A DNA stretch of 64,000 nucleotides from assembly GCF_006716745.1 (NCBI RefSeq), contig NZ_VFPP01000001.1, forward strand, positions 1,054,001 to 1,118,000, in the 5' to 3' direction. This document shows positions 1-64,000 of this stretch, piece by piece. The position numbers and the translations under genes were made by a program. The notes under the pieces were generated by a model. That model was not told the origin of the DNA. It did not search any database and saw nothing but the letters and a program-made list of their open reading frames with translations. Every line of letters starts with the position of its first letter. Positions within the stretch are counted from its first letter, which is position 1. The stretch comes from Saccharothrix saharensis. Lineage in GTDB: Bacteria; Actinomycetota; Actinomycetes; Mycobacteriales; Pseudonocardiaceae.

Positions 1-546
1 TTGTGCGCCGACCACCTGGCCGACCTGGGCCACCGGGAGGTCGCGTTCATCGGGTACGGCTCGGGGGTGTACCAGCGGCACGCCGGGTACGCCGAGCGCA
101 CCCTGGTGGGGTTCCGGGAACGCGCCGAGGAACGAGGCCTGCGCTTCGTGCACCGGCCGTGCGAGGGGACCTACGAGAGCACCGCCGGCACGCTGGCCCG
201 CATCCTCGCCGACCGGCCGGACACCACCGGGTTCGTGGTGCAGAACGAGGGCGCGATCGGCCCGCTGCTCAGCCTGCTGCGCATCAGCGGGCGGATCGTG
301 CCCGAGGACGCCTCGGTGATCGCGCTGTGCCCCGAGCTGCTCGCCGAGCAGTACGCGCCCGCGCTGACGGCGGTGACCGGCCCGGCGCAGGAGCTGGGCC
401 GGGTCGCCGTCGAGCAGGTGCTGGCGCGGATCACCGCGGCCGGGCGCGACGAGACGCCGGACGACGAACTCGTCCTGCTCCGGCCCGTCCTGACCGTTCG
501 GGAGAGCACGGGGCCGCACCGCAGCCGCACGCCCAGCCGGCCCTGA
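1..546 (+). CDS. LacI-family transcriptional regulator, C-terminal part (cut by window edge)
   Basis: This is the sugar-binding half of a LacI/GalR regulator. The reading frame is already open at base 1, so the DNA-binding domain and true start lie to the left. What is visible fits the periplasmic-binding-protein-like effector domain: the H-L-A-D-L-G-H-R-E-V-A-F-I-G stretch, the segment GTYESTAGTLARILADRPDTT in pieces, and the late segment V-P-E-D-A-S-V-I that normally precedes the domain-closing strand. The final FDD motif common in the family is replaced by CPE. The GH42 and GH43 genes follow on the same strand, so this protein is the likely local repressor of a beta-galactosidase/beta-xylosidase unit. 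Its operator was not identified. The family call is safe; the effector is unknown. Confidence 0.8.
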   Translation: MCADHLADLGHREVAFIGYGSGVYQRHAGYAERTLVGFRERAEERGLRFVHRPCEGTYESTAGTLARILADRPDTTGFVVQNEGAIGPLLSLLRISGRIVPEDASVIALCPELLAEQYAPALTAVTGPAQELGRVAVEQVLARITAAGRDETPDDELVLLRPVLTVRESTGPHRSRTPSRP

Positions 547-675
547 CCCCGTGCCGGGCGTGACGCCCACCACCCGCCAGGAGCACCGGACGCACTGCCG
601 CGAACTCGGCAACGCCCGCCGACGGCGGGACGCTGCGCGTCGAGGCGCGTGCCCGACGCCGGCCGGGTGCGGACG

Positions 676-693
676 GGCGGTCCGCATACCGCC
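676..693. promoter_or_regulatory. Weak inverted repeat upstream of the GH42 gene
   Basis: GGCGGT and ACCGCC face each other across 6 bases, about 45 bases before the GH42 start. It could be the operator of the LacI regulator encoded just upstream, but short GC-rich repeats like this arise easily by chance in this DNA. Nothing else is seen between 547 and 738. Confidence 0.2.
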
Positions 694-738
694 GTTCGCC
701 CGCGACGACGCACGACTACCGCTGCACGAGGAGCAGGC

Positions 739-2697
739 ATGACGCACGACCTGACCCGACGGCTCGGCGGGCTCGCGTTCGGCGGTGACTACAACCCCGA
801 GCAGTGGGACGAGCCGGTCTGGGCCGAGGACGACGAGCTGATGCGCCGGGCGCGGGTCAACCTGGCCACGGTCGGCGTGTTCTCGTGGGCCTTGCTGGAA
901 CCGGAGGAGGGCCGCTACGACTTCGCCTGGCTCGACGCCCACCTCGACCGGCTGCACGCGGGCGGTGTCGCGGTCGACCTGGCCACGCCGACCGCGTCCC
1001 CTCCCCCGTGGTTCACCAGGGCGCACCCGGACGCGCTGCCGGTGACCCCCGACGGTGTCCGGCTGGTGCACGGCAGCCGCGACACCTACTGCCTCGCCGC
1101 GCCCGCCTACCGCGACGCGGCCCGCCGCGTGGCCTCCGAGCTGGCCGAGCGCTACGGCGACCACCCCGCGGTCGCGCTGTGGCACGTGCACAACGAGTAC
1201 GCCACGCTCTGCTGGTGCGACCACGTCGCCGCCGCGTTCCGCACCTGGCTGCGCGAGCGGCACGGCACGCTGGACGCGCTCAACGAGGCGTGGGGCACGG
1301 CGTTCTGGAGCCAGCGCTACACCTCGTGGGACGACGTGCTGCCACCGCGCGCCACGCAGTGGCACCACAACCCCGGGCAGTCGCTCGACTTCCGCCGGTT
1401 CTCCTCCGACCTGGCGCTGGCCGCCTACCGGGAGCAGCGCGACGCGATCCGCGCCCGCAGCGACCGCCCGGTGACCACCAACCTGATGCTGCCCGGCTAC
1501 CAGAACCTCGACCTGTGGGCGTTCGGCCGGGAACTGGACTTCGTGACCATCGACCACTACCCGGACCGGCCGGGCCTCGACGCGGCGGCGGACACCGCGT
1601 TCGGCGCGGACCGCGCCCGGTCGTTCGGCGGCGGCCGGCCGTGGCTGCTCATGGAGCAGGGCGCGAACACCGTCTACGCCGAGGGCCGGGTGCTGCCGAA
1701 GGACCCGGGCGACGTCCTGCGGCACACGCTCGGCCACATCGCGCGCGGTTCCGAGGGCGCGCTGTTCTTCCAGTGGCGGCAGTCGAAGGCGGGCGCCGAG
1801 ACGTGGCACTCGGCGATGGTGCCGCACGCCGGTCCGGACAGCCGGATCTTCCGGGAGGTCGCGGAGGTCGGCGAGGCCGTCGCCCGGCTCGCGGAGGTGG
1901 CCGGGTCGACCGTGACCGCCGAGGTGGCCGTGCTGCACGACGCGGAGGCGTGGTGGGCGTCTCAGGCGGACGGCCTGCCCTCGGGCGACCTCGACTACCA
2001 CTCGATGCTGCGGCGCGCGCACCGGGCGCTGTGGGACGCGGGGGTCGTCACCGACTTCGCCCACCCGGAGCACGACCTGGGCCGGTACCGGCTCGTCCTG
2101 GCCCCCGCCCTGCTCCTGCTGTCCGACGCCGGGGCGGCGAACCTGCGGCGTTACGTCGCCGAGGGCGGCACGCTGCTCGTCCAGCACTTCAGCGGCGTGG
2201 TCGACGACCGCCCGCACGCCCGCCTCGGCGGCTACCCGGCCCGGCCGCTGCGCGAAGCCCTCGGCATCCGGGTCGAGGAACCGCGGCCGTTGCCGCGGGA
2301 CGAGCGGATCACGCTGTCCGACGGCGCGCACGGCGCGGTGTGGAGCGAGTACCTGCACCTGGAAGGTGCCGAGGCGGTCGCCGCCTACACCCGAGGGATG
2401 CTCGCCGGGCGGCCGGCGCTCACCCGCCACGCCTTCGGTGCCGGCCACGGCTGGTACCTCTCCACCGTCCTGGACGCGCCCGACTACGGCGCGCTGGTGG
2501 ACCGCCTGCTGCGGGAGGCCGGGGTGGTGCGGGAGTGGCCGCCCGGTGTGGAGGCCGTCACCCGCGGCAGGTGGTGCTTCCTGCTCAACCACGGCGACGA
2601 CGCCGTGCCGCTGCCCCGCGCCGACCACGACCTGCTCACCGGCGGGCCGCTGACCGAGCTGCCACCGCGCGGCTGCGCCGTCCTCCGAACGCCCTGA
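739..2697 (+). CDS. GH42 beta-galactosidase
   Basis: A 652-residue cytoplasmic-type GH42 enzyme that should release terminal beta-galactose (or alpha-L-arabinopyranose) from imported oligosaccharides. The N-terminus GGDYNPEQW is typical of the family. The acid/base is Glu153 in HVHNEYA and the nucleophile is Glu306 in LLMEQGANTVY, both as expected for a TIM-barrel clan GH-A enzyme; a trimerisation-type domain and a C-terminal beta domain follow. No signal peptide is seen. The ATG at 739 is chosen because GAGGAG sits 5 bases upstream; the frame stays open further upstream to 649 but without a comparable site. It lies 192 bases after the LacI gene and 80 bases before GH43 on the same strand, so a shared transcript is plausible. 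Length is normal for the family. Confidence 0.92.
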   Translation: MTHDLTRRLGGLAFGGDYNPEQWDEPVWAEDDELMRRARVNLATVGVFSWALLEPEEGRYDFAWLDAHLDRLHAGGVAVDLATPTASPPPWFTRAHPDALPVTPDGVRLVHGSRDTYCLAAPAYRDAARRVASELAERYGDHPAVALWHVHNEYATLCWCDHVAAAFRTWLRERHGTLDALNEAWGTAFWSQRYTSWDDVLPPRATQWHHNPGQSLDFRRFSSDLALAAYREQRDAIRARSDRPVTTNLMLPGYQNLDLWAFGRELDFVTIDHYPDRPGLDAAADTAFGADRARSFGGGRPWLLMEQGANTVYAEGRVLPKDPGDVLRHTLGHIARGSEGALFFQWRQSKAGAETWHSAMVPHAGPDSRIFREVAEVGEAVARLAEVAGSTVTAEVAVLHDAEAWWASQADGLPSGDLDYHSMLRRAHRALWDAGVVTDFAHPEHDLGRYRLVLAPALLLLSDAGAANLRRYVAEGGTLLVQHFSGVVDDRPHARLGGYPARPLREALGIRVEEPRPLPRDERITLSDGAHGAVWSEYLHLEGAEAVAAYTRGMLAGRPALTRHAFGAGHGWYLSTVLDAPDYGALVDRLLREAGVVREWPPGVEAVTRGRWCFLLNHGDDAVPLPRADHDLLTGGPLTELPPRGCAVLRTP

Positions 2698-2777
2698 CCC
2701 GACCCCGCCGACCACACCGTGCGCCGTGCCGCACCGGTGCGCCGGCGCGCGCCCCGACCACGGAAAGGCCTGATGGC

Positions 2778-4277
2778 ATGTCCCCCGAACGCGGCGCGTT
2801 CACCAACCCCGTGCTCCCCGGCTTCCACCCCGACCCGAGCGTGTGCCGGGTCGGCGAGGACTACTACCTGGTGTGCTCCAGCTTCGAGTACTTCCCCGGC
2901 GTGCCGCTCTTCCACAGCCGCGACCTGGTGCGCTGGACGCAGCTCGGCAACGTGCTGGACCGGCCCGACCAGCTGCGCCTCCCGCTCGACACGCCGTCGT
3001 CCGCGGGCGTGTACGCGCCGACCCTGCGCCACCACGACGGCCGGTTCTGGCTCGTCACCACGAACGTGAGCGGAGGTGGCAACCTCCTCGTCACCGCCAC
3101 CGACCCGGCCGGGCCGTGGTCGGACCCGGTCCTGCTGCCCGACCTGCCCGGCATCGACCCGGACCTCGCGTGGGACGACGACGGCACCTGCTGGTGCACT
3201 GTCGCGGGGGTGTCCCAGGTCCGGATCGACCCGCGCACCGGACAGGTGCTCGACGCGCCGCGGCGGATCTGGTCGGGAGCGCCCGGCGTGAAGGCGCCGG
3301 AAGCGCCGCACCTGTACCGGATCGGCGAGTACTGGTACCTGGTCATCGCCGAGGGCGGCACCGAGCGCGGCCACGGCGTGTCCATCGCCCGCGGCCGAAC
3401 GCCCTCGGGGCCGTTCGAGCCGTGCCCGACCAACCCGGTGCTCACCCACCGCGGCACCGACCACCCCATCCAGAACACCGGGCACGGCGACCTCGTGCAG
3501 GGACCGGACGGCTCGTGGTGGCTGGTGCTGCTCGGGGTCCGGCCGGGCGGCGGGACACCCGGCTGGCACGTGCTGGGCCGCGAGACCTTCCTCGCGCCCG
3601 TGACCTGGGTGGACGACTGGCCGGTGGTCGGTCCGCTGGAGCTCGCCGCGAGCGTGCCCTGGCCCGTGGCGCCGGAGCCGACCGCGGCGTACCGCGACGA
3701 CTTCGACCTGCCCGCGCTCGGGCCGGCCTGGATCTCGTTGCGGGACCGCCGGGAACGGCACTGCACGACGGCCGAGCGCGCCGGGTGGTTGACCCTCCGG
3801 GCACGCGGGGCGTCTTTGGACGATCGCGACGTCGTGTTCACCGGCCGACGCCAGCAGCACCCGTCGTGCCGGGTGAGCGCGTTGGTGGACGCCACGACCG
3901 GCACGGGCGGTCTGGCCGTGCGGCTGGACGAGGAGCACCACTACGAGATCGAGGCGAGCGCCGACGAGGTGCGGGTGGTCGCCCGCGTCGGCTCGCTGAA
4001 GACCGCGGTCGCGTCCCGGGCGGTGGCGGGCGGGCCGGTGGTGCTGGGCGTGGACGTGCGGGAGGAGGAGAACCTCCGGGACGCCCGCACCGGCCCCGAC
4101 ACCGTTTCTTTCGGCATCGGCGAGCCGGACGGGACGTTCACCACCTTGGCCACCCTCGACGGCCGCTACCTCTCCACCGAGGTGGCGGGTGGCTTCACCG
4201 GCCGGGTCATCGGCCTGTACGCCGGCGCGGGCACCGTCCACTTCGACTGGTTCGCCCACGAGCGGATCGACGACTGA
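2778..4277 (+). CDS. GH43 beta-xylosidase / alpha-L-arabinofuranosidase
   Basis: A 499-residue GH43 enzyme of the two-domain beta-xylosidase type: a five-bladed propeller followed by a C-terminal beta-sandwich (the family's C2 domain). No signal peptide is visible, so it should act inside the cell on imported xylo-oligosaccharides. Candidate catalytic residues match the family: base Asp19 in GFHPDPS, pKa-modulating Asp127 in GIDPDLAWD, acid Glu175 in KAPEAPHLYR, plus His236 in NTGHGDLV. The ATG at 2778 follows GGAAAGG at normal spacing. It has two paralogues here, at 57098-58642 (also intact) and 18638-20116 (changed at the active site). Xylosidase versus arabinosidase cannot be settled from sequence. 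Confidence 0.9.
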   Translation: MSPERGAFTNPVLPGFHPDPSVCRVGEDYYLVCSSFEYFPGVPLFHSRDLVRWTQLGNVLDRPDQLRLPLDTPSSAGVYAPTLRHHDGRFWLVTTNVSGGGNLLVTATDPAGPWSDPVLLPDLPGIDPDLAWDDDGTCWCTVAGVSQVRIDPRTGQVLDAPRRIWSGAPGVKAPEAPHLYRIGEYWYLVIAEGGTERGHGVSIARGRTPSGPFEPCPTNPVLTHRGTDHPIQNTGHGDLVQGPDGSWWLVLLGVRPGGGTPGWHVLGRETFLAPVTWVDDWPVVGPLELAASVPWPVAPEPTAAYRDDFDLPALGPAWISLRDRRERHCTTAERAGWLTLRARGASLDDRDVVFTGRRQQHPSCRVSALVDATTGTGGLAVRLDEEHHYEIEASADEVRVVARVGSLKTAVASRAVAGGPVVLGVDVREEENLRDARTGPDTVSFGIGEPDGTFTTLATLDGRYLSTEVAGGFTGRVIGLYAGAGTVHFDWFAHERIDD

Positions 4278-4428
4278 CGATTGACGACTGGCTACTGACC
4301 ACGGCGGTGGCCGCGGCCCCGACCCGGTCGTACGACTGGCCTGGCCGCACACCACGAGGTCTCTCCGCCGAGCCCGACCCACCGGGGCCCGACCCGCCTG
4401 TCGCCTGACCCGCCGGCTACCGACCCGA

Positions 4429-4462
4429 TGCCCGAGCCGACCGGGTGCCCGAGCCGACCGGG
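4429..4462. repeat. 17-bp direct tandem repeat, two copies
   Basis: The 17-base unit TGCCCGAGCCGACCGGG occurs twice head to tail (4429-4445 and 4446-4462) in the gap between the convergent GH43 and GH127 genes. The second copy runs into the terminator stem. The rest of 4278-4500 shows no gene. Confidence 0.8.
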
Positions 4463-4493
4463 CAGGCCGCGCCGTTGCGCGCCCTGCCCGGTC
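4456..4493. terminator. Hairpin between convergent GH43 and GH127 genes
   Basis: An 11-bp perfect stem (GACCGGGCAGG / CCTGCCCGGTC) with a 16-base loop, ending 7 bases from the GH127 stop codon. It has no T-run, as is usual in actinomycetes. Its position between two converging genes suits a bidirectional terminator. Confidence 0.6.
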
Positions 4494-4500
4494 GCGGCGG

Positions 4501-7230
4501 TCAGACGAAGCGCCAGAGGTGGTCGTTGGTGCCGTTGTCGTCCCAGATGACGATCTGCGCGCCCCGCGCGGTGGAGGCGCCGGTGACGCCGAGGACCCGT
4601 CCGCCGTTGCCGCACTGGATGCGGAAGTAGCCCCCTGAGCCGTAGCGCAGCCGCCACTTGTGGTCCGTCGTGCCGTTGTCCGCCCATTGCAGCACCCGGG
4701 CGCCGTTGGCGTTGGCCGCGTTCTCCACGCCCAACACCTTGCCGCTGTGCGAGTTGCGCAGCCGGAAGTACCCGTCCGGGTCCACGACGGCGGTCCACAG
4801 GTGGTCGGCGGTGCCGTTGTCGTCCCACTGCACGGCCAGGCCGCCGTCGGCGGTCGACATGTTCTGCACGCCCAGCACCAGGCCGCTGGCCAGGTTCTGC
4901 ACGCGGCGGGCGCCGGAGGGCACGAACCGCCAGCGGTTGTCCGCGGTGCCGTTGTCCGGGTCCTGCACGGCTTGCCCGCCGGCGGCGGTGGAGCCGTTGA
5001 GGATGCCCAGCAGCTTGCCGCTGTTGCCGTTGCGCAGCTTGTGGGTGCCGTCGCCGTTGTCCAGGACCGTCCACTTGTGGTCCGCCGTGCCGGTGTTGCT
5101 CCACTGCAGGACGCGGGCGTTGTCCGCGGTGGACATGCCCTCCACGCCGAGCACCTTGCCGCTGTTGAGGTTGCGCAGCCGCACCGCGCTGCCGTCGGGC
5201 ACGAGCTCCCAGTTGTGGTCGGCGCTGCCCGTGTCGTTCCACTGCACGGCCAGGCCGCCGTCGGCGGTCGACATGTCCTGCACACCCAGCACCAGGCCGC
5301 TGCCCGCGTTGACCAGCCGGTAGCCGGCCGCCGTGCCGCCACCGCCGCCGCTCGTGCTCCAGTAGACGGTGTAGTTGAAGCCGTGGGCGTCGTAGAACGG
5401 GCCGAGGTTGACCGTCGCGCCGTCGGCTCGCGCGGTGAACGCCAGGCCGGAGGTGCGGGTGATCGAGGTGGTGTCCAGCACCGGGAGCCTGCTCAGCGCG
5501 GTGTTGCCGTAGTTGCCCGACAGCACGACCGGCCCGTAGGTGATGGCGGCGACGGCGGGGTTGTCGTTGGCCGGCTGGAGCGTGACGCGCATGGGCAGGC
5601 GGACGGTGACCGTGTCGCCGGAGGTCCAGGTCCGGGTCAGGGAGGCGTAGGTGCCGGGGGTGGTGGTGATGGCCTGTGCCGTGCCGTTGACGCTGACGGT
5701 CGCGCCGGTGGTCCAGGCGGGGATGCGCAGGCGCATCGTCCACGACCCACCCACGCTGCCGGTCACGGTGAGGGTGGTGGTGTCGGAGGCGGGGTAGGTC
5801 GTGGTCTGGGTGACCGTGATCCCGCGCTGCGCCCAGGTCAGCACCGAGGGCGTGTAGAGGTTCACGGTGAGCGTGGTGCCGTTGTGGAAGTAGATCGAGT
5901 TCGCCAGGGAGGTGTTGACCTCCAGGGCGGTGCCCTGGCAGCACCAGAACGTGGTGTAGTCGGTGCTCCAGTTCCCGCCGCCCCACGCCGGTCCGGTGTT
6001 GCCGCGGCGGTGACCGGGGTTGAGGCCGGTGAAGTAGCAGATGTGGCCGTGCGGGTCGGCGGTGTTCTGCTGGCCCAGGAGGTGGTTGAGCAGGGCGCGC
6101 TCGTAGAAGTCGAAGTAGGGGGCGTTGTCCGGGTTGAGCAGCCACAGCTCACGGGTCAGCTTGAGCATGTTGTAGGTGTTGCACGCCTCGGCCGTGTCGG
6201 TGTTGAGGTAGGCGGCGATGGCGTTGGGGGCGCGGAAGTGCTCGGCCTGGCTGTTGCCGCCGATGGCGTAGGTGTGCGCGCCCACGGTGATGTTCCAGGC
6301 GTTGGACGCGATGTCGCGGTACCGGGTCGTGCCGGTCGCCTTGTACTCGCGCGCCGCGCCGATCCACTTGGGCACCTGGGTGTTGGCGTGCAACCCGCTG
6401 AGCCGGTCCTGGTTGGCCGCCAGGGGGTCGAACACGGCCGCGTGGTCGAACCGCTGCGCGGTGGCCAGCCAGCGGGCGTCACCGGTCTGCTGGTAGAGGT
6501 CGGTCAGCACGGCGTTCATCCCGCCGAACTCCGTGCCCAGCACCCGCTGCATCTGGCTGTAGGACAACCGTGCCGTGCGCCAGTCCACCCACCCCGCCAA
6601 CCGCAGCAGCACGTCGCGGGCCTGCGTGCTGCCGACGTGCCGCCACACGTCCAACAACCCGGCCAGGGTCTTGTGCAGCGCGTAGTACGACACAGCCTTC
6701 GGCGAGCCCGCCTCCATCGCGTCGAAGTCCGACTCCGGGAACCCCGACAGGTAGCCGGTGTTGAACCCGGCTGCCGCGTTGTTGGCCTGGCACTTGGCGA
6801 GCTCGGCCACCATGTGATTGGCCCGGTCCCGGCACGTGGTGTCGCCCAGCACCGCCCACGCCTGCGCCCACGCGCTGAGGAAGTGCCCTTGACTGTGCGT
6901 GCGGAACGGGAAGTTCGGCGCCTCCCACCCACCCAACGCCGCCGCACCCTGCGTCGACAACCGGTGGTTCGCCCGGAAGTTGTAGAGCAACCGGTTGACA
7001 TCGACGAACTTCAGGTACGTCAACGTCCGGCTCTGGTTCTCCATCCACCGGCCCGGGCTCAGGCGCACCTCGCCGAGGTCGAACGCGTAGGCCGCCGCAC
7101 CGACGTCACCGCGGGCGGGTGGAACCGACGCCGCGAGCGCGGACCCGGGGGCCAGGGTGGGCATGGCCGTCGCGACGGCCGCGACGCCGACGGCTTGCAG
7201 CAGCGTGCGGCGGTTGAGAGGTGACGACAT
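4501..7230 (-). CDS. Exported GH127-type beta-L-arabinofuranosidase with two ricin-type trefoils
   Basis: A 909-residue DUF1680 enzyme (GH127/GH146 group), expected to cleave beta-L-arabinofuranosides from plant glycans. A Tat-like signal starts the protein (NRRTLLQAVG, then a hydrophobic stretch to about residue 34). In the characterised family member HypBA1 the acid/base is a Glu, the nucleophile a Cys, and Glu plus three Cys hold zinc. The equivalents here are Glu330 (QAEHF), Glu348 and Cys350 (EACNTYNML), and Cys430-Cys431 (FWCCQG). Residues about 635-909 are six trefoil repeats, that is two RICIN domains in tandem. The ATG at 7230 is preceded by AGGAGA; the frame stays open to 7560, but the Tat signal and ribosome site favour 7230. 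A gap of about 360 bases separates the start from the nearest operator. Confidence 0.88.
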   Translation of the reverse strand: MSSPLNRRTLLQAVGVAAVATAMPTLAPGSALAASVPPARGDVGAAAYAFDLGEVRLSPGRWMENQSRTLTYLKFVDVNRLLYNFRANHRLSTQGAAALGGWEAPNFPFRTHSQGHFLSAWAQAWAVLGDTTCRDRANHMVAELAKCQANNAAAGFNTGYLSGFPESDFDAMEAGSPKAVSYYALHKTLAGLLDVWRHVGSTQARDVLLRLAGWVDWRTARLSYSQMQRVLGTEFGGMNAVLTDLYQQTGDARWLATAQRFDHAAVFDPLAANQDRLSGLHANTQVPKWIGAAREYKATGTTRYRDIASNAWNITVGAHTYAIGGNSQAEHFRAPNAIAAYLNTDTAEACNTYNMLKLTRELWLLNPDNAPYFDFYERALLNHLLGQQNTADPHGHICYFTGLNPGHRRGNTGPAWGGGNWSTDYTTFWCCQGTALEVNTSLANSIYFHNGTTLTVNLYTPSVLTWAQRGITVTQTTTYPASDTTTLTVTGSVGGSWTMRLRIPAWTTGATVSVNGTAQAITTTPGTYASLTRTWTSGDTVTVRLPMRVTLQPANDNPAVAAITYGPVVLSGNYGNTALSRLPVLDTTSITRTSGLAFTARADGATVNLGPFYDAHGFNYTVYWSTSGGGGGTAAGYRLVNAGSGLVLGVQDMSTADGGLAVQWNDTGSADHNWELVPDGSAVRLRNLNSGKVLGVEGMSTADNARVLQWSNTGTADHKWTVLDNGDGTHKLRNGNSGKLLGILNGSTAAGGQAVQDPDNGTADNRWRFVPSGARRVQNLASGLVLGVQNMSTADGGLAVQWDDNGTADHLWTAVVDPDGYFRLRNSHSGKVLGVENAANANGARVLQWADNGTTDHKWRLRYGSGGYFRIQCGNGGRVLGVTGASTARGAQIVIWDDNGTNDHLWRFV
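4825..5276 (-). repeat. Internal repeat within the GH127 ricin region
   Basis: A 38-base stretch occurs identically at 4825-4862 and 5239-5276, both inside the ricin-coding part of the GH127 gene. It encodes the same trefoil segment (TADGGLAVQW) in each of the two RICIN domains, so the second domain probably arose by duplication of the first. Confidence 0.85.
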
Positions 7231-7587
7231 GGGGGTCTCCTGGGGATCGGGTGACGGTCGGGTGCCGCGTGGCCGCCGCGCGTTCACGCCGCCGCGCACA
7301 GCGGTGCGACCGGCGGGACCGGTCGTGAGGCGGGATGGGGGCGGACGACGGCTCGCCGCGAGGGAGCTGGGGGGGCGTGCGGAGTCAGGGCGTTCGCGGG
7401 CGAGGACTGCACCGCGGCGACGATGCCCAGCGTGGTGGGACAGGAGCGGTAGGCCGTGCTCGTCGCATCGAAGTCCCCATCGTCGTCGTTGACGGGCGGT
7501 CGTACCGGCGGACGCGTGACCGACTCGGACCTGGCGGCCCGTCTGGACAGTAGCCGGCACCGGAACAGGGCGTCAACGGCTCCGAGG

Positions 7588-7614
7588 GCTAAAAATGTTC
7601 ACGCTCACTTTAGC
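7588..7614. promoter_or_regulatory. 12-mer operator with GCTAAA/TTTAGC flanks
   Basis: The core GTTCACGCTCAC (7597-7608) is framed by GCTAAA three bases to its left and TTTAGC directly at its right edge, an inverted repeat over 27 bases. The same layout recurs at 18457-18483 and 63501-63529. It is a probable LacI-family operator, 281 bases before the GH9 start and 367 before the GH127 start. Confidence 0.7.
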
Positions 7615-7672
7615 CGTGCGACTGGCTGTCACAGTTCAGGAGTTTGGAAGACGCGCTCAGCGACGACTCTGT

Positions 7673-7684
7673 GTGAGCGTGAAC
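7673..7684. promoter_or_regulatory. 12-mer operator, second copy
   Basis: GTGAGCGTGAAC is the exact reverse complement of the core at 7597-7608 and lies 76 bases away. Exact recurrence in inverted orientation in one gene-free region supports a real site, possibly used with the first for looping. Confidence 0.65.
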
Positions 7685-7802
7685 ATCGCCGGGCGGCCCG
7701 ATGAGCACCGTGGCCACCCGAGAAGGAAAATTTCTCTCTTAGCCACGAACGTTGACCGAATCACTCCCGGTACGCCACGATCCGACCTTGAAAGCACTCC
7801 TC

Positions 7803-7816
7803 TGGGAGCGCTCCCG
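7803..7816. promoter_or_regulatory. CebR-type operator before the GH9 cellulase
   Basis: TGGGAGCGCTCCCG matches the known CebR box of streptomycetes (TGGGAGCGCTCCCA) at all but the last base. It lies 72 bases upstream of the GH9 start. CebR is the cellobiose-responsive LacI repressor of cellulase genes; no CebR gene is recognised in this window. Confidence 0.8.
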
Positions 7817-7888
7817 GTCCGCAACACTGTCGTTCTGGATCGAGAATGTTTCGGCCAGGCGGCGGCGTGATCCAAGGAGGATCTGTCC

Positions 7889-10285
7889 GTGCGCACTCAT
7901 CACTCGCTCCGTCGGGGGGTGGCGGTCGCGGGGGCCCTGGCGCTGGCCGCGACCACCCTGGCACCGTCGGCGTCGGCGGCTCCCGACACCGGTCCCGCGG
8001 TCAAGGTCAACCAGGTGGCCTACGTACCCGGCCTGCCCAAGCACGCCACCGTGGTCAACGGCTCCACCTCGCCCGCGGCGTGGGCGCTGCGCAACGCCTC
8101 CGGGACCACCGTGGCCTCGGGGCAGACCAGCGTCCGGGGCGCGGACTCGTTGTCCGGCGACACCGTCCACGTGGTCGACTTCTCGTCGTTCGACACGCCC
8201 GGCACCGGCTACGTGCTGTCCGTCGCGGGCTCGGACAGCACCCCGTTCGACATCTCGGCCGATCCGCTCGAGCGCCTGCGGTACGACAGCCTTGCGTTCT
8301 TCTACCACCAGCGCAGCGGCACGCCGATCCTGGCCGAGCACGTCGGCTCGCGGTACGCGCGGCCCGCCGGGCACCTGAACGTCTCGCCCAACCAGGGCGA
8401 CAACGGCGTGGCGTGCCGGGTGTCGTGCGGCTACACCTCCGACGTGCGCGGTGGCTGGTACGACGCCGGCGACCACGGCAAGTACGGGGTGAACACCGGT
8501 ATCGCGGCCTGGCAGCTGATCAACGAGTACGAGCGCACCCTGTACGTGACCGGCGCGGACCGGGCCGCGCTGGGTGACGGGACGCTCGCGATCCCCGAGC
8601 GCGGCAACGGCGTGCCCGACATCCTCGACGAGGCCAGGTGGGGCGTCGAGTTCCTGATGAGGATGCAGGTCCCGCCGGGCCGCGCGGACGCGGGCATGGT
8701 GCGGCACAAGGTCAGCGACGAGAACTGGACCGCCCTGCCGACGCGGCCCGACCAAGACCCGCAACCCCGCCTGCTGTCGGCCGTCACGACCGCCGCCACG
8801 CTCAACCTCGCCGCCGTGGCCGCGCAGGCCGCCCGGGTGTGGCGCACCATCGACGCCGACTTCGCCTCCCGCGCGCTGACCGCCGCGCAACGCGCCTACA
8901 CCGCGGCCAAAGCCGCCCCCGCGCGCTACGCCGACCCCGACGACGGCAATGGCGGCGGCACGTACGTGGACAACAACGTGACCGACGAGTTCTTCTGGGC
9001 CGCGGCGGAGCTGTTCACCACCACCGGCTCCAGCGGCTACCGGGCGGACGTGACCGGGTCGTCGATGTTCCGGGGCAGGGGTTTCGAGCAGGGCGGGTTC
9101 GACTGGTGGTGGACCGCGGGACTCGGTGACACGACGTTGGCGCTGGTGCCCAACGGCCTGTCCGCCTCGGACGTGTCGGCGACCCGCGCGGCGTTCGCCT
9201 CCTACGGCGACCGGCTGCTCGACCGGGCGTCGACCCAGGGCTACCCGGCGCCGGCGAGCGGTTACTACTGGGGTTCCAACGGCGTGGTCGCCAACGCGGC
9301 GAACGTGCTGGCGCTGGCGCACGACTTCACCGGCCAGGCGAAGTACCGCAACGGCGTGTACCAGGCGCTGGACTACCTGTTCGGGCGCAACCCGTTCAAC
9401 CACTCCTACGTGACCGGCTACGGCGAGCGCGCCACCCGCAACTCCCACCACCGCTTCTGGGCCAACCAGCTCGACCCGTCGCTGCCGACCCCGCCGCCGG
9501 GTGCGCTCGCGGGCGGACCGAACGCCGACCTGCAGGACCCGGTGGCGCAGGCGCAGTTGGCGGGGTGCAAGCCCCAGAAGTGCTACCTGGACGACATCAA
9601 CGCCTGGTCGGTCAACGAGGTGGCGTTGAACTGGAACTCCGCGCTGGCGTGGCTGTCGGCGTGGGCGGCGGAGGAGGCGGGGTCCGGCTCGCCCGCGGAC
9701 ACGACCGCCCCGAGCGCGCCGTCGGGCCTGACCGCGTCGGCCTCGGGTGGCTCGGTGTCGCTGTCGTGGGGCGCCTCCACCGACGACGTCGGGGTGACCG
9801 GCTACGACGTCCTGCGCGCCACCGGCACGTCCGGCCCGTTCGACCGGGTCGGCACGGCGTCGGGCACGAGCCACACCGACTCCGGCCTGGGCGCGGGCAC
9901 CTACCGGTACCAGGTGCGGGCGCGGGACGCGGCGGGCAACACGTCGCCCGTGTCCTCGGCGGTGACGGTGACCGTGCCGGGCGGTGGGTCCGGCTGCACG
10001 GTCGTCGCCACGACCCAGACCCGGTGGGGCACCGGGTACGTGGTCCAGCCGGTGCGGGTCACCAACACCGGGACGTCGACGATCACGTGGAGCGTGGCGT
10101 TCACCCTGCCGTCCGGGCACTCGATCACCGGGTCGTGGAACGCGGCGGTGACGACGAGCGGGCAGGCCGTGACCGCACGGGCCACCCGCTCGCTCGCGCC
10201 GGGGGCGACGGCAGAGTTCGGGTTCCAGGGATCCCGCCCCGACGGCAGCACCGCGTTGCCGTCGGGCTACACCTGCACGGGCTGA
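7889..10285 (+). CDS. Exported GH9 cellulase with FnIII and CBM2
   Basis: A 798-residue secreted GH9 glucanase acting on cellulose. Domains in order: signal peptide (about 1-30), an Ig-like N-terminal domain of the CelD_N type, the (alpha/alpha)6 GH9 domain, a fibronectin type III domain (about 604-693), and a C-terminal CBM2 running from Cys703 to the end. Asp192 and Asp195 lie in WYDAGDHGKY and the catalytic acid is Glu577 in WSVNEVALNWNS. The start is GTG at 7889, 8 bases after AAGGAGG. Its stop is only 7 bases from the end of the convergent LacI gene. A CebR-type box and two 12-mer operators lie upstream, so induction by cello-oligosaccharides and a second layer of control are likely. Endo- versus processive action is not decided. 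Confidence 0.93.
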   Translation: MRTHHSLRRGVAVAGALALAATTLAPSASAAPDTGPAVKVNQVAYVPGLPKHATVVNGSTSPAAWALRNASGTTVASGQTSVRGADSLSGDTVHVVDFSSFDTPGTGYVLSVAGSDSTPFDISADPLERLRYDSLAFFYHQRSGTPILAEHVGSRYARPAGHLNVSPNQGDNGVACRVSCGYTSDVRGGWYDAGDHGKYGVNTGIAAWQLINEYERTLYVTGADRAALGDGTLAIPERGNGVPDILDEARWGVEFLMRMQVPPGRADAGMVRHKVSDENWTALPTRPDQDPQPRLLSAVTTAATLNLAAVAAQAARVWRTIDADFASRALTAAQRAYTAAKAAPARYADPDDGNGGGTYVDNNVTDEFFWAAAELFTTTGSSGYRADVTGSSMFRGRGFEQGGFDWWWTAGLGDTTLALVPNGLSASDVSATRAAFASYGDRLLDRASTQGYPAPASGYYWGSNGVVANAANVLALAHDFTGQAKYRNGVYQALDYLFGRNPFNHSYVTGYGERATRNSHHRFWANQLDPSLPTPPPGALAGGPNADLQDPVAQAQLAGCKPQKCYLDDINAWSVNEVALNWNSALAWLSAWAAEEAGSGSPADTTAPSAPSGLTASASGGSVSLSWGASTDDVGVTGYDVLRATGTSGPFDRVGTASGTSHTDSGLGAGTYRYQVRARDAAGNTSPVSSAVTVTVPGGGSGCTVVATTQTRWGTGYVVQPVRVTNTGTSTITWSVAFTLPSGHSITGSWNAAVTTSGQAVTARATRSLAPGATAEFGFQGSRPDGSTALPSGYTCTG

Positions 10286-10292
10286 CCGACCG

Positions 10293-11309
10293 TCACGGCG
10301 GCGGCGCGGTGCTGCCCCGGACGACGAGCTTCGTCGGCAGTTCGACGCGGTCGTTGTCCGGCTCACCGCCCGCCGCCAGGGTCAGCAGCATCCCGGCCGC
10401 CTCCGCGCCCATCCGCCGCAACGGCTGCCGCACGGTGGTCAGCGGAGGGTCCGACCACTGGGTGAACGCCAGGTCGTCGAAGCCGACCACGCTCAGGTCG
10501 TGCGGGATGCGCAGCCCGAGCTCCCGCGCCGCGTCGTAGACGCCCAGCGCCTGCAGGTCGTTGGCCGCGAAGACGGCGGTGGGCCGGTCGGGCAGGCGCA
10601 GCAGCTCGCGCGCGGCGTCCCGGCCGCCGTCGTGGTAGAGCGGCGCGGTCCGCACGAGCTTGCGGTCCTGCGGTACGCCGGCCGCGTCCAGGGCCGCGCG
10701 GTAGCCGTCCAGGCGGGCGCGGCAGCACAGGAACTCCGCCGGACCGTTCACCATGGCGATGCGGCGGTGGCCGAGCCCGATCAGGTGACGGGTGGCGACC
10801 AGGCCGCCGTTCCAGTTCGTCGCGCCCACCGACGGGATCGAGTGGGTCGGCTCGCCGGTGGGGTCCAGCGCCACCAGCGGGATGGCGCGACTGCCCAGCT
10901 GGGCCAGCTGCGCCTCGCTGAACTCGGCGGAGACCGCGATGACCCCGACCGGACGGCGGGCCAGCATCTGCCGGGCCCAGGCGCTCTCCGGGGTGTGGCC
11001 GCCGTGCATCTCGGTCAGCGTCACGGCCAGCCCGTCCGGCCGGACCGCCTCCTCGACACCGCGGATGATCTCCAACGCCCACAGGCTGTCCAGCGACTGG
11101 AAGACCACCTCGACGATCGGGACCGCCTCGACCTTCTCGTTCTTCTGGAAGCCGTGCTCGCGGATCAGCTCCTCGATGCGCCGGCGCGTCCCGTCGGACA
11201 CGCCCGGCCGCCCGTGGATCACCTTCGACACGGTCGAGGCGGACACCCCGGCCAGGTCCGCGATCCAGGAGACCCGCACCTCACCGCCCGCGCGCCCATC
11301 CGCAGCCAC
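10293..11309 (-). CDS. LacI-family transcriptional regulator
   Basis: A 338-residue full-length LacI/GalR regulator. The helix-turn-helix covers about residues 14-33 (IADLAGVSASTVSKVIHG), followed by a hinge region and a sugar-binding domain from about 65 to the end, with the closing motif SVVGFDDLAFTQW. The start is GTG at 11307-11309. The preceding gene (ketose 3-epimerase-like) ends 35 bases upstream on the same strand, so the two are probably co-transcribed. It is one candidate for the protein that binds the 12-mer operators of the region, since no nearer operator of its own is seen. The effector is unknown. Confidence 0.88.
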   Translation of the reverse strand: MAADGRAGGEVRVSWIADLAGVSASTVSKVIHGRPGVSDGTRRRIEELIREHGFQKNEKVEAVPIVEVVFQSLDSLWALEIIRGVEEAVRPDGLAVTLTEMHGGHTPESAWARQMLARRPVGVIAVSAEFSEAQLAQLGSRAIPLVALDPTGEPTHSIPSVGATNWNGGLVATRHLIGLGHRRIAMVNGPAEFLCCRARLDGYRAALDAAGVPQDRKLVRTAPLYHDGGRDAARELLRLPDRPTAVFAANDLQALGVYDAARELGLRIPHDLSVVGFDDLAFTQWSDPPLTTVRQPLRRMGAEAAGMLLTLAAGGEPDNDRVELPTKLVVRGSTAPPP

Positions 11310-11344
11310 GGCGGCAGCCTACGCGAGCCGGCGTCGCCAACCGA

Positions 11345-12232
11345 TCATGACCCGCCGGAGCCCCCGGCCGCGCGGCGGCCCGCGACCAACGCCCCGAGGA
11401 ACGCCAGCCCGTCCACGGCGAGCGCGTCCTGGGTCGGCGCGAGCGGTCGCCAGATGGACGCGGCGGTCGCGATGCTCGCGTTGCGCGCGGTGAACGACTC
11501 GATGCACAGCGGCCCGGTGTAGCCGGCTTCGGCGAGCGCGGCGGCGATGTCGGGCCAGTCGAGGTGGTCGTCGCCCGGCGCGCCGCGGTCGTTGGCGCAC
11601 ACCTGGACGTGCGCGACCCGCCCCGCGGCGGACCGGATCGCCGCGCCGACGTGCTTCTCCTCGATGTTCTGGTGGTAGACGTCGACCGCGACACCGCACC
11701 CGTCGACGGGCAGCCCGTCCAACGCGGCGAGGGTCTGCCCGATCGTGTTGAGCACGCTGGTCTCGTACCGGTTGAGGGGTTCCACCGCGACCCGGACACC
11801 CGCCGCGCGGGCGTGCTCGACCACCGGGGCCAGGTTGTCCCGCAGTTCGGCGATGCGGTCGTGCCGCTCCCGCTCCCCCATGCGCCACGTGCGGCCGACG
11901 GAGGCGTAGGCGGGTCCCGCGACGACCGGCGACCCGACCTCCGCCGCGATGTCGACGACCCGCCGGAGGTAGTCCTGGGTGGCGGCGACGGTGGCGGGTT
12001 CGGCCGCGACGAGTTCCCGGCCCGGAGGCATGACCAGGCACACGGTCGCGGCCAGTCCGTGGTCGGCCAGCACGCGCGCGGCGCGCACCGGGTCCCAGTC
12101 GCCGACCTCCTCCACCGGGAGCTCGAGCACGTCGAACCCCCAGTCGGCCACCCGCGACGCCAACTCAGCCAGTTCCGCGTCCCGCAGCGGCGACGTCCAG
12201 ACCCACGTGCTCACACCGATCGGGTGCACCAT
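11345..12232 (-). CDS. Ketose 3-epimerase-like sugar isomerase (xylose-isomerase-like TIM barrel)
   Basis: A cytoplasmic TIM-barrel protein of about 295 residues in the D-tagatose/D-psicose 3-epimerase group. Metal and catalytic motifs fit well: Glu151 in VEPLNRYE, Asp184 in VDVYHQNIEE, a His in VAHVQVC, the PGDDHLDW segment, and a Glu in LCIESF. The role is probably interconversion of a ketose or related sugar released from the polymers; the real substrate is not visible. The start is uncertain. The ATG at 12232 has AGGA about 10 bases upstream, while GGAGG touches it and would better suit the GTG one codon later; an in-frame GTG at 12271 is another choice. It is followed 35 bases later by the LacI gene. 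Confidence 0.78.
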   Translation of the reverse strand: MVHPIGVSTWVWTSPLRDAELAELASRVADWGFDVLELPVEEVGDWDPVRAARVLADHGLAATVCLVMPPGRELVAAEPATVAATQDYLRRVVDIAAEVGSPVVAGPAYASVGRTWRMGERERHDRIAELRDNLAPVVEHARAAGVRVAVEPLNRYETSVLNTIGQTLAALDGLPVDGCGVAVDVYHQNIEEKHVGAAIRSAAGRVAHVQVCANDRGAPGDDHLDWPDIAAALAEAGYTGPLCIESFTARNASIATAASIWRPLAPTQDALAVDGLAFLGALVAGRRAAGGSGGS

Positions 12233-12401
12233 TCCTCCGTCGTCCTGGTCGAAAGGCGGCTCCCGGCCCACCCGCCGCCGGACACCTCCGGCCCGAGGGC
12301 CGCTCCCGCGGCGGTGCGCCGAGGGCGTCCGTCGCGACCGTCACCGGCCACTGCCGCACGCCCTCGGGCCCGCCGTCACCCCGCCGGGTCGGGGACGTCG
12401 G

Positions 12402-15092
12402 TCAGGCGCGCAGGCTCCACTGCTGGTTGGCGCCACCGCCGCAGGACCACAGGATGATCTTCGTGCCGTTCGCGGTGCCCGCGCCGGAGGCGTCCAGGCA
12501 CAGGCCGGACTGCACGCCCGTGATGGTGCCGTTGGCGTTGACGTTCCACTGCTGGTTGGTCTGCCCGTTGCAGTCCCAGAGCACCACCGTGGTGCCGTTG
12601 GTCGTGCCCTGGTTGTTCGCGTCCAGGCACTTGGTCCCACCCACCTGCAACTGCTTGCCCGAGGTGTGGGTGAAGCGCTGGTTGCTGCCGCCGTGGCAGT
12701 CCCACAGCTGGGCCTGCGCGCCGTTGGTCGTGGTCGAGCCGGGGATGTCGACGCACCGGCCGGACTGCCCCCCGACGATCGTGACGCCCTGCTGACCGCC
12801 GCCCTGCCTGCGGGCGATCGACTTCGACTCGGCCGACCGGTTGCCCTGCGCGTCCACGACGTAGAGCCGGTAGTCGCCGGGCGAGCTCGGCACGGCGATG
12901 GACGTCGCGGTGCCGCTCGCCCTGGTCATCGTCGGACCGGCGACGAACGTGGTCGTGCCCGACGGTGCCAACCAGACCGACCTGGTCGCGTCGCCGGCGC
13001 TGCGGATCGGGATCGTCGTACCCCCGGACCCGACGAACGTGCTGGACGGGAGCACGTGGTCCGGCAGGGAGAGGTTGCTCGGCGGGACGATGTCCCGGTA
13101 CGCGTCCTCCAGGCCGGAGTTCACCGCGATCGCGTGGGCCGGCGCCGGCCAGACGTAGTCCGAGTAGGTCAGGATGTCCTGGATCGTGCTGTTCGGCAGG
13201 ACCTTCTGGGACACCTTGTTGACCGGTCCGTAGGTCTGCGTGATGCTCAGGTCGTGCTTGCGGCCGAAGTCGTCTGAGTTGATCATCCAGGTGATGTTCT
13301 TGTCCACGCTGAGCACGTTGTCGCGGAAGCTGATGTACGCCGAGCCCTCGTCCGGGTGCAGGCCGTACTTGTGGCCGGCCGGGACGCCCTGCAGGTAGTT
13401 GGCGGTGATGGTGGTGCCCGGCTGGCTGCCCAGCGTGTAGATGGGGGCCGTGTCGCTGAGGCGCTGCACCGTGTCGATGATGTGGTTGTGGCTGATGGTG
13501 TTGTTCCGCGCCGTGGTCGTCGGGCGGTTGGGTGCGATCGAGCCCGAGGAGCCGTCGAAGTTCCACCAGCCCCAGCCGAGCGTGATGCCCGACCACGGGC
13601 TCTTCTCGATCCGGTTGTGCTGGATCGTCAGGGTGTCCGCGAAGTACGCCGAGATGGGGCTGTGCCCGTGGAACAGCACGGCGCTGTCGTACAGGAAGTT
13701 GTTCTTGATCTCGATGTTCTTCGGCAGGCCCTCGACGTGGGCGGGGTACTTCTCGCCGTTGGTCGCGGTGTGGTCACCGGTGTAGACGTGCTGGGGATGG
13801 CCCACGGAGACGGCGGAGCCGGCGATGTCGTTGGTGTGGTTGCCGGTCAGCCTCGTGTTCTGCACGTCGTTGACCATGGTGATCCCGTCGACGCCGGTGT
13901 GCTGCACCCGGTTGCGGTCCAGGTGGATGCCGTCGGCGTTCTCGATCTGGATGATGCCCGGCGCGACGTCGACGTTGCGGTAGTAGTAGACGTGGAAGTT
14001 CCCCTTCACGTACTGGGTGTTGCCCAGGTTGCCCTGCTGTGCCTGCTTGAACGAGGAGCCGGCCACCGTGAACAGGTTCCAGTCCGAGTGCTGCACCGTG
14101 AGACCGGCGAACGTGATGTCGCGGACGCGGTCGGTCGTGGAGGTCCCGGCGACGCGGAGCACCGTGGGGACGTTGTTCGGCGCGTAGACCTCCGCCGTCG
14201 TCATGTTCTCGGCATCGGTCTTGTAGTAGTAGAGCGTCCGGCTGGTCTTGTCGAAGTAGAACTCGCCCGGCGAGTCCAGGAACTCGTAGGCGTTCATGAA
14301 CTTGTGGGTCCCGCCGACCTGGTGGTTGCCGTTGAACGCGCCCTGCGCGATGGCCGCGCCCGGTTGCTGGAACAGCGCCACGCGGTTGGCGCCGTCACCG
14401 CTCGTGGTGACCTGGCGGACGCCCGCGATGGCGGTCGTCCAGGTCGTCGCCGTCTCGATCTCGATGTCGTCGGCGTTGCGGGAGATCGCGGGGAGGTCAC
14501 CGAGGCCGTACTTGGCGCCATCGCACTGGGAGCCCGACTCCCGCGCCCAGGCGGCCTGGCCCGCGGTGACGCTGTAGGTGCCGTAGCACCCCTGGGAGGT
14601 GATCGTCTTGGTGGCCATGAACGCGCGCTTGTCGTTGACGTAGAGCGCCCGGAGCTTGTTGGCGCGGTTGAGCGGCGCCTTCCAGATGTTGCCGCCGTGC
14701 TGCGTCCACCCGGTCACCCGCACACCACCGCTCAGCACCGGCTTCTCGTTCGGGTACGCGGAGTAGACGACGCGGTGCCCGTTCGTGCCGGAGTCGCTCG
14801 GCGTGAACTCCACGGCGCCGGTGATCGGGTAGGTGCCCCCGCGGAGGTAGACCTGGATGTCGCCCGACATGGTCCCCTTGGTCGCGCGGACGACGTCCCG
14901 CGCGCGCTGCACCGTCCGGAACGGCGCGGCGACGGTGCCGGGGTTGGCGTCATCCCCGGTGGGGGCGACGTAGTACGTGGCCTGGACGGCGGCCGAGGCC
15001 TCGAAGTGGTCTCCGAAGGTCGGCAGCAGCGCAGTGGACACGAACACCGCGATCGCGACCAACGACCTCGCGGCGGTCTTGGCTGGTTTCAC
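12402..15092 (-). CDS. Exported beta-helix glycosidase, GH141-like, with ricin-type trefoil
   Basis: An 896-residue exported protein with signal peptide (to about 34), a long right-handed parallel beta-helix (about 38-700), an Ig-like linker segment, and a C-terminal RICIN domain (about 765-896). The opening YYVAPTGDDANPGT, the segments SGTNGHRVVYSAYP and SPGEFYFD, and IYTLGSQPG with HPDEGSAYI resemble GH141 (alpha-L-fucosidase and xylanase activities are known), so a role on fucosylated or xylan side chains is inferred. The assignment is by motif memory and could be another beta-helix family such as GH120. The GTG at 15092 is chosen because it directly precedes the signal sequence; GTG at 15134 is the alternative. 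A paralogue lies at 26734-29118. It is 128 bases downstream of the GH6 operon, beyond a terminator. Confidence 0.68.
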   Translation of the reverse strand: MKPAKTAARSLVAIAVFVSTALLPTFGDHFEASAAVQATYYVAPTGDDANPGTVAAPFRTVQRARDVVRATKGTMSGDIQVYLRGGTYPITGAVEFTPSDSGTNGHRVVYSAYPNEKPVLSGGVRVTGWTQHGGNIWKAPLNRANKLRALYVNDKRAFMATKTITSQGCYGTYSVTAGQAAWARESGSQCDGAKYGLGDLPAISRNADDIEIETATTWTTAIAGVRQVTTSGDGANRVALFQQPGAAIAQGAFNGNHQVGGTHKFMNAYEFLDSPGEFYFDKTSRTLYYYKTDAENMTTAEVYAPNNVPTVLRVAGTSTTDRVRDITFAGLTVQHSDWNLFTVAGSSFKQAQQGNLGNTQYVKGNFHVYYYRNVDVAPGIIQIENADGIHLDRNRVQHTGVDGITMVNDVQNTRLTGNHTNDIAGSAVSVGHPQHVYTGDHTATNGEKYPAHVEGLPKNIEIKNNFLYDSAVLFHGHSPISAYFADTLTIQHNRIEKSPWSGITLGWGWWNFDGSSGSIAPNRPTTTARNNTISHNHIIDTVQRLSDTAPIYTLGSQPGTTITANYLQGVPAGHKYGLHPDEGSAYISFRDNVLSVDKNITWMINSDDFGRKHDLSITQTYGPVNKVSQKVLPNSTIQDILTYSDYVWPAPAHAIAVNSGLEDAYRDIVPPSNLSLPDHVLPSSTFVGSGGTTIPIRSAGDATRSVWLAPSGTTTFVAGPTMTRASGTATSIAVPSSPGDYRLYVVDAQGNRSAESKSIARRQGGGQQGVTIVGGQSGRCVDIPGSTTTNGAQAQLWDCHGGSNQRFTHTSGKQLQVGGTKCLDANNQGTTNGTTVVLWDCNGQTNQQWNVNANGTITGVQSGLCLDASGAGTANGTKIILWSCGGGANQQWSLRA

Positions 15093-15158
15093 CCTGTTCT
15101 CGCTTTCGCTCGGTTCCGGTCTTCGGGAGGCCACTCCACCCGGGAGCCGCGCGCCGAC

Positions 15159-15201
15159 CGGTTCCCCGTCCCGTGGAGGCGATCACCGGGACGGGGAACC
15201 G
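15159..15201 (-). terminator. Terminator after the GH6 operon
   Basis: A perfect 15-bp stem (15159-15173 and 15187-15201) with a 13-base loop, just past the stop of the second GH6 gene. It would separate the GH6 operon from the GH141-like gene. Confidence 0.75.
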
Positions 15202-15220
15202 ATTCGAGGCGGCTACCGCG

Positions 15221-18327
<3,107 letters not shown>

Positions 18328-18372
18328 TCAGGGTCCTCGCAGCGTCGTTGCTGTGATGTGGGCTGCAGCTTC

Positions 18373-18386
18373 CGGGAGCGCTCCCA
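18373..18386. promoter_or_regulatory. CebR-type operator before the GH6 operon
   Basis: CGGGAGCGCTCCCA is the exact reverse complement of the box before GH9 (7803-7816). It lies 45 bases upstream of the GH6 start codon. The same sequence before both cellulase transcription units supports a shared CebR-type repressor. Confidence 0.82.
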
Positions 18387-18456
18387 GGCATGGAGAAAGA
18401 TGCGCACTGCGGCTCGAATGTAACCACGGCCGACACCTCAGTCAATTGCCCGGGAC

Positions 18457-18483
18457 GCTAAAACTGTTAGCGCTAACTTTAGC
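18457..18483. promoter_or_regulatory. Perfect palindromic 12-mer operator with flanks
   Basis: The core GTTAGCGCTAAC (18466-18477) is a perfect palindrome, flanked by GCTAAA (18457-18462) and TTTAGC (18478-18483) exactly as at 7588-7614. It lies 138 bases before the GH6 operon start. Confidence 0.75.
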
Positions 18484-18595
18484 GGATTCTGCCCCGCAGG
18501 GTTTCGGAGCGCAGATCCACAACGCTGTCAAGTGGCTTTTCCGAGTCGATCCCCCACCCGATTCGCCCATCCGAACCAGCAGCGCCCCTTTCTTT

Positions 18596-18607
18596 GTTAA
18601 CGCACAC
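18596..18607. promoter_or_regulatory. Weak 12-mer operator copy
   Basis: GTTAACGCACAC differs from the group consensus at one position that is otherwise T or G. It is 130 bases from the perfect copy, nearly the same spacing as the pair at 63511/63642. Functional status is doubtful. Confidence 0.35.
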
Positions 18608-18637
18608 AAGAAAGGTTGCCGCGCACGCGGAGCGCTT

Positions 18638-20116
18638 TCAGGCGAGCCCGCGGTAGTCGAACCAGTCGAACGCCGCGACACCGCGCGTGACGTACATGCC
18701 GACGACCCGCCCGGCGAGCCCGCTGGTGACCTCGGGCGACAGGTACCGGCCGTCCAGCTCCGCCAACGGGCCCGGATCGTCGTCGACGTGGAACGCGATG
18801 GTGTCCGGCCCGGACGGCTCGACGCCCACGGGCTCGTCGGTCGGCCGCACGAACGACGGCGGCACGAGGTCGGTCGTGCGGGTGCGGACGGTCAGCGTGA
18901 TCGGACCGGGAGCCCTGGTGCGGCTGGCCACGACCTGGCGCACCGGCCCGATCCGGGCGATCACGTCCACCCGGCCCGGCACGACCTCGAAGTCGTAGCG
19001 GTGCGCCTCGTCGCGCCGGATGCTCAGGCCGGCGCGGGCCGTGCCGGGGTCCAGGCGGACCGACACCCGCGAGTCGAGGTGCCGCACCCTGCTGCCGACG
19101 AACGTGCAGCCGGGGCGGTCGAGGGTGTCGCCGGTGGCGCGCAGCGTCAGCCAGCCGGGCCGTTCGGTCAACGACCAGGCCCCCTCCGGGAGCCCGCGCG
19201 GTGAGATCCAGAACGGCGCCAGCACCACCTCGTCGAAGTCGTCGCGCGAGGGGTGCGGCGCGGCGGGCGACTCCCCCGCCGCGGTCACCGTCGCCTCGTC
19301 CACCACGGGCCACCCGTTGTCCCAGCGCACCGGGGTCAGGAACACCTCCTGCCCCAGCACGTGGAAGCCCGACGGGTGCTCGCGGGTGCCCGGCCGCACC
19401 AACCACCAGGCACCGCCCGGTGTCGTGACGAGGTCCGCTCGGCCGCTGACCCGGGTCGGCCCCGAGGTGTCGGCGAGGGTGCCCGGCGCCGGCTCGAACG
19501 GCCCGCGGGGCTTGCGCGCGCGGGCGACGGCCGGCGCGTCACCGCGATCGAACATCACGTACCACCAGCCACCCACCTGGTACAGGTGGGGCGCTTCCGG
19601 GTGCGGAGCGTCGTCGCCGGTCCACATCGGCCACGGACCTTCCAGCACCGTCCCCCGGTACGGGTCCACCCTGGCGGTGCACCCGTCGGTGGTGGCGCAC
19701 CAGCAGTCGCCGTTGCGGTCCCAGGCCAGGTCGGGCACGGCGCACGGGAGGTCGAGCCACACCGGGTCCGACCAGCGCCCGGCCGGGCGTTCGGTCGTGA
19801 CGACGAACGTGCCGCCCGCGGACAGGTCCCTCGCGATCACCCAGAACCGCCCGTCGTGGTGGCGGATCGTGGGCTGGTGGATCCCGCGCGCGGACGACGT
19901 GCCGGTGGACAGCCGCACCTGCTCCGGCCGGTCGAGGACGTTGCCGACCTGCCGCCAGTGCACCAGGTCGCGGCTGTGGAAGATCGGCACGCCCGGGAAG
20001 TACTCGAAGCTGGAGCACACCAGGTAGTAGTCCTCGCCCACCCGGCACACGCTCGGGTCCGGGTGGGATCCGCCGATCACGGGATTGCCGATCACGGGCT
20101 GGCGGGCGGTGCGCAC
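18638..20116 (-). CDS. GH43 beta-xylosidase paralogue with altered active site
   Basis: A 492-residue cytoplasmic protein, colinear with the GH43 enzymes at 2778 and 57098 (propeller plus C-terminal beta-sandwich). The base motif SHPDPSVCR and acid motif HPEAPHLYQ are kept. However, the pKa-modulating Asp of GIDPDL is Val127 here (CAVPDL), and the conserved His of TGHGDLV is Arg226 (SGRADLV). The loop holding the TERGH motif is also shortened to DAPAVARAR. These changes at conserved GH43 positions suggest reduced or changed catalysis, possibly a pseudoenzyme. The start is GTG at 20116, after GGAAGGA; the open frame continues far upstream but without homology. It lies 146 bases downstream of GH27 on the same strand and could share its transcript. 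Confidence 0.85.
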   Translation of the reverse strand: MRTARQPVIGNPVIGGSHPDPSVCRVGEDYYLVCSSFEYFPGVPIFHSRDLVHWRQVGNVLDRPEQVRLSTGTSSARGIHQPTIRHHDGRFWVIARDLSAGGTFVVTTERPAGRWSDPVWLDLPCAVPDLAWDRNGDCWCATTDGCTARVDPYRGTVLEGPWPMWTGDDAPHPEAPHLYQVGGWWYVMFDRGDAPAVARARKPRGPFEPAPGTLADTSGPTRVSGRADLVTTPGGAWWLVRPGTREHPSGFHVLGQEVFLTPVRWDNGWPVVDEATVTAAGESPAAPHPSRDDFDEVVLAPFWISPRGLPEGAWSLTERPGWLTLRATGDTLDRPGCTFVGSRVRHLDSRVSVRLDPGTARAGLSIRRDEAHRYDFEVVPGRVDVIARIGPVRQVVASRTRAPGPITLTVRTRTTDLVPPSFVRPTDEPVGVEPSGPDTIAFHVDDDPGPLAELDGRYLSPEVTSGLAGRVVGMYVTRGVAAFDWFDYRGLA

Positions 20117-20262
20117 GGTGTTCCTTCCGAGGACAGCGGGGTGGGGCGAAGCCGATCGGAGGCGGGGTGGACCAGGCACCCTCGCGGTGCCGTGCGCGAA
20201 GGGGCCGGGTGCCTGCGTCGCGCGACCGCGCCGGAGGACGGGCCTGCCGCTCGACGCCACCG

Positions 20263-21906
20263 TCAGGCGCGACTCCACCTCTGGTTGGCCTGGCCGTTGC
20301 AGGTCCACAGGATCAGCCGGGTGCCGTTGGCGGAGCCCGCCTGCTCGGCGTCCAGGCACAGCCCGGCCCGGGTGTTGCGGAGCGACCCGTCCGAGCCGAG
20401 GGTCCACTTCTGGTTGTCCTGCCCGTTGCACGACCACGCGATCACGCGGGTGCCGTTGGCGGTGCCCTGGTTGTACGCGTCGAGGCACTTGTCGCCGAAC
20501 ACCCGGACCTCGCCGCCGGGCCAGGTCGTCCACTGCTGGTTCGCGGCGGTGTCGCAGTCCCACAGCAGCGTGGCCGCGCCGGCGGCGGTGGAGGCGTTCT
20601 CCGTGCCGACGCAGCGGCCCGAGCCCGCGCCGCGCAGCCTGCCGGTGGTGGCGGCGATCGGACTGCCCCCGGAGACGCGGAACGCCGCGACGCCGTGCGC
20701 CGGCACGCTCGCCGAGATCGTGCCGGAGGTGGTCGAAGCGCCTCCGGTCCACAGGTCCAGGAGGGTGAACGAGCCGCCCGACAGGCCGATCTGGGCGGCC
20801 GTGGTGGACACCGTGGCGGTGCCGCTGCCCCGGTTGACCAGGCCCACGGCCACCGAGCCGTCGCTCAACGGCTTGGCGAACACCTCGGTGTTGCCGTCGT
20901 CGCGCACCCGTCGACCGCCCACACCGAGCTGGTCCTGGTTGACCGCGATCAGGCGCGGGTTGCGCAGGATCGCGCTGACGTCGGCCGACATCGTGCGGAT
21001 GTCGTTGCCCGCCATGAGGGGCGCGGCCATCAGCGACCACAGCGCGAAGTGCGAGCGCGATTCGGTCAGCGTGAGCCCGGGACGGCCCACCACGAGCATG
21101 TCGGGGTCGTTCCAGTGCCCGGGTCCGGACTGGACGGCGAGCGGGGCGGTGACGTCCAGGACGTTGCCGACGCCCATGGGGTAGCTGTTGGTGTTGCCGT
21201 TCTGCCAGATGTCCAGCAGGTCCTCGGTCGTCCGCCAGAGGTCGGCGACCTCGCCCCAGTTGTACTTGTCGCCGGTCGGTGCGTGGAAGCTGTTGGGGTT
21301 GATGCTGTAGACGATCGGGCGGCCGGTCGCGCGCAGGGCGTCACGCATGATCGTGAACCGGGCGACCTGCTCGTCCCGGGTGCCGCTGCCCGAGCACCAG
21401 TCGTACTTCAGGTAGTCCACACCCCACGACGCGAACGACCGTGCGTCCTGGACCTCGTGCCCCTTGCTGCCGGTCGAGCCGGGGTGGGTGCCGACGCCCT
21501 GGGCGCACGTCTTCTCGTTCGGCGCCTGGTAGATGCCGAACTTCAACCCCTTGCCGTGGATGTAGTCGCCGAGCGCCTTCATGCCGCTGGGGAACTTGGT
21601 CGGGTGGGCGCGCAGGTTGCCCTGGGCGTCGCGCTGCGGGTCGAACCAGCAGTCGTCCACGACGACGTACTGGTAGCCCGCGTCACGCATGCCCGAGCTC
21701 ACCATCGCGTCGGCGGCTTGGCGCACCTGCGCCTCGGTGATGCCGCAGCCGAAGCTGTTCCAGCTGTTCCAGCCCAGCGGCGGGGTGAGCGCGGGACTGC
21801 CCGGCGCGGCCTGGGCGGTGGGCTCGACGGGGGACGCGGTGACCAGGCCGAGCGCGGCGGCGGCAGCGGCGGCGAGGTGCAGGAGTCGCCGGGTACCAGC
21901 GGACAT
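20263..21906 (-). CDS. Exported GH27 alpha-galactosidase with ricin-type trefoil
   Basis: A 547-residue secreted GH27 enzyme that should remove terminal alpha-galactose from galactomannan or related glycans. Signal peptide to about 33; catalytic barrel from PPLGWNSWNSFGCGI (about 42) with nucleophile Asp169 (YLKYDWC) and acid/base Asp267 (WNDPDML); a small beta domain; RICIN domain about 415-547. The motif VVVDDCWF keeps both Asp of typical alpha-galactosidases, which argues mildly against the beta-L-arabinopyranosidase branch of GH27. The ATG at 21906 follows AAGGGACG. A 12-mer operator lies 97 bases upstream, between this gene and the divergent GH10 xylanase. Confidence 0.9.
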   Translation of the reverse strand: MSAGTRRLLHLAAAAAAALGLVTASPVEPTAQAAPGSPALTPPLGWNSWNSFGCGITEAQVRQAADAMVSSGMRDAGYQYVVVDDCWFDPQRDAQGNLRAHPTKFPSGMKALGDYIHGKGLKFGIYQAPNEKTCAQGVGTHPGSTGSKGHEVQDARSFASWGVDYLKYDWCSGSGTRDEQVARFTIMRDALRATGRPIVYSINPNSFHAPTGDKYNWGEVADLWRTTEDLLDIWQNGNTNSYPMGVGNVLDVTAPLAVQSGPGHWNDPDMLVVGRPGLTLTESRSHFALWSLMAAPLMAGNDIRTMSADVSAILRNPRLIAVNQDQLGVGGRRVRDDGNTEVFAKPLSDGSVAVGLVNRGSGTATVSTTAAQIGLSGGSFTLLDLWTGGASTTSGTISASVPAHGVAAFRVSGGSPIAATTGRLRGAGSGRCVGTENASTAAGAATLLWDCDTAANQQWTTWPGGEVRVFGDKCLDAYNQGTANGTRVIAWSCNGQDNQKWTLGSDGSLRNTRAGLCLDAEQAGSANGTRLILWTCNGQANQRWSRA

Positions 21907-22002
21907 CGTCGTCCCTTCGGTTCGACCGGAACACCGTCGGCGGTGCGCGATACGGGGTCACGCCCATGGAACTATGCGCCCGAGGACAGGTCAAAGCTAA
22001 AT

Positions 22003-22014
22003 GTGAGCGCTAAC
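22003..22014. promoter_or_regulatory. 12-mer operator near GH27
   Basis: GTGAGCGCTAAC, identical to the core at 63511-63522. Preceded by GCTAAA, and the outer TCAAAG/CTTTGA (21991-21996 and 22014-22019) form an inverted repeat. It lies 97 bases before the GH27 start. Confidence 0.7.
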
Positions 22015-22037
22015 TTTGAGCACTTCGACCGAAGTGA

Positions 22038-23762
<1,725 letters not shown>

Positions 23763-23769
23763 GCCGATG

Positions 23770-23810
23770 ACGGGAAAGGCGGGGGACACGTCGTCCCCCG
23801 CCTTTCCCGT
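23770..23810. terminator. Strong bidirectional terminator between GH10 and CE3
   Basis: A perfect 18-bp stem (23770-23787 and 23793-23810) with a 5-base loop fills most of the 57-base gap between these convergent genes. It is the strongest hairpin noticed in the window. Confidence 0.92.
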
Positions 23811-23819
23811 GCGTCAGGG

Positions 23820-24938
23820 TCAGGCCCGCAGCGTCCACTGCTGGTTCGACTGGCCGGAGCAGGTCCACAGGACCAGCTTGGTGCCGTTGCCGGTACCGAG
23901 GTTGTACGCGTCCAGGCACAACCCCGACAGCACGTTGGTGATCGTGCCGTTGGCGTTGACGTTCCACTGCTGGTTGGTGTCACCGTGGCAGTCCCAGGTC
24001 ACCACCTGGGTGCCGTTGGTCGTGCCCCGGCCGTAGGCGTCCAGGCACTTGGTGCCGAGGACGACCAACTGGCGCGAGGAGTTGTGCGTCCACGACTGGT
24101 TGGGCTGGCCGTGGCAGTCCCAGAGCTGGAGCTGCGTGCCGTTGCCGGTCGTCGAACCCGGCACGTCCAGGCAGCGCCCCGACGCCACGCCCACGACCTG
24201 CCTGCCCTGCGACGCGACCGGGTCGCCGATGCTCCCGGGCACGGCGCGCAGCGCGGCGTACCAGGTCGCGGCCATCTTGTCGTAGCCGGTGGCGGTGGGG
24301 TGCACGCCGTCGATCAGGTCGCCCGTGGTCAGGGCGGCGTGCATGTCCACCATGCGCACGCGCTTGCCCGCGTTGACCTTGCTCTGCACCATGCCGGGGA
24401 TGGTCGCGTTGTAGGTCCGGGCCGCGGCGTTCTGCCCCGAGTTGGACAGCGGGATGATCGTGGCGACGAACACGTCCGCGTTCGGGGCGGTCGCGGTGAT
24501 CTTGTCGACCAGGGCCGACAGGCGGGCGGGTGCGTTGGCCACGTTGTAGTTCTGCAGGATGTCGTTGGTGCCGATGTGGAGCAGCACCGTGCGGGGGTTC
24601 GTGTTGCGCAGCCAGTTGACCACGTTGGCGTCGATCTGGTCGATGCGCCAGCCCGGGTGCCCCTGGTGGTCGTGGTCGCCGAGCGATCCGGGGCCGTTGA
24701 ACTGCGAGCCGACGAAGTCCACCCGGTAGTTGCCCGCCCCGAACCGCTGCCACAGCCCGATCCGGTAGCCGCCGGGCACCTGCGTCCCCTCGGTGATGGA
24801 GTCACCCAGCGGCATGACCCGCACCCCGCCGTTCGACTCCGCGGCGGCGGGGCCCGCGGGCAGCAGCGCGGCGGTGACCAGCGCGGCGGTGATCAGGGCC
24901 GCGCCGCGGGCGGCGATTCTGTTGACGCGTTGTCGCAC
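23820..24938 (-). CDS. Exported CE3-type acetyl xylan esterase with ricin-type trefoil
   Basis: A 372-residue secreted SGNH hydrolase, best matched to the CE3 acetyl xylan esterase pattern. Signal peptide to about 33; catalytic Ser47 in MPLGDSITEG; the Asn block in HIGTNDI; Asp210 and His213 in IDGVHPTATGY; also VDFVGSQ and GHPGW, typical of CE3. RICIN domain about 238-372. It would deacetylate xylan and help the neighbouring GH10 enzyme. The second GTG of a close pair (24938) is chosen as start because GAGGAG sits 5 bases before it. Gene order suggests a unit with GH54 upstream, but a hairpin stands between them. Confidence 0.85.
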   Translation of the reverse strand: MRQRVNRIAARGAALITAALVTAALLPAGPAAAESNGGVRVMPLGDSITEGTQVPGGYRIGLWQRFGAGNYRVDFVGSQFNGPGSLGDHDHQGHPGWRIDQIDANVVNWLRNTNPRTVLLHIGTNDILQNYNVANAPARLSALVDKITATAPNADVFVATIIPLSNSGQNAAARTYNATIPGMVQSKVNAGKRVRMVDMHAALTTGDLIDGVHPTATGYDKMAATWYAALRAVPGSIGDPVASQGRQVVGVASGRCLDVPGSTTGNGTQLQLWDCHGQPNQSWTHNSSRQLVVLGTKCLDAYGRGTTNGTQVVTWDCHGDTNQQWNVNANGTITNVLSGLCLDAYNLGTGNGTKLVLWTCSGQSNQQWTLRA

Positions 24939-24960
24939 TTGCACTCCTCGTGGTGAGCAG

Positions 24961-24986
24961 CGGTCCGGCACCGGTGTGCCGGACCG
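24961..24986 (-). terminator. Hairpin after the GH54 gene
   Basis: An 11-bp perfect stem (24961-24971 and 24976-24986) with a 4-base loop, 28 bases beyond the GH54 stop and 22 bases before the CE3 start. Confidence 0.7.
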
Positions 24987-25013
24987 CCGTGGAGCAGGGA
25001 ACTCGTGGTGGGA

Positions 25014-26531
25014 TCAGCCGACCCGCCACTGCTGGTTGGCGCCGCCGTTGCAGGTCCACAGCTGCACCAGCGCACCGTTGGCGGTGGACGCGCCGGACAC
25101 GTCCAGGCACAGGCCGGACTGCGCGCCGGTGATGGTGCCGTTGGCGTTGACGTTCCAGCGCTGGTTGGCCTGGCCGTTGCACGACCAGAGGACCGCCCGC
25201 GTGCCCGCGCTCGTCCCTTGGCCGTACGCGTCGAGGCACATCTGACCGGCGCCGGCGGACACGGTCAACTGGCCCGAGGACGTCCGGGTCCAGGTCTGGC
25301 CGGAGCTGCCCTGGCAGTCCCAGATCCGGGCCTGCGCGCCCGCCGTGCCGCTCGGCACGTCGAGGCACTTGCCCGCGCCGACCGCGCGCACCGCCCCACC
25401 GGGGGTGGTGCCACCGCCGGTGGTGTACCCGGCCGCGACGATGTTGGCCTGCACCGCGTTCTCGGTCGCGTCGGACGGGTAGCCCGCGACCATCGCCCCT
25501 TCGTAGAAGGTCCCCGCGCTGAGGTTCGCGCCGCCGTCGGGCTTGCAGCAGTCGCCGCCGCTGCCCAGGATGATTGCTCCCTGCTTCTTCATCGGGCTGT
25601 ACCCGTTGGGGAGCGCGCCGTCCCACAGGGTGGTGAGGCTGCCCACCTGCGCGTCGCTGCCCTTGAGCGCGAACCGCGTGGTGCCGTTGTTCTTCAGCAT
25701 CGCGGTGACGAACTTGCTGGTGAACGCGCGCTGGTTCGGGTTCCACGACTGGCTTCCACCGGGGAAGAGCCCCCATTCGAGGTCCGCCTGGACCCACGGG
25801 CCGGTGCCGGCGCACCCGCCGAACCAGCACTGGGTGCTGAAGTTGATGGCGTCCATCGCGCCCGCCGCGTCCGCCTTGCGGGTCGTCTCGCTGTTGCCGT
25901 AGTCGAAGCAGCAGCCGTTGTTGACGTGCGTGCCGCTGGTCACCATGTACATGCCCTCCGGCGCGGCGCCGGTCGGCACGCCCGTCAGGTGGCCGTCGCG
26001 CCAGTAGCTGTTGCCGGGGTTGATGTAGAGCGAGTACGCCTTGCTGCCGCCGACGGCGAGCGATTCGGACGTCGCGACCGCGGGCCTGCTCTGGGGTGAC
26101 CCCGGTACCACGGTCGAGCCCTGGTACCACAGGTCGTTGCCGCGACCGGACTGGTCGTAGACCACGGTGATGACGCAGGTGGTGCCGGCGCAGAACGAGT
26201 CCTGGGTCGCCGCGTTCGCGGTACCGCCGGCGGCCGTCAGGCCGATGTCCCGCGTCGTGTTGTCCGAGGAACGCCTGACCTGGTAGAGGTTGCCGGCGTA
26301 CGAGCCGTAGAGGGCCCGGGTCGTGCTGTGCGCGGCCACGCAGGGCGTGCCACCGGACGCGTAGATGTCGCACGGGCCCGTGCCGGCCGCCGACGCGGCC
26401 ACCGGCGCCGACCACGTCAGCAACGCCGCGGGCAGCAGGGCGAGTGCGGCCGCGGCTCGCGCGCGCACCGCCGCCGGCTTGCGCCACCATCGCTGCACGG
26501 GCCCCGTCTCGGGAACGGGTGAAGGCTGCAT
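25014..26531 (-). CDS. Exported GH54 alpha-L-arabinofuranosidase with ricin-type trefoil
   Basis: A 505-residue secreted enzyme whose catalytic part matches GH54 (fungal AbfB type) throughout: GPCDIYASGGTPCVAAHSTTR in pieces, YDQSGRGNDL, QADLEWGLFPG, and AGTFYEGAMVAGYPSD. By comparison with the Aspergillus enzyme, Glu252 is the nucleophile and Asp327 (GSGGDCC) the acid/base; the adjacent Cys pair in NGCCFDYGN corresponds to that enzyme's unusual vicinal disulfide. Signal peptide to about 48. The usual C-terminal CBM42 is absent; a RICIN domain (about 378-505) takes its place. The ATG at 26531 follows TAGGAG. It removes arabinose from arabinoxylan or arabinan. A degenerate operator lies at 26656-26674. 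Confidence 0.9.
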   Translation of the reverse strand: MQPSPVPETGPVQRWWRKPAAVRARAAAALALLPAALLTWSAPVAASAAGTGPCDIYASGGTPCVAAHSTTRALYGSYAGNLYQVRRSSDNTTRDIGLTAAGGTANAATQDSFCAGTTCVITVVYDQSGRGNDLWYQGSTVVPGSPQSRPAVATSESLAVGGSKAYSLYINPGNSYWRDGHLTGVPTGAAPEGMYMVTSGTHVNNGCCFDYGNSETTRKADAAGAMDAINFSTQCWFGGCAGTGPWVQADLEWGLFPGGSQSWNPNQRAFTSKFVTAMLKNNGTTRFALKGSDAQVGSLTTLWDGALPNGYSPMKKQGAIILGSGGDCCKPDGGANLSAGTFYEGAMVAGYPSDATENAVQANIVAAGYTTGGGTTPGGAVRAVGAGKCLDVPSGTAGAQARIWDCQGSSGQTWTRTSSGQLTVSAGAGQMCLDAYGQGTSAGTRAVLWSCNGQANQRWNVNANGTITGAQSGLCLDVSGASTANGALVQLWTCNGGANQQWRVG

Positions 26532-26578
26532 TGTCACTCCTACGACGATGTGGGAGGGCAGGGTGAACGGCGGCAGCG

Positions 26579-26605
26579 CGCGCCCGCAGCCGTGCTGCGG
26601 GCGCG
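26579..26605 (-). terminator. Hairpin between the GH141-like and GH54 genes
   Basis: A perfect 12-bp stem (26579-26590 and 26594-26605) with a 3-base loop. It lies about 130 bases past the GH141-like stop and about 50 before GH54, so it may end the upstream transcript or sit in the GH54 leader. Confidence 0.6.
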
Positions 26606-26655
26606 ACGGGAGCGGTGGCGGCGTCGAACCGCTTCGAAGCATGCCGACGGTAGGG

Positions 26656-26674
26656 GCTAAAAAAGCGCTAAAGC
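26656..26674. promoter_or_regulatory. Degenerate operator-like element before GH54
   Basis: GCTAAAAAAGCGCTAAAGC holds a GCTAAA flank and one AGCGCTAA half of the 12-mer operator, about 125 bases before the GH54 start. It resembles the other sites but lacks a complete core. Confidence 0.4.
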
Positions 26675-26733
26675 AACGGTCGGCTCCGCCACCGGCGTGG
26701 TGCGCACCGGTCGCGACGGTCCCGACCTCCAGG

Positions 26734-29118
26734 TCAGCCGCGCGTGGTCCACTGCTGGTTCGTGCCGCCGTGGCACGCCCAGAGGTGGAGCAGGGTGCCG
26801 TTCGCGGTCCCGTTGCCGCTGGCGTCCAGGCACAGCCCGGACTGCACGCCGGTGATGGTGCCGTTGGCGTTGACGTTCCACTGCTGGTTGGCGCCGCCGT
26901 GGCAGTCCCAGATGATCGCCGCGGTCCCGTTGGCGGTCCCCGCGCCGCTGGCGTCGAGGCACTTGTTCCCGTTCACCACGAGCTGCTTGCCCGAGGTGTG
27001 GGTCCACCGCTGGTTCGCAGCGCCGTTGCAGTCCCAGAGCCGCGCCTGGGCACCGTTGCCGCCGCCGGAGGCGACCTCGGCGCAGCGCCCCGACTGGGTG
27101 CCCACGAGCATGGCGTTCTGCGGACCGGTGCCGGTGCCCCCCGCGGGCCCGGCGTTCGCCGTCACGGCCCGCGCGCCGGAGGGCCAGTTGCCGTTGGCCA
27201 CCACCGTGTTGCCGGACACCACGTTGCCCCGGTCGCCGTTGGTCACGTTGGTGCTGCCGTTGGTCGACCAGTTGCCGGTGAGCGTCCAGTTGCCCATGTT
27301 CTCGCCGCCCCAGTAGTTGGCGGTGGCCCACGTGCCGGTGTTGTCGAACACGTTGCCCGTGACGGAGTAGTACTTCGAGCCTTCGTCGAAGTAGACCCCG
27401 AAGTAGCCGTTGGTCCGCTGGCAGTGGTTCCCGCTGATCGAAGCGCCCGGGTTCCACGCCAGCGTGTAGATGCACCCGCCGTCGTTCATCTGCTGCATGA
27501 CGTCGTGCACGTAGTTGTTGATGAGCCGGTTGTTGGACGCGGTGGTGGGCGTCGTGTACCGCGGTTGGTAGTTGTAGAGCCCGCGGTTGGCGTAGTTGGT
27601 GTTGCCGCCGGCGTCGTTGGCGCCCCAGCCGTAGCCGATCGAGATGCCCGAGTAGGGCATGTTGTAGACCTCGTTGTGGGCCACGGTGGCGGTGCTGACG
27701 TAGGTGTTCAGCACCGAGACGTTGCCCCGGTACTCCACGCCGAGGTCGTGGATGCGGTTGTGGCTGATCGTGATGTTCCGGTTGACCATCCGCTGGTCGG
27801 TCGGGTGGTGGGCGTCGGCGCGCACGCCGCCGACCACGACGCCGCCCGCCGAGCTGTGGGCGATCTCCGACCGGGTGACCGTGACGTTGCTCGCGCCGAG
27901 GCCGACGCCGCTCGCGTGGGCGTTGGCGTCGTTGCCGATGCCGATGGCCGTCTGGCCCAGGTTGACGAACCGGGACTCGCTGAACGTGATGTTGTCGGCG
28001 GCGGACACCTGCACGGCCGCGGGCATCTGGTTCCAGTGCGGCCGCGCCGCCTCGAACTGGGTGCAGCCGTTCTGGCACGACGTGAGCCGGTCGGCGGGCC
28101 AGTTCCAGTTGCCCGCGATGTAGCTGCCGGTCTGCTGGTCGACGTACCCCTGGTTGCTGCTGGGCCCGAGCCAACTGGTGCCGGTGAACGTGATGCCGCT
28201 GAACGAGATGTGGTGCGCCGGCGCGTCGTAGGTGCCACCGATGTCCACCAGCGACTGCACCACGGGCAGCTCGACGCTCGCGGTGCTCATGTTCTGCCCG
28301 GCCAACGGGATGTAGGACAACGCGCCCGTGCCCGGGTTCAGGTACCACTCCCCCGGCGTGTCCAGGAACTCGTAGGCGTTGGCCAGGTAGAACGGCCCCG
28401 CCCGGTGCGGCTGGCTCAGCGTGTCGTAGCCGAAGGTGTTGTTGTTCCACGCGGGCTGCTGCATGGTCAGGAAGTTCCCGCTGATGCTCTGCACCGGCGA
28501 GTACCGGTCGGTGAACGAGTTGACGCTCTCCACCTCGACCCGGTTCTGGTTCGCCAGGTTGTTCAGATAGGTCAACGCCGTGCTGGAGAACCTCATCCCC
28601 GTGCTGGTGAACGTGAAGTCGGCGCGGTTGACCCGGGTGCGCGCCCGGGTCGCGATCGCACCGTCCACGTAGAGCTGGCGCGAGTCGATCCCGGTGGGGA
28701 CGGTAGCGCGCCAGATGTTCCGACCGGCGTCCACCACCGACCAGCCGGTGACCGCGCGGGCGCCGCTGATCACGGGACGCGCGGACGGCGCGGCCTGCCA
28801 CAGCACGCGGTAGCCGTTGGTGCCGGAATCCGCCGCGGTCAGCCGCAGCGGCTGGGCGAGCCGGTACACCCCGTCGGCCAACTGCACGACGATGTCACCG
28901 GACATGGAGCTGTTCTGCGACCGCACAGCGGCCTGTGCGGCGGTCAGTGAACACGGTTGGGTGGCGGAGCAACTCGTGCCGGTGCCCGACGGTGACGCGT
29001 AGAGGGTCGTGGTGGCGGCGGACGCGGGTGGGGCGAGGGTGACCAGCGCGGCGAGCACCGCGGCGGCGGTGCCGACCGACGGCAGCCTGCGCGACGCGGC
29101 GGAAGAGGGCGCGGACAA
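26734..29118 (-). CDS. Exported beta-helix glycosidase, GH141-like, with ricin-type trefoil (second copy)
   Basis: A 794-residue exported protein, colinear with the one at 12402-15092: signal peptide (to about 34), parallel beta-helix with many N-N-x-I/V coils, and a RICIN domain (about 665-794). Shared landmarks include SGTNGYRVLW, TPGEWYLN, the Asp-containing NDGGCIYTLAWNPG and FDEGSKYYSVTGNVFDN. It keeps a DGG motif where the other copy has DTA, so the two may differ in activity. GH141 (fucosidase/xylanase) is the best guess. The start is a TTG at 29118, supported by AGGAGG six bases upstream. Confidence 0.7.
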   Translation of the reverse strand: MSAPSSAASRRLPSVGTAAAVLAALVTLAPPASAATTTLYASPSGTGTSCSATQPCSLTAAQAAVRSQNSSMSGDIVVQLADGVYRLAQPLRLTAADSGTNGYRVLWQAAPSARPVISGARAVTGWSVVDAGRNIWRATVPTGIDSRQLYVDGAIATRARTRVNRADFTFTSTGMRFSSTALTYLNNLANQNRVEVESVNSFTDRYSPVQSISGNFLTMQQPAWNNNTFGYDTLSQPHRAGPFYLANAYEFLDTPGEWYLNPGTGALSYIPLAGQNMSTASVELPVVQSLVDIGGTYDAPAHHISFSGITFTGTSWLGPSSNQGYVDQQTGSYIAGNWNWPADRLTSCQNGCTQFEAARPHWNQMPAAVQVSAADNITFSESRFVNLGQTAIGIGNDANAHASGVGLGASNVTVTRSEIAHSSAGGVVVGGVRADAHHPTDQRMVNRNITISHNRIHDLGVEYRGNVSVLNTYVSTATVAHNEVYNMPYSGISIGYGWGANDAGGNTNYANRGLYNYQPRYTTPTTASNNRLINNYVHDVMQQMNDGGCIYTLAWNPGASISGNHCQRTNGYFGVYFDEGSKYYSVTGNVFDNTGTWATANYWGGENMGNWTLTGNWSTNGSTNVTNGDRGNVVSGNTVVANGNWPSGARAVTANAGPAGGTGTGPQNAMLVGTQSGRCAEVASGGGNGAQARLWDCNGAANQRWTHTSGKQLVVNGNKCLDASGAGTANGTAAIIWDCHGGANQQWNVNANGTITGVQSGLCLDASGNGTANGTLLHLWACHGGTNQQWTTRG

Positions 29119-29262
29119 GGGAACCTCCTGGCTCGGGTGTGGCGCGACGCACGACGAGGGCGCGCGTCGCGCGGGTGTGGCCGCCGGACGCGCGGGCGTG
29201 ACGGCGGAAGAGGTGACCGACGAGGAACCGCGGTCAGCCGGACAACGTTGTCGGGCCGTTCG

Positions 29263-30450
29263 TCAGGACGGCAGCGGGTGCAGCTGCTCCGGTGGCGTGC
29301 CGACGCCCTGCACCACCGCGAGCAGGCGCTGCCCGGCCCGTTCCGGGCGCACGTGCGGGCCCTCGGTCACGGGCAGGACGAGCAGTTCGGACGCGGCGAT
29401 CGCGGCCTCGTCGACCCGGATGCCCAGCCCCGGGCTGTCACCCAGGACGAACGCCCCGTCCTCGATGTGGAAGTCGACCGCGACCCCCGACGGTGGCCGC
29501 AGCTCCTGCAGCTCGCTGACCAGGTGGTTCGGCACGGACGTCGCGGCGTGCAGCAACCCCACCGGCGTGTTGCCGATGGGGCTGACGGGCAGGTCGTGGG
29601 CGTGGGCGTAGGCCGCCACCCGCAGGAAGTGCGTGACGCCCCAGCCCGCGGCCGCCTGCACGACGTCGACCGCACCCGTCGAGATCAGCGGGCGGTACTG
29701 CTCCAGGCCGGTCAGGTTCTCACCGGTGGCGACCGACGCGCGGACGCCCCGCCCGACGGCCGCGTGGCCTTCCGCGTCCCACCGCCGGACCGGTTCCTCG
29801 ATCCAGATCAGGTCGAGCGTCCGCTCCAGCTCGCCGACGTGGCGCACCGCCTGCTTGCGGGTCAGCGCCTCGTTGACGTCGAGCATCAGGCCCGGTCGCG
29901 TGCCCCGACCGGCGTCGGTGAGCACGTCGCGCACCAGGATGAGCCGGTCGCGGTCCCGTTCGACGTCCAGACCCCCCTTGAGCTTCGCCACCCGCAGTCC
30001 GAGGTCGGCGTAGGTCGCGTACAGGGCCACGAGCTCGTCGTCGCCCAGCCCGATGTCCACACCGGACGCGTAGGCGGGCACGCGGCGGTCCCGCCCGCCG
30101 AGCAGCCGCCACAGGGGTTCGCCGGCGGCCTGCGCCTTGATGTCCCACAGCGCGGTGTCCAGGGCGCCGATGGTGCCGAACACCGCGCCCGCGTGACCGG
30201 CCTTGAACACCTGTCGCAGCATCCGGTCGTACAGCGCGGTGACGCCGCGCGGGTCTTCGCCCTCGATGGCGGCGAAGACCGAGTCGATCTCCACGTGCGG
30301 TCCGAAGCCGACGCCGGTGATGCCCGCGTCGGTCTCGACGAGGACGATCGGCACCCGCACGACGCCGTCGGCGAACACGCCGTTGGCGTCGCCGACCGGT
30401 CGACCCCAGTCCTGGACGGTGGTGAGGGTCCGGTAGCCGGTGATGCGCAT
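29263..30450 (-). CDS. Enolase-superfamily enzyme (mandelate racemase/muconate lactonizing type)
   Basis: A 395-residue cytoplasmic protein with the two-domain fold of the enolase superfamily. Visible active-site elements: Lys156 and Lys158 (AKLKGG), metal ligands Asp191 (MLDVNEA), Glu218/Glu219 (WIEEPV) and Glu244 (ATGENL). The usual base on the opposite face is not obvious; the corresponding segment reads SPIGNTP with no His. Family members with this layout are mostly sugar-acid dehydratases or epimerases. It starts one base after the stop of the CUT1 permease gene, so it belongs to the importer operon and probably acts on the imported compound. The divergent FadR-type regulator also suggests a sugar acid. 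The exact substrate is unknown. Confidence 0.8.
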   Translation of the reverse strand: MRITGYRTLTTVQDWGRPVGDANGVFADGVVRVPIVLVETDAGITGVGFGPHVEIDSVFAAIEGEDPRGVTALYDRMLRQVFKAGHAGAVFGTIGALDTALWDIKAQAAGEPLWRLLGGRDRRVPAYASGVDIGLGDDELVALYATYADLGLRVAKLKGGLDVERDRDRLILVRDVLTDAGRGTRPGLMLDVNEALTRKQAVRHVGELERTLDLIWIEEPVRRWDAEGHAAVGRGVRASVATGENLTGLEQYRPLISTGAVDVVQAAAGWGVTHFLRVAAYAHAHDLPVSPIGNTPVGLLHAATSVPNHLVSELQELRPPSGVAVDFHIEDGAFVLGDSPGLGIRVDEAAIAASELLVLPVTEGPHVRPERAGQRLLAVVQGVGTPPEQLHPLPS

Positions 30451-30451
30451 G

Positions 30452-31279
30452 TCAGCCCTTCGTGGCCCCTGCGGTGACGCCGTCGGCGATCCGGCGCTGC
30501 AGGAACAGGTAGACGACGAGGACGGGAACCGCGGCGATCAGCACGCCGGAAGCGAACACGGGGATGTCGTCGGAGTACTGGCCCCGCAACGACGTGACGC
30601 CGACCATCAGCGTGCGATGGTCCGCCGACGGCATCACGAGCAGCGAGATGAGCACGTCGTTCCAGCAGAACAGCGCGTTGAGCACGCCGACCGACAGCAG
30701 GGCCGGCGCGCCCATCGGGAGCATGATCCGCCAGTACACGCCGTACGCGGTGTTCCCGTCGATCCGCGCCGCGTCCACGATCTCGGGCGGCACGGCCGCG
30801 TAGAAGCTGGTCATCAGGAAGACCGTGAACGGCAGGAACTGCGCCACGTACGCGAGGACGAGTCCCGGGTAGGTGTCGAGGAGACCGGTGTCGGCCATGA
30901 TCCGCGCGAACGGGACCATGATCACCTGGAACGGGACGAACAGCGCCGCCAGGACACCGAGGAACAACGCGGACGAGCCGCGGAAGCGCAGCCGGGCGAG
31001 CGCGAACCCGGCCATCGAGCCGAACAGCGACAGCACGGCGACCGCGCACGCCACGACGATCACCGAGTTCAGGAAGTACCGCGCCATCCCGACGCTCGAC
31101 CAGGCCGCGGCGATGTTCTCCCAGTGCCACGACCCGGCCGGGGAGAACCGGTCGAGGACGTACTCCCGACGGGTCTTCAGGGCGACGTTGGTGGTGAACA
31201 CCAGCGGGTAGACCGTGGCCAGCGCGAGCCCGGCCATCGGCACCGCGACGACCCAGCCCGTCAACCTCCGGCCGGCCAT
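30452..31279 (-). CDS. CUT1 ABC sugar permease (MalG-like)
   Basis: A 275-residue inner-membrane permease with six hydrophobic segments and the cytoplasmic EAA-type loop EIVDAARIDGNTAYGVYWRIMLP that contacts the ATPase. It partners with the MalF-like permease (31279-32259), whose stop overlaps its start by a shared base in an ATGA arrangement, and with the lipoprotein at 32263-33531. No ATPase gene is in the operon, so a shared MsiK-type ATPase is likely. Confidence 0.92.
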   Translation of the reverse strand: MAGRRLTGWVVAVPMAGLALATVYPLVFTTNVALKTRREYVLDRFSPAGSWHWENIAAAWSSVGMARYFLNSVIVVACAVAVLSLFGSMAGFALARLRFRGSSALFLGVLAALFVPFQVIMVPFARIMADTGLLDTYPGLVLAYVAQFLPFTVFLMTSFYAAVPPEIVDAARIDGNTAYGVYWRIMLPMGAPALLSVGVLNALFCWNDVLISLLVMPSADHRTLMVGVTSLRGQYSDDIPVFASGVLIAAVPVLVVYLFLQRRIADGVTAGATKG

Positions 31280-32259
31280 CAGCCCTCCCTGCCCGCGCGG
31301 CGCAGGACGGCGATCTGCGCCAGCCCCACGACGAGCATGATCACGAACAGCGCGGTGGACGCCGCGGACGCGAGCGCGGGCTGGTTGAACTGCCCCTGCT
31401 GGACCCAGACGTAGTACTCGGGCAGGTAGGTGGAGCCCTCCGGTCCGCCGCCGGTCATCACGTACAGCAGGCCGAACATCGACGTCAGCATGCCGATCAT
31501 GGTGGTGACGAAGACGAACTGGATCGTGCGGGTCAACCCCGGCACGATCACGTGCCGGATGGTCTGCGGCAGCGACGCGCCGTCCACCTTGGCCGCGTCC
31601 AGCAGCGAGGGGTCCAGGGTGGAGAAGCCGGCCAGGAACACGACCAGCGCCATGCCGAACGTGGCCCAGACGTGCACCCCGACCACCGCGAAGATCGCCA
31701 CGTCCGGATCGCCGAGCCAGTCCACCGGCCCGAGGCCCACCCCGCCGAGGACCGCGTTGAGCGGGCCGTCGTGGGCGAGCAGCAGGTTGAAGATCGCCCC
31801 GACGATGACCGGGGACAGCACGGCCGGGAAGAAGTACACGCCCCGGTAGACCCGGTGCCCCGGCACCCGCAGGTGGATGAACGTGGCCAGCAGGCCGGGG
31901 ATCGCCACCGCCACCGGGAGCAGCAGCACCAGCAGGCCGACGTTGCGCAACGCGGTGCGGAACAGCGGGTCGGCGAGCAGGGTCGCGTAGTTGTCCAGGC
32001 CGACCGGCGTGCCGTTGCGGTCACCGTCACCGGTGAACGAGAAGTTCACCCCGAGCACCAACGGCCACAGCCGCAGCACCACGATGGTCAGCACGGCCGG
32101 CGCCAGCAGGACGAACGGCGCCAGGCGCTCGGACCGCGACCCGCGACGGGCGCGCCGCGACACCCGCCCCACCGGCCGCCGGGCGGCCGCTCGGACGACC
32201 TCCCCGGTCCGCTCGGCGACCACCGGGCGGACCGAGGGAGGAGAACCCCCGGGTGGCAC
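31279..32259 (-). CDS. CUT1 ABC sugar permease (MalF-like)
   Basis: A 326-residue permease with a basic N-terminal extension (about 50 residues), then six membrane spans and the loop LLDAAKVDGASLPQTIRHVIVP. The GTG start at 32259 lies 3 bases after the binding-protein stop with no clear ribosome site, which suggests translational coupling. Together with 30452-31279 it forms the membrane channel of the importer. Confidence 0.92.
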   Translation of the reverse strand: MPPGGSPPSVRPVVAERTGEVVRAAARRPVGRVSRRARRGSRSERLAPFVLLAPAVLTIVVLRLWPLVLGVNFSFTGDGDRNGTPVGLDNYATLLADPLFRTALRNVGLLVLLLPVAVAIPGLLATFIHLRVPGHRVYRGVYFFPAVLSPVIVGAIFNLLLAHDGPLNAVLGGVGLGPVDWLGDPDVAIFAVVGVHVWATFGMALVVFLAGFSTLDPSLLDAAKVDGASLPQTIRHVIVPGLTRTIQFVFVTTMIGMLTSMFGLLYVMTGGGPEGSTYLPEYYVWVQQGQFNQPALASAASTALFVIMLVVGLAQIAVLRRAGREG

Positions 32260-32262
32260 GGA

Positions 32263-33531
32263 TCAGCTCGCCTTGTCGGAGGCGGCCAGCTGCGCCACGG
32301 CGTCGTCCACGGTGACCGAGCCGCTGAGCAACTGCTGCGAGAGGCGGCCCATCAGGTCGATCGTCTTGCTGGACAGCGCGACGTGCAGCGCGGGCTTGCC
32401 GCCCTTGATCCCCGCGGTGATCGCGGTGACGGCCGGGCCGCCGGCGGAGACGTCGATGGTGGTGTCGGACGTGATCGCCCCCGCGTCGGCGTGGAAGGCC
32501 TTCAGCGCCTCGGATGACGTCAGCGACCGCACCAGGTCGGCGGCGCGCTTCGGGTCCGCGGTCCACTTGGCCACCGCGTACCCGATGCCGCCGTCGTACG
32601 GCAGGCTCGGCGTCGCCGCCGGGTTGACCACCGGCGCGGCCATGACGCCCACGTCGGCCGGGTCGAGGAACTCGCCGAAGTCCTTCCAGTGCCCGATGTC
32701 GGACATCAGCCCGATGATGTGCGCGGCCTTGCCCGACTGGAACACCGCGAACGCGTCGTTGAACATCGCGGTGGAGTTGACCCCGTCGTTGTTGAGGCCG
32801 GCGTCGTTCGCCTGCTTCCACAGCTCGAAGACCCGCTTCACGCCCGGCGAGCTCCAGTCCCGCTCCCCGGCGATCCAGTCGTCGTACTCCTGCGGCGTGA
32901 GCACCGCGGAACCCATGGCGGACAGGAAGAACTGGATGCCGATGCCTTCCTTGTTGCCCACGCCGAAGCACTTCGCGCCCGTCTTGCCGGCGATGGCGCC
33001 GCAGTCGGCGACGAAGTCGTCCCAGGTGTCGGCGGGCGCCTCGGGGTCCAGTCCGGCCTGTTCGTACAACGCTTTGTTGTAGTACAGCGGGTGGCCTTGC
33101 AGCGTCACCGGTGCGGCGTAGGTCTTGCCGTCCCGGGCGAACGCCTCCCAGCCGGCCAGCCGCTGCCGGTCCGGCGCGAGGTACTCGTCCAGCGGCAGCA
33201 GCGCGTCGACCCGGTCCCGGAGTTGGCCGCCGCCGTTGAAGAGCACGACGTCGGGCCCCTCGCCCGCCTGGATGGCGGCGCCGAGCAGGGTGTAGTACTG
33301 GTCGAACGGCTGCGCCACGAACTCCACGTCCACGTCCGGGTGGGTCTTCGCGAAGTCGGCCTTGGCCTTCTCGAGGTACGCGGCGGCGCTCGCGTCACCG
33401 GACTTCCAGTCCCAGACCACCAGCCCGTCGCCCGATCCGCCGGAGGCGCCCGGCGACGTGGCGCTGCCGCACCCCGAGGCGAGGACCAGTCCCAACACCA
33501 CGGCGGCCGACCACAGTGCGCGCTGCTTCAT
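32263..33531 (-). CDS. CUT1 solute-binding lipoprotein
   Basis: A 422-residue extracellular binding protein. The signal ends in lipobox LASGC (Cys21), so the mature protein is lipid-anchored. Sequence features such as VVWDWKSGDASAAAYLEKAK and GPDVVLFNGGG fit the family 1 solute-binding proteins that deliver oligosaccharides or sugar derivatives to CUT1 permeases. It is the first gene of the operon SBP-permease-permease-enolase type enzyme. The promoter region shared with the divergent GntR gene holds a 15-base palindrome (33605-33619). The ligand is unknown; a sugar acid or its oligomer is plausible from the enzyme downstream. Confidence 0.9.
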   Translation of the reverse strand: MKQRALWSAAVVLGLVLASGCGSATSPGASGGSGDGLVVWDWKSGDASAAAYLEKAKADFAKTHPDVDVEFVAQPFDQYYTLLGAAIQAGEGPDVVLFNGGGQLRDRVDALLPLDEYLAPDRQRLAGWEAFARDGKTYAAPVTLQGHPLYYNKALYEQAGLDPEAPADTWDDFVADCGAIAGKTGAKCFGVGNKEGIGIQFFLSAMGSAVLTPQEYDDWIAGERDWSSPGVKRVFELWKQANDAGLNNDGVNSTAMFNDAFAVFQSGKAAHIIGLMSDIGHWKDFGEFLDPADVGVMAAPVVNPAATPSLPYDGGIGYAVAKWTADPKRAADLVRSLTSSEALKAFHADAGAITSDTTIDVSAGGPAVTAITAGIKGGKPALHVALSSKTIDLMGRLSQQLLSGSVTVDDAVAQLAASDKAS

Positions 33532-33604
33532 CGCTGCTCACTTCCCAGACGGCGACCGGGCGATCTCCGCGCTCGGCGCGATTGGATCGGAAACGTAACT
33601 CGTA

Positions 33605-33619
33605 TGACGTCTGACGTCA
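33605..33619. promoter_or_regulatory. Palindromic operator between importer and GntR gene
   Basis: TGACGTC-T-GACGTCA is a perfect 7-bp inverted repeat around one base, in the 153-base gap between the divergent binding-protein and FadR-type genes. Size and symmetry suit a FadR-family GntR dimer. A TATACT at 33631-33636 could be the -10 element of the regulator gene, which would place the operator across its -35 region. Confidence 0.65.
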
Positions 33620-33684
33620 ACGCTGCTCCGTATACTCGGCCCAGCCCTGAAGGCACCGGGGCGCACCGCGCGACCGGAGGAAAG

Positions 33685-34458
33685 ATGACCTCAGCGGGCC
33701 GGCGACCGGCCGACGACCCACCCGCGGCCCCCGAGTGGGCACGCCGACCGGCCAACCTGGCCCAGGCGGTCACCGCGGAGCTCGTCGGGCGCATCGTCCG
33801 CGGCGTCCACCCGCCCGGGACGGCGCTGCCACCGGAACCCGTGCTGGGCGAGACCTTCTCGGTGAGCCGGACCGTGATCCGCGAGGCCGTGAAGGTGCTC
33901 CAGGAGAAGGGACTGGTCCAGGTGCGCCAGGGCGCGGGCACCCTGGTCACCCAGCCGACGACGTGGAACATGCTGGACGAGCTGGTCCTCGCGGCGACCA
34001 TCGCCGAGGACGAGACGCTGGCCGTGCTCGACGATCTCGTGGTCACCCGGCGACTCCTCGAATCGGACATGGCCCAGGTGGCCGCCCGCACGGCCGACCA
34101 GGACACGGTCGACCGGCTGCGCGACCTCGTGGACCGGATGGACCAGCTCGTCGCCGACCCGGACGCCTACCACGAGCAGGACCGCGCGTTCCACGACGCG
34201 GTCATGCGGGCGTCGGGCAACCGGATCGCGCGCGGTGTCGTGCGCTCGTTGGAGAGCCAGGTCATCAACACCGCCCGCTACATGGGCCGGACCGAACGCG
34301 CGCTGTGCGTGGCGTCGAACCGGGGCCATCGCCGGATCTACGAGCGGATCGCGGCGCACGACCCGGCGGGCGCCGCCGAAGCCATGTACGACCACATCAC
34401 CGAAGCGTGGTTGGCGCGCCGCACCGAAGACGGGGATCCGAGCCGCCTGGAGCGCTAG
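33685..34458 (+). CDS. GntR-family transcriptional regulator, FadR subfamily
   Basis: A 257-residue regulator: N-terminal winged helix (about 25-95, with LPPEPVLGETFSVSRTVIREAV in pieces) and an all-helical FCD ligand domain. Potential metal-binding residues are seen in DRAFHDAVM, NRGHRRIYERI and MYDHITEAW. The ATG at 33685 follows GGAGGAAAG. It is divergent from the CUT1/enolase-type operon and should control it and itself through the palindrome at 33605-33619. FadR-type regulators often answer to sugar acids or organic acids, in line with the downstream enzyme. Confidence 0.9.
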   Translation: MTSAGRRPADDPPAAPEWARRPANLAQAVTAELVGRIVRGVHPPGTALPPEPVLGETFSVSRTVIREAVKVLQEKGLVQVRQGAGTLVTQPTTWNMLDELVLAATIAEDETLAVLDDLVVTRRLLESDMAQVAARTADQDTVDRLRDLVDRMDQLVADPDAYHEQDRAFHDAVMRASGNRIARGVVRSLESQVINTARYMGRTERALCVASNRGHRRIYERIAAHDPAGAAEAMYDHITEAWLARRTEDGDPSRLER

Positions 34459-34803
34459 GTTCAGGCGACGACACCACCCCCTCCGCACAGCCACTCCGCT
34501 GAGCGTCGTCGCGCTCCCGCGGACGACTCCGGTCAGCATACCGATCACCGGCGCTCAAGGGAACGATGAGTAGTACTTACCCGGACAGAACGCGGATCTC
34601 CGGAAATAGCCCCGTTTCTCTTGACGGCACCGACGCGCACAGGCTGTCATGAGTAGCTAGCACGGCGCGATGAGTCAGACTCATCCGGAGGACAGGCGGC
34701 GAGCGTTCCCTGGGGTGGCTTCCGATCCGCACGGCCCCGTCCCCCGTTCGCCCGCACCGATCGCCGTGCGTCGGCCGCCGGCTCGGAGAACGGGAGGTCC
34801 ACA
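34459..34803. promoter_or_regulatory. Gap before the LacI gene with ATGAGT motifs
   Basis: A 345-base gene-free stretch. ATGAGT occurs three times: near 34566 (with AGTAGTACT), near 34649, and within the palindrome GATGAGTCAGACTCATC at 34669-34685. The last lies about 120 bases before the LacI start. Confidence 0.5.
34669..34685. promoter_or_regulatory. Palindrome GATGAGTC-A-GACTCATC
   Basis: A perfect 8-bp inverted repeat around a single base, upstream of the LacI gene. A close relative, ATGAGT-ATG-ACTCAT, lies at 50192-50206 before the second GntR gene, so both may bind that GntR protein. Confidence 0.6.
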
Positions 34804-35859
34804 GTGGGCGCACGACGGGTCACGTTGGCCGACGTGGCCAAGGTGGTCGGCGTCTCCCAGACCACCGTGTCCCTGGTGTTGTCGGGACGCGGTCGGGACC
34901 TGCGGATCTCCGAGGAGATGCAGCGCCGGGTCCGCGAAGCGGCGACGGAGCTGGAGTACCGCCGCAACCGGGTCTCGACGGCACGGCTCGGTGCGAGGAC
35001 GCGGACGGTCGCCTTCGTGTCCGATTCGGTCGCCAGCTCGCGGCTCGCCGGCCACATGATCAAGGGGGCGCTCGGCGCGGCCCGGCGGCACGGCGTGACG
35101 CTGCTGTTCGGCGAGACCGAGGGCGACGCGGGGTTCCAGCGCACGCTCATCGGGACGATGCGCGACTACCAGGTCGACGGCTTCATCCTGGCCTCCGCGC
35201 ACACCCGGACGATCACCACCCCGAGCGAGCTCGCCACCGGTCCCGCGGTGCTGCTCAACCTGCTGCCGCGCGAGCCGTCACCGCTCATCTCGGTCCTGCC
35301 CGACGAGTTGCAGGCAGGCCGGGCCGCCGCGCGCGTGCTGCTGGACGCCGGCCACCGCGAGGGCATCCACCTCATCGGCGTCGGCCCGTCCGGGGGTGAC
35401 GTCCCGCCGGGCCGCACCACGGCGTCCGACCGGCTCGCGGGCATCCACCAGGAGCTGGCCGAGGTGGGCGTCGAGGTGGAGAGCGGGCGGCCGTGCCGCT
35501 GGTGGTTACCGGAGTGCGGTTTCGAGGCGACCGCGGACCTGCTGGGCAAGGCCCGGCCCCGCGCGTTGATCTGCCTGGACGACCGGCTCGCGCTCGGCGC
35601 CTACCAGGCGTTGCAGGACGCCGGCCTCACCGTGCCCGACGACGTCTCGGTGGTCTCCTTCGACGACCACCCCATCGCCTCCTGGCTGCGCCCGGCCCTC
35701 ACCACGGTCGCCCTCCCCCACCACGACCTGGGCGCGAAGGCCGTCGACCTCCTCTTCGCCGATACCGGGCAGCCCGGCTCCGACCACGCCCGCCGCGGCC
35801 GCACCCACCGCGTCCCGATGCCCGTGCGGCACCGGAACTCCGTGGCCCCGCCCCGGTGA
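34804..35859 (+). CDS. LacI-family transcriptional regulator (contains a TTA codon)
   Basis: A 351-residue LacI/GalR regulator. Helix-turn-helix about residues 7-26 (TLADVAKVVGVSQTTVSLVLSG), effector domain from about 65. The C-terminal segment VPDDVSVVSFDDHPIASW is identical to that of the truncated LacI gene at the right window edge, so the two are close paralogues. The start is GTG at 34804 after GGGAGG. Leu235 is encoded by TTA (35506-35508), rare in this DNA and, in streptomycetes, read by the developmentally controlled bldA tRNA. The gene converges on the CUT2 importer operon, which it may regulate; the ligand is unknown. Confidence 0.9.
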   Translation: MGARRVTLADVAKVVGVSQTTVSLVLSGRGRDLRISEEMQRRVREAATELEYRRNRVSTARLGARTRTVAFVSDSVASSRLAGHMIKGALGAARRHGVTLLFGETEGDAGFQRTLIGTMRDYQVDGFILASAHTRTITTPSELATGPAVLLNLLPREPSPLISVLPDELQAGRAAARVLLDAGHREGIHLIGVGPSGGDVPPGRTTASDRLAGIHQELAEVGVEVESGRPCRWWLPECGFEATADLLGKARPRALICLDDRLALGAYQALQDAGLTVPDDVSVVSFDDHPIASWLRPALTTVALPHHDLGAKAVDLLFADTGQPGSDHARRGRTHRVPMPVRHRNSVAPPR

Positions 35860-36052
35860 GCGGAGCCGGTCCGTCACGTCAGCCCGACCCCCGCACCCAC
35901 GGGTGCGGCTCGCGCCGACCAGCCGGGTCGGACCGAGCACCGGCGGCGCCGAGGCCGGTCCGGTGAGCTGGAGGACACGTGGTTCCGGGGAGTCTTTCTC
36001 CCGCCGCGCGCGCGAGGTCCTCCAGCGTGGCGCCGCCACGGCGGGGAGGTTC

Positions 36053-36081
36053 GGCGGGCCGCCGGACGCCGGCGGCCCGCC
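36053..36081. terminator. Terminator between LacI and CUT2 operon
   Basis: A perfect 13-bp GC-only stem (36053-36065 and 36069-36081) with a 3-base loop, 13 bases past the CUT2 binding-protein stop. It can serve both converging units. The rest of 35860-36093 shows no gene. Confidence 0.8.
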
Positions 36082-36093
36082 CGGACCCGTCCG

Positions 36094-37278
36094 CTACTTC
36101 CAGGAACCGGGGTAGCCCGGCATGTCCTCGCAGCCGCACATGGCGTAGTGCAGCGGCGGCATGTCCTGGGCGATGTAGTCGCGGACGTTCTCCTGGGTCA
36201 CCTTGGGCTGGGGCAGCACCCACTCCCGCGGCACCTCACGACCGGCGAGGATCCGCAGCGCGGCGATCACCGGGGTGCGCCACTGGAACGTCGGGTAGGT
36301 GGGCGCGACCGCGGTCATCCCCTCGGCGACCCACGTCCGCAGGAAGTCCTGCTGGTCCTCGCCGACGAACGGCGGGATCGGCACACCCGCGTCCTGGAAC
36401 GCCTCGACCGCGGCCACGGCGGTCGCGCCGGCGTCCATCCAGACTCCGTCGATCCGGCCCTCCCGCTGGAGGTAGTCGCCGACGATGGACTTGGTCTTGG
36501 CCGCGTCACCGTCGGTGAACTCGACCCCGACGACGTCCAGCCCGCTGCCGGTGAAGATCTCGTTCGCCGCCGCCCACCGCTGCTCCAGCACGTCCACACC
36601 GGGCAGGATGCGCAGCGCGAGCACCTTGCCGCCCGCCTCCACCTCCTCCTTCAGGAACTCCGCCCCGTCCGCGCCGAACGCGAACCCGCCGATCGGGTGG
36701 ATGAACGTGACGGGGCAGTCGGAGTCGACGCCCCGGTCGAACACGATCACCGGCACGCCGGTCGCGCACGCGGCCTCGACGGCCGGCGTCAGCGTGGCGG
36801 TGGTGTTCGGCGACACGATCAGCGCGTCGCAGTCCTGCGAGGCGAACGACCCGATGTCGCTGATCTGCTTGTCGTCCTTGGCCTCCGCGTCGAGCACGGT
36901 GAAGCGGGTGATCTCCGGGTGCAGCTTCACCTCCTCCCGCATGGTCTTCACCCCGACCTGCCGCCAGGGGTTGTCCACCGAGGCGTTGGAGAAGCACAGG
37001 TGGTGGTCGCCTCCCGGCGCGGCGAACCGCGCGGTGTCGACCATCTCCGGGTCGAGCACCTGCTCCCACGGCCCGGCCGGCGGATCGGCGTCCGCGAACC
37101 CGACGGGCTTCGCGGTGCGCAGCGCCAGTTGGCGCTCGTACTCGGCCCGGTCGAAGAACTCCGAGTCGGCCCGCGCCGACGTCGTCGTGGCGCCCGGCCC
37201 CCCGGTGGGCAGGTCGCTCGAACAACCGGCGGTGGCCAGTGCTCCCACGAGGACGACGGCGAACCACTTCCTGCGCAT
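36094..37278 (-). CDS. CUT2 sugar-binding lipoprotein (ribose/xylose type)
   Basis: A 394-residue extracellular binding protein of the periplasmic-binding-protein type 1 fold. The signal ends in lipobox TAGCSS. It then has a stretch of about 90 residues before the fold begins (DHHLCFSNASVDNPWRQ). Typical elements include SQDCDALIVSPN, TGVPVIVFDRGVD and IDGVWMDAGATA. Several Cys residues near the end (MCGCED) are unusual for this family. It is the last gene of the operon ATPase-permease-permease-binding protein. The ATG at 37278 follows GGGAG. The ligand is probably a monosaccharide. Confidence 0.9.
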   Translation of the reverse strand: MRRKWFAVVLVGALATAGCSSDLPTGGPGATTTSARADSEFFDRAEYERQLALRTAKPVGFADADPPAGPWEQVLDPEMVDTARFAAPGGDHHLCFSNASVDNPWRQVGVKTMREEVKLHPEITRFTVLDAEAKDDKQISDIGSFASQDCDALIVSPNTTATLTPAVEAACATGVPVIVFDRGVDSDCPVTFIHPIGGFAFGADGAEFLKEEVEAGGKVLALRILPGVDVLEQRWAAANEIFTGSGLDVVGVEFTDGDAAKTKSIVGDYLQREGRIDGVWMDAGATAVAAVEAFQDAGVPIPPFVGEDQQDFLRTWVAEGMTAVAPTYPTFQWRTPVIAALRILAGREVPREWVLPQPKVTQENVRDYIAQDMPPLHYAMCGCEDMPGYPGSWK

Positions 37279-37307
37279 GGTGTTGCTCCCAGGTTCTTCG
37301 GCGGCGT

Positions 37308-38297
37308 TCAGGAGGTCACCGGCCCGGGGCGGCGTGGCCGGAGCCTGCGCCACGAGCCGGTACCGCGGGCGGCGTAGGCGACCGCGGCGATGATGATCAG
37401 GCCCTGCACGGCGGACTCGAGCGCTCCCGCGACGCCGAGCAGGTTCAACAGCGAGAACAGGGCTTCCAGCGACAACGCGCCCGCGGCCGCGGCGACCACC
37501 GAGCCGCGGCCGCCGCCGAGCAGCACGCCGCCCAGCACGACCGCGGTGATGGCCCGGAACTCCAGGCCGGTGCCGACCTGCGCGGACACCCCGGCGAACC
37601 CGGCGAGCAGGATGGCCGCGAGGGCGGCGAGCAGTCCCGAGAGCACGAACGCCAGCACCCGCAGCCGGTCGACCCGGCCACCCGCCAGCCGGACGGCCCG
37701 CTCGTTGTCCCCCACCGCCGACAGCATCCGGCCGGTGCCGCTCCGCATCAGGAGCACCGCGGCCACCGACACCACCAGCAGGATCACCACCGACCACGGC
37801 ACCTGTCCGAGGACCGGCACGTCGAACCCGCCCCGGCCGAACGCCCGGAACGACGGCGACAACGCGCCGCGCGGCGACCCGCCGGTCCACAGGAAGACCG
37901 CGCCGTCGAGCACCAGCAGCATGCCGAGCGTCACGATGAACGACGGCACCAGCAGCTTCGTCGTGACCAGGCCGTTGACCAGGCCGACCAGCACGCCGAA
38001 GCCGAGCACCAGGGCGATCACCCACGCCGTGTTCGCGTCGTCGCCGTCGATCAGCCGGGCGGCGATCACCACCTCGGCGGTGACCAGCGACCCGACCGAC
38101 AGGTCGAACCCGCCGGACACGACCACGAAGTACTGGCCGATCGCCAGGACCACCAGCGGCGCGGCCCGCTTGAGCAGCGCCAGGTAGCCCGCGGGTTCGG
38201 CGTAGGCAGGACCGGTGAAGGCCAGTGCCACCAGCAGGGCGCCGAGCACGACCAGCACCGGCGCGGTACCGTCGGCCAGGCGGGGCCGCCACGTCAC
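37308..38297 (-). CDS. CUT2 ABC sugar permease (RbsC-like), second
   Basis: A 329-residue permease with about eight to ten hydrophobic segments and the family motif GGFDLSVGS. The GTG start at 38297 is supported by GGAGG five bases upstream and by a 4-base GTGA overlap with the previous permease gene. The open frame continues upstream, but that part is a shadow of the neighbouring gene. Confidence 0.92.
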   Translation of the reverse strand: MTWRPRLADGTAPVLVVLGALLVALAFTGPAYAEPAGYLALLKRAAPLVVLAIGQYFVVVSGGFDLSVGSLVTAEVVIAARLIDGDDANTAWVIALVLGFGVLVGLVNGLVTTKLLVPSFIVTLGMLLVLDGAVFLWTGGSPRGALSPSFRAFGRGGFDVPVLGQVPWSVVILLVVSVAAVLLMRSGTGRMLSAVGDNERAVRLAGGRVDRLRVLAFVLSGLLAALAAILLAGFAGVSAQVGTGLEFRAITAVVLGGVLLGGGRGSVVAAAAGALSLEALFSLLNLLGVAGALESAVQGLIIIAAVAYAARGTGSWRRLRPRRPGPVTS

Positions 38298-39301
38298 GCC
38301 GACCTCCGCGACGATCGGCGGCGGGCGTACAGCGCCACCGCGACGACGAGCACGACACCGCGCACCACGTCTTTGAAGAACGGATCGACCGCGAGGTCGT
38401 CGAACACGGTGTCCAGGGTCGCCAGGAGCAGCACGCCGCCGACCGTGCCGACGACACCGCCCCGACCACCGGCCAACGCCGTGCCGCCGAGCACCACGGC
38501 CGCGATGGACTCCAGGTCGTACCCGGCGTCGGTGCCGACGTAAGGCGCGCCCGACCCGAGCCGGGCGGCCAGGAACACCCCGGCGAGACCCGCCGCGACC
38601 GAGCACAGCACGTGCGCGGTCACGATCGTCCGGCCGGTCCGCACCCCCGACAGCCGCGCGACCTCGACGTCACCGCCCACGGCGTACATGTGGTAGCCGC
38701 CGCGGGTCCGCCTCAGGTACCACCACGCGCCCGCCGCGACGAGCAGCACGAGCAGCGCGGCCACCGGGACCGGCCCGATCCGGTCGTACCCGAGGTGTTG
38801 GAACGAGCGCGGCACGCTGCCGGCCGGCCCGGTGTAGTTGTGCTCCAGGTAGCCGCGCAGCACCAGCGCGACCCCGAGGGTGGCGATGAACGCGTTGGCC
38901 TTCAGCACGGTGATCACCAGCCCGTTGACGAGGCCGACCACCGCCGCGAGCGCCACGGCGAGCAGCACGCCGGGCACGACCATCGCACCGCTGCCCGCCA
39001 TGGTCTCGGCCGCGACCAGCGAGCACAGCCCGACCAGGTAGGCGACCGACAGGTCGAGCGACCCGGTGACGATCACCAGCGTCTGCCCGACCGCGATCAG
39101 CCCCAGCGCGGTGGCGCGGGTGAGGATCGTGAGGATGCCGCCCTGGTCGAGGAGCACACCGCCCTTCAGAGCCACCAGGACGCTGCCCACGACGAGCAGC
39201 ACGACCAGCGCGAGGTACACGGTCGCCGTCGGCGTGAGCGCGATCTTGCGGGACCGCGGCGCGGTCCCGCCGCTGAAGGTCCGCTCCGGCACGAGGTTCA
39301 C
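38294..39301 (-). CDS. CUT2 ABC sugar permease (RbsC-like), first
   Basis: A 335-residue permease with the motif TGSLDLSVAY near residue 80 and multiple membrane spans. It shares 4-base GTGA overlaps with the ATPase gene before it and the second permease after it, which indicates tight translational coupling. The pair of permeases suggests a heterodimeric channel. Confidence 0.92.
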   Translation of the reverse strand: MNLVPERTFSGGTAPRSRKIALTPTATVYLALVVLLVVGSVLVALKGGVLLDQGGILTILTRATALGLIAVGQTLVIVTGSLDLSVAYLVGLCSLVAAETMAGSGAMVVPGVLLAVALAAVVGLVNGLVITVLKANAFIATLGVALVLRGYLEHNYTGPAGSVPRSFQHLGYDRIGPVPVAALLVLLVAAGAWWYLRRTRGGYHMYAVGGDVEVARLSGVRTGRTIVTAHVLCSVAAGLAGVFLAARLGSGAPYVGTDAGYDLESIAAVVLGGTALAGGRGGVVGTVGGVLLLATLDTVFDDLAVDPFFKDVVRGVVLVVAVALYARRRSSRRSA

Positions 39302-40776
39302 GCGGCGTCACCGAGCCCGTGCCCGGTCGCCAGCCGCATCACGGCCTCCTCCGAGGCGCCGGCCGGCAGCTCGCCCGCGACCGAGCCCTGGTGCAGCACG
39401 ACGACCCGGTCGCTCAGGCCGATCAGCTCGGGCAGCTCCGACGAGATCACCAGGATGGCCATCCCGCGGCCCGCGAGGTCGCGCAGCAACCGGTGGACGG
39501 TCTGCTTCGCGCCCACGTCGACCCCGCGCGTCGGCTCGTCCACGACCAGCACGCGCGGCTCGACCGCGAGCCACTTGCCGAGCACCACCTTCTGTTGGTT
39601 GCCGCCCGACAGGTAGCGCACCTCCTGGTGCGGTCCCCGCGCGGTGACGGTGACGGCGTCCAGCAGCGCGGCGAGGTCGTCGGACCGCCGCGCCGCCGCG
39701 CCCCGCAGCGCCGCCCGGCGCGCGAGCAGCACGTTGTCCCGCACCGACTGCCGCAGCGCCAGCCCTTCGCCCTTGCGGTCCTCGGTGACGTAGCCGATGC
39801 CGACCCGGACGGCGGTGCGCGGCCCGTCGACGTGGACCGGCGTCCCGTCCACTTCGAGGGAGCCCGCGGTGAACGGCTCCACGCCCCAGATCGCCCGCGC
39901 CGTCGCGGACCTCCCGGAACCCTGCAACCCGGCCAGGCCGACGATCTCGCCGGCCCGGACCTCGAACGTGAGGTCCCGCACCCGGCCGTTGCCCGCACCG
40001 CGCAACGCCAACCGCACGTCGCCGGGGTCGTGGCCGCGTTCCGGGTAGAGGGCGTCGAGCGGACGGCCCACCATCAACCGCACGAGCCGGTCGGAGTCGA
40101 TGTCGGCGGTCGCCGTGGTCGCCACGAACGCGCCGTCCTTGAGCACGGTGATGCGCCGGCTGAGGTCGAACACCTCGCGCATCCGGTGCGAGACGTAGAG
40201 CACGGCCATCCCGCGCTCGCACAGCCGCCGCACCAGCGCGTACAGCAGTTCGACCTCGTGGTCGGCCAGCGCGGCGGTCGGCTCGTCCATGGCGAGCACC
40301 CGGGCGTCGGCGGACAGCGCCTTGACGATCTCCACCACCTGCCGCTGGGCGACGGAGAGCCGCGAGACGGGGCTCGCCGGGTCGATCGTCCGCACCCCGA
40401 GCCAGTCCAGCAGCCGTCGGGTCTCGGTCTCCATCGCGCGACCGTCGACCCGGCCCCGGCGCACGGGTTCCCGGCCCAGGAACACGTTCTCGGCGACCGA
40501 CCGGTGGTCGAGCAGGGCGAGCTCCTGGTGGATGATCGCGATGCCCGCCGCGTGGGCGTCGCGCGGTGAGCCGAACGAGACCTCCTCGTCGTCGAGCACG
40601 ATCCGCCCGGAGTCCGGCCGGTGGACACCCGCCAGCACCTTCAGCAACGTCGACTTGCCCGCCCCGTTCTCCCCGACCAGCGCGTGCACCTCGCCGGGCC
40701 GCAGCTCGAGGTCGACCCCGCGCAGCACCGCGACGCCGAGGAAGCTCTTGGTGATGCCCTCCAGCCGCACGTTCAC
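39298..40776 (-). CDS. CUT2 ABC transporter ATPase with two nucleotide-binding domains
   Basis: A 492-residue ATPase of the RbsA/MglA/XylG type. The N-terminal domain has an intact Walker A (GENGAGKST, about 35-43), signature LSVAQRQ and Walker B MDEPT. The C-terminal domain has the customary altered Walker A (GLQGSGRSA), signature LSGGNQQK and VDEPTRGVD. The GTG start at 40776 follows GGAAGG. First gene of the four-gene importer operon. Unlike the two CUT1 systems here, this importer carries its own ATPase. Confidence 0.95.
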   Translation of the reverse strand: MNVRLEGITKSFLGVAVLRGVDLELRPGEVHALVGENGAGKSTLLKVLAGVHRPDSGRIVLDDEEVSFGSPRDAHAAGIAIIHQELALLDHRSVAENVFLGREPVRRGRVDGRAMETETRRLLDWLGVRTIDPASPVSRLSVAQRQVVEIVKALSADARVLAMDEPTAALADHEVELLYALVRRLCERGMAVLYVSHRMREVFDLSRRITVLKDGAFVATTATADIDSDRLVRLMVGRPLDALYPERGHDPGDVRLALRGAGNGRVRDLTFEVRAGEIVGLAGLQGSGRSATARAIWGVEPFTAGSLEVDGTPVHVDGPRTAVRVGIGYVTEDRKGEGLALRQSVRDNVLLARRAALRGAAARRSDDLAALLDAVTVTARGPHQEVRYLSGGNQQKVVLGKWLAVEPRVLVVDEPTRGVDVGAKQTVHRLLRDLAGRGMAILVISSELPELIGLSDRVVVLHQGSVAGELPAGASEEAVMRLATGHGLGDAA

Positions 40777-40807
40777 ACCGTCACACCTTCCACCGTGGAC
40801 ACCACGT

Positions 40808-40845
40808 CACCTGCTCGGGTCCCCGGCCGGGAACCCGAGCAGGTG
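40808..40845 (-). terminator. Terminator between the CE1 gene and the CUT2 operon
   Basis: A perfect 13-bp stem (40808-40820 and 40833-40845); the 12-base loop can pair further. It lies 12 bases past the CE1 stop and would end the GSDH/ThuA/CE1 operon before the importer. Confidence 0.82.
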
Positions 40846-40857
40846 AGTCGGACGACA

Positions 40858-42225
40858 TCAGAACTGGGAGAGGAACCTCCACGCCTCACCCTTGGTCCAC
40901 GTCCGGATGCCGCTCTCGGCGTAGGTGCCGTCGACCGGGCCGGGCATGTGCCCGTTGTCGAACGCGGCCCACTGCACCGGGTACCCCGCCCGGCACGAGT
41001 ACGTGGTGGTCACGTGGGTCATGCTGCCCTGGGCGGGCTCGCGCGGGGTCTGGGGCGTGCACCCGTTGTTCGCCACGAACCGGTCCCGCAACTGGCGGCC
41101 CATCGAGATGTTGAGGACGTTGTCGGTGAGGCCGTGCATGCCGAAGTACGCGATCGGCTGGCTGCCGCCGCTGCACCCGCTCAGCTGGGCCCCGGCGTAG
41201 ACGACCACCGCCCGGAACACGGTCGCCCGTGCGCAGGCGAGCGCGTAGCTCATGCCGCCGCCGTAGCTGAAGCCCATCGCGAACCGCAGCTTCGGGTCGA
41301 CGCACAGGTCGCTCTCGATCCGGCGGATCATGTCGTCGGTGAACGTGACGTCCTCGCCGCCGGAGTTCGCCCAGCCGTTGCCCAGGCCCTGCGGGGCCAC
41401 CAGGATCGCGCTGTTGTTCGACTGCTCCTGCATCCCGTAGTACGACCACGCCGTGCCGCTCGTCCCACCGGACGACACGTCGTTCATCGTGCCGCCGCGC
41501 CAGTGGTACGCGAAGATCAACCGGTACGGGCGGGTGTTGTCGTAGCCGTCCGGGACCCGCAGGATGAACTGGCGGGTCTTGCCGCCGCTCTGGATGGAAT
41601 GCGTGCCGCTGCGCAACGTCGGTGCCTTGCCGCACCCGGAGCCGGTGTCACCGCCGCCCGACACCTTGGCCAGCAGCCACTGCTGGTTGTTCCCGCCGTG
41701 GTCGGAGTACTGGACCACGGCGGCGTTGTCCGCCGTGGACGCGCCCTGCACCTCGACCGCCTTGTTGCTGTGGCGGGCGATGAACCGCACGTGGCCGCCG
41801 TCGGAGTCGGCCAGCCGGAACTGCTGGTTGGTGCCCCCGTGGTCGGCCCACTGCTGGATGGCGGCGCCGTCGGCGGTCGACGAGTTCGGCACGTCCAGGA
41901 CCTTGCCGGAGTGCCGGGACCGGATCCGGTAGTAGCCGCTGCCCGAGTCGACGAACTGCCACTGCTGGTTGACCCCGTCGTGGCGGGTCCACTGGGTGAT
42001 CCGCGCGCCGTCGTTGGTCGCCGAGCCGGCCAGGTCGAGCGCCTTGCCGCTGGTGCGGTTCACCAGGACGTACCAGGCGGTCGGGTCGACCGTGGCCGCC
42101 GACGCCGGCACGGCGTTGACCGCGGTCATCGCGCCGGCCGCGAGGAGCACCGCCGCCACGGCGGCCGTCACCGGTCGTCGGCGTCGTGCCTGGGGGGAGG
42201 CGAGTGCCTCACCGCTGGTCTTCAT
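40858..42225 (-). CDS. Exported CE1-type esterase with N-terminal ricin-type trefoil
   Basis: A 455-residue secreted alpha/beta-hydrolase of the CE1 feruloyl esterase / PHB-depolymerase-like group. Signal peptide to about 43; RICIN domain about 47-190; esterase about 200-455, starting GCGKAPTLRSGTHSIQSGG in pieces. The nucleophile is Ser320 (GFSYGGG); an Asp in LTDNVLN and a His in FDNGHMPGP probably complete the triad. It likely releases ferulate from arabinoxylan. It begins 16 bases after the ThuA gene, the third gene of that operon. A homologous esterase (55679-57022) carries its trefoil at the other end. The ATG at 42225 follows GGAGTG. Confidence 0.85.
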   Translation of the reverse strand: MKTSGEALASPQARRRRPVTAAVAAVLLAAGAMTAVNAVPASAATVDPTAWYVLVNRTSGKALDLAGSATNDGARITQWTRHDGVNQQWQFVDSGSGYYRIRSRHSGKVLDVPNSSTADGAAIQQWADHGGTNQQFRLADSDGGHVRFIARHSNKAVEVQGASTADNAAVVQYSDHGGNNQQWLLAKVSGGGDTGSGCGKAPTLRSGTHSIQSGGKTRQFILRVPDGYDNTRPYRLIFAYHWRGGTMNDVSSGGTSGTAWSYYGMQEQSNNSAILVAPQGLGNGWANSGGEDVTFTDDMIRRIESDLCVDPKLRFAMGFSYGGGMSYALACARATVFRAVVVYAGAQLSGCSGGSQPIAYFGMHGLTDNVLNISMGRQLRDRFVANNGCTPQTPREPAQGSMTHVTTTYSCRAGYPVQWAAFDNGHMPGPVDGTYAESGIRTWTKGEAWRFLSQF

Positions 42226-42241
42226 CGAGCACTCCTTCGGT

Positions 42242-47013
<4,772 letters not shown>

Positions 47014-47091
47014 TCAACCGGGCATTTGGCGTGCTAAAACCACTATCAGTCGAACGCCATTCGACAACATCGTCCGGTACGGGCTTTCGCT

Positions 47092-47103
47092 GTTATCGCT
47101 AAC
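47092..47103. promoter_or_regulatory. 12-mer operator before GH95
   Basis: GTTATCGCTAAC, the exact reverse complement of the site before GH10 (22257-22268). It lies 170 bases before the GH95 start. Confidence 0.7.
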
Positions 47104-47272
47104 AGCATTCGGGCGACGACCGTTGACGACACCGTTCGGCGGTGGCTACGTTGCCCCGAGGGCTTCGGTCGAGCGGGCGGACGCCGTGACCCGGCTCGTG
47201 GCCGAACGGCCACTGAGGACAGTCCGGTTCCCCGCTCCCGATCGCGCCACCGTCCGCTTTGGAGGGTCCAGC

Positions 47273-50131
47273 ATGACGGAACTGCCACGTAGGCGACTGA
47301 TGCAGCTCGGCGCGGCGGGCGCCGGTGCCCTGCTCGCGCAGGGTGGTTGGACGGCGGTGGCCCGTGCCGGGTCGACCGCGCCGCCGGAGGTGCGCGCGGT
47401 CGACGACCTGGCGCTGTGGTACGACCAGCAGGCCGGCTCGGAGTGGCTCCGCGCGCTGCCGGTCGGCAACGGCCGCCTCGGCGCGATGGTCTTCGGCAAC
47501 GTCGACACCGAGCGGTTGCAGCTCAACGAGGACACGGTCTGGGCGGGCGGGCCGCACGACTACACCAACACGCAGGGCGCGAGCGCCCTGGCCGAGATCA
47601 GGCGGCTGGTGTTCGCGAACCGGTGGACGGAGGCGCAGGCCCTCATCGACCGGGCGATGCTGGGCAGTCCGGCCGCCCAGCTCGCCTACCAGACCGTCGG
47701 CGACCTCAGGCTCGTGTTCCCGGCGGCGAACGGGCTGTCGGGCTACCAGCGGTGGCTCGACCTGACCACCGCCACGACGGCGGTGACGTACGTGGCGAAC
47801 AACGTGCGGCACCGGCGCGAGGTGATCGCCAGTGCGCCCGACCAGGTGATCGCCGTGCGCCTGACGGCCGAGACGCCGGGCTCCATCTCGTTCACCGCGT
47901 CGTTCAGCACGCCGCAGCGGGCCACGGCGTCGAGCCCGGACGGCACGACCATCGGGTTGGACGGCCGGTCCGGCGACCACCGCGGCATCGCGGGGTCGGT
48001 CCGGTTCCTGGTCCTGGCCAAGGCGATCGCCGAGGGCGGCACGACCAGCAGCTCCGGGGGCACGCTCCGGGTGGCCAACGCCACCAGCGTGACGCTGCTG
48101 ATCTCGATCGGCACCAGCTACGTCGACTACCGCAACGTGAGCGGCGACTACCAGGCCATCGCCCGCGGGCGGCTCAACGGCGCGCAGGGCACCCCGTACG
48201 ACGTGCTGCGCACCCGGCACGTGGCCGACTACCGGAACCTGTTCGCGCGGACCACGATCGACCTGGGCCGCACCGCGGCGGCGGACCAGCCGACCGACGT
48301 CCGGATCGCCCGCCACGGCACGACCGTCGACCCGCAGTTCTCGGCCCTGCTCTTCCAGTACGGCCGGTACCTGCTGATCTCGTCGTCCCGGCCGGGCACC
48401 CAGCCGGCCAACCTCCAGGGCATCTGGAACGACCAGCTCACCCCGGCGTGGGACTCGAAGTACACCCTCAACGCGAACCTGCCGATGAACTACTGGCCGA
48501 CCGACTCGACGAACCTCGCCGAGTGCTACGAACCGGTGTTCCGCATGATCACCGACCTCACCACGACGGGCGCCCGCACCGCGCGGGCCCAGTACGGTGC
48601 CGGCGGCTGGGTCACCCACCACAACACCGACGGGTGGCGGGGCTCCTCGGTCGTGGACGGCGCGCTGTGGGGCATGTGGCAGACCGGCGGTGCGTGGCTC
48701 GCCACCATGATCTGGGACCACTACCTGTTCACCGGGGACGTGGACTTCCTGCGCACCTACTACCCCGCGCTGAAGGGCTCGGCCCAGTTCTTCCTCGACA
48801 CCCTGGTGGAGGAGCCGACGCTGAAGTGGCTGGTCACCAACCCGTCGAACTCCCCCGAGCTGCCGCACCACGCGAACGCCAGCGTCTGCGCGGGCCCCAC
48901 GATGGACATGCAGATCCTGCGCGACCTGTTCGAGGGCTGCGCCCGCGCCTCGGAGGTGCTCGGCGTCGACGCCGACTTCCGCAGCCGCGTCCGCGCGACG
49001 GCGCAGCGGCTCGCGCCGACGCGGGTCGGCTCCCGCGGGAACATCATGGAGTGGCTCTACGACTGGGTCGAGACCGAGCCGAACCACCGGCACGTGTCGC
49101 ACCTGTACGGCCTGCACCCCGGCAACGAGATCACCAAGCGCGGCACGCCGCAGCTGTTCGAGGCGGCCCGGCGGACCCTGCAGCTGCGCGGCGACGCCGG
49201 CACCGGGTGGTCCCTGGCCTGGAAGATCAACTTCTGGGCCAGGTTGGAGGAGGGCGGCCGGGCGCACGACCTGATCCGCTCGCTGGTGACGCCCGAGCGG
49301 CTCGCGCCGAACATGTTCGACCTGCACCCGCCGTTCCAGATCGACGGCAACTTCGGCGCGACCTCCGGCATCGCGGAGATGCTGCTGCACAGCCACAACG
49401 GCGAGCTGCACCTGCTGCCCGCGCTGCCGCCGGCGTGGCCCACCGGCGAGGTCGACGGCCTGCGTGGCCGCGGCGGGTACACGGTGGGCGCCGCGTGGAG
49501 CGGCGGCTGGGCCACGGAGCTCACCGTCACCCCGGACCGCGACGGCGAGGTCCGGGTCCGCAACCGGGTGTTCGCCGGGACCTACGAGCTGCGTGACGTG
49601 ACCAGCGGTGCCCTGGTCCAGCCGGAGCGGGTGGAACCGGACCTGATCAGGTTCACCGGGCAGGCCCGCCACACCTACCGCGTGACCTCCCAGGGTCGGC
49701 CGCCGCTGGTCGAGCCCGGCGTGGACTACCACCTCGTCGCGCAGCACAGCGGCAAGCGGGCCGACGTCAACGCCGCCTCGACCGCGGCCGGCGCGCTCCT
49801 GGTCCAGTGGCCCGCCACGACCGGCCTCAACCAGCGGTTCGACTTCCTGCCGACCGGCGACCACTACCGCGTCCGGGCCCGGCACAGCGGCCTGGTGCTC
49901 CAGGTCTCGGGCACCGCCACCGGCGCGGACATCACCCAGCAGCGTGACGCCGGGACGCCGAACCAGCTGTGGCGGCTGGTCGACCACGGCGGCGGGGTGG
50001 TGAGCCTGGTCAACCAGCAGAGCGGCCTGGCGATGGACGTGTGGTCGGCCTCGACGGCCGACGGCGCCCGCATCTCCCAGTGGACCGTCACCGGCAGCGC
50101 CAACCAGCGCTTCCTGCTCCAGCGCGCCTGA
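47273..50131 (+). CDS. Exported GH95 alpha-L-fucosidase (or alpha-L-galactosidase) with ricin-type trefoil
   Basis: A 952-residue exported enzyme. A Tat-like signal (RRRLMQLGAAG) starts it; the GH95 part spans about 40-800. Family active-site positions are recognisable: Asn400 and Asn402 in TLNANLPMNYWP, Glu529 in SNSPELPHHANA, and Asp691 in FQIDGNFGA. The usual SPEN motif is SPEL here. RICIN domain about 815-952. It should remove terminal L-fucose, or L-galactose, from xyloglucan, xylan or arabinogalactan side chains; the two cannot be told apart with confidence. The ATG at 47273 follows GGAGGG. It is divergent from the GSDH operon, with two operators between. Confidence 0.88.
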   Translation: MTELPRRRLMQLGAAGAGALLAQGGWTAVARAGSTAPPEVRAVDDLALWYDQQAGSEWLRALPVGNGRLGAMVFGNVDTERLQLNEDTVWAGGPHDYTNTQGASALAEIRRLVFANRWTEAQALIDRAMLGSPAAQLAYQTVGDLRLVFPAANGLSGYQRWLDLTTATTAVTYVANNVRHRREVIASAPDQVIAVRLTAETPGSISFTASFSTPQRATASSPDGTTIGLDGRSGDHRGIAGSVRFLVLAKAIAEGGTTSSSGGTLRVANATSVTLLISIGTSYVDYRNVSGDYQAIARGRLNGAQGTPYDVLRTRHVADYRNLFARTTIDLGRTAAADQPTDVRIARHGTTVDPQFSALLFQYGRYLLISSSRPGTQPANLQGIWNDQLTPAWDSKYTLNANLPMNYWPTDSTNLAECYEPVFRMITDLTTTGARTARAQYGAGGWVTHHNTDGWRGSSVVDGALWGMWQTGGAWLATMIWDHYLFTGDVDFLRTYYPALKGSAQFFLDTLVEEPTLKWLVTNPSNSPELPHHANASVCAGPTMDMQILRDLFEGCARASEVLGVDADFRSRVRATAQRLAPTRVGSRGNIMEWLYDWVETEPNHRHVSHLYGLHPGNEITKRGTPQLFEAARRTLQLRGDAGTGWSLAWKINFWARLEEGGRAHDLIRSLVTPERLAPNMFDLHPPFQIDGNFGATSGIAEMLLHSHNGELHLLPALPPAWPTGEVDGLRGRGGYTVGAAWSGGWATELTVTPDRDGEVRVRNRVFAGTYELRDVTSGALVQPERVEPDLIRFTGQARHTYRVTSQGRPPLVEPGVDYHLVAQHSGKRADVNAASTAAGALLVQWPATTGLNQRFDFLPTGDHYRVRARHSGLVLQVSGTATGADITQQRDAGTPNQLWRLVDHGGGVVSLVNQQSGLAMDVWSASTADGARISQWTVTGSANQRFLLQRA

Positions 50132-50191
50132 CGGGAGAGGCACCGGCCGAGAGGAGGCACGCCGACTCGACTCAGCCACAACGGGAACCGG

Positions 50192-50206
50192 ATGAGTATG
50201 ACTCAT
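50192..50206. promoter_or_regulatory. ATGAGT-ATG-ACTCAT inverted repeat
   Basis: A 6-bp inverted repeat with a 3-base spacer, 145 bases before the GntR start. It resembles the palindrome at 34669-34685. It could be the autoregulatory site of the GntR protein. The rest of 50132-50351 shows no gene. Confidence 0.5.
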
Positions 50207-50351
50207 TCCCGCGTGGCCGGCCCACACGCCCCTGACGTGCGGGCCGGCCACCTCGCCGTGCGCTCGACACCGTCCGCGTCGGCAGCGGTAGGCTGGGCGG
50301 GCAGCGGAGAGCCGTCGTGCTCTTCAGGCGACCCGTCACTAAGGAGCGGCG

Positions 50352-51125
50352 TTGACGGATGGCGCACTCGTGCCGGACAGCCCGGACGGGCGGTCGGACA
50401 CCACCCCGGCGCCCGGTCCGTACCGACCGGGCTACGAGCTCGTCGCGGAGCAGATCCTCCAGCTGATCGCCGAGTTCGAGCTGCGCCCCGGCGACCGGAT
50501 GCCGACCGAGAACGAGCTGGCCGCGCGGATGGGCACCAGCCGCACGGTCGTGCGGGAAGCCGTCAAGATCCTCTCCGCGATCGGGCGGGTGCGGGCGCAC
50601 AAGGGGCGCGGCCTCTACGTGGCCGACGACGAGGGCATGCTCGGGTCGTCCCGGTGGGGCGGGTTCTTCCTGCCGACCAACCTCGACCACGTCTACATGC
50701 TCTTCGAGTTCCGCCGCGTCCAGGAGACCGCGGCCAGCCGACTGGCCGCGACCCACGCCACCCCCGCCGAGCTGCGCGCCATCGGCGCCGCCGCCGAGAC
50801 CTGCCGCCAGGGCCACCTGACCGGTCAGCCCGCCCTGTTCGCCCGCGGCGACGAGGACTTCCACCTCGCCGTCGCCGAGGCGTCCCACAACCAGTTCCTC
50901 GTCGCCTCCGTGCGCGAAGCCCGCCGCCTGCAGCACCAGTCCAGCACCATCGCGTTGCACGGCACCATCGGCGGGCACGCGTCCGAGGCGGTCGAGGAGC
51001 ACCTGGCGATCTACCACGCGATCCGCGACGGGGACGCCGACGCCGCCGCGGCCGCCGCCGGCGTCCACATCGACAACACGCTGCTCGACTACCGCCGCGA
51101 GATCCAGCGCCGCCTCTTCGGCTGA
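50352..51125 (+). CDS. GntR-family transcriptional regulator, FadR subfamily
   Basis: A 257-residue regulator with a winged-helix domain (about 28-98; MPTENELAARMGTSRTVVREAV in pieces) and an FCD domain. Possible metal ligands are in DEDFHLAVAEAS, EEHLAIYHAI and GVHIDNTLL. The start is TTG at 50352, five bases after AAGGAG. It lies between GH95 and the ThuA-GSDH operon on the same strand and may govern the latter. An ATGAGT-type repeat upstream is its candidate binding site. The inducer is unknown, probably a sugar acid or keto sugar. Confidence 0.87.
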   Translation: MTDGALVPDSPDGRSDTTPAPGPYRPGYELVAEQILQLIAEFELRPGDRMPTENELAARMGTSRTVVREAVKILSAIGRVRAHKGRGLYVADDEGMLGSSRWGGFFLPTNLDHVYMLFEFRRVQETAASRLAATHATPAELRAIGAAAETCRQGHLTGQPALFARGDEDFHLAVAEASHNQFLVASVREARRLQHQSSTIALHGTIGGHASEAVEEHLAIYHAIRDGDADAAAAAAGVHIDNTLLDYRREIQRRLFG

Positions 51126-51478
51126 CCCGCCGGCGCCCGGCCCCGGGGACCCGCGTCCCCGTCGGTGGCCGCCCCGCACCACGACGGTGCCCGCACCCCC
51201 CTGTCGGTGACAGTCGGGAGCGCCGGCACGATGCCGTGATCTGGACTCGTTCGGCGGATGTGTGCTACAAATCGCAGCGGCTCCACGAACGGGTGTATGA
51301 CACAGCCGCAGGGCCAGTGCCGGCGCTTCCCGCCGCACCGGCCTCCCCGGGCAACCCGGCCCGCGCAGGACGCGCACACCGGTCCGGTGACACCACCGGA
51401 CGTCTCCGCACTCCCCCACGCACGCCGCCGCCGCCGCGTAATCCAGCCAGTCGCCTGCAAGCCCCGAAGGAGTGGCAA
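51126..51478. other. Gap between GntR gene and ThuA-GSDH gene
   Basis: A 353-base stretch without a recognisable gene. A hairpin lies at 51144-51161. TGGACT (51242-51247) and TACAAA (51266-51271), 18 bases apart, could be a promoter for the ThuA-GSDH operon but the match is weak. No 12-mer operator or CebR box is found here. Confidence 0.5.
51144..51161 (+). terminator. Hairpin after the GntR gene
   Basis: CGGGGAC-CCGC-GTCCCCG: a perfect 7-bp stem with a 4-base loop, 18 bases past the GntR stop. Confidence 0.6.
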
Positions 51479-54400
51479 ATGCGACACAGATTCGCGCGCC
51501 TGCTGTCGATCTTAGGTTGCGCGCTGGTGGTGATGGGTCTGGCCGCCGCGCCGGCGCCCGCGCACCCGGAAGGGTTCCACGTCCTGCTGTTCAGCAAGAC
51601 CGCCTCCGGGGCTTACCGGCACGACTCGATCCCGGCCGGGATCACGATGTTCGAGCAGTTGGCCGCCCAGAACGAGTGGGAGCTGACCAAGAGCGAGGAC
51701 TCGTCGATCTTCAACGACGCCGCGCTCGCCACGTTCGACGTGGTCGTCATGCTCCAGACCTCCGGCATGGTGTGGGACAACGACGCCCAGCGCGCCGCGG
51801 CGCAGAAGTACATGCGCGGCGGTGGCGGTTTCGTCGCCATCCACAACGCCACGGACATGAACGTGGAGCAGCAGTTCCCGTGGTGGGACCAGATGCTCGG
51901 CGCGACCATGACCCAGCACTCGGCCACCGTGACCGGCACCGCCAAGGTCGCCGACCGCAAGCACCCGTCCGGCACCGCGCTGCCGGACCGCTGGACGCGC
52001 ACCGAGGAGTGGTACAACTTCACCCGCTCGGTCCGGGGCAACGCGCACGTGCTGGTGACCGCGGACGAGACGACGTACGACCCCGGTTCGAGCCGGATGG
52101 GCTACGACCACCCGATCTCGTGGTGCCGCAACTTCGAGGGCGGCCGGCTGTGGGCCACCGCCATGGGCCACCAGGCGTCCAGCTACTCCGAGCCGTTGTT
52201 CCGCGAGCACGTCAAGGGCGGTGTCGAGTCGGCGGGCGGCAAGGTGCAGGCCGACTGCGGGCCCACGGTGTGGAGCAGCTTCGAGAAGGTGGCGCTGGAC
52301 GACAACACCGTGGGTCCGGCGGAGTTGGACGTCGCGAAGGACGGCCGCGTGTTCTACGCCGAGTACGGCGGCAAGGTGAAGGTCTACAAGCCCGACACCC
52401 GCACCACGGTCACCGCGGCCACCCTCAGCGTCTACACCGGCGGTGAGGACGGCCTGACCGGGCTCGCCCTCGACCCGAACTTCGCCACCACGAAGTGGAT
52501 CTACCTGATGTACTCCCCGGCGGGCGGCGGCGAGGACATCGCCCGGGTCTCCCGGTTCACCGTCAACGGTGACGCGCTGGACCTGTCCAGCGAACGGGTG
52601 CTGATGAAGGTGCCGTCGTCGCGGCAGGCGCCGGAACCCGGCCACACGGGCGGGTACATCGCGTTCGGCCCGAACGGCAACCTCTACATCGGCACCGGTG
52701 ACGACGTCCAGCCGCACCGCTCCGACGGCTACGCGCCGATCGACGAGCGCCCGGGTTGGGCGAGCAACGACGTCCAGGCCACCGCCGCCAACACCAACGA
52801 CCTGCGCGGCAAGATCCTGCGCATCCACCCGGAGGCCAACGGCACCTACACCATCCCGGCGGGCAACATGTTCGCGCCGGGCACCGCCCGGACCAGGCCC
52901 GAGATCTACGCGATGGGCTTCCGCAACCCGTTCCGGTTCTCCGTGCACCCGACCACGGGCGTGGTCTACGCGGCCGACTACGGCCCGGACGCGGCCAACG
53001 ACAACGCCAACCGCGGGCCCGGCGGGATCGTGGAGTGGAACGTCATCACGTCGCCCGGCTTCTACGGCTGGCCCTACTGCATCGGCGACAACATCCCGTT
53101 CAACGACTACAACTTCGCCACCGGCCAGTCGGGCTCGAAGTTCAACTGCGACCGGCCGGTGAACAACTCGCCGAACAACACCGGCCTGACCGAGTTGCCC
53201 GCCGCGCGCAAGGCCGAGGTGTGGTACGGCAACGGCGCGAACGGCAACAAGTTCCCGGAGATGGGCAGCCCGTCCGGCGGCGAGGCGCCCGGCGCGTTCC
53301 CGGTCTACCAGTACGACGCGAACAACCCGTCGCCCACCAAGTTCCCGACCTACTTCGACCAGACGCCGTTCTTCGGCGAGTGGTCGCGCAACCGGATGTG
53401 GGAGTTCCGGGTCGGTCAGGACGGGAAGCTGTTGAAGATCAACGACTTCCTGCCGAACCTGAGCTTCAAGTCACCGCTGGACATGAAGTTCGGCCCGGAC
53501 GGCTCCATGTACCTGCTGGAGTGGGGTTCGGGGTACGGCCGGGACAACCCGGACTCCGGGCTGTACCGCATCGACTACCGCAGCGGTGACCGCAGTCCGA
53601 TCGCGACCGCGACGGGCACGCCCACCTCGGGCTCCTCGCCCCTGTCGGTGCGGTTCTCCAGCGCCGGCTCCGGCGACCCCGAGGGCGGGCCGGTGACCTA
53701 CCGATGGGAGTTCGGCGACGGCGGCACGTCCACCGAGGCCAACCCCACGCACACCTACACGGCGCGGGGGCAGTTCAACGCCAAGCTCACCGTCACCGAC
53801 GTGGGTGGCAAGTCCGGCGTGGCGAGCGTGATCGTGACCTCGGGCAACACCGCACCGACGGTCAACCTGAGCATCCCGGACGGCGGCATGTTCGGCTGGG
53901 GTGACTCGATCCCGTACACCGTCGCGGTCACCGACCCCGAGGACGGCACGGTCGACTGCTCCCGGGTGACCACCACCCCGGCGCTGGGTCACGACCAGCA
54001 CGGGCACGACCTGGCCCCGATCCCCGGCTGCTCGGGCACGCTGAAGGCCGAGACCGACAGCGCGCACGCCAACCTGAACTCGTTCTGGGTGGCGGCGAGC
54101 CGGTACACCGACAACGGGGCGTCCGGCGTGCCCGCCCTGGAAGGCAGCCGCAAGGTCCTGCTGCAACCCAAGCGCAAGCAGCTCGAGTACTTCACCGGCT
54201 CCTCCGGCGTGCGGGTCGTGTCCCAGTCCGGGGCGGAGTCCGGCGGGCGGGTCGGCGACATCGGCAACAACGACTGGATCTCGTTCACGCCGTACCACTT
54301 CACCGGCATCAGCCAGGTGTCGCTCCGGCTGTCGTCGCCCAGCGGCGGCGGGTCGGTCGAACTGCGCGCCGGTTCGCCGACGGGGGCGCTGATCGCCACG

Positions 54401-54952
54401 GTCCCGGTCCCGAGCACGGGCGGCTGGGACAACTACGCGAGCACGCCCGCGGTGAACGTCACCAACCCGGGTGGCACCACCGAGCTGTTCCTGGTGTTCA
54501 AGACCGGCTCGGCCAACTCCTTCGACGTCGACTCGATGACGTTCACCGGAGCCGGGGTCGGCACTCCGGGCACCGGGGGTGGCACCGGCCGCATCGTCGG
54601 CGTCGGCGGCAAGTGCGTCGACGTCAACGGCAGCAGCACCGCCGACGGGGCGAAGGTCCAGCTGTGGACGTGCAACGGCGGCGCCAACCAGACGTGGACG
54701 CGCACCGGGCAGGCGCTCCAGGCCCTCGGCAAGTGCCTGACCGTCAACGGCGGCAGCACCGCCGACGGCGCGCTGGTGCAGCTGTGGAGCTGCAACGGCT
54801 CGGCGGCGCAGAACTGGTCGCCGCAGTCGGACGGCTCGCTGCGCAACAACGGCAAGTGCCTGGACGCCACCGGCGGCAGCTCGGCCGACGGCACTCAGCT
54901 GATCCTCTGGACCTGCAACGGCGGCGCGAACCAGCGGTGGACGCTGCCCTGA
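51479..54952 (+). CDS. Exported ThuA-GSDH fusion with PKD, CBM6 and ricin-type modules (TTA codon)
   Basis: An 1157-residue exported protein. Order: signal peptide (1-27), ThuA-like domain (about 31-255; RGGGGFVAIHNATD, RTEEWYNF, GYDHPISWCR), GSDH-type propeller (about 263-700; GLTGLALDPNF, RGKILRIHPEANG, YAMGFRNPFRF), PKD (about 704-790), an LGHDQHGHD-containing module (about 795-895), CBM6 (about 900-1030), RICIN (1037-1157). It equals the separate ThuA and GSDH genes at 42242-46857 joined together, minus DUF1080. Leu12, inside the signal peptide, is a TTA codon (51512-51514), suggesting bldA-type control. The ATG at 51479 follows AAGGAG. It leads an operon with a small membrane protein and a CE1 esterase. 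Confidence 0.86.
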   Translation: MRHRFARLLSILGCALVVMGLAAAPAPAHPEGFHVLLFSKTASGAYRHDSIPAGITMFEQLAAQNEWELTKSEDSSIFNDAALATFDVVVMLQTSGMVWDNDAQRAAAQKYMRGGGGFVAIHNATDMNVEQQFPWWDQMLGATMTQHSATVTGTAKVADRKHPSGTALPDRWTRTEEWYNFTRSVRGNAHVLVTADETTYDPGSSRMGYDHPISWCRNFEGGRLWATAMGHQASSYSEPLFREHVKGGVESAGGKVQADCGPTVWSSFEKVALDDNTVGPAELDVAKDGRVFYAEYGGKVKVYKPDTRTTVTAATLSVYTGGEDGLTGLALDPNFATTKWIYLMYSPAGGGEDIARVSRFTVNGDALDLSSERVLMKVPSSRQAPEPGHTGGYIAFGPNGNLYIGTGDDVQPHRSDGYAPIDERPGWASNDVQATAANTNDLRGKILRIHPEANGTYTIPAGNMFAPGTARTRPEIYAMGFRNPFRFSVHPTTGVVYAADYGPDAANDNANRGPGGIVEWNVITSPGFYGWPYCIGDNIPFNDYNFATGQSGSKFNCDRPVNNSPNNTGLTELPAARKAEVWYGNGANGNKFPEMGSPSGGEAPGAFPVYQYDANNPSPTKFPTYFDQTPFFGEWSRNRMWEFRVGQDGKLLKINDFLPNLSFKSPLDMKFGPDGSMYLLEWGSGYGRDNPDSGLYRIDYRSGDRSPIATATGTPTSGSSPLSVRFSSAGSGDPEGGPVTYRWEFGDGGTSTEANPTHTYTARGQFNAKLTVTDVGGKSGVASVIVTSGNTAPTVNLSIPDGGMFGWGDSIPYTVAVTDPEDGTVDCSRVTTTPALGHDQHGHDLAPIPGCSGTLKAETDSAHANLNSFWVAASRYTDNGASGVPALEGSRKVLLQPKRKQLEYFTGSSGVRVVSQSGAESGGRVGDIGNNDWISFTPYHFTGISQVSLRLSSPSGGGSVELRAGSPTGALIATVPVPSTGGWDNYASTPAVNVTNPGGTTELFLVFKTGSANSFDVDSMTFTGAGVGTPGTGGGTGRIVGVGGKCVDVNGSSTADGAKVQLWTCNGGANQTWTRTGQALQALGKCLTVNGGSTADGALVQLWSCNGSAAQNWSPQSDGSLRNNGKCLDATGGSSADGTQLILWTCNGGANQRWTLP

Positions 54953-55022
54953 CCGAGTGGTCCGCGGCCCCGGCGCGTGCCGGGGCCGCGGACCGCCCCA
55001 CCGCTTGCCGAAGAGGAGCGTC

Positions 55023-55682
55023 ATGGGCAGGAGCACGCAGGTCGGGCGCGCGCGGTCGGGCAAGCCCGTCGCGCCGCGTCCGCGTTGGGCGTCGGTCACC
55101 GCGTTGGTGACGACGTTCGCGCTCGGGTTCGCGGTCGCGTTCGTGACCGGCTCGTGGACGTCGGGGCCGGACGCGACGCAGCGCCGGATCGCCGAGCTGC
55201 AGCAGGACGAGGCGCGGCGTGACGTCGAGCAGGTGGGTGCGTTGATCGAGCTCGCCAGGGGCGGCCGGGAACGCCTGACACCGGTGCTGGAGGCGATGGC
55301 GGCGCGGACCACGCCCACGGTCGACGACGTGCGCGGTTGGCGCGAGGTGGTGTCCGCGGAGGTCCAGCGGTACGCGGAGACGCCGTCCGCCGGCAACGGG
55401 GTGAACGTGGCTCGCACCGGGCTGCGGACCGCCGTCGAGCAGCTCGCCGCCGCCGTCGACGGTTTCGCCGCCGCCGTCACCGCGTCCCCGCCGCTGGCGG
55501 ACGAGCTGCTCGGGCTGGCCGGCGCGCAGCGCACGCTGGCGCTGCGCACCTGGTCGGTCGCCGCGCTCCAACTGGACGTGATCAGCATCGACGCCGGGAA
55601 GGGGCACGTGCACGTCTACCTGCCCGCCGGACCGGACGCCGGGGCGATCCCCGCCGACTCGGCCCCGGAGGGCAGCGGGTGA
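55023..55682 (+). CDS. Membrane-anchored protein of unknown function
   Basis: A 219-residue protein I do not recognise. It has a basic N-terminus, one hydrophobic span (about 25-45) and a mostly helical, Ala- and Glu-rich outer part with coiled-coil character (RIAELQQDEARRDVEQVGAL). There is no Cys or evident catalytic motif. It would be anchored in the membrane with most of its length outside. The ATG at 55023 has GAGGAG upstream. Its stop overlaps the GTG of the CE1 gene (GTGA), and the ThuA-GSDH gene ends 70 bases before it, so all three are probably co-transcribed. It has no counterpart in the other ThuA/GSDH/CE1 operon. Confidence 0.7.
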   Translation: MGRSTQVGRARSGKPVAPRPRWASVTALVTTFALGFAVAFVTGSWTSGPDATQRRIAELQQDEARRDVEQVGALIELARGGRERLTPVLEAMAARTTPTVDDVRGWREVVSAEVQRYAETPSAGNGVNVARTGLRTAVEQLAAAVDGFAAAVTASPPLADELLGLAGAQRTLALRTWSVAALQLDVISIDAGKGHVHVYLPAGPDAGAIPADSAPEGSG

Positions 55683-57022
55683 CCCACACCCTCACCACCA
55701 CACAGAACGGAAGCACACCCGTGTCAAAGGACAACCGCCTGCACCGGGTCTGGACGTCGATCGGCGCGGCCGCCGTGCTGCTCCTGGCCGGCACCGACGT
55801 CGCCCGCGCCGAACCCGCGCCACCACCGGACACCGTCACCACCGCGACCGCCGGCTGCGGCAAGGCGCCGACCCTGCGCAGCGGCACGCACACCATCCAG
55901 AGCGGCGGCAAGAGCCGCAGCTTCATCCTGAGCGTCCCCGACAACTACGACAACACCTACCAGCACCGGCTGGTCTTCGGGTTCCACTGGTGGGGCGGCA
56001 CCATGAACGACGTCGCCTCGGGCGGGACCGACGGCGACGTCTACGCCCACTACGGGCTCCGGCGGCTGGCGAACAACACCGCGATCTTCGTCGCGCCCCA
56101 GGGCATCGGCAACGGCTGGGCCAACTCGGGCGGCGAGGACGTCACGTTCGTCGACGACATGATGCGGCGGATCGAGGACGACCTGTGCGTCGACCCGGCG
56201 CAGCGCTTCGCCCTGGGCTTCAGCTACGGCGGGGCGATGAGCTACGCGCTGGCGTGCGCGCGGGCGACGTCGTTCCGCGCGGTGGCGGTCATCGGCGCGC
56301 CGCGGGAGCTGAGCGGGTGCAGCGGCGGCACCCAGCCGATCGCCTACATGGGCATCCACGGCATCTCGGACAACATCACCTCCGGGCGGGCGTTGCGGGA
56401 CCGGTTCGTCCGGAACAACGGCTGCACCGCGCAGAACCCGCCCGAGCCGGCGGCGGGCAGCGCCACGCACATCAGCACCGCCTACGCGGGGTGCCGTTCC
56501 GGGTACCCGGTGGTCTGGGCCCCGTTCGACGGCGGGCACCAGCAGGGGCCGGTGGACGGGTGCGCGGGGTGCGAGAGCGGTGCCCGGAGCTGGGTGAAGT
56601 CGGAGGTGTGGAAGTTCTTCACCGGTGAGCAGGCACCGGTGCCGACCACGTTCCGGCTGCGGGGCGAGGCCAGCGGCCGGTGCCTGGACGTCAACGGGGC
56701 CAACTCGGCCAACGGCACGCCGATGATCGTCTGGGACTGCAACACCGGCGCCAACCAGCTCTTCAGCCAGAACGGCAAGGCCCTCCAGGTGCTGGGCAAG
56801 TGCCTCGACGTGCCGGCCAACGCGGCCGCCGGCACGCGGGTGCGGATCTGGGACTGCCAGGGCGGCGCGAACCAGCAGTGGAACCTCAACGGCAACGGCA
56901 CGATCAGCAACGCCCAGAGCGGGCTGTGCCTCGACGTCACCGGCGCCGGTACCGCCAACGGCACCGCGGTGGTCGTGTGGACCTGCCACGCGGGCGGCAA
57001 CCAGCGCTGGACCCGCGCCTAG
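55679..57022 (+). CDS. Exported CE1-type esterase with C-terminal ricin-type trefoil
   Basis: A 447-residue secreted esterase homologous to the one at 40858-42225. Esterase domain about 58-315 with GCGKAPTLRSGTH, GFHWWGGTMNDV, nucleophile Ser182 (GFSYGGA), an Asp in GISDNIT and a His in FDGGHQQGP; RICIN domain about 322-447. It probably cleaves ferulate or similar esters from hemicellulose. The start at GTG 55679 is chosen because GGAGGG lies six bases before it and it overlaps the previous stop; this gives a long signal peptide of about 44 residues. GTG 55721 would give a shorter, more typical one and remains possible. A hairpin follows the stop. Confidence 0.84.
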   Translation: MTHTLTTTQNGSTPVSKDNRLHRVWTSIGAAAVLLLAGTDVARAEPAPPPDTVTTATAGCGKAPTLRSGTHTIQSGGKSRSFILSVPDNYDNTYQHRLVFGFHWWGGTMNDVASGGTDGDVYAHYGLRRLANNTAIFVAPQGIGNGWANSGGEDVTFVDDMMRRIEDDLCVDPAQRFALGFSYGGAMSYALACARATSFRAVAVIGAPRELSGCSGGTQPIAYMGIHGISDNITSGRALRDRFVRNNGCTAQNPPEPAAGSATHISTAYAGCRSGYPVVWAPFDGGHQQGPVDGCAGCESGARSWVKSEVWKFFTGEQAPVPTTFRLRGEASGRCLDVNGANSANGTPMIVWDCNTGANQLFSQNGKALQVLGKCLDVPANAAAGTRVRIWDCQGGANQQWNLNGNGTISNAQSGLCLDVTGAGTANGTAVVVWTCHAGGNQRWTRA

Positions 57023-57051
57023 AGCCGGCGGCCGGCAGGGGCCGCCGCCGA

Positions 57052-57088
57052 TCGGCGTCCCGGTCACCCCTCGTGGCCGGGACGCCGA
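57052..57088. terminator. Terminator between CE1 and GH43 genes
   Basis: A perfect 12-bp stem (57052-57063 and 57077-57088) with a 13-base loop in the 75-base gap between convergent genes. Confidence 0.8.
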
Positions 57089-57097
57089 CGGCACGGG

Positions 57098-58642
57098 TCA
57101 GGGCTGCTCCGGGTCGTCGAGCGGGCCGTGCTCGAACCAGTCGAACCAGGCCGTGCCCTCGGTGGCGTACATGCCGATCACCCGGCCCGTGAAGCCGGTG
57201 GCGACCTCCGTGGACAGGTACCTGCCGTCCAGCTCGACCAGCGGCTCGGGGTCGTCGCCGACGTGGAACGCGAGGTAGTCCGGCGCGGCGACGTGCAGGC
57301 CCGGCGCCTCCCGCGACCACTTGCGGGCCGAACGGGTGGTGATCGCGAGCGTCACCGGGCCGGGAGGCACGGCGCGGGTGGCGACGCTCTGGCGCAGCGG
57401 GCCGATGCGGGCGATGACGTCCGCCCGCCCGTCGGCCACCTCCAGGTCGTAGTGGTGCCCCTCGTCCAGGCGCACCGACAACCCGGCCCGGCCGGGACCG
57501 TGGTCCAGCAGCACGGCGGTCCGGCTCTCGACGTGCTGCTGGCGTCGGCCGAGGAACGTGCAGCCCGGTCGGTCCAGCGTCGACCCGGTGGCGTGCAGGG
57601 CGAGCCACCCCGGCCGTTCGGTCAGCGACCACGAGCCGTCCGCGCGCGACCGCGGCGAGATCCACCGGGGGTCGAGGTCCACGGCGTCGAAGTCGTCCCG
57701 CTCCGGCGACGCCTCCCCCGGCCGGGCGCCGGCCGGCGCTCGTTCCCGCAGGTTGACCGGACCCACGCGGGGCCAGCCGTCCTCCCACCGCACGGGTGTG
57801 AGGAACGTTTCCCGGCCGAGCACGTGGAACTTGGGGCTGTACCCGACCGGACGCGTCGCGAGCAGCACCATCCACCACTCGCCGTCCGGGGTGGTGACCA
57901 GGTCGGCGTGACCGGTGCTCTGGATCGGCTGGTCCGTGCTGCGGTGCGACAGGATCGGGTTGGCCGGAGCCGGTTCCCAGGGGCCGCGCGGCGAGCGGGC
58001 ACGCGCCATGGCCACGGTGTGGCCGCGTTCGGTGCCGCCCTCGGCGATCATCAGGTACCACCACTCGCCGATGCGGTACAGGTGCGGTGCCTCCGGCCAC
58101 TGCAACCCGGTGCCCTCCCACGCCGGCACCGGCCCTTCCAGCACCTTCCCGGCCTCGGGGTCGATGCGGGCGACCTGCACGCCGGAGAAGCTGGGCCCGT
58201 GGGCCCCGGCGAACGCGCACCAGCAGTTCCCGTCCTCGTCCCACGCCAGGTCGGGGTCGATACCGGGCAGGTCGATCCACACGGGGTCCGACCACGGACC
58301 CTCGGGCCGTTCGGCGGTGACGATGAAGTTGCCGCCGTGCGACACGTTCGTGGTGATCATCCAGAAGCGGCCGTCGTGGTGCCGGATCGTCGGGGCGTAG
58401 ATGCCGTCGGACGCCATCGCGTCGGCCGGCAGCGGGAGCTGCGACGGGCGGTCCAGGACGTTGCCGATCTGCCGCCAGTGCACCAGGTCGCGGCTGTGGA
58501 AGAGCGGCACGCCCGGGAAGTACTCGAAGCTGGAGCACACCAGGTAGTAGTCCTCGCCCACCCGGCACACGCTCGGGTCCGGGTGGAAGCCGGGGAGCAC
58601 GGGGTTGTCGTAGTGCGACACCGCGGGCTTCGGTGGAGTCAT
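57098..58642 (-). CDS. GH43 beta-xylosidase / alpha-L-arabinofuranosidase
   Basis: A 514-residue cytoplasmic GH43 enzyme with propeller and C-terminal beta-sandwich. The catalytic set is intact: base Asp in GFHPDPS, modulator Asp in GIDPDLAWD, acid Glu in WPEAPHLYR, and His in STGHADLV. It lies 24 bases after the CUT1 permease genes and closes that operon, so it should hydrolyse the oligosaccharide the importer brings in. The arrangement (binding protein, two permeases, glycosidase) mirrors the bxlEFGA xylobiose operon of streptomycetes, with GH43 in place of GH3. The ATG at 58642 follows AAGGGA. Confidence 0.92.
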   Translation of the reverse strand: MTPPKPAVSHYDNPVLPGFHPDPSVCRVGEDYYLVCSSFEYFPGVPLFHSRDLVHWRQIGNVLDRPSQLPLPADAMASDGIYAPTIRHHDGRFWMITTNVSHGGNFIVTAERPEGPWSDPVWIDLPGIDPDLAWDEDGNCWCAFAGAHGPSFSGVQVARIDPEAGKVLEGPVPAWEGTGLQWPEAPHLYRIGEWWYLMIAEGGTERGHTVAMARARSPRGPWEPAPANPILSHRSTDQPIQSTGHADLVTTPDGEWWMVLLATRPVGYSPKFHVLGRETFLTPVRWEDGWPRVGPVNLRERAPAGARPGEASPERDDFDAVDLDPRWISPRSRADGSWSLTERPGWLALHATGSTLDRPGCTFLGRRQQHVESRTAVLLDHGPGRAGLSVRLDEGHHYDLEVADGRADVIARIGPLRQSVATRAVPPGPVTLAITTRSARKWSREAPGLHVAAPDYLAFHVGDDPEPLVELDGRYLSTEVATGFTGRVIGMYATEGTAWFDWFEHGPLDDPEQP

Positions 58643-58666
58643 CGTTTCCCTTGTTGTGCGAGGGCC

Positions 58667-59515
58667 TCAGCCCTTGAAAGCGCCTTCGAGGATCCCGGCG
58701 ACCATGCGGCGGCCCACCAGGACGAACAGCACGACGAGCGGGATCGTGGCCAGGAACGAGCCGGACATGGCCAGGCCGAGGTCGACGTCGTAGCTGTTCT
58801 GCAGCGCTTTGATGGCGATCTGCGCGGTGTAGCGCTCGGGTGACTTGAGCACGATGAACGGCCACAGGAAGTCGTTCCACGCGGTGACGAACCCGAACAG
58901 GCCCAGCACGAACGCGGCCGGCCGCACGATCGGGAACGCGATGCGCCAGAACACCTGCCCGGTGCTCGCGCCGTCGATCCGGGCGGCCTGCATCAACTCG
59001 TCGCTGATCGTGGCCGAGATGTGCTGCCGCATCCAGAAGATGCCGAACGCGCTGGCCAGGCCGGGCACGATCAGCGCCTGCAGGGTGTCGACCCAGCCCA
59101 GCTCGGACATGATCATGTACTGCGGGATCACCGAGAGCTGCGTGGGCACGGTCATGGTCAGCACGACGATCACGAACAGGGCGTTGCGGCCGCGGAAGCG
59201 CAGCTTGGCGAAGGCGAACCCGGCCAGCGCGCACAGCACCGCCTGACCGACGCCGATCGCGGTCGCCACCACGAGGCTGTTCAGCAACGACTGCACGAAC
59301 GGCACCGTCTCCAGGACCAGGCCGACGAGGTGGAAGAAGTTGCCGCCGGGCACGATCTCCGGCGGCATCTTGGTCGCGGTCGCGGTGTCGGTGGTGGCGA
59401 CGATGAACATCCAGTACAACGGGAACAGGCACGCGGCGGTCGCCGCGCACAGCAGCAGGTAGGTCCACCAGCGGACTCGTCCGGGTTGGCGGCCTCGCGG
59501 CGCGGTGCTCGTCAT
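58667..59515 (-). CDS. CUT1 ABC sugar permease (MalG-like), xylo-oligosaccharide type
   Basis: A 282-residue permease with six membrane spans and the ATPase-contact loop ELMQAARIDGASTGQVFWRIAFP. Its ATG at 59515 overlaps the stop of the MalF-like gene by 4 bases (ATGA). It is followed closely by GH43. Xylo-oligosaccharides are the inferred cargo, from the GH43 partner. Confidence 0.92.
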   Translation of the reverse strand: MTSTAPRGRQPGRVRWWTYLLLCAATAACLFPLYWMFIVATTDTATATKMPPEIVPGGNFFHLVGLVLETVPFVQSLLNSLVVATAIGVGQAVLCALAGFAFAKLRFRGRNALFVIVVLTMTVPTQLSVIPQYMIMSELGWVDTLQALIVPGLASAFGIFWMRQHISATISDELMQAARIDGASTGQVFWRIAFPIVRPAAFVLGLFGFVTAWNDFLWPFIVLKSPERYTAQIAIKALQNSYDVDLGLAMSGSFLATIPLVVLFVLVGRRMVAGILEGAFKG

Positions 59516-60471
59516 CGGTCCGCCTTGATCCGGGTGGACAGCACGTAGTTGATCGCGGCGATCACCACGACCATGGCGAACAGCGCCACGCCGATCGCCG
59601 AGCCGTAGCCGAACTCGAACTGCCCGAAGCCCTGTTCGTACAGGAACAGCGTCAACGTCTGGCACTGCCGCACCGCGCCGCACGTCAACGGCGCGCCGGA
59701 GGCGATCAGCAGCGGTTCGGTGAAGATCTGGAGGCCGCCGATGGTGGACGTCACCACGGTGAAGATGATCACCGGTCGCAGCGAGGGGACGGTGATGTGC
59801 CGGAAGCGCTGCCACGGTCCCGCGCCGTCGATGGCCGCGGCCTCGAACACCGACCGCGGCACCGCCTGCAAGGACGCCAGGTAGAGCAGCGTGGTGTAAC
59901 CGAACCACCGCCACGTCACCATCGTCGCGATGAGCAGGTGGCTGCCCCAGGTCGACTGGACGAAGTCGATCGGCTCGATCCCGACCAGCCCCAGCAACCA
60001 GTTGAGCAGCCCGTAGTCGCGGTCGAACAGCTGCGCGAACACGATCGCCGTGGCCGCCACCGAGGTGATGTACGGGACGAGGACCGACATCCGGAAGAAC
60101 AGCGCGAACCGCAGCCGGGCGTGGTTGAGCACGTGCGCCAGCACCAGCGCCAGCAGCAGTTGCGGGACGGTCGACAGCGCCCAGATGCTCACGGTGTTGC
60201 CGGCGGCGTTCCAGAACCGGGGATCGGCGAACATCCGGGTGAAGTTGTCCGCCCCGATGAACACCTGGTCCCCGATCGGGTTCCAGTCGAACAGTGCTAC
60301 GTAGAACGTGAAGGCGAACGGGAACAGGCCGAACACCCCGAAGATGACGAAGAACGGGGCGACGTACGCGTACGGGGCCAGGCGCTCCCCCAACCCCCGG
60401 GCCTTCGGTTCGGCCGGGGGCGGGAGAGCGGCTGACGGTGCCGGGGTGAGCGTGGCGGTCACGGTGCTCAC
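59512..60471 (-). CDS. CUT1 ABC sugar permease (MalF-like), xylo-oligosaccharide type
   Basis: A 319-residue permease: about 30 cytoplasmic residues, six membrane spans, and the loop SVFEAAAIDGAGPWQRFRHITVP. The GTG start at 60471 overlaps the binding-protein stop by 4 bases (GTGA). It pairs with 58667-59515 to form the channel. Confidence 0.92.
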   Translation of the reverse strand: MSTVTATLTPAPSAALPPPAEPKARGLGERLAPYAYVAPFFVIFGVFGLFPFAFTFYVALFDWNPIGDQVFIGADNFTRMFADPRFWNAAGNTVSIWALSTVPQLLLALVLAHVLNHARLRFALFFRMSVLVPYITSVAATAIVFAQLFDRDYGLLNWLLGLVGIEPIDFVQSTWGSHLLIATMVTWRWFGYTTLLYLASLQAVPRSVFEAAAIDGAGPWQRFRHITVPSLRPVIIFTVVTSTIGGLQIFTEPLLIASGAPLTCGAVRQCQTLTLFLYEQGFGQFEFGYGSAIGVALFAMVVVIAAINYVLSTRIKADR

Positions 60472-61733
60472 TCGCCGATGGCGGTTTTGATGTTGCGCAC
60501 GGCGTCGTCCCAGGCCGTGGCAGGGTCACCGCCGCTCTGCTCGACGTTGGTGATCGCGTTGAGGAACTCCTGGCCGATCGCGGCGCTGTCCGGACCGATG
60601 TAGAACGGCTTGAGCCCCAGGAGCGAGTCGGTGTAGATCGTGCCGGTCGGCGCGTCGGAGAAGAACGGGTCCTTGGCGTCGGTGAGCTTGGCGTCCTGGT
60701 AGACCGACGGCGTGGAGGGCAGCGCCCCGACCCGGGAGAAGTGCTCCAGCTGGCCCTGCGGCGACTGCATCTCCTTGATGTAGTTCCAGGCGGCCTGGGG
60801 GTTCTTCGCGCGCTTGGGGATGGCCAGGTAGCTGCCGCCCCAGTTGCCGGAGGCGCCGGGGATCTTCGCGATGTCCCACTTGCCCTTGGTGTCGGGTGCG
60901 GTGCTGCGGATGGAGTTGAGCATCCACGAAGGCGCGGACACGGCGGCGTACGTCCCCTGGGCCATGCCGGCGCTCCACGCGCTCTCGAACGAGGACTGCC
61001 CGGCGGTGATCCCGGCGGTGGCCGCCTTGATGCCGAGGTCGAACGCCGCCTTCACCTGCGGGTTGGTGCTGTAGACCAGCTTGCGGTCGGCGCTGTAGTA
61101 CTTCTCCGACACCTGGTTGACCGCCTGGTAGAACACGCTGGTCGCCGCGTTGTCGGTGAACGCCTTGCCGGTGGCCGCCTTGTAGCGCTTACCTGTCTCG
61201 ATGAACGCGTCCCACGTCGGCCACAACGCGCTGACCGCCTCGCGGTCCGTCGGCAGCCCGGCGGCGGCGAACAGGTCGGTCCGGTACGCCACGGCCATGC
61301 CGCCCACGTCGGTGGGGACGCCGAGCACCTCGCCGCCCTTGGCGACGCTCTGCTCCCACACCCAGTCCAGGTAGTCGCCCTTGATGTCGTCGGCGCCCAG
61401 CGTCCGCAGGTCCACGAAGTTCTGCGGCTGCTCGACGAACTGCGGCAGGTTGTCGCCCTGGATCAGCACCAGGTCCGGCACCTTCCCGCCGGCCAGCGCC
61501 GTGGTCAGCGACTGGGCCGTCTCGGTGGAGGTGCCGACCTCGGTCAGCTTGATCTGGATGTCCGGGTGCTTCGCCTGGTAGGCGTCCACGGTCAGCTTCT
61601 GGTTGATGGCGGAGAACGACCAGAACTCGAACGACTTGCCGTCCCCTTCCCCACCGCCTCCCGTGCCGGGTGTGCAGGCAGCGAGCAAGGCCAGGACCGC
61701 GGTGGCGCAGAGCAGGGGCAGGCGAAGTGACAC
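60468..61733 (-). CDS. CUT1 solute-binding lipoprotein, xylo-oligosaccharide type
   Basis: A 421-residue extracellular binding protein with lipobox LLAAC (Cys20) and the family 1 pattern (FWSFSAINQKLTVDAYQAKHP in pieces, VPDLVLIQGDNLPQF). It is the first gene of the operon binding protein-permease-permease-GH43. The GTG start at 61733 follows GGAGAA. Two 12-mer operators lie 138 and 247 bases upstream, placing the operon in the same regulon as GH10, GH27, GH95 and the cellulases. The ligand is inferred from the downstream xylosidase. Confidence 0.9.
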   Translation of the reverse strand: MSLRLPLLCATAVLALLAACTPGTGGGGEGDGKSFEFWSFSAINQKLTVDAYQAKHPDIQIKLTEVGTSTETAQSLTTALAGGKVPDLVLIQGDNLPQFVEQPQNFVDLRTLGADDIKGDYLDWVWEQSVAKGGEVLGVPTDVGGMAVAYRTDLFAAAGLPTDREAVSALWPTWDAFIETGKRYKAATGKAFTDNAATSVFYQAVNQVSEKYYSADRKLVYSTNPQVKAAFDLGIKAATAGITAGQSSFESAWSAGMAQGTYAAVSAPSWMLNSIRSTAPDTKGKWDIAKIPGASGNWGGSYLAIPKRAKNPQAAWNYIKEMQSPQGQLEHFSRVGALPSTPSVYQDAKLTDAKDPFFSDAPTGTIYTDSLLGLKPFYIGPDSAAIGQEFLNAITNVEQSGGDPATAWDDAVRNIKTAIGE

Positions 61734-61870
61734 GACGCTTCTCCAAGGTTGTGCGAGGACAGGAGGCTTCCGCCGCCGAACGGCCGGCCGGTGCGTGTCG
61801 GCGAGTGCGGGAACCCGGGTAGCGCGCCCGACGAACCGCCGAGCCGAAAGTTTCGATCCAAACTCCGATT

Positions 61871-61882
61871 GTTAGCGCTCAC
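61871..61882. promoter_or_regulatory. 12-mer operator, proximal to the importer
   Basis: GTTAGCGCTCAC, one base from the perfect palindrome and the exact reverse complement of the GTGAGCGCTAAC sites. Confidence 0.72.
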
Positions 61883-61979
61883 GACAGTAAGCTGTGTCAC
61901 AACCTTCGTCAAGAACGGTTGCACTACGGGGGTTCGTCCCTGGAGAAGCACGTCGGTCGTCGGTTCATCACCCCACTCT

Positions 61980-61991
61980 GTGAGCGCGAAC
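61980..61991. promoter_or_regulatory. 12-mer operator, distal to the importer
   Basis: GTGAGCGCGAAC, a variant with G in place of T in the right half; followed by TTTCGAAAG, itself nearly palindromic. Confidence 0.6.
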
Positions 61992-62034
61992 TTTCGAAAG
62001 TTGCCGACCGAACAAAGCCGGATCCCGCGCTCGG

Positions 62035-63411
62035 CTACGCGGTGAACTGCCACCAGTTGACGTTGAACAGGTAGCCGCTGCCGCCGGTGAACCTCAAGTA
62101 CAGGTCCCGGGTGCCCGACGTGCCGCTGATCGGGCACGAGACCGTGGTCCAGCTCTGCCAGCCACCGGTGGCGGACACCCCGCAGCGACCCACGACCGCG
62201 CCGCTCGGGCTGTCCAGCCGGACCTCGACCGTGCCGCCGGCACCGGCCGACGCCACCCGTGCGCTGAAGGACCGGGCACCCGAACCGAACGCGACGCCCT
62301 TGACCTTGACGTGGTCACCGTTCTCGAGCCAGCCGATGTTCATGCCGCCCTCACTGGACGGTTCGGTCTCGATGCCGGAGCCCCAGGCGATGGTCTCGGC
62401 CTCCTGGCGCACGTAGGGGTTGAGCGCGCCCGCCTGCGGTGCGCCGCCCGTCGTCATGTTGATCGTCGGGATGGTGCCGTCGGCGTTGTAGCTGAACCGC
62501 TCCACCGCCACGGACCGGGTGAAACCGCCGCCTCCGGGCAGTGCCCCGTTGTGGTAGAAGAAGTAGGAGCCGCCCTTGAAGTCCACGATCCCCGCGTGGT
62601 TGGTGAAGGCGCTGCCCTGGGTGGGCATGACGGTGCCGCGGTAGGTCCAGGGTCCGGTCGGGGTCGGCGCGGTCGAGTAGGCGATGAACTCCGAGCAGCA
62701 CTTCGCCGCGAACACGTTGTAGTACAGGCCGTTGCGCTTGTAGACCCACGGCCCTTCCTCGTAGAGCGTCGGCCGGTTGGCGTCGCCGGTCCGGGTGCCG
62801 AAGCCCGCCGTGGTGAGCGGGATGCGGGTGGGGCTGCCCGAGAACGACGTCATGTCGGCGTTGAGCCGCACGTACCAGAGGTTCGGGTTGCCCCAGTACA
62901 GGTAGGCCTGGCCGTCGTCGTCGATGAAGACGGTGGGGTCGATCTCACCGTTCTCCAGCAGGGGGCGGCCGATCGCGTCGCGGAACGGGCCGGTGGGGCT
63001 GTCCGCCACGGCCACGCCGATCGCCATGCGGCCGGTGGCCCGGTTGACCACGGGCACGTACCAGTAGAACTTGCCGTTGCGGTGGATCGCCTGCCCGGCC
63101 CACGCGTCCTTGCTCGCCCAGGAGAACGTGCCCACGTTCATCGGCGAGCCGTGATCGGTCCAGTTCACCATGTCGTCGGAGGACCAGACCCGCCACTCCT
63201 TCATCGTGAACCAGGTCGAGCCGTCCTCGTCGTGCCCGGTGTAGAGGTACACCCGTCCGTTGTGGACCAGCGGCGCCGGGTCGGCGGTGTAGATGTGCTG
63301 CACGATGGGGTTGTCGGCCCTGGCCACCGCCGGTGCGAGCGCGAGGGCGCAGAGGATCGCGGTGAGCAGCGCGGCTGCCCGGCGCGGGAGGACTGACGAA
63401 CGGGCCTTCAA
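62035..63411 (-). CDS. Exported GH43 arabinofuranosidase with CBM6
   Basis: A 458-residue secreted GH43 enzyme of the arabinoxylan arabinofuranohydrolase type, with signal peptide to about 32. Catalytic candidates: base Asp44 (TADPAPLV), modulator Asp158 (GEIDPTVFIDDDG), acid Glu219 (YEEGPWVYK). A CBM6 follows from about residue 325 (QEAETIAWG to the end). Unlike the three cytoplasmic GH43 enzymes here it has no C2 sandwich and acts outside the cell; it is also one of the few exported enzymes here without a ricin trefoil. The start is TTG at 63411, five bases after GGAGG. Two 12-mer operators lie upstream. Confidence 0.9.
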   Translation of the reverse strand: MKARSSVLPRRAAALLTAILCALALAPAVARADNPIVQHIYTADPAPLVHNGRVYLYTGHDEDGSTWFTMKEWRVWSSDDMVNWTDHGSPMNVGTFSWASKDAWAGQAIHRNGKFYWYVPVVNRATGRMAIGVAVADSPTGPFRDAIGRPLLENGEIDPTVFIDDDGQAYLYWGNPNLWYVRLNADMTSFSGSPTRIPLTTAGFGTRTGDANRPTLYEEGPWVYKRNGLYYNVFAAKCCSEFIAYSTAPTPTGPWTYRGTVMPTQGSAFTNHAGIVDFKGGSYFFYHNGALPGGGGFTRSVAVERFSYNADGTIPTINMTTGGAPQAGALNPYVRQEAETIAWGSGIETEPSSEGGMNIGWLENGDHVKVKGVAFGSGARSFSARVASAGAGGTVEVRLDSPSGAVVGRCGVSATGGWQSWTTVSCPISGTSGTRDLYLRFTGGSGYLFNVNWWQFTA

Positions 63412-63500
63412 CGGAACCTCCGGGGAGATCGGGCAGCACGCCTGAGCGGAACCGTCTTGACGTCCGCCTCATGCAACTACGACTCGCGGTCCCCGGTCAA

Positions 63501-63529
63501 AGCTAAAGTTGTGAGCGCTAACTTTAGCT
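63501..63529. promoter_or_regulatory. 12-mer operator with perfect 10-bp flanking arms
   Basis: AGCTAAAGTT and AACTTTAGCT form a perfect 10-bp inverted repeat around the core GTGAGCGCTAAC (63511-63522). It lies 100 bases before the GH43-CBM6 start and is the most symmetric site of the group. Confidence 0.78.
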
Positions 63530-63641
63530 CACCGCTGATTCGACCGGTCCTCATTGCGGGAAATAGCCCGCAACCGACGACCCGAACCGACGAATTGCTC
63601 CGTTCAGCCCCTTGAACGCCGCGTCACCGTCGCATCGTCTT

Positions 63642-63653
63642 GTGAGCGTGAAC
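63642..63653. promoter_or_regulatory. 12-mer operator, distal copy before GH43-CBM6
   Basis: GTGAGCGTGAAC, identical to the site at 7673-7684, 131 bases from the core at 63511. It lies 19 bases past the stop of the LacI gene, whose transcript runs through it. The rest of 63412-63671 shows no gene. Confidence 0.65.
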
Positions 63654-63671
63654 AGAAGCTCGGCGGTCGGC

Positions 63672-64000
63672 TCACCCGGACGGTGCGCGCGACGACCTGA
63701 CCGACCCACCGACCCGGACGGACATCGGCACGCGGTGCACGACCGGACCGGCCTTGGCCCGCGCGGGCCGCTCCGAGGCCGCGAAGAGGACCTCGACCGC
63801 CTTCGCGCCCAGTTCGTGGTGCGGAAGGGCGACGGTGGTGAGGCGCGGTCGGACCCAGGAGGCGATCGGGTGGTCGTCGAAGGAGACCACGGAGACGTCA
63901 TCCGGCACGGACAACGCCGCCTCCGCGAGCGCCTGGTAGGCGCCGAGGGCGAGTCGGTCGTTCAGGCAGAGCAAGGCCTGCGGGCGGTGGTGGCGCAGGA
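63672..64000 (-). CDS. LacI-family transcriptional regulator, C-terminal part (cut by window edge)
   Basis: The last 109 or so residues of a LacI/GalR regulator; the start and DNA-binding domain lie beyond base 64000. The segment LCLNDRLALGAYQALAEAALS and the run VPDDVSVVSFDDHPIASW closely match the regulator at 34804-35859, so they are paralogues that may sense similar ligands. It sits on the same strand upstream of the GH43-CBM6 gene and the CUT1-GH43 operon, with two 12-mer operators just behind it, making it a strong candidate for the protein that binds those operators. Confidence 0.85.
   Translation of the reverse strand, partial: LRHHRPQALLCLNDRLALGAYQALAEAALSVPDDVSVVSFDDHPIASWVRPRLTTVALPHHELGAKAVEVLFAASERPARAKAGPVVHRVPMSVRVGGSVRSSRAPSG

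Follow-up and report, generated by a model that had tools for sequence, protein, structure and literature searches.

Does the gene at positions 18638-20116 of the window (the whole 64,000-nucleotide stretch of Saccharothrix saharensis DNA analysed here) encode an enzyme, the remnant of one, or a protein that has taken on another task? Its product is a GH43 propeller followed by a GH43_C2 beta-sandwich. It is a member of the GH43 family in both sequence and fold: PF04616 (GH43) matches it in Pfam at 7.6e-55, covering profile positions 1-288 of 288, and the model is a five-bladed propeller. PF17851 (GH43_C2) matches at 4.3e-18, whereas an NCBIfam search with the protein as query gave no match. 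No obvious signal peptide was seen. PDB entry 7jvh, whose title names the CAZy subfamily GH43_12, is among the relatives with this architecture, and the genome holds 19 GH43 matches. The sequence-only reading of this DNA had described a full-length gene with a normal start, and we agree; the 492-residue frame opens with a GTG behind GGAAGGAACACC, and both the start and the ribosome-binding site are kept across orthologues. A longer frame from the in-frame GTG at 21040 was rejected, as it would run into the upstream GH27 gene.

18638..20116, minus strand: putative GH43 pseudoenzyme gene, GTG start, 492 residues, Pfam GH43 and GH43_C2, AF2 model
20117..20128, minus strand: ribosome-binding site ahead of the GTG start
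19307..20092, minus strand: five-bladed propeller (formerly catalytic), residues 9-270, PF04616
18641..19246, minus strand: C-terminal GH43_C2 beta-sandwich, residues 291-492, PF17851, the most conserved part of the protein in its clade
20263..21906, minus strand: GH27-ricin gene immediately upstream, on the same strand as the pseudoenzyme gene and a conserved neighbour (GH27 and ricin read from sequence)

The window encodes two paralogues of the same type and a fourth GH43 protein of another subfamily.

about 2772-4277, plus strand: intact GH43 paralogue, 51% identity, same architecture, complete motifs
57098-58642, minus strand: intact GH43 paralogue, 62% identity, same architecture, complete motifs
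62035-63411: fourth GH43, other subfamily, with CBM6 (Pfam)

The three same-type proteins had been called colinear. They are indeed alignable, but one of them is encoded on the opposite strand. Unlike the pseudoenzyme, both paralogues keep the full active-site motifs, including GIDPDL and a histidine motif that reads TGHGDLV or TGHADLV. At these two places the translated frame of the window gene has CAVPDL, with Val127 for the Asp, and SGRADLV, with Arg226 for the His, just as the sequence-only reading had stated; the base and acid motifs that it listed as retained, HPDPSVC (Asp20) and PEAPHL (Glu174), are likewise present. That observation was right and understated. It overlooked a five-residue deletion in the EGGT loop, a four-residue deletion before the His motif, and the changes R256Q, Y80H/A81Q, Q222R and F467L. 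The differences are not a matter of chance, because the aligned intact relatives show little or no variation at the changed positions. The residues concerned, with their state in the seven orthologues described below, are these.

20057..20059, minus strand: Asp20, general-base position, kept in the window protein, His in G016 and G005
19874..19879, minus strand: His80-Gln81 for the Tyr-Ala of the YAP motif, -1 pocket, site of the BoGH43A Ala94 backbone contact
19736..19738, minus strand: Val127 for the pKa-modulating Asp, Val or Ala in 7/7
19595..19597, minus strand: Glu174, general-acid position, kept in the window protein, Lys or Gly in 4/7
19549..19550, minus strand: junction of the deleted five-residue EGGT-loop segment (BoGH43A Glu210, +1 subsite), common to 7/7
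19439..19441, minus strand: Arg226 for the conserved calcium-site His, Arg in 6 and Gly in 1
19349..19351, minus strand: Gln256 for the Arg of LGRET, Gln or Pro in 7/7
18716..18718, minus strand: Leu467 where intact relatives invariably have the Phe of the C-domain GFTG motif; clade members carry Ala, Leu or Pro
18803..18883, minus strand: C-domain loop TRTTDLVPPSFVRPTDEPxGVEPxGPD, almost unchanged within the clade but variable among intact paralogues; part of it (423-431) has low pLDDT

The active site of BoGH43A offers a frame of reference for these changes. In that enzyme, Asp34 is the base, Asp140 the pKa modulator and Glu189 the acid, while Ala94, which holds the sugar through its backbone amide, and Glu210 are sugar contacts (PMC4967831). 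In our alignment, Asp34 and Glu189 correspond to Asp20 and Glu174 and are both kept, Gln occupies the Ala94 position, and Glu210 is left without a counterpart because the EGGT loop is deleted. The comparison with GH43 structures that had been proposed earlier places Val127 at Asp140; in VIA-align, the AF2 model (pLDDT 85.1, pTM 0.88, residues 423-431 of low confidence) superposes on BoGH43A 5jox with a Z of 44.0 and an rmsd of 2.1 Å over 457 residues. Judged by the model, the fold can accommodate the changes in sequence; since the alignment behind the model included intact relatives, the model is no proof that the pocket folds normally. BoGH43A (5jow/5jox), the G. thermoleovorans enzyme 5z5d and XynB3 (2exh) have the same propeller and beta-sandwich fold in the same domain order, at 29-37% identity. 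From such two-domain beta-xylosidases/alpha-L-arabinofuranosidases the window protein differs in being without their pKa Asp, calcium-site His, EGGT loop, LGRET Arg, YAP motif and GFTG Phe. In XacGH43_1, the active-site His coordinates calcium, and calcium-activated GH43 enzymes are catalytically impaired when it is mutated (PMC7809346). PDB entry 2exj is titled as the D128G mutant of the Geobacillus enzyme, altered at the same pKa position, with xylobiose bound. We also considered whether the GFTG Phe corresponds to a pocket Phe of other GH43 proteins (the F503/F507 mutants of PDB titles); the alignment gave no confirmation, and the correspondence stays a lead.

These losses are not peculiar to one genome. 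A scan of 84,980 species genomes found them again in two close relatives, one from Saccharothrix deserti (78% identity) and one from Saccharothrix sp. S26 (67%); the remaining relatives whose motifs were printed in that scan were intact, bar one from Streptomyces curacoi. The latter (L085, 6001-7478) is an intact-type GH43 relative with three in-frame stops across the match, possibly a frameshifted gene. Among 25 Saccharothrix genomes, seven, the window's own included, encode an orthologue; all are full length, 68-84% identical to the window protein, and they form one clade (SH-aLRT 99). A profile built from the seven found no additional member, and none outside Saccharothrix, among 297 genomes of the family, with the lowest orthologue at 928 bits and the best other protein at 733. 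In an rpoB tree, the carriers fall within one subgroup with absences interspersed; support was weak, and the tree is not used here as evidence on vertical inheritance.

The pKa Asp, the His and the EGGT loop are missing in every orthologue, and because the loop deletion is shared, the loss of the pocket predates the diversification of the clade. The clade-wide substitutions are D127 to V/A, H226 to R/G, R256 to Q/P, Y80 to H/R and F467 to A/L/P. Positions that are invariant in 20 or more intact relatives of the genus and lost in all clade members include Y80, D127, H214, R215, Q222, H226 and R256, together with T461, F467 and T468 in the C-domain. The two residues that the window protein retains have fared no better elsewhere: the base Asp is His in two of the seven, and the acid Glu has been lost in four (Lys in two, Gly in two). 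No catalytic residue is common to the whole clade, none of the seven proteins has the complete triad of an active GH43 hydrolase (base Asp, pKa Asp, acid Glu), and none has its calcium-binding His. Canonical catalysis therefore cannot be the conserved function, since base and acid drift as well. Catalytic residues have thus been lost from an otherwise intact and conserved fold, as judged from sequence and the AF2 model, and the window protein is probably a catalytically dead paralogue, a conserved pseudoenzyme, of the two-domain GH43 beta-xylosidase/alpha-L-arabinofuranosidase type.

Might the protein instead be a glycosidase that is still active, with altered chemistry or specificity, in which Asp20 and Glu174 are at work and some other group stands in for the pKa Asp and the calcium-site His? 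Some residual activity of the window protein would be compatible with its sequence, in which base and acid are both still present, and the base Asp is also kept in G015 and G022. Moreover, a member of the triad can be replaced: the GH43_24 exo-beta-1,3-galactanases Pc1,3Gal43A and BT3683, which likewise depart from the canonical triad, are active without the canonical base Asp and use a Gln as base (PMC7939473). That Gln is well conserved, and GH43_24 keeps the acid and pKa residues (PMC7939473), whereas the pseudoenzyme clade has no comparable conserved pocket residue. The G019 and G017 copies do carry Glu or Asp at position 126, immediately ahead of the lost pKa position, but the acid Glu is missing from both; the window copy reads Cys-Ala-Val there, with no acid within one residue. 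Against this proposal stand also the losses of acid (4/7) and base (2/7), the clade-wide loss of the +1-subsite loop and of -1 pocket residues, and the low constraint on residues 161-290 around the pocket, the lowest in the protein. We consider continued catalysis very unlikely, and with no catalytic acid or base conserved within the clade, the new hydrolytic specificity that the sequence-only reading had offered as one option is disfavoured.

The dN/dS analysis that had been suggested was run with a home-made pairwise maximum-likelihood codon model, not codeml, and also jointly on three independent species pairs, for which intact paralogues from the same genomes served as controls. Over the whole gene, pairwise omega among the pseudoenzymes was 0.11-0.15; selection was most relaxed (0.14-0.30) in residues 161-290, which surround the acid and the loop. 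In the joint model, the propeller had an omega of 0.153 in the pseudoenzymes versus 0.037 in the intact enzymes (2dlnL 50.3 for the difference), and the C-domain had 0.064 versus 0.068 (2dlnL 0.07). An omega of 1 for the pseudoenzyme propeller was rejected (2dlnL 204). The gene is maintained by purifying selection and is not in neutral decay. In the intact enzymes, the 57098-58642 type among them, the propeller is the more conserved domain, whereas the order is reversed in the pseudoenzymes; compared with intact paralogues of the same genomes, amino-acid change is shifted toward the propeller (CMH p 2e-7). This shift of constraint to the C-domain sets the pseudoenzyme apart from two-domain beta-xylosidases/alpha-L-arabinofuranosidases. 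Within the C-domain, the loop at residues 410-429 has a mean pairwise identity of 0.93 in the clade versus 0.56 in the intact paralogues. Conserved yet flexible, it may resemble a binding segment.

The history of the locus in other species bears on the same question. In G002, a sister gene is broken, but HPDPSAC, YAP, VDPDL, PESPHL, STGHSDLV and LGRET are still readable in it, in different frames and with one stretch missing; the ancestor therefore had a normal active site. This decayed relative (L104, about 937-2346) lies downstream of an apparent GH30 gene. Only about the first 154 nt of the gene are left in G006, directly behind GH27; this stub (L187, 3802-3955), consisting of the start and about 50 codons, is followed by a gene resembling the GH43-CBM6 gene of the window. 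In G004 and G014, there is no trace of the gene at the same spot, and the flanking DNA aligns through. With the gene absent or reduced to a stub in these close relatives, it must be dispensable in some species. Such a record, in which every stage of loss is represented (stub, clean absence, frame-broken sister), together with a propeller omega about four times that of intact paralogues, is what one might expect if the window gene were a duplicate that lost its function recently, a pseudogene in the making whose frame is open only because GC-rich DNA has few stops. Nevertheless, that explanation is unlikely and strongly disfavoured by the omega values, which lie far below 1 in both domains. None of the seven genomes shows a frameshift or stop despite protein identities down to 68%, the ribosome-binding site and start are conserved, and the C-domain is constrained as in working enzymes, one of its loops more so. 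Purifying selection of this kind could reflect the avoidance of misfolding only. Even so, a conserved, non-hydrolytic protein is the best reading, given that the whole clade shares the pocket loss, that acid and base drifted independently and that selection persists. The earlier proposal of a pseudoenzyme is thereby supported.

Wherever the flanking sequence suffices, in the window and in five further genomes, the immediate upstream neighbour of the pseudoenzyme gene is the GH27-ricin gene, in the same orientation; in G015, the upstream sequence ends in the same ricin-like C-terminus. G017 and G019 have a short gap between the two genes, against about 150 nt in the remaining five of the seven. 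Because the gap in those five genomes has a hairpin-like inverted repeat, co-transcription with GH27 is likely only in G017 and G019. The repeat folds strongly in four relatives (z -2.9 to -5.0), but the window hairpin is no better than shuffled sequence (z -0.26). It occupies 20168-20213 of the window and the same gap in L121, L122, L123 and L090, where the sequence varies and the stem persists. Where strong, such a repeat may end or stabilise the GH27 transcript. More widely, positions 7889-29118 form a dense plant-polysaccharide cluster, with a large cellulase-like gene at 7889, two GH6-like genes, GH27, GH10, GH43s and a LacI-type regulator (names read from sequence). Neighbouring secreted proteins encoded at 12402-29118 (beta-helix type, GH27, GH10, SGNH and arabinofuranosidase-like) end in very similar ricin-type modules, which suggests that these modules have been exchanged within the cluster.

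10293-11309: LacI-type regulator, read from sequence

The large plant-polysaccharide cluster and its regulator lend some appeal to the idea of a cytosolic sugar-binding sensor, in which the dead propeller pocket would bind a pentose or an oligosaccharide and signal to a regulator. Inactive glycosidases can, after all, serve as lectins. The difficulty lies in the pocket itself. Nearly all ligand-contacting residues of the -1 pocket are gone: by the BoGH43A comparison, the -1/+1 sugar contacts at Asp140, the Ala94 position and Glu210 are lost, as is the acid in four of the seven, and nowhere is the protein less conserved than around the pocket. With constraint gone from the old pocket, a sensor using it fits worst among the roles considered. 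We regard this sensor, which the sequence-only reading had also suggested, as improbable.

The constraint map fits best with a role for the C-terminal domain, for example in hetero-oligomerisation with intact paralogues, and the binding-partner role also put forward earlier is compatible with the shift of constraint. Taken as a whole, the evidence is best explained by a conserved GH43 pseudoenzyme, which may serve as a non-catalytic binding or oligomer partner. More tentatively, it might oligomerise with the intact GH43 enzymes or help to regulate them. Each of the seven carrier genomes has at least one intact paralogue; this co-occurrence is uninformative for partnership because most non-carrier relatives have them too. 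A beta-xylosidase review held nothing on GH43 oligomer interfaces, so the partner idea is here without literature support.

The sequences show the following course of events. The lineage lost its -1/+1 pocket once (EGGT loop, pKa Asp, His, Arg and YAP), and the general acid and base then changed independently of each other. Purifying selection meanwhile continued to act on the full-length protein, most of all on its C-terminal beta-sandwich. The product would have a parent-like fold, would not hydrolyse glycosides via the GH43 inverting mechanism, and would be kept as a cytoplasmic, non-catalytic protein. Most likely, it would act through its C-terminal domain and outer propeller surface, partnering intact GH43 proteins of the same genomes. 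It is conceivable, though doubtful as yet, that in this genus-level clade selection moved from the pocket to the C-terminal beta-sandwich and its flexible loop as a pentosidase became a protein that binds others to regulate or scaffold hemicellulose breakdown.

The GH43 fold family is well known, and the window protein appears to be a conserved GH43 pseudoenzyme without a described precedent that we could find; full-text literature searches returned no described GH43 pseudoenzyme, and absence there is no proof. Catalytic loss that is graded and independent, intact paralogues alongside, the motif-bearing remains of a sister gene and a transfer of constraint to the accessory domain would together make this clade a clean natural experiment on the function of GH43_C2. 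Annotation usually treats degenerate glycoside hydrolases as enzymes, and GH43 gene counts would overestimate the number of hydrolases in Saccharothrix.
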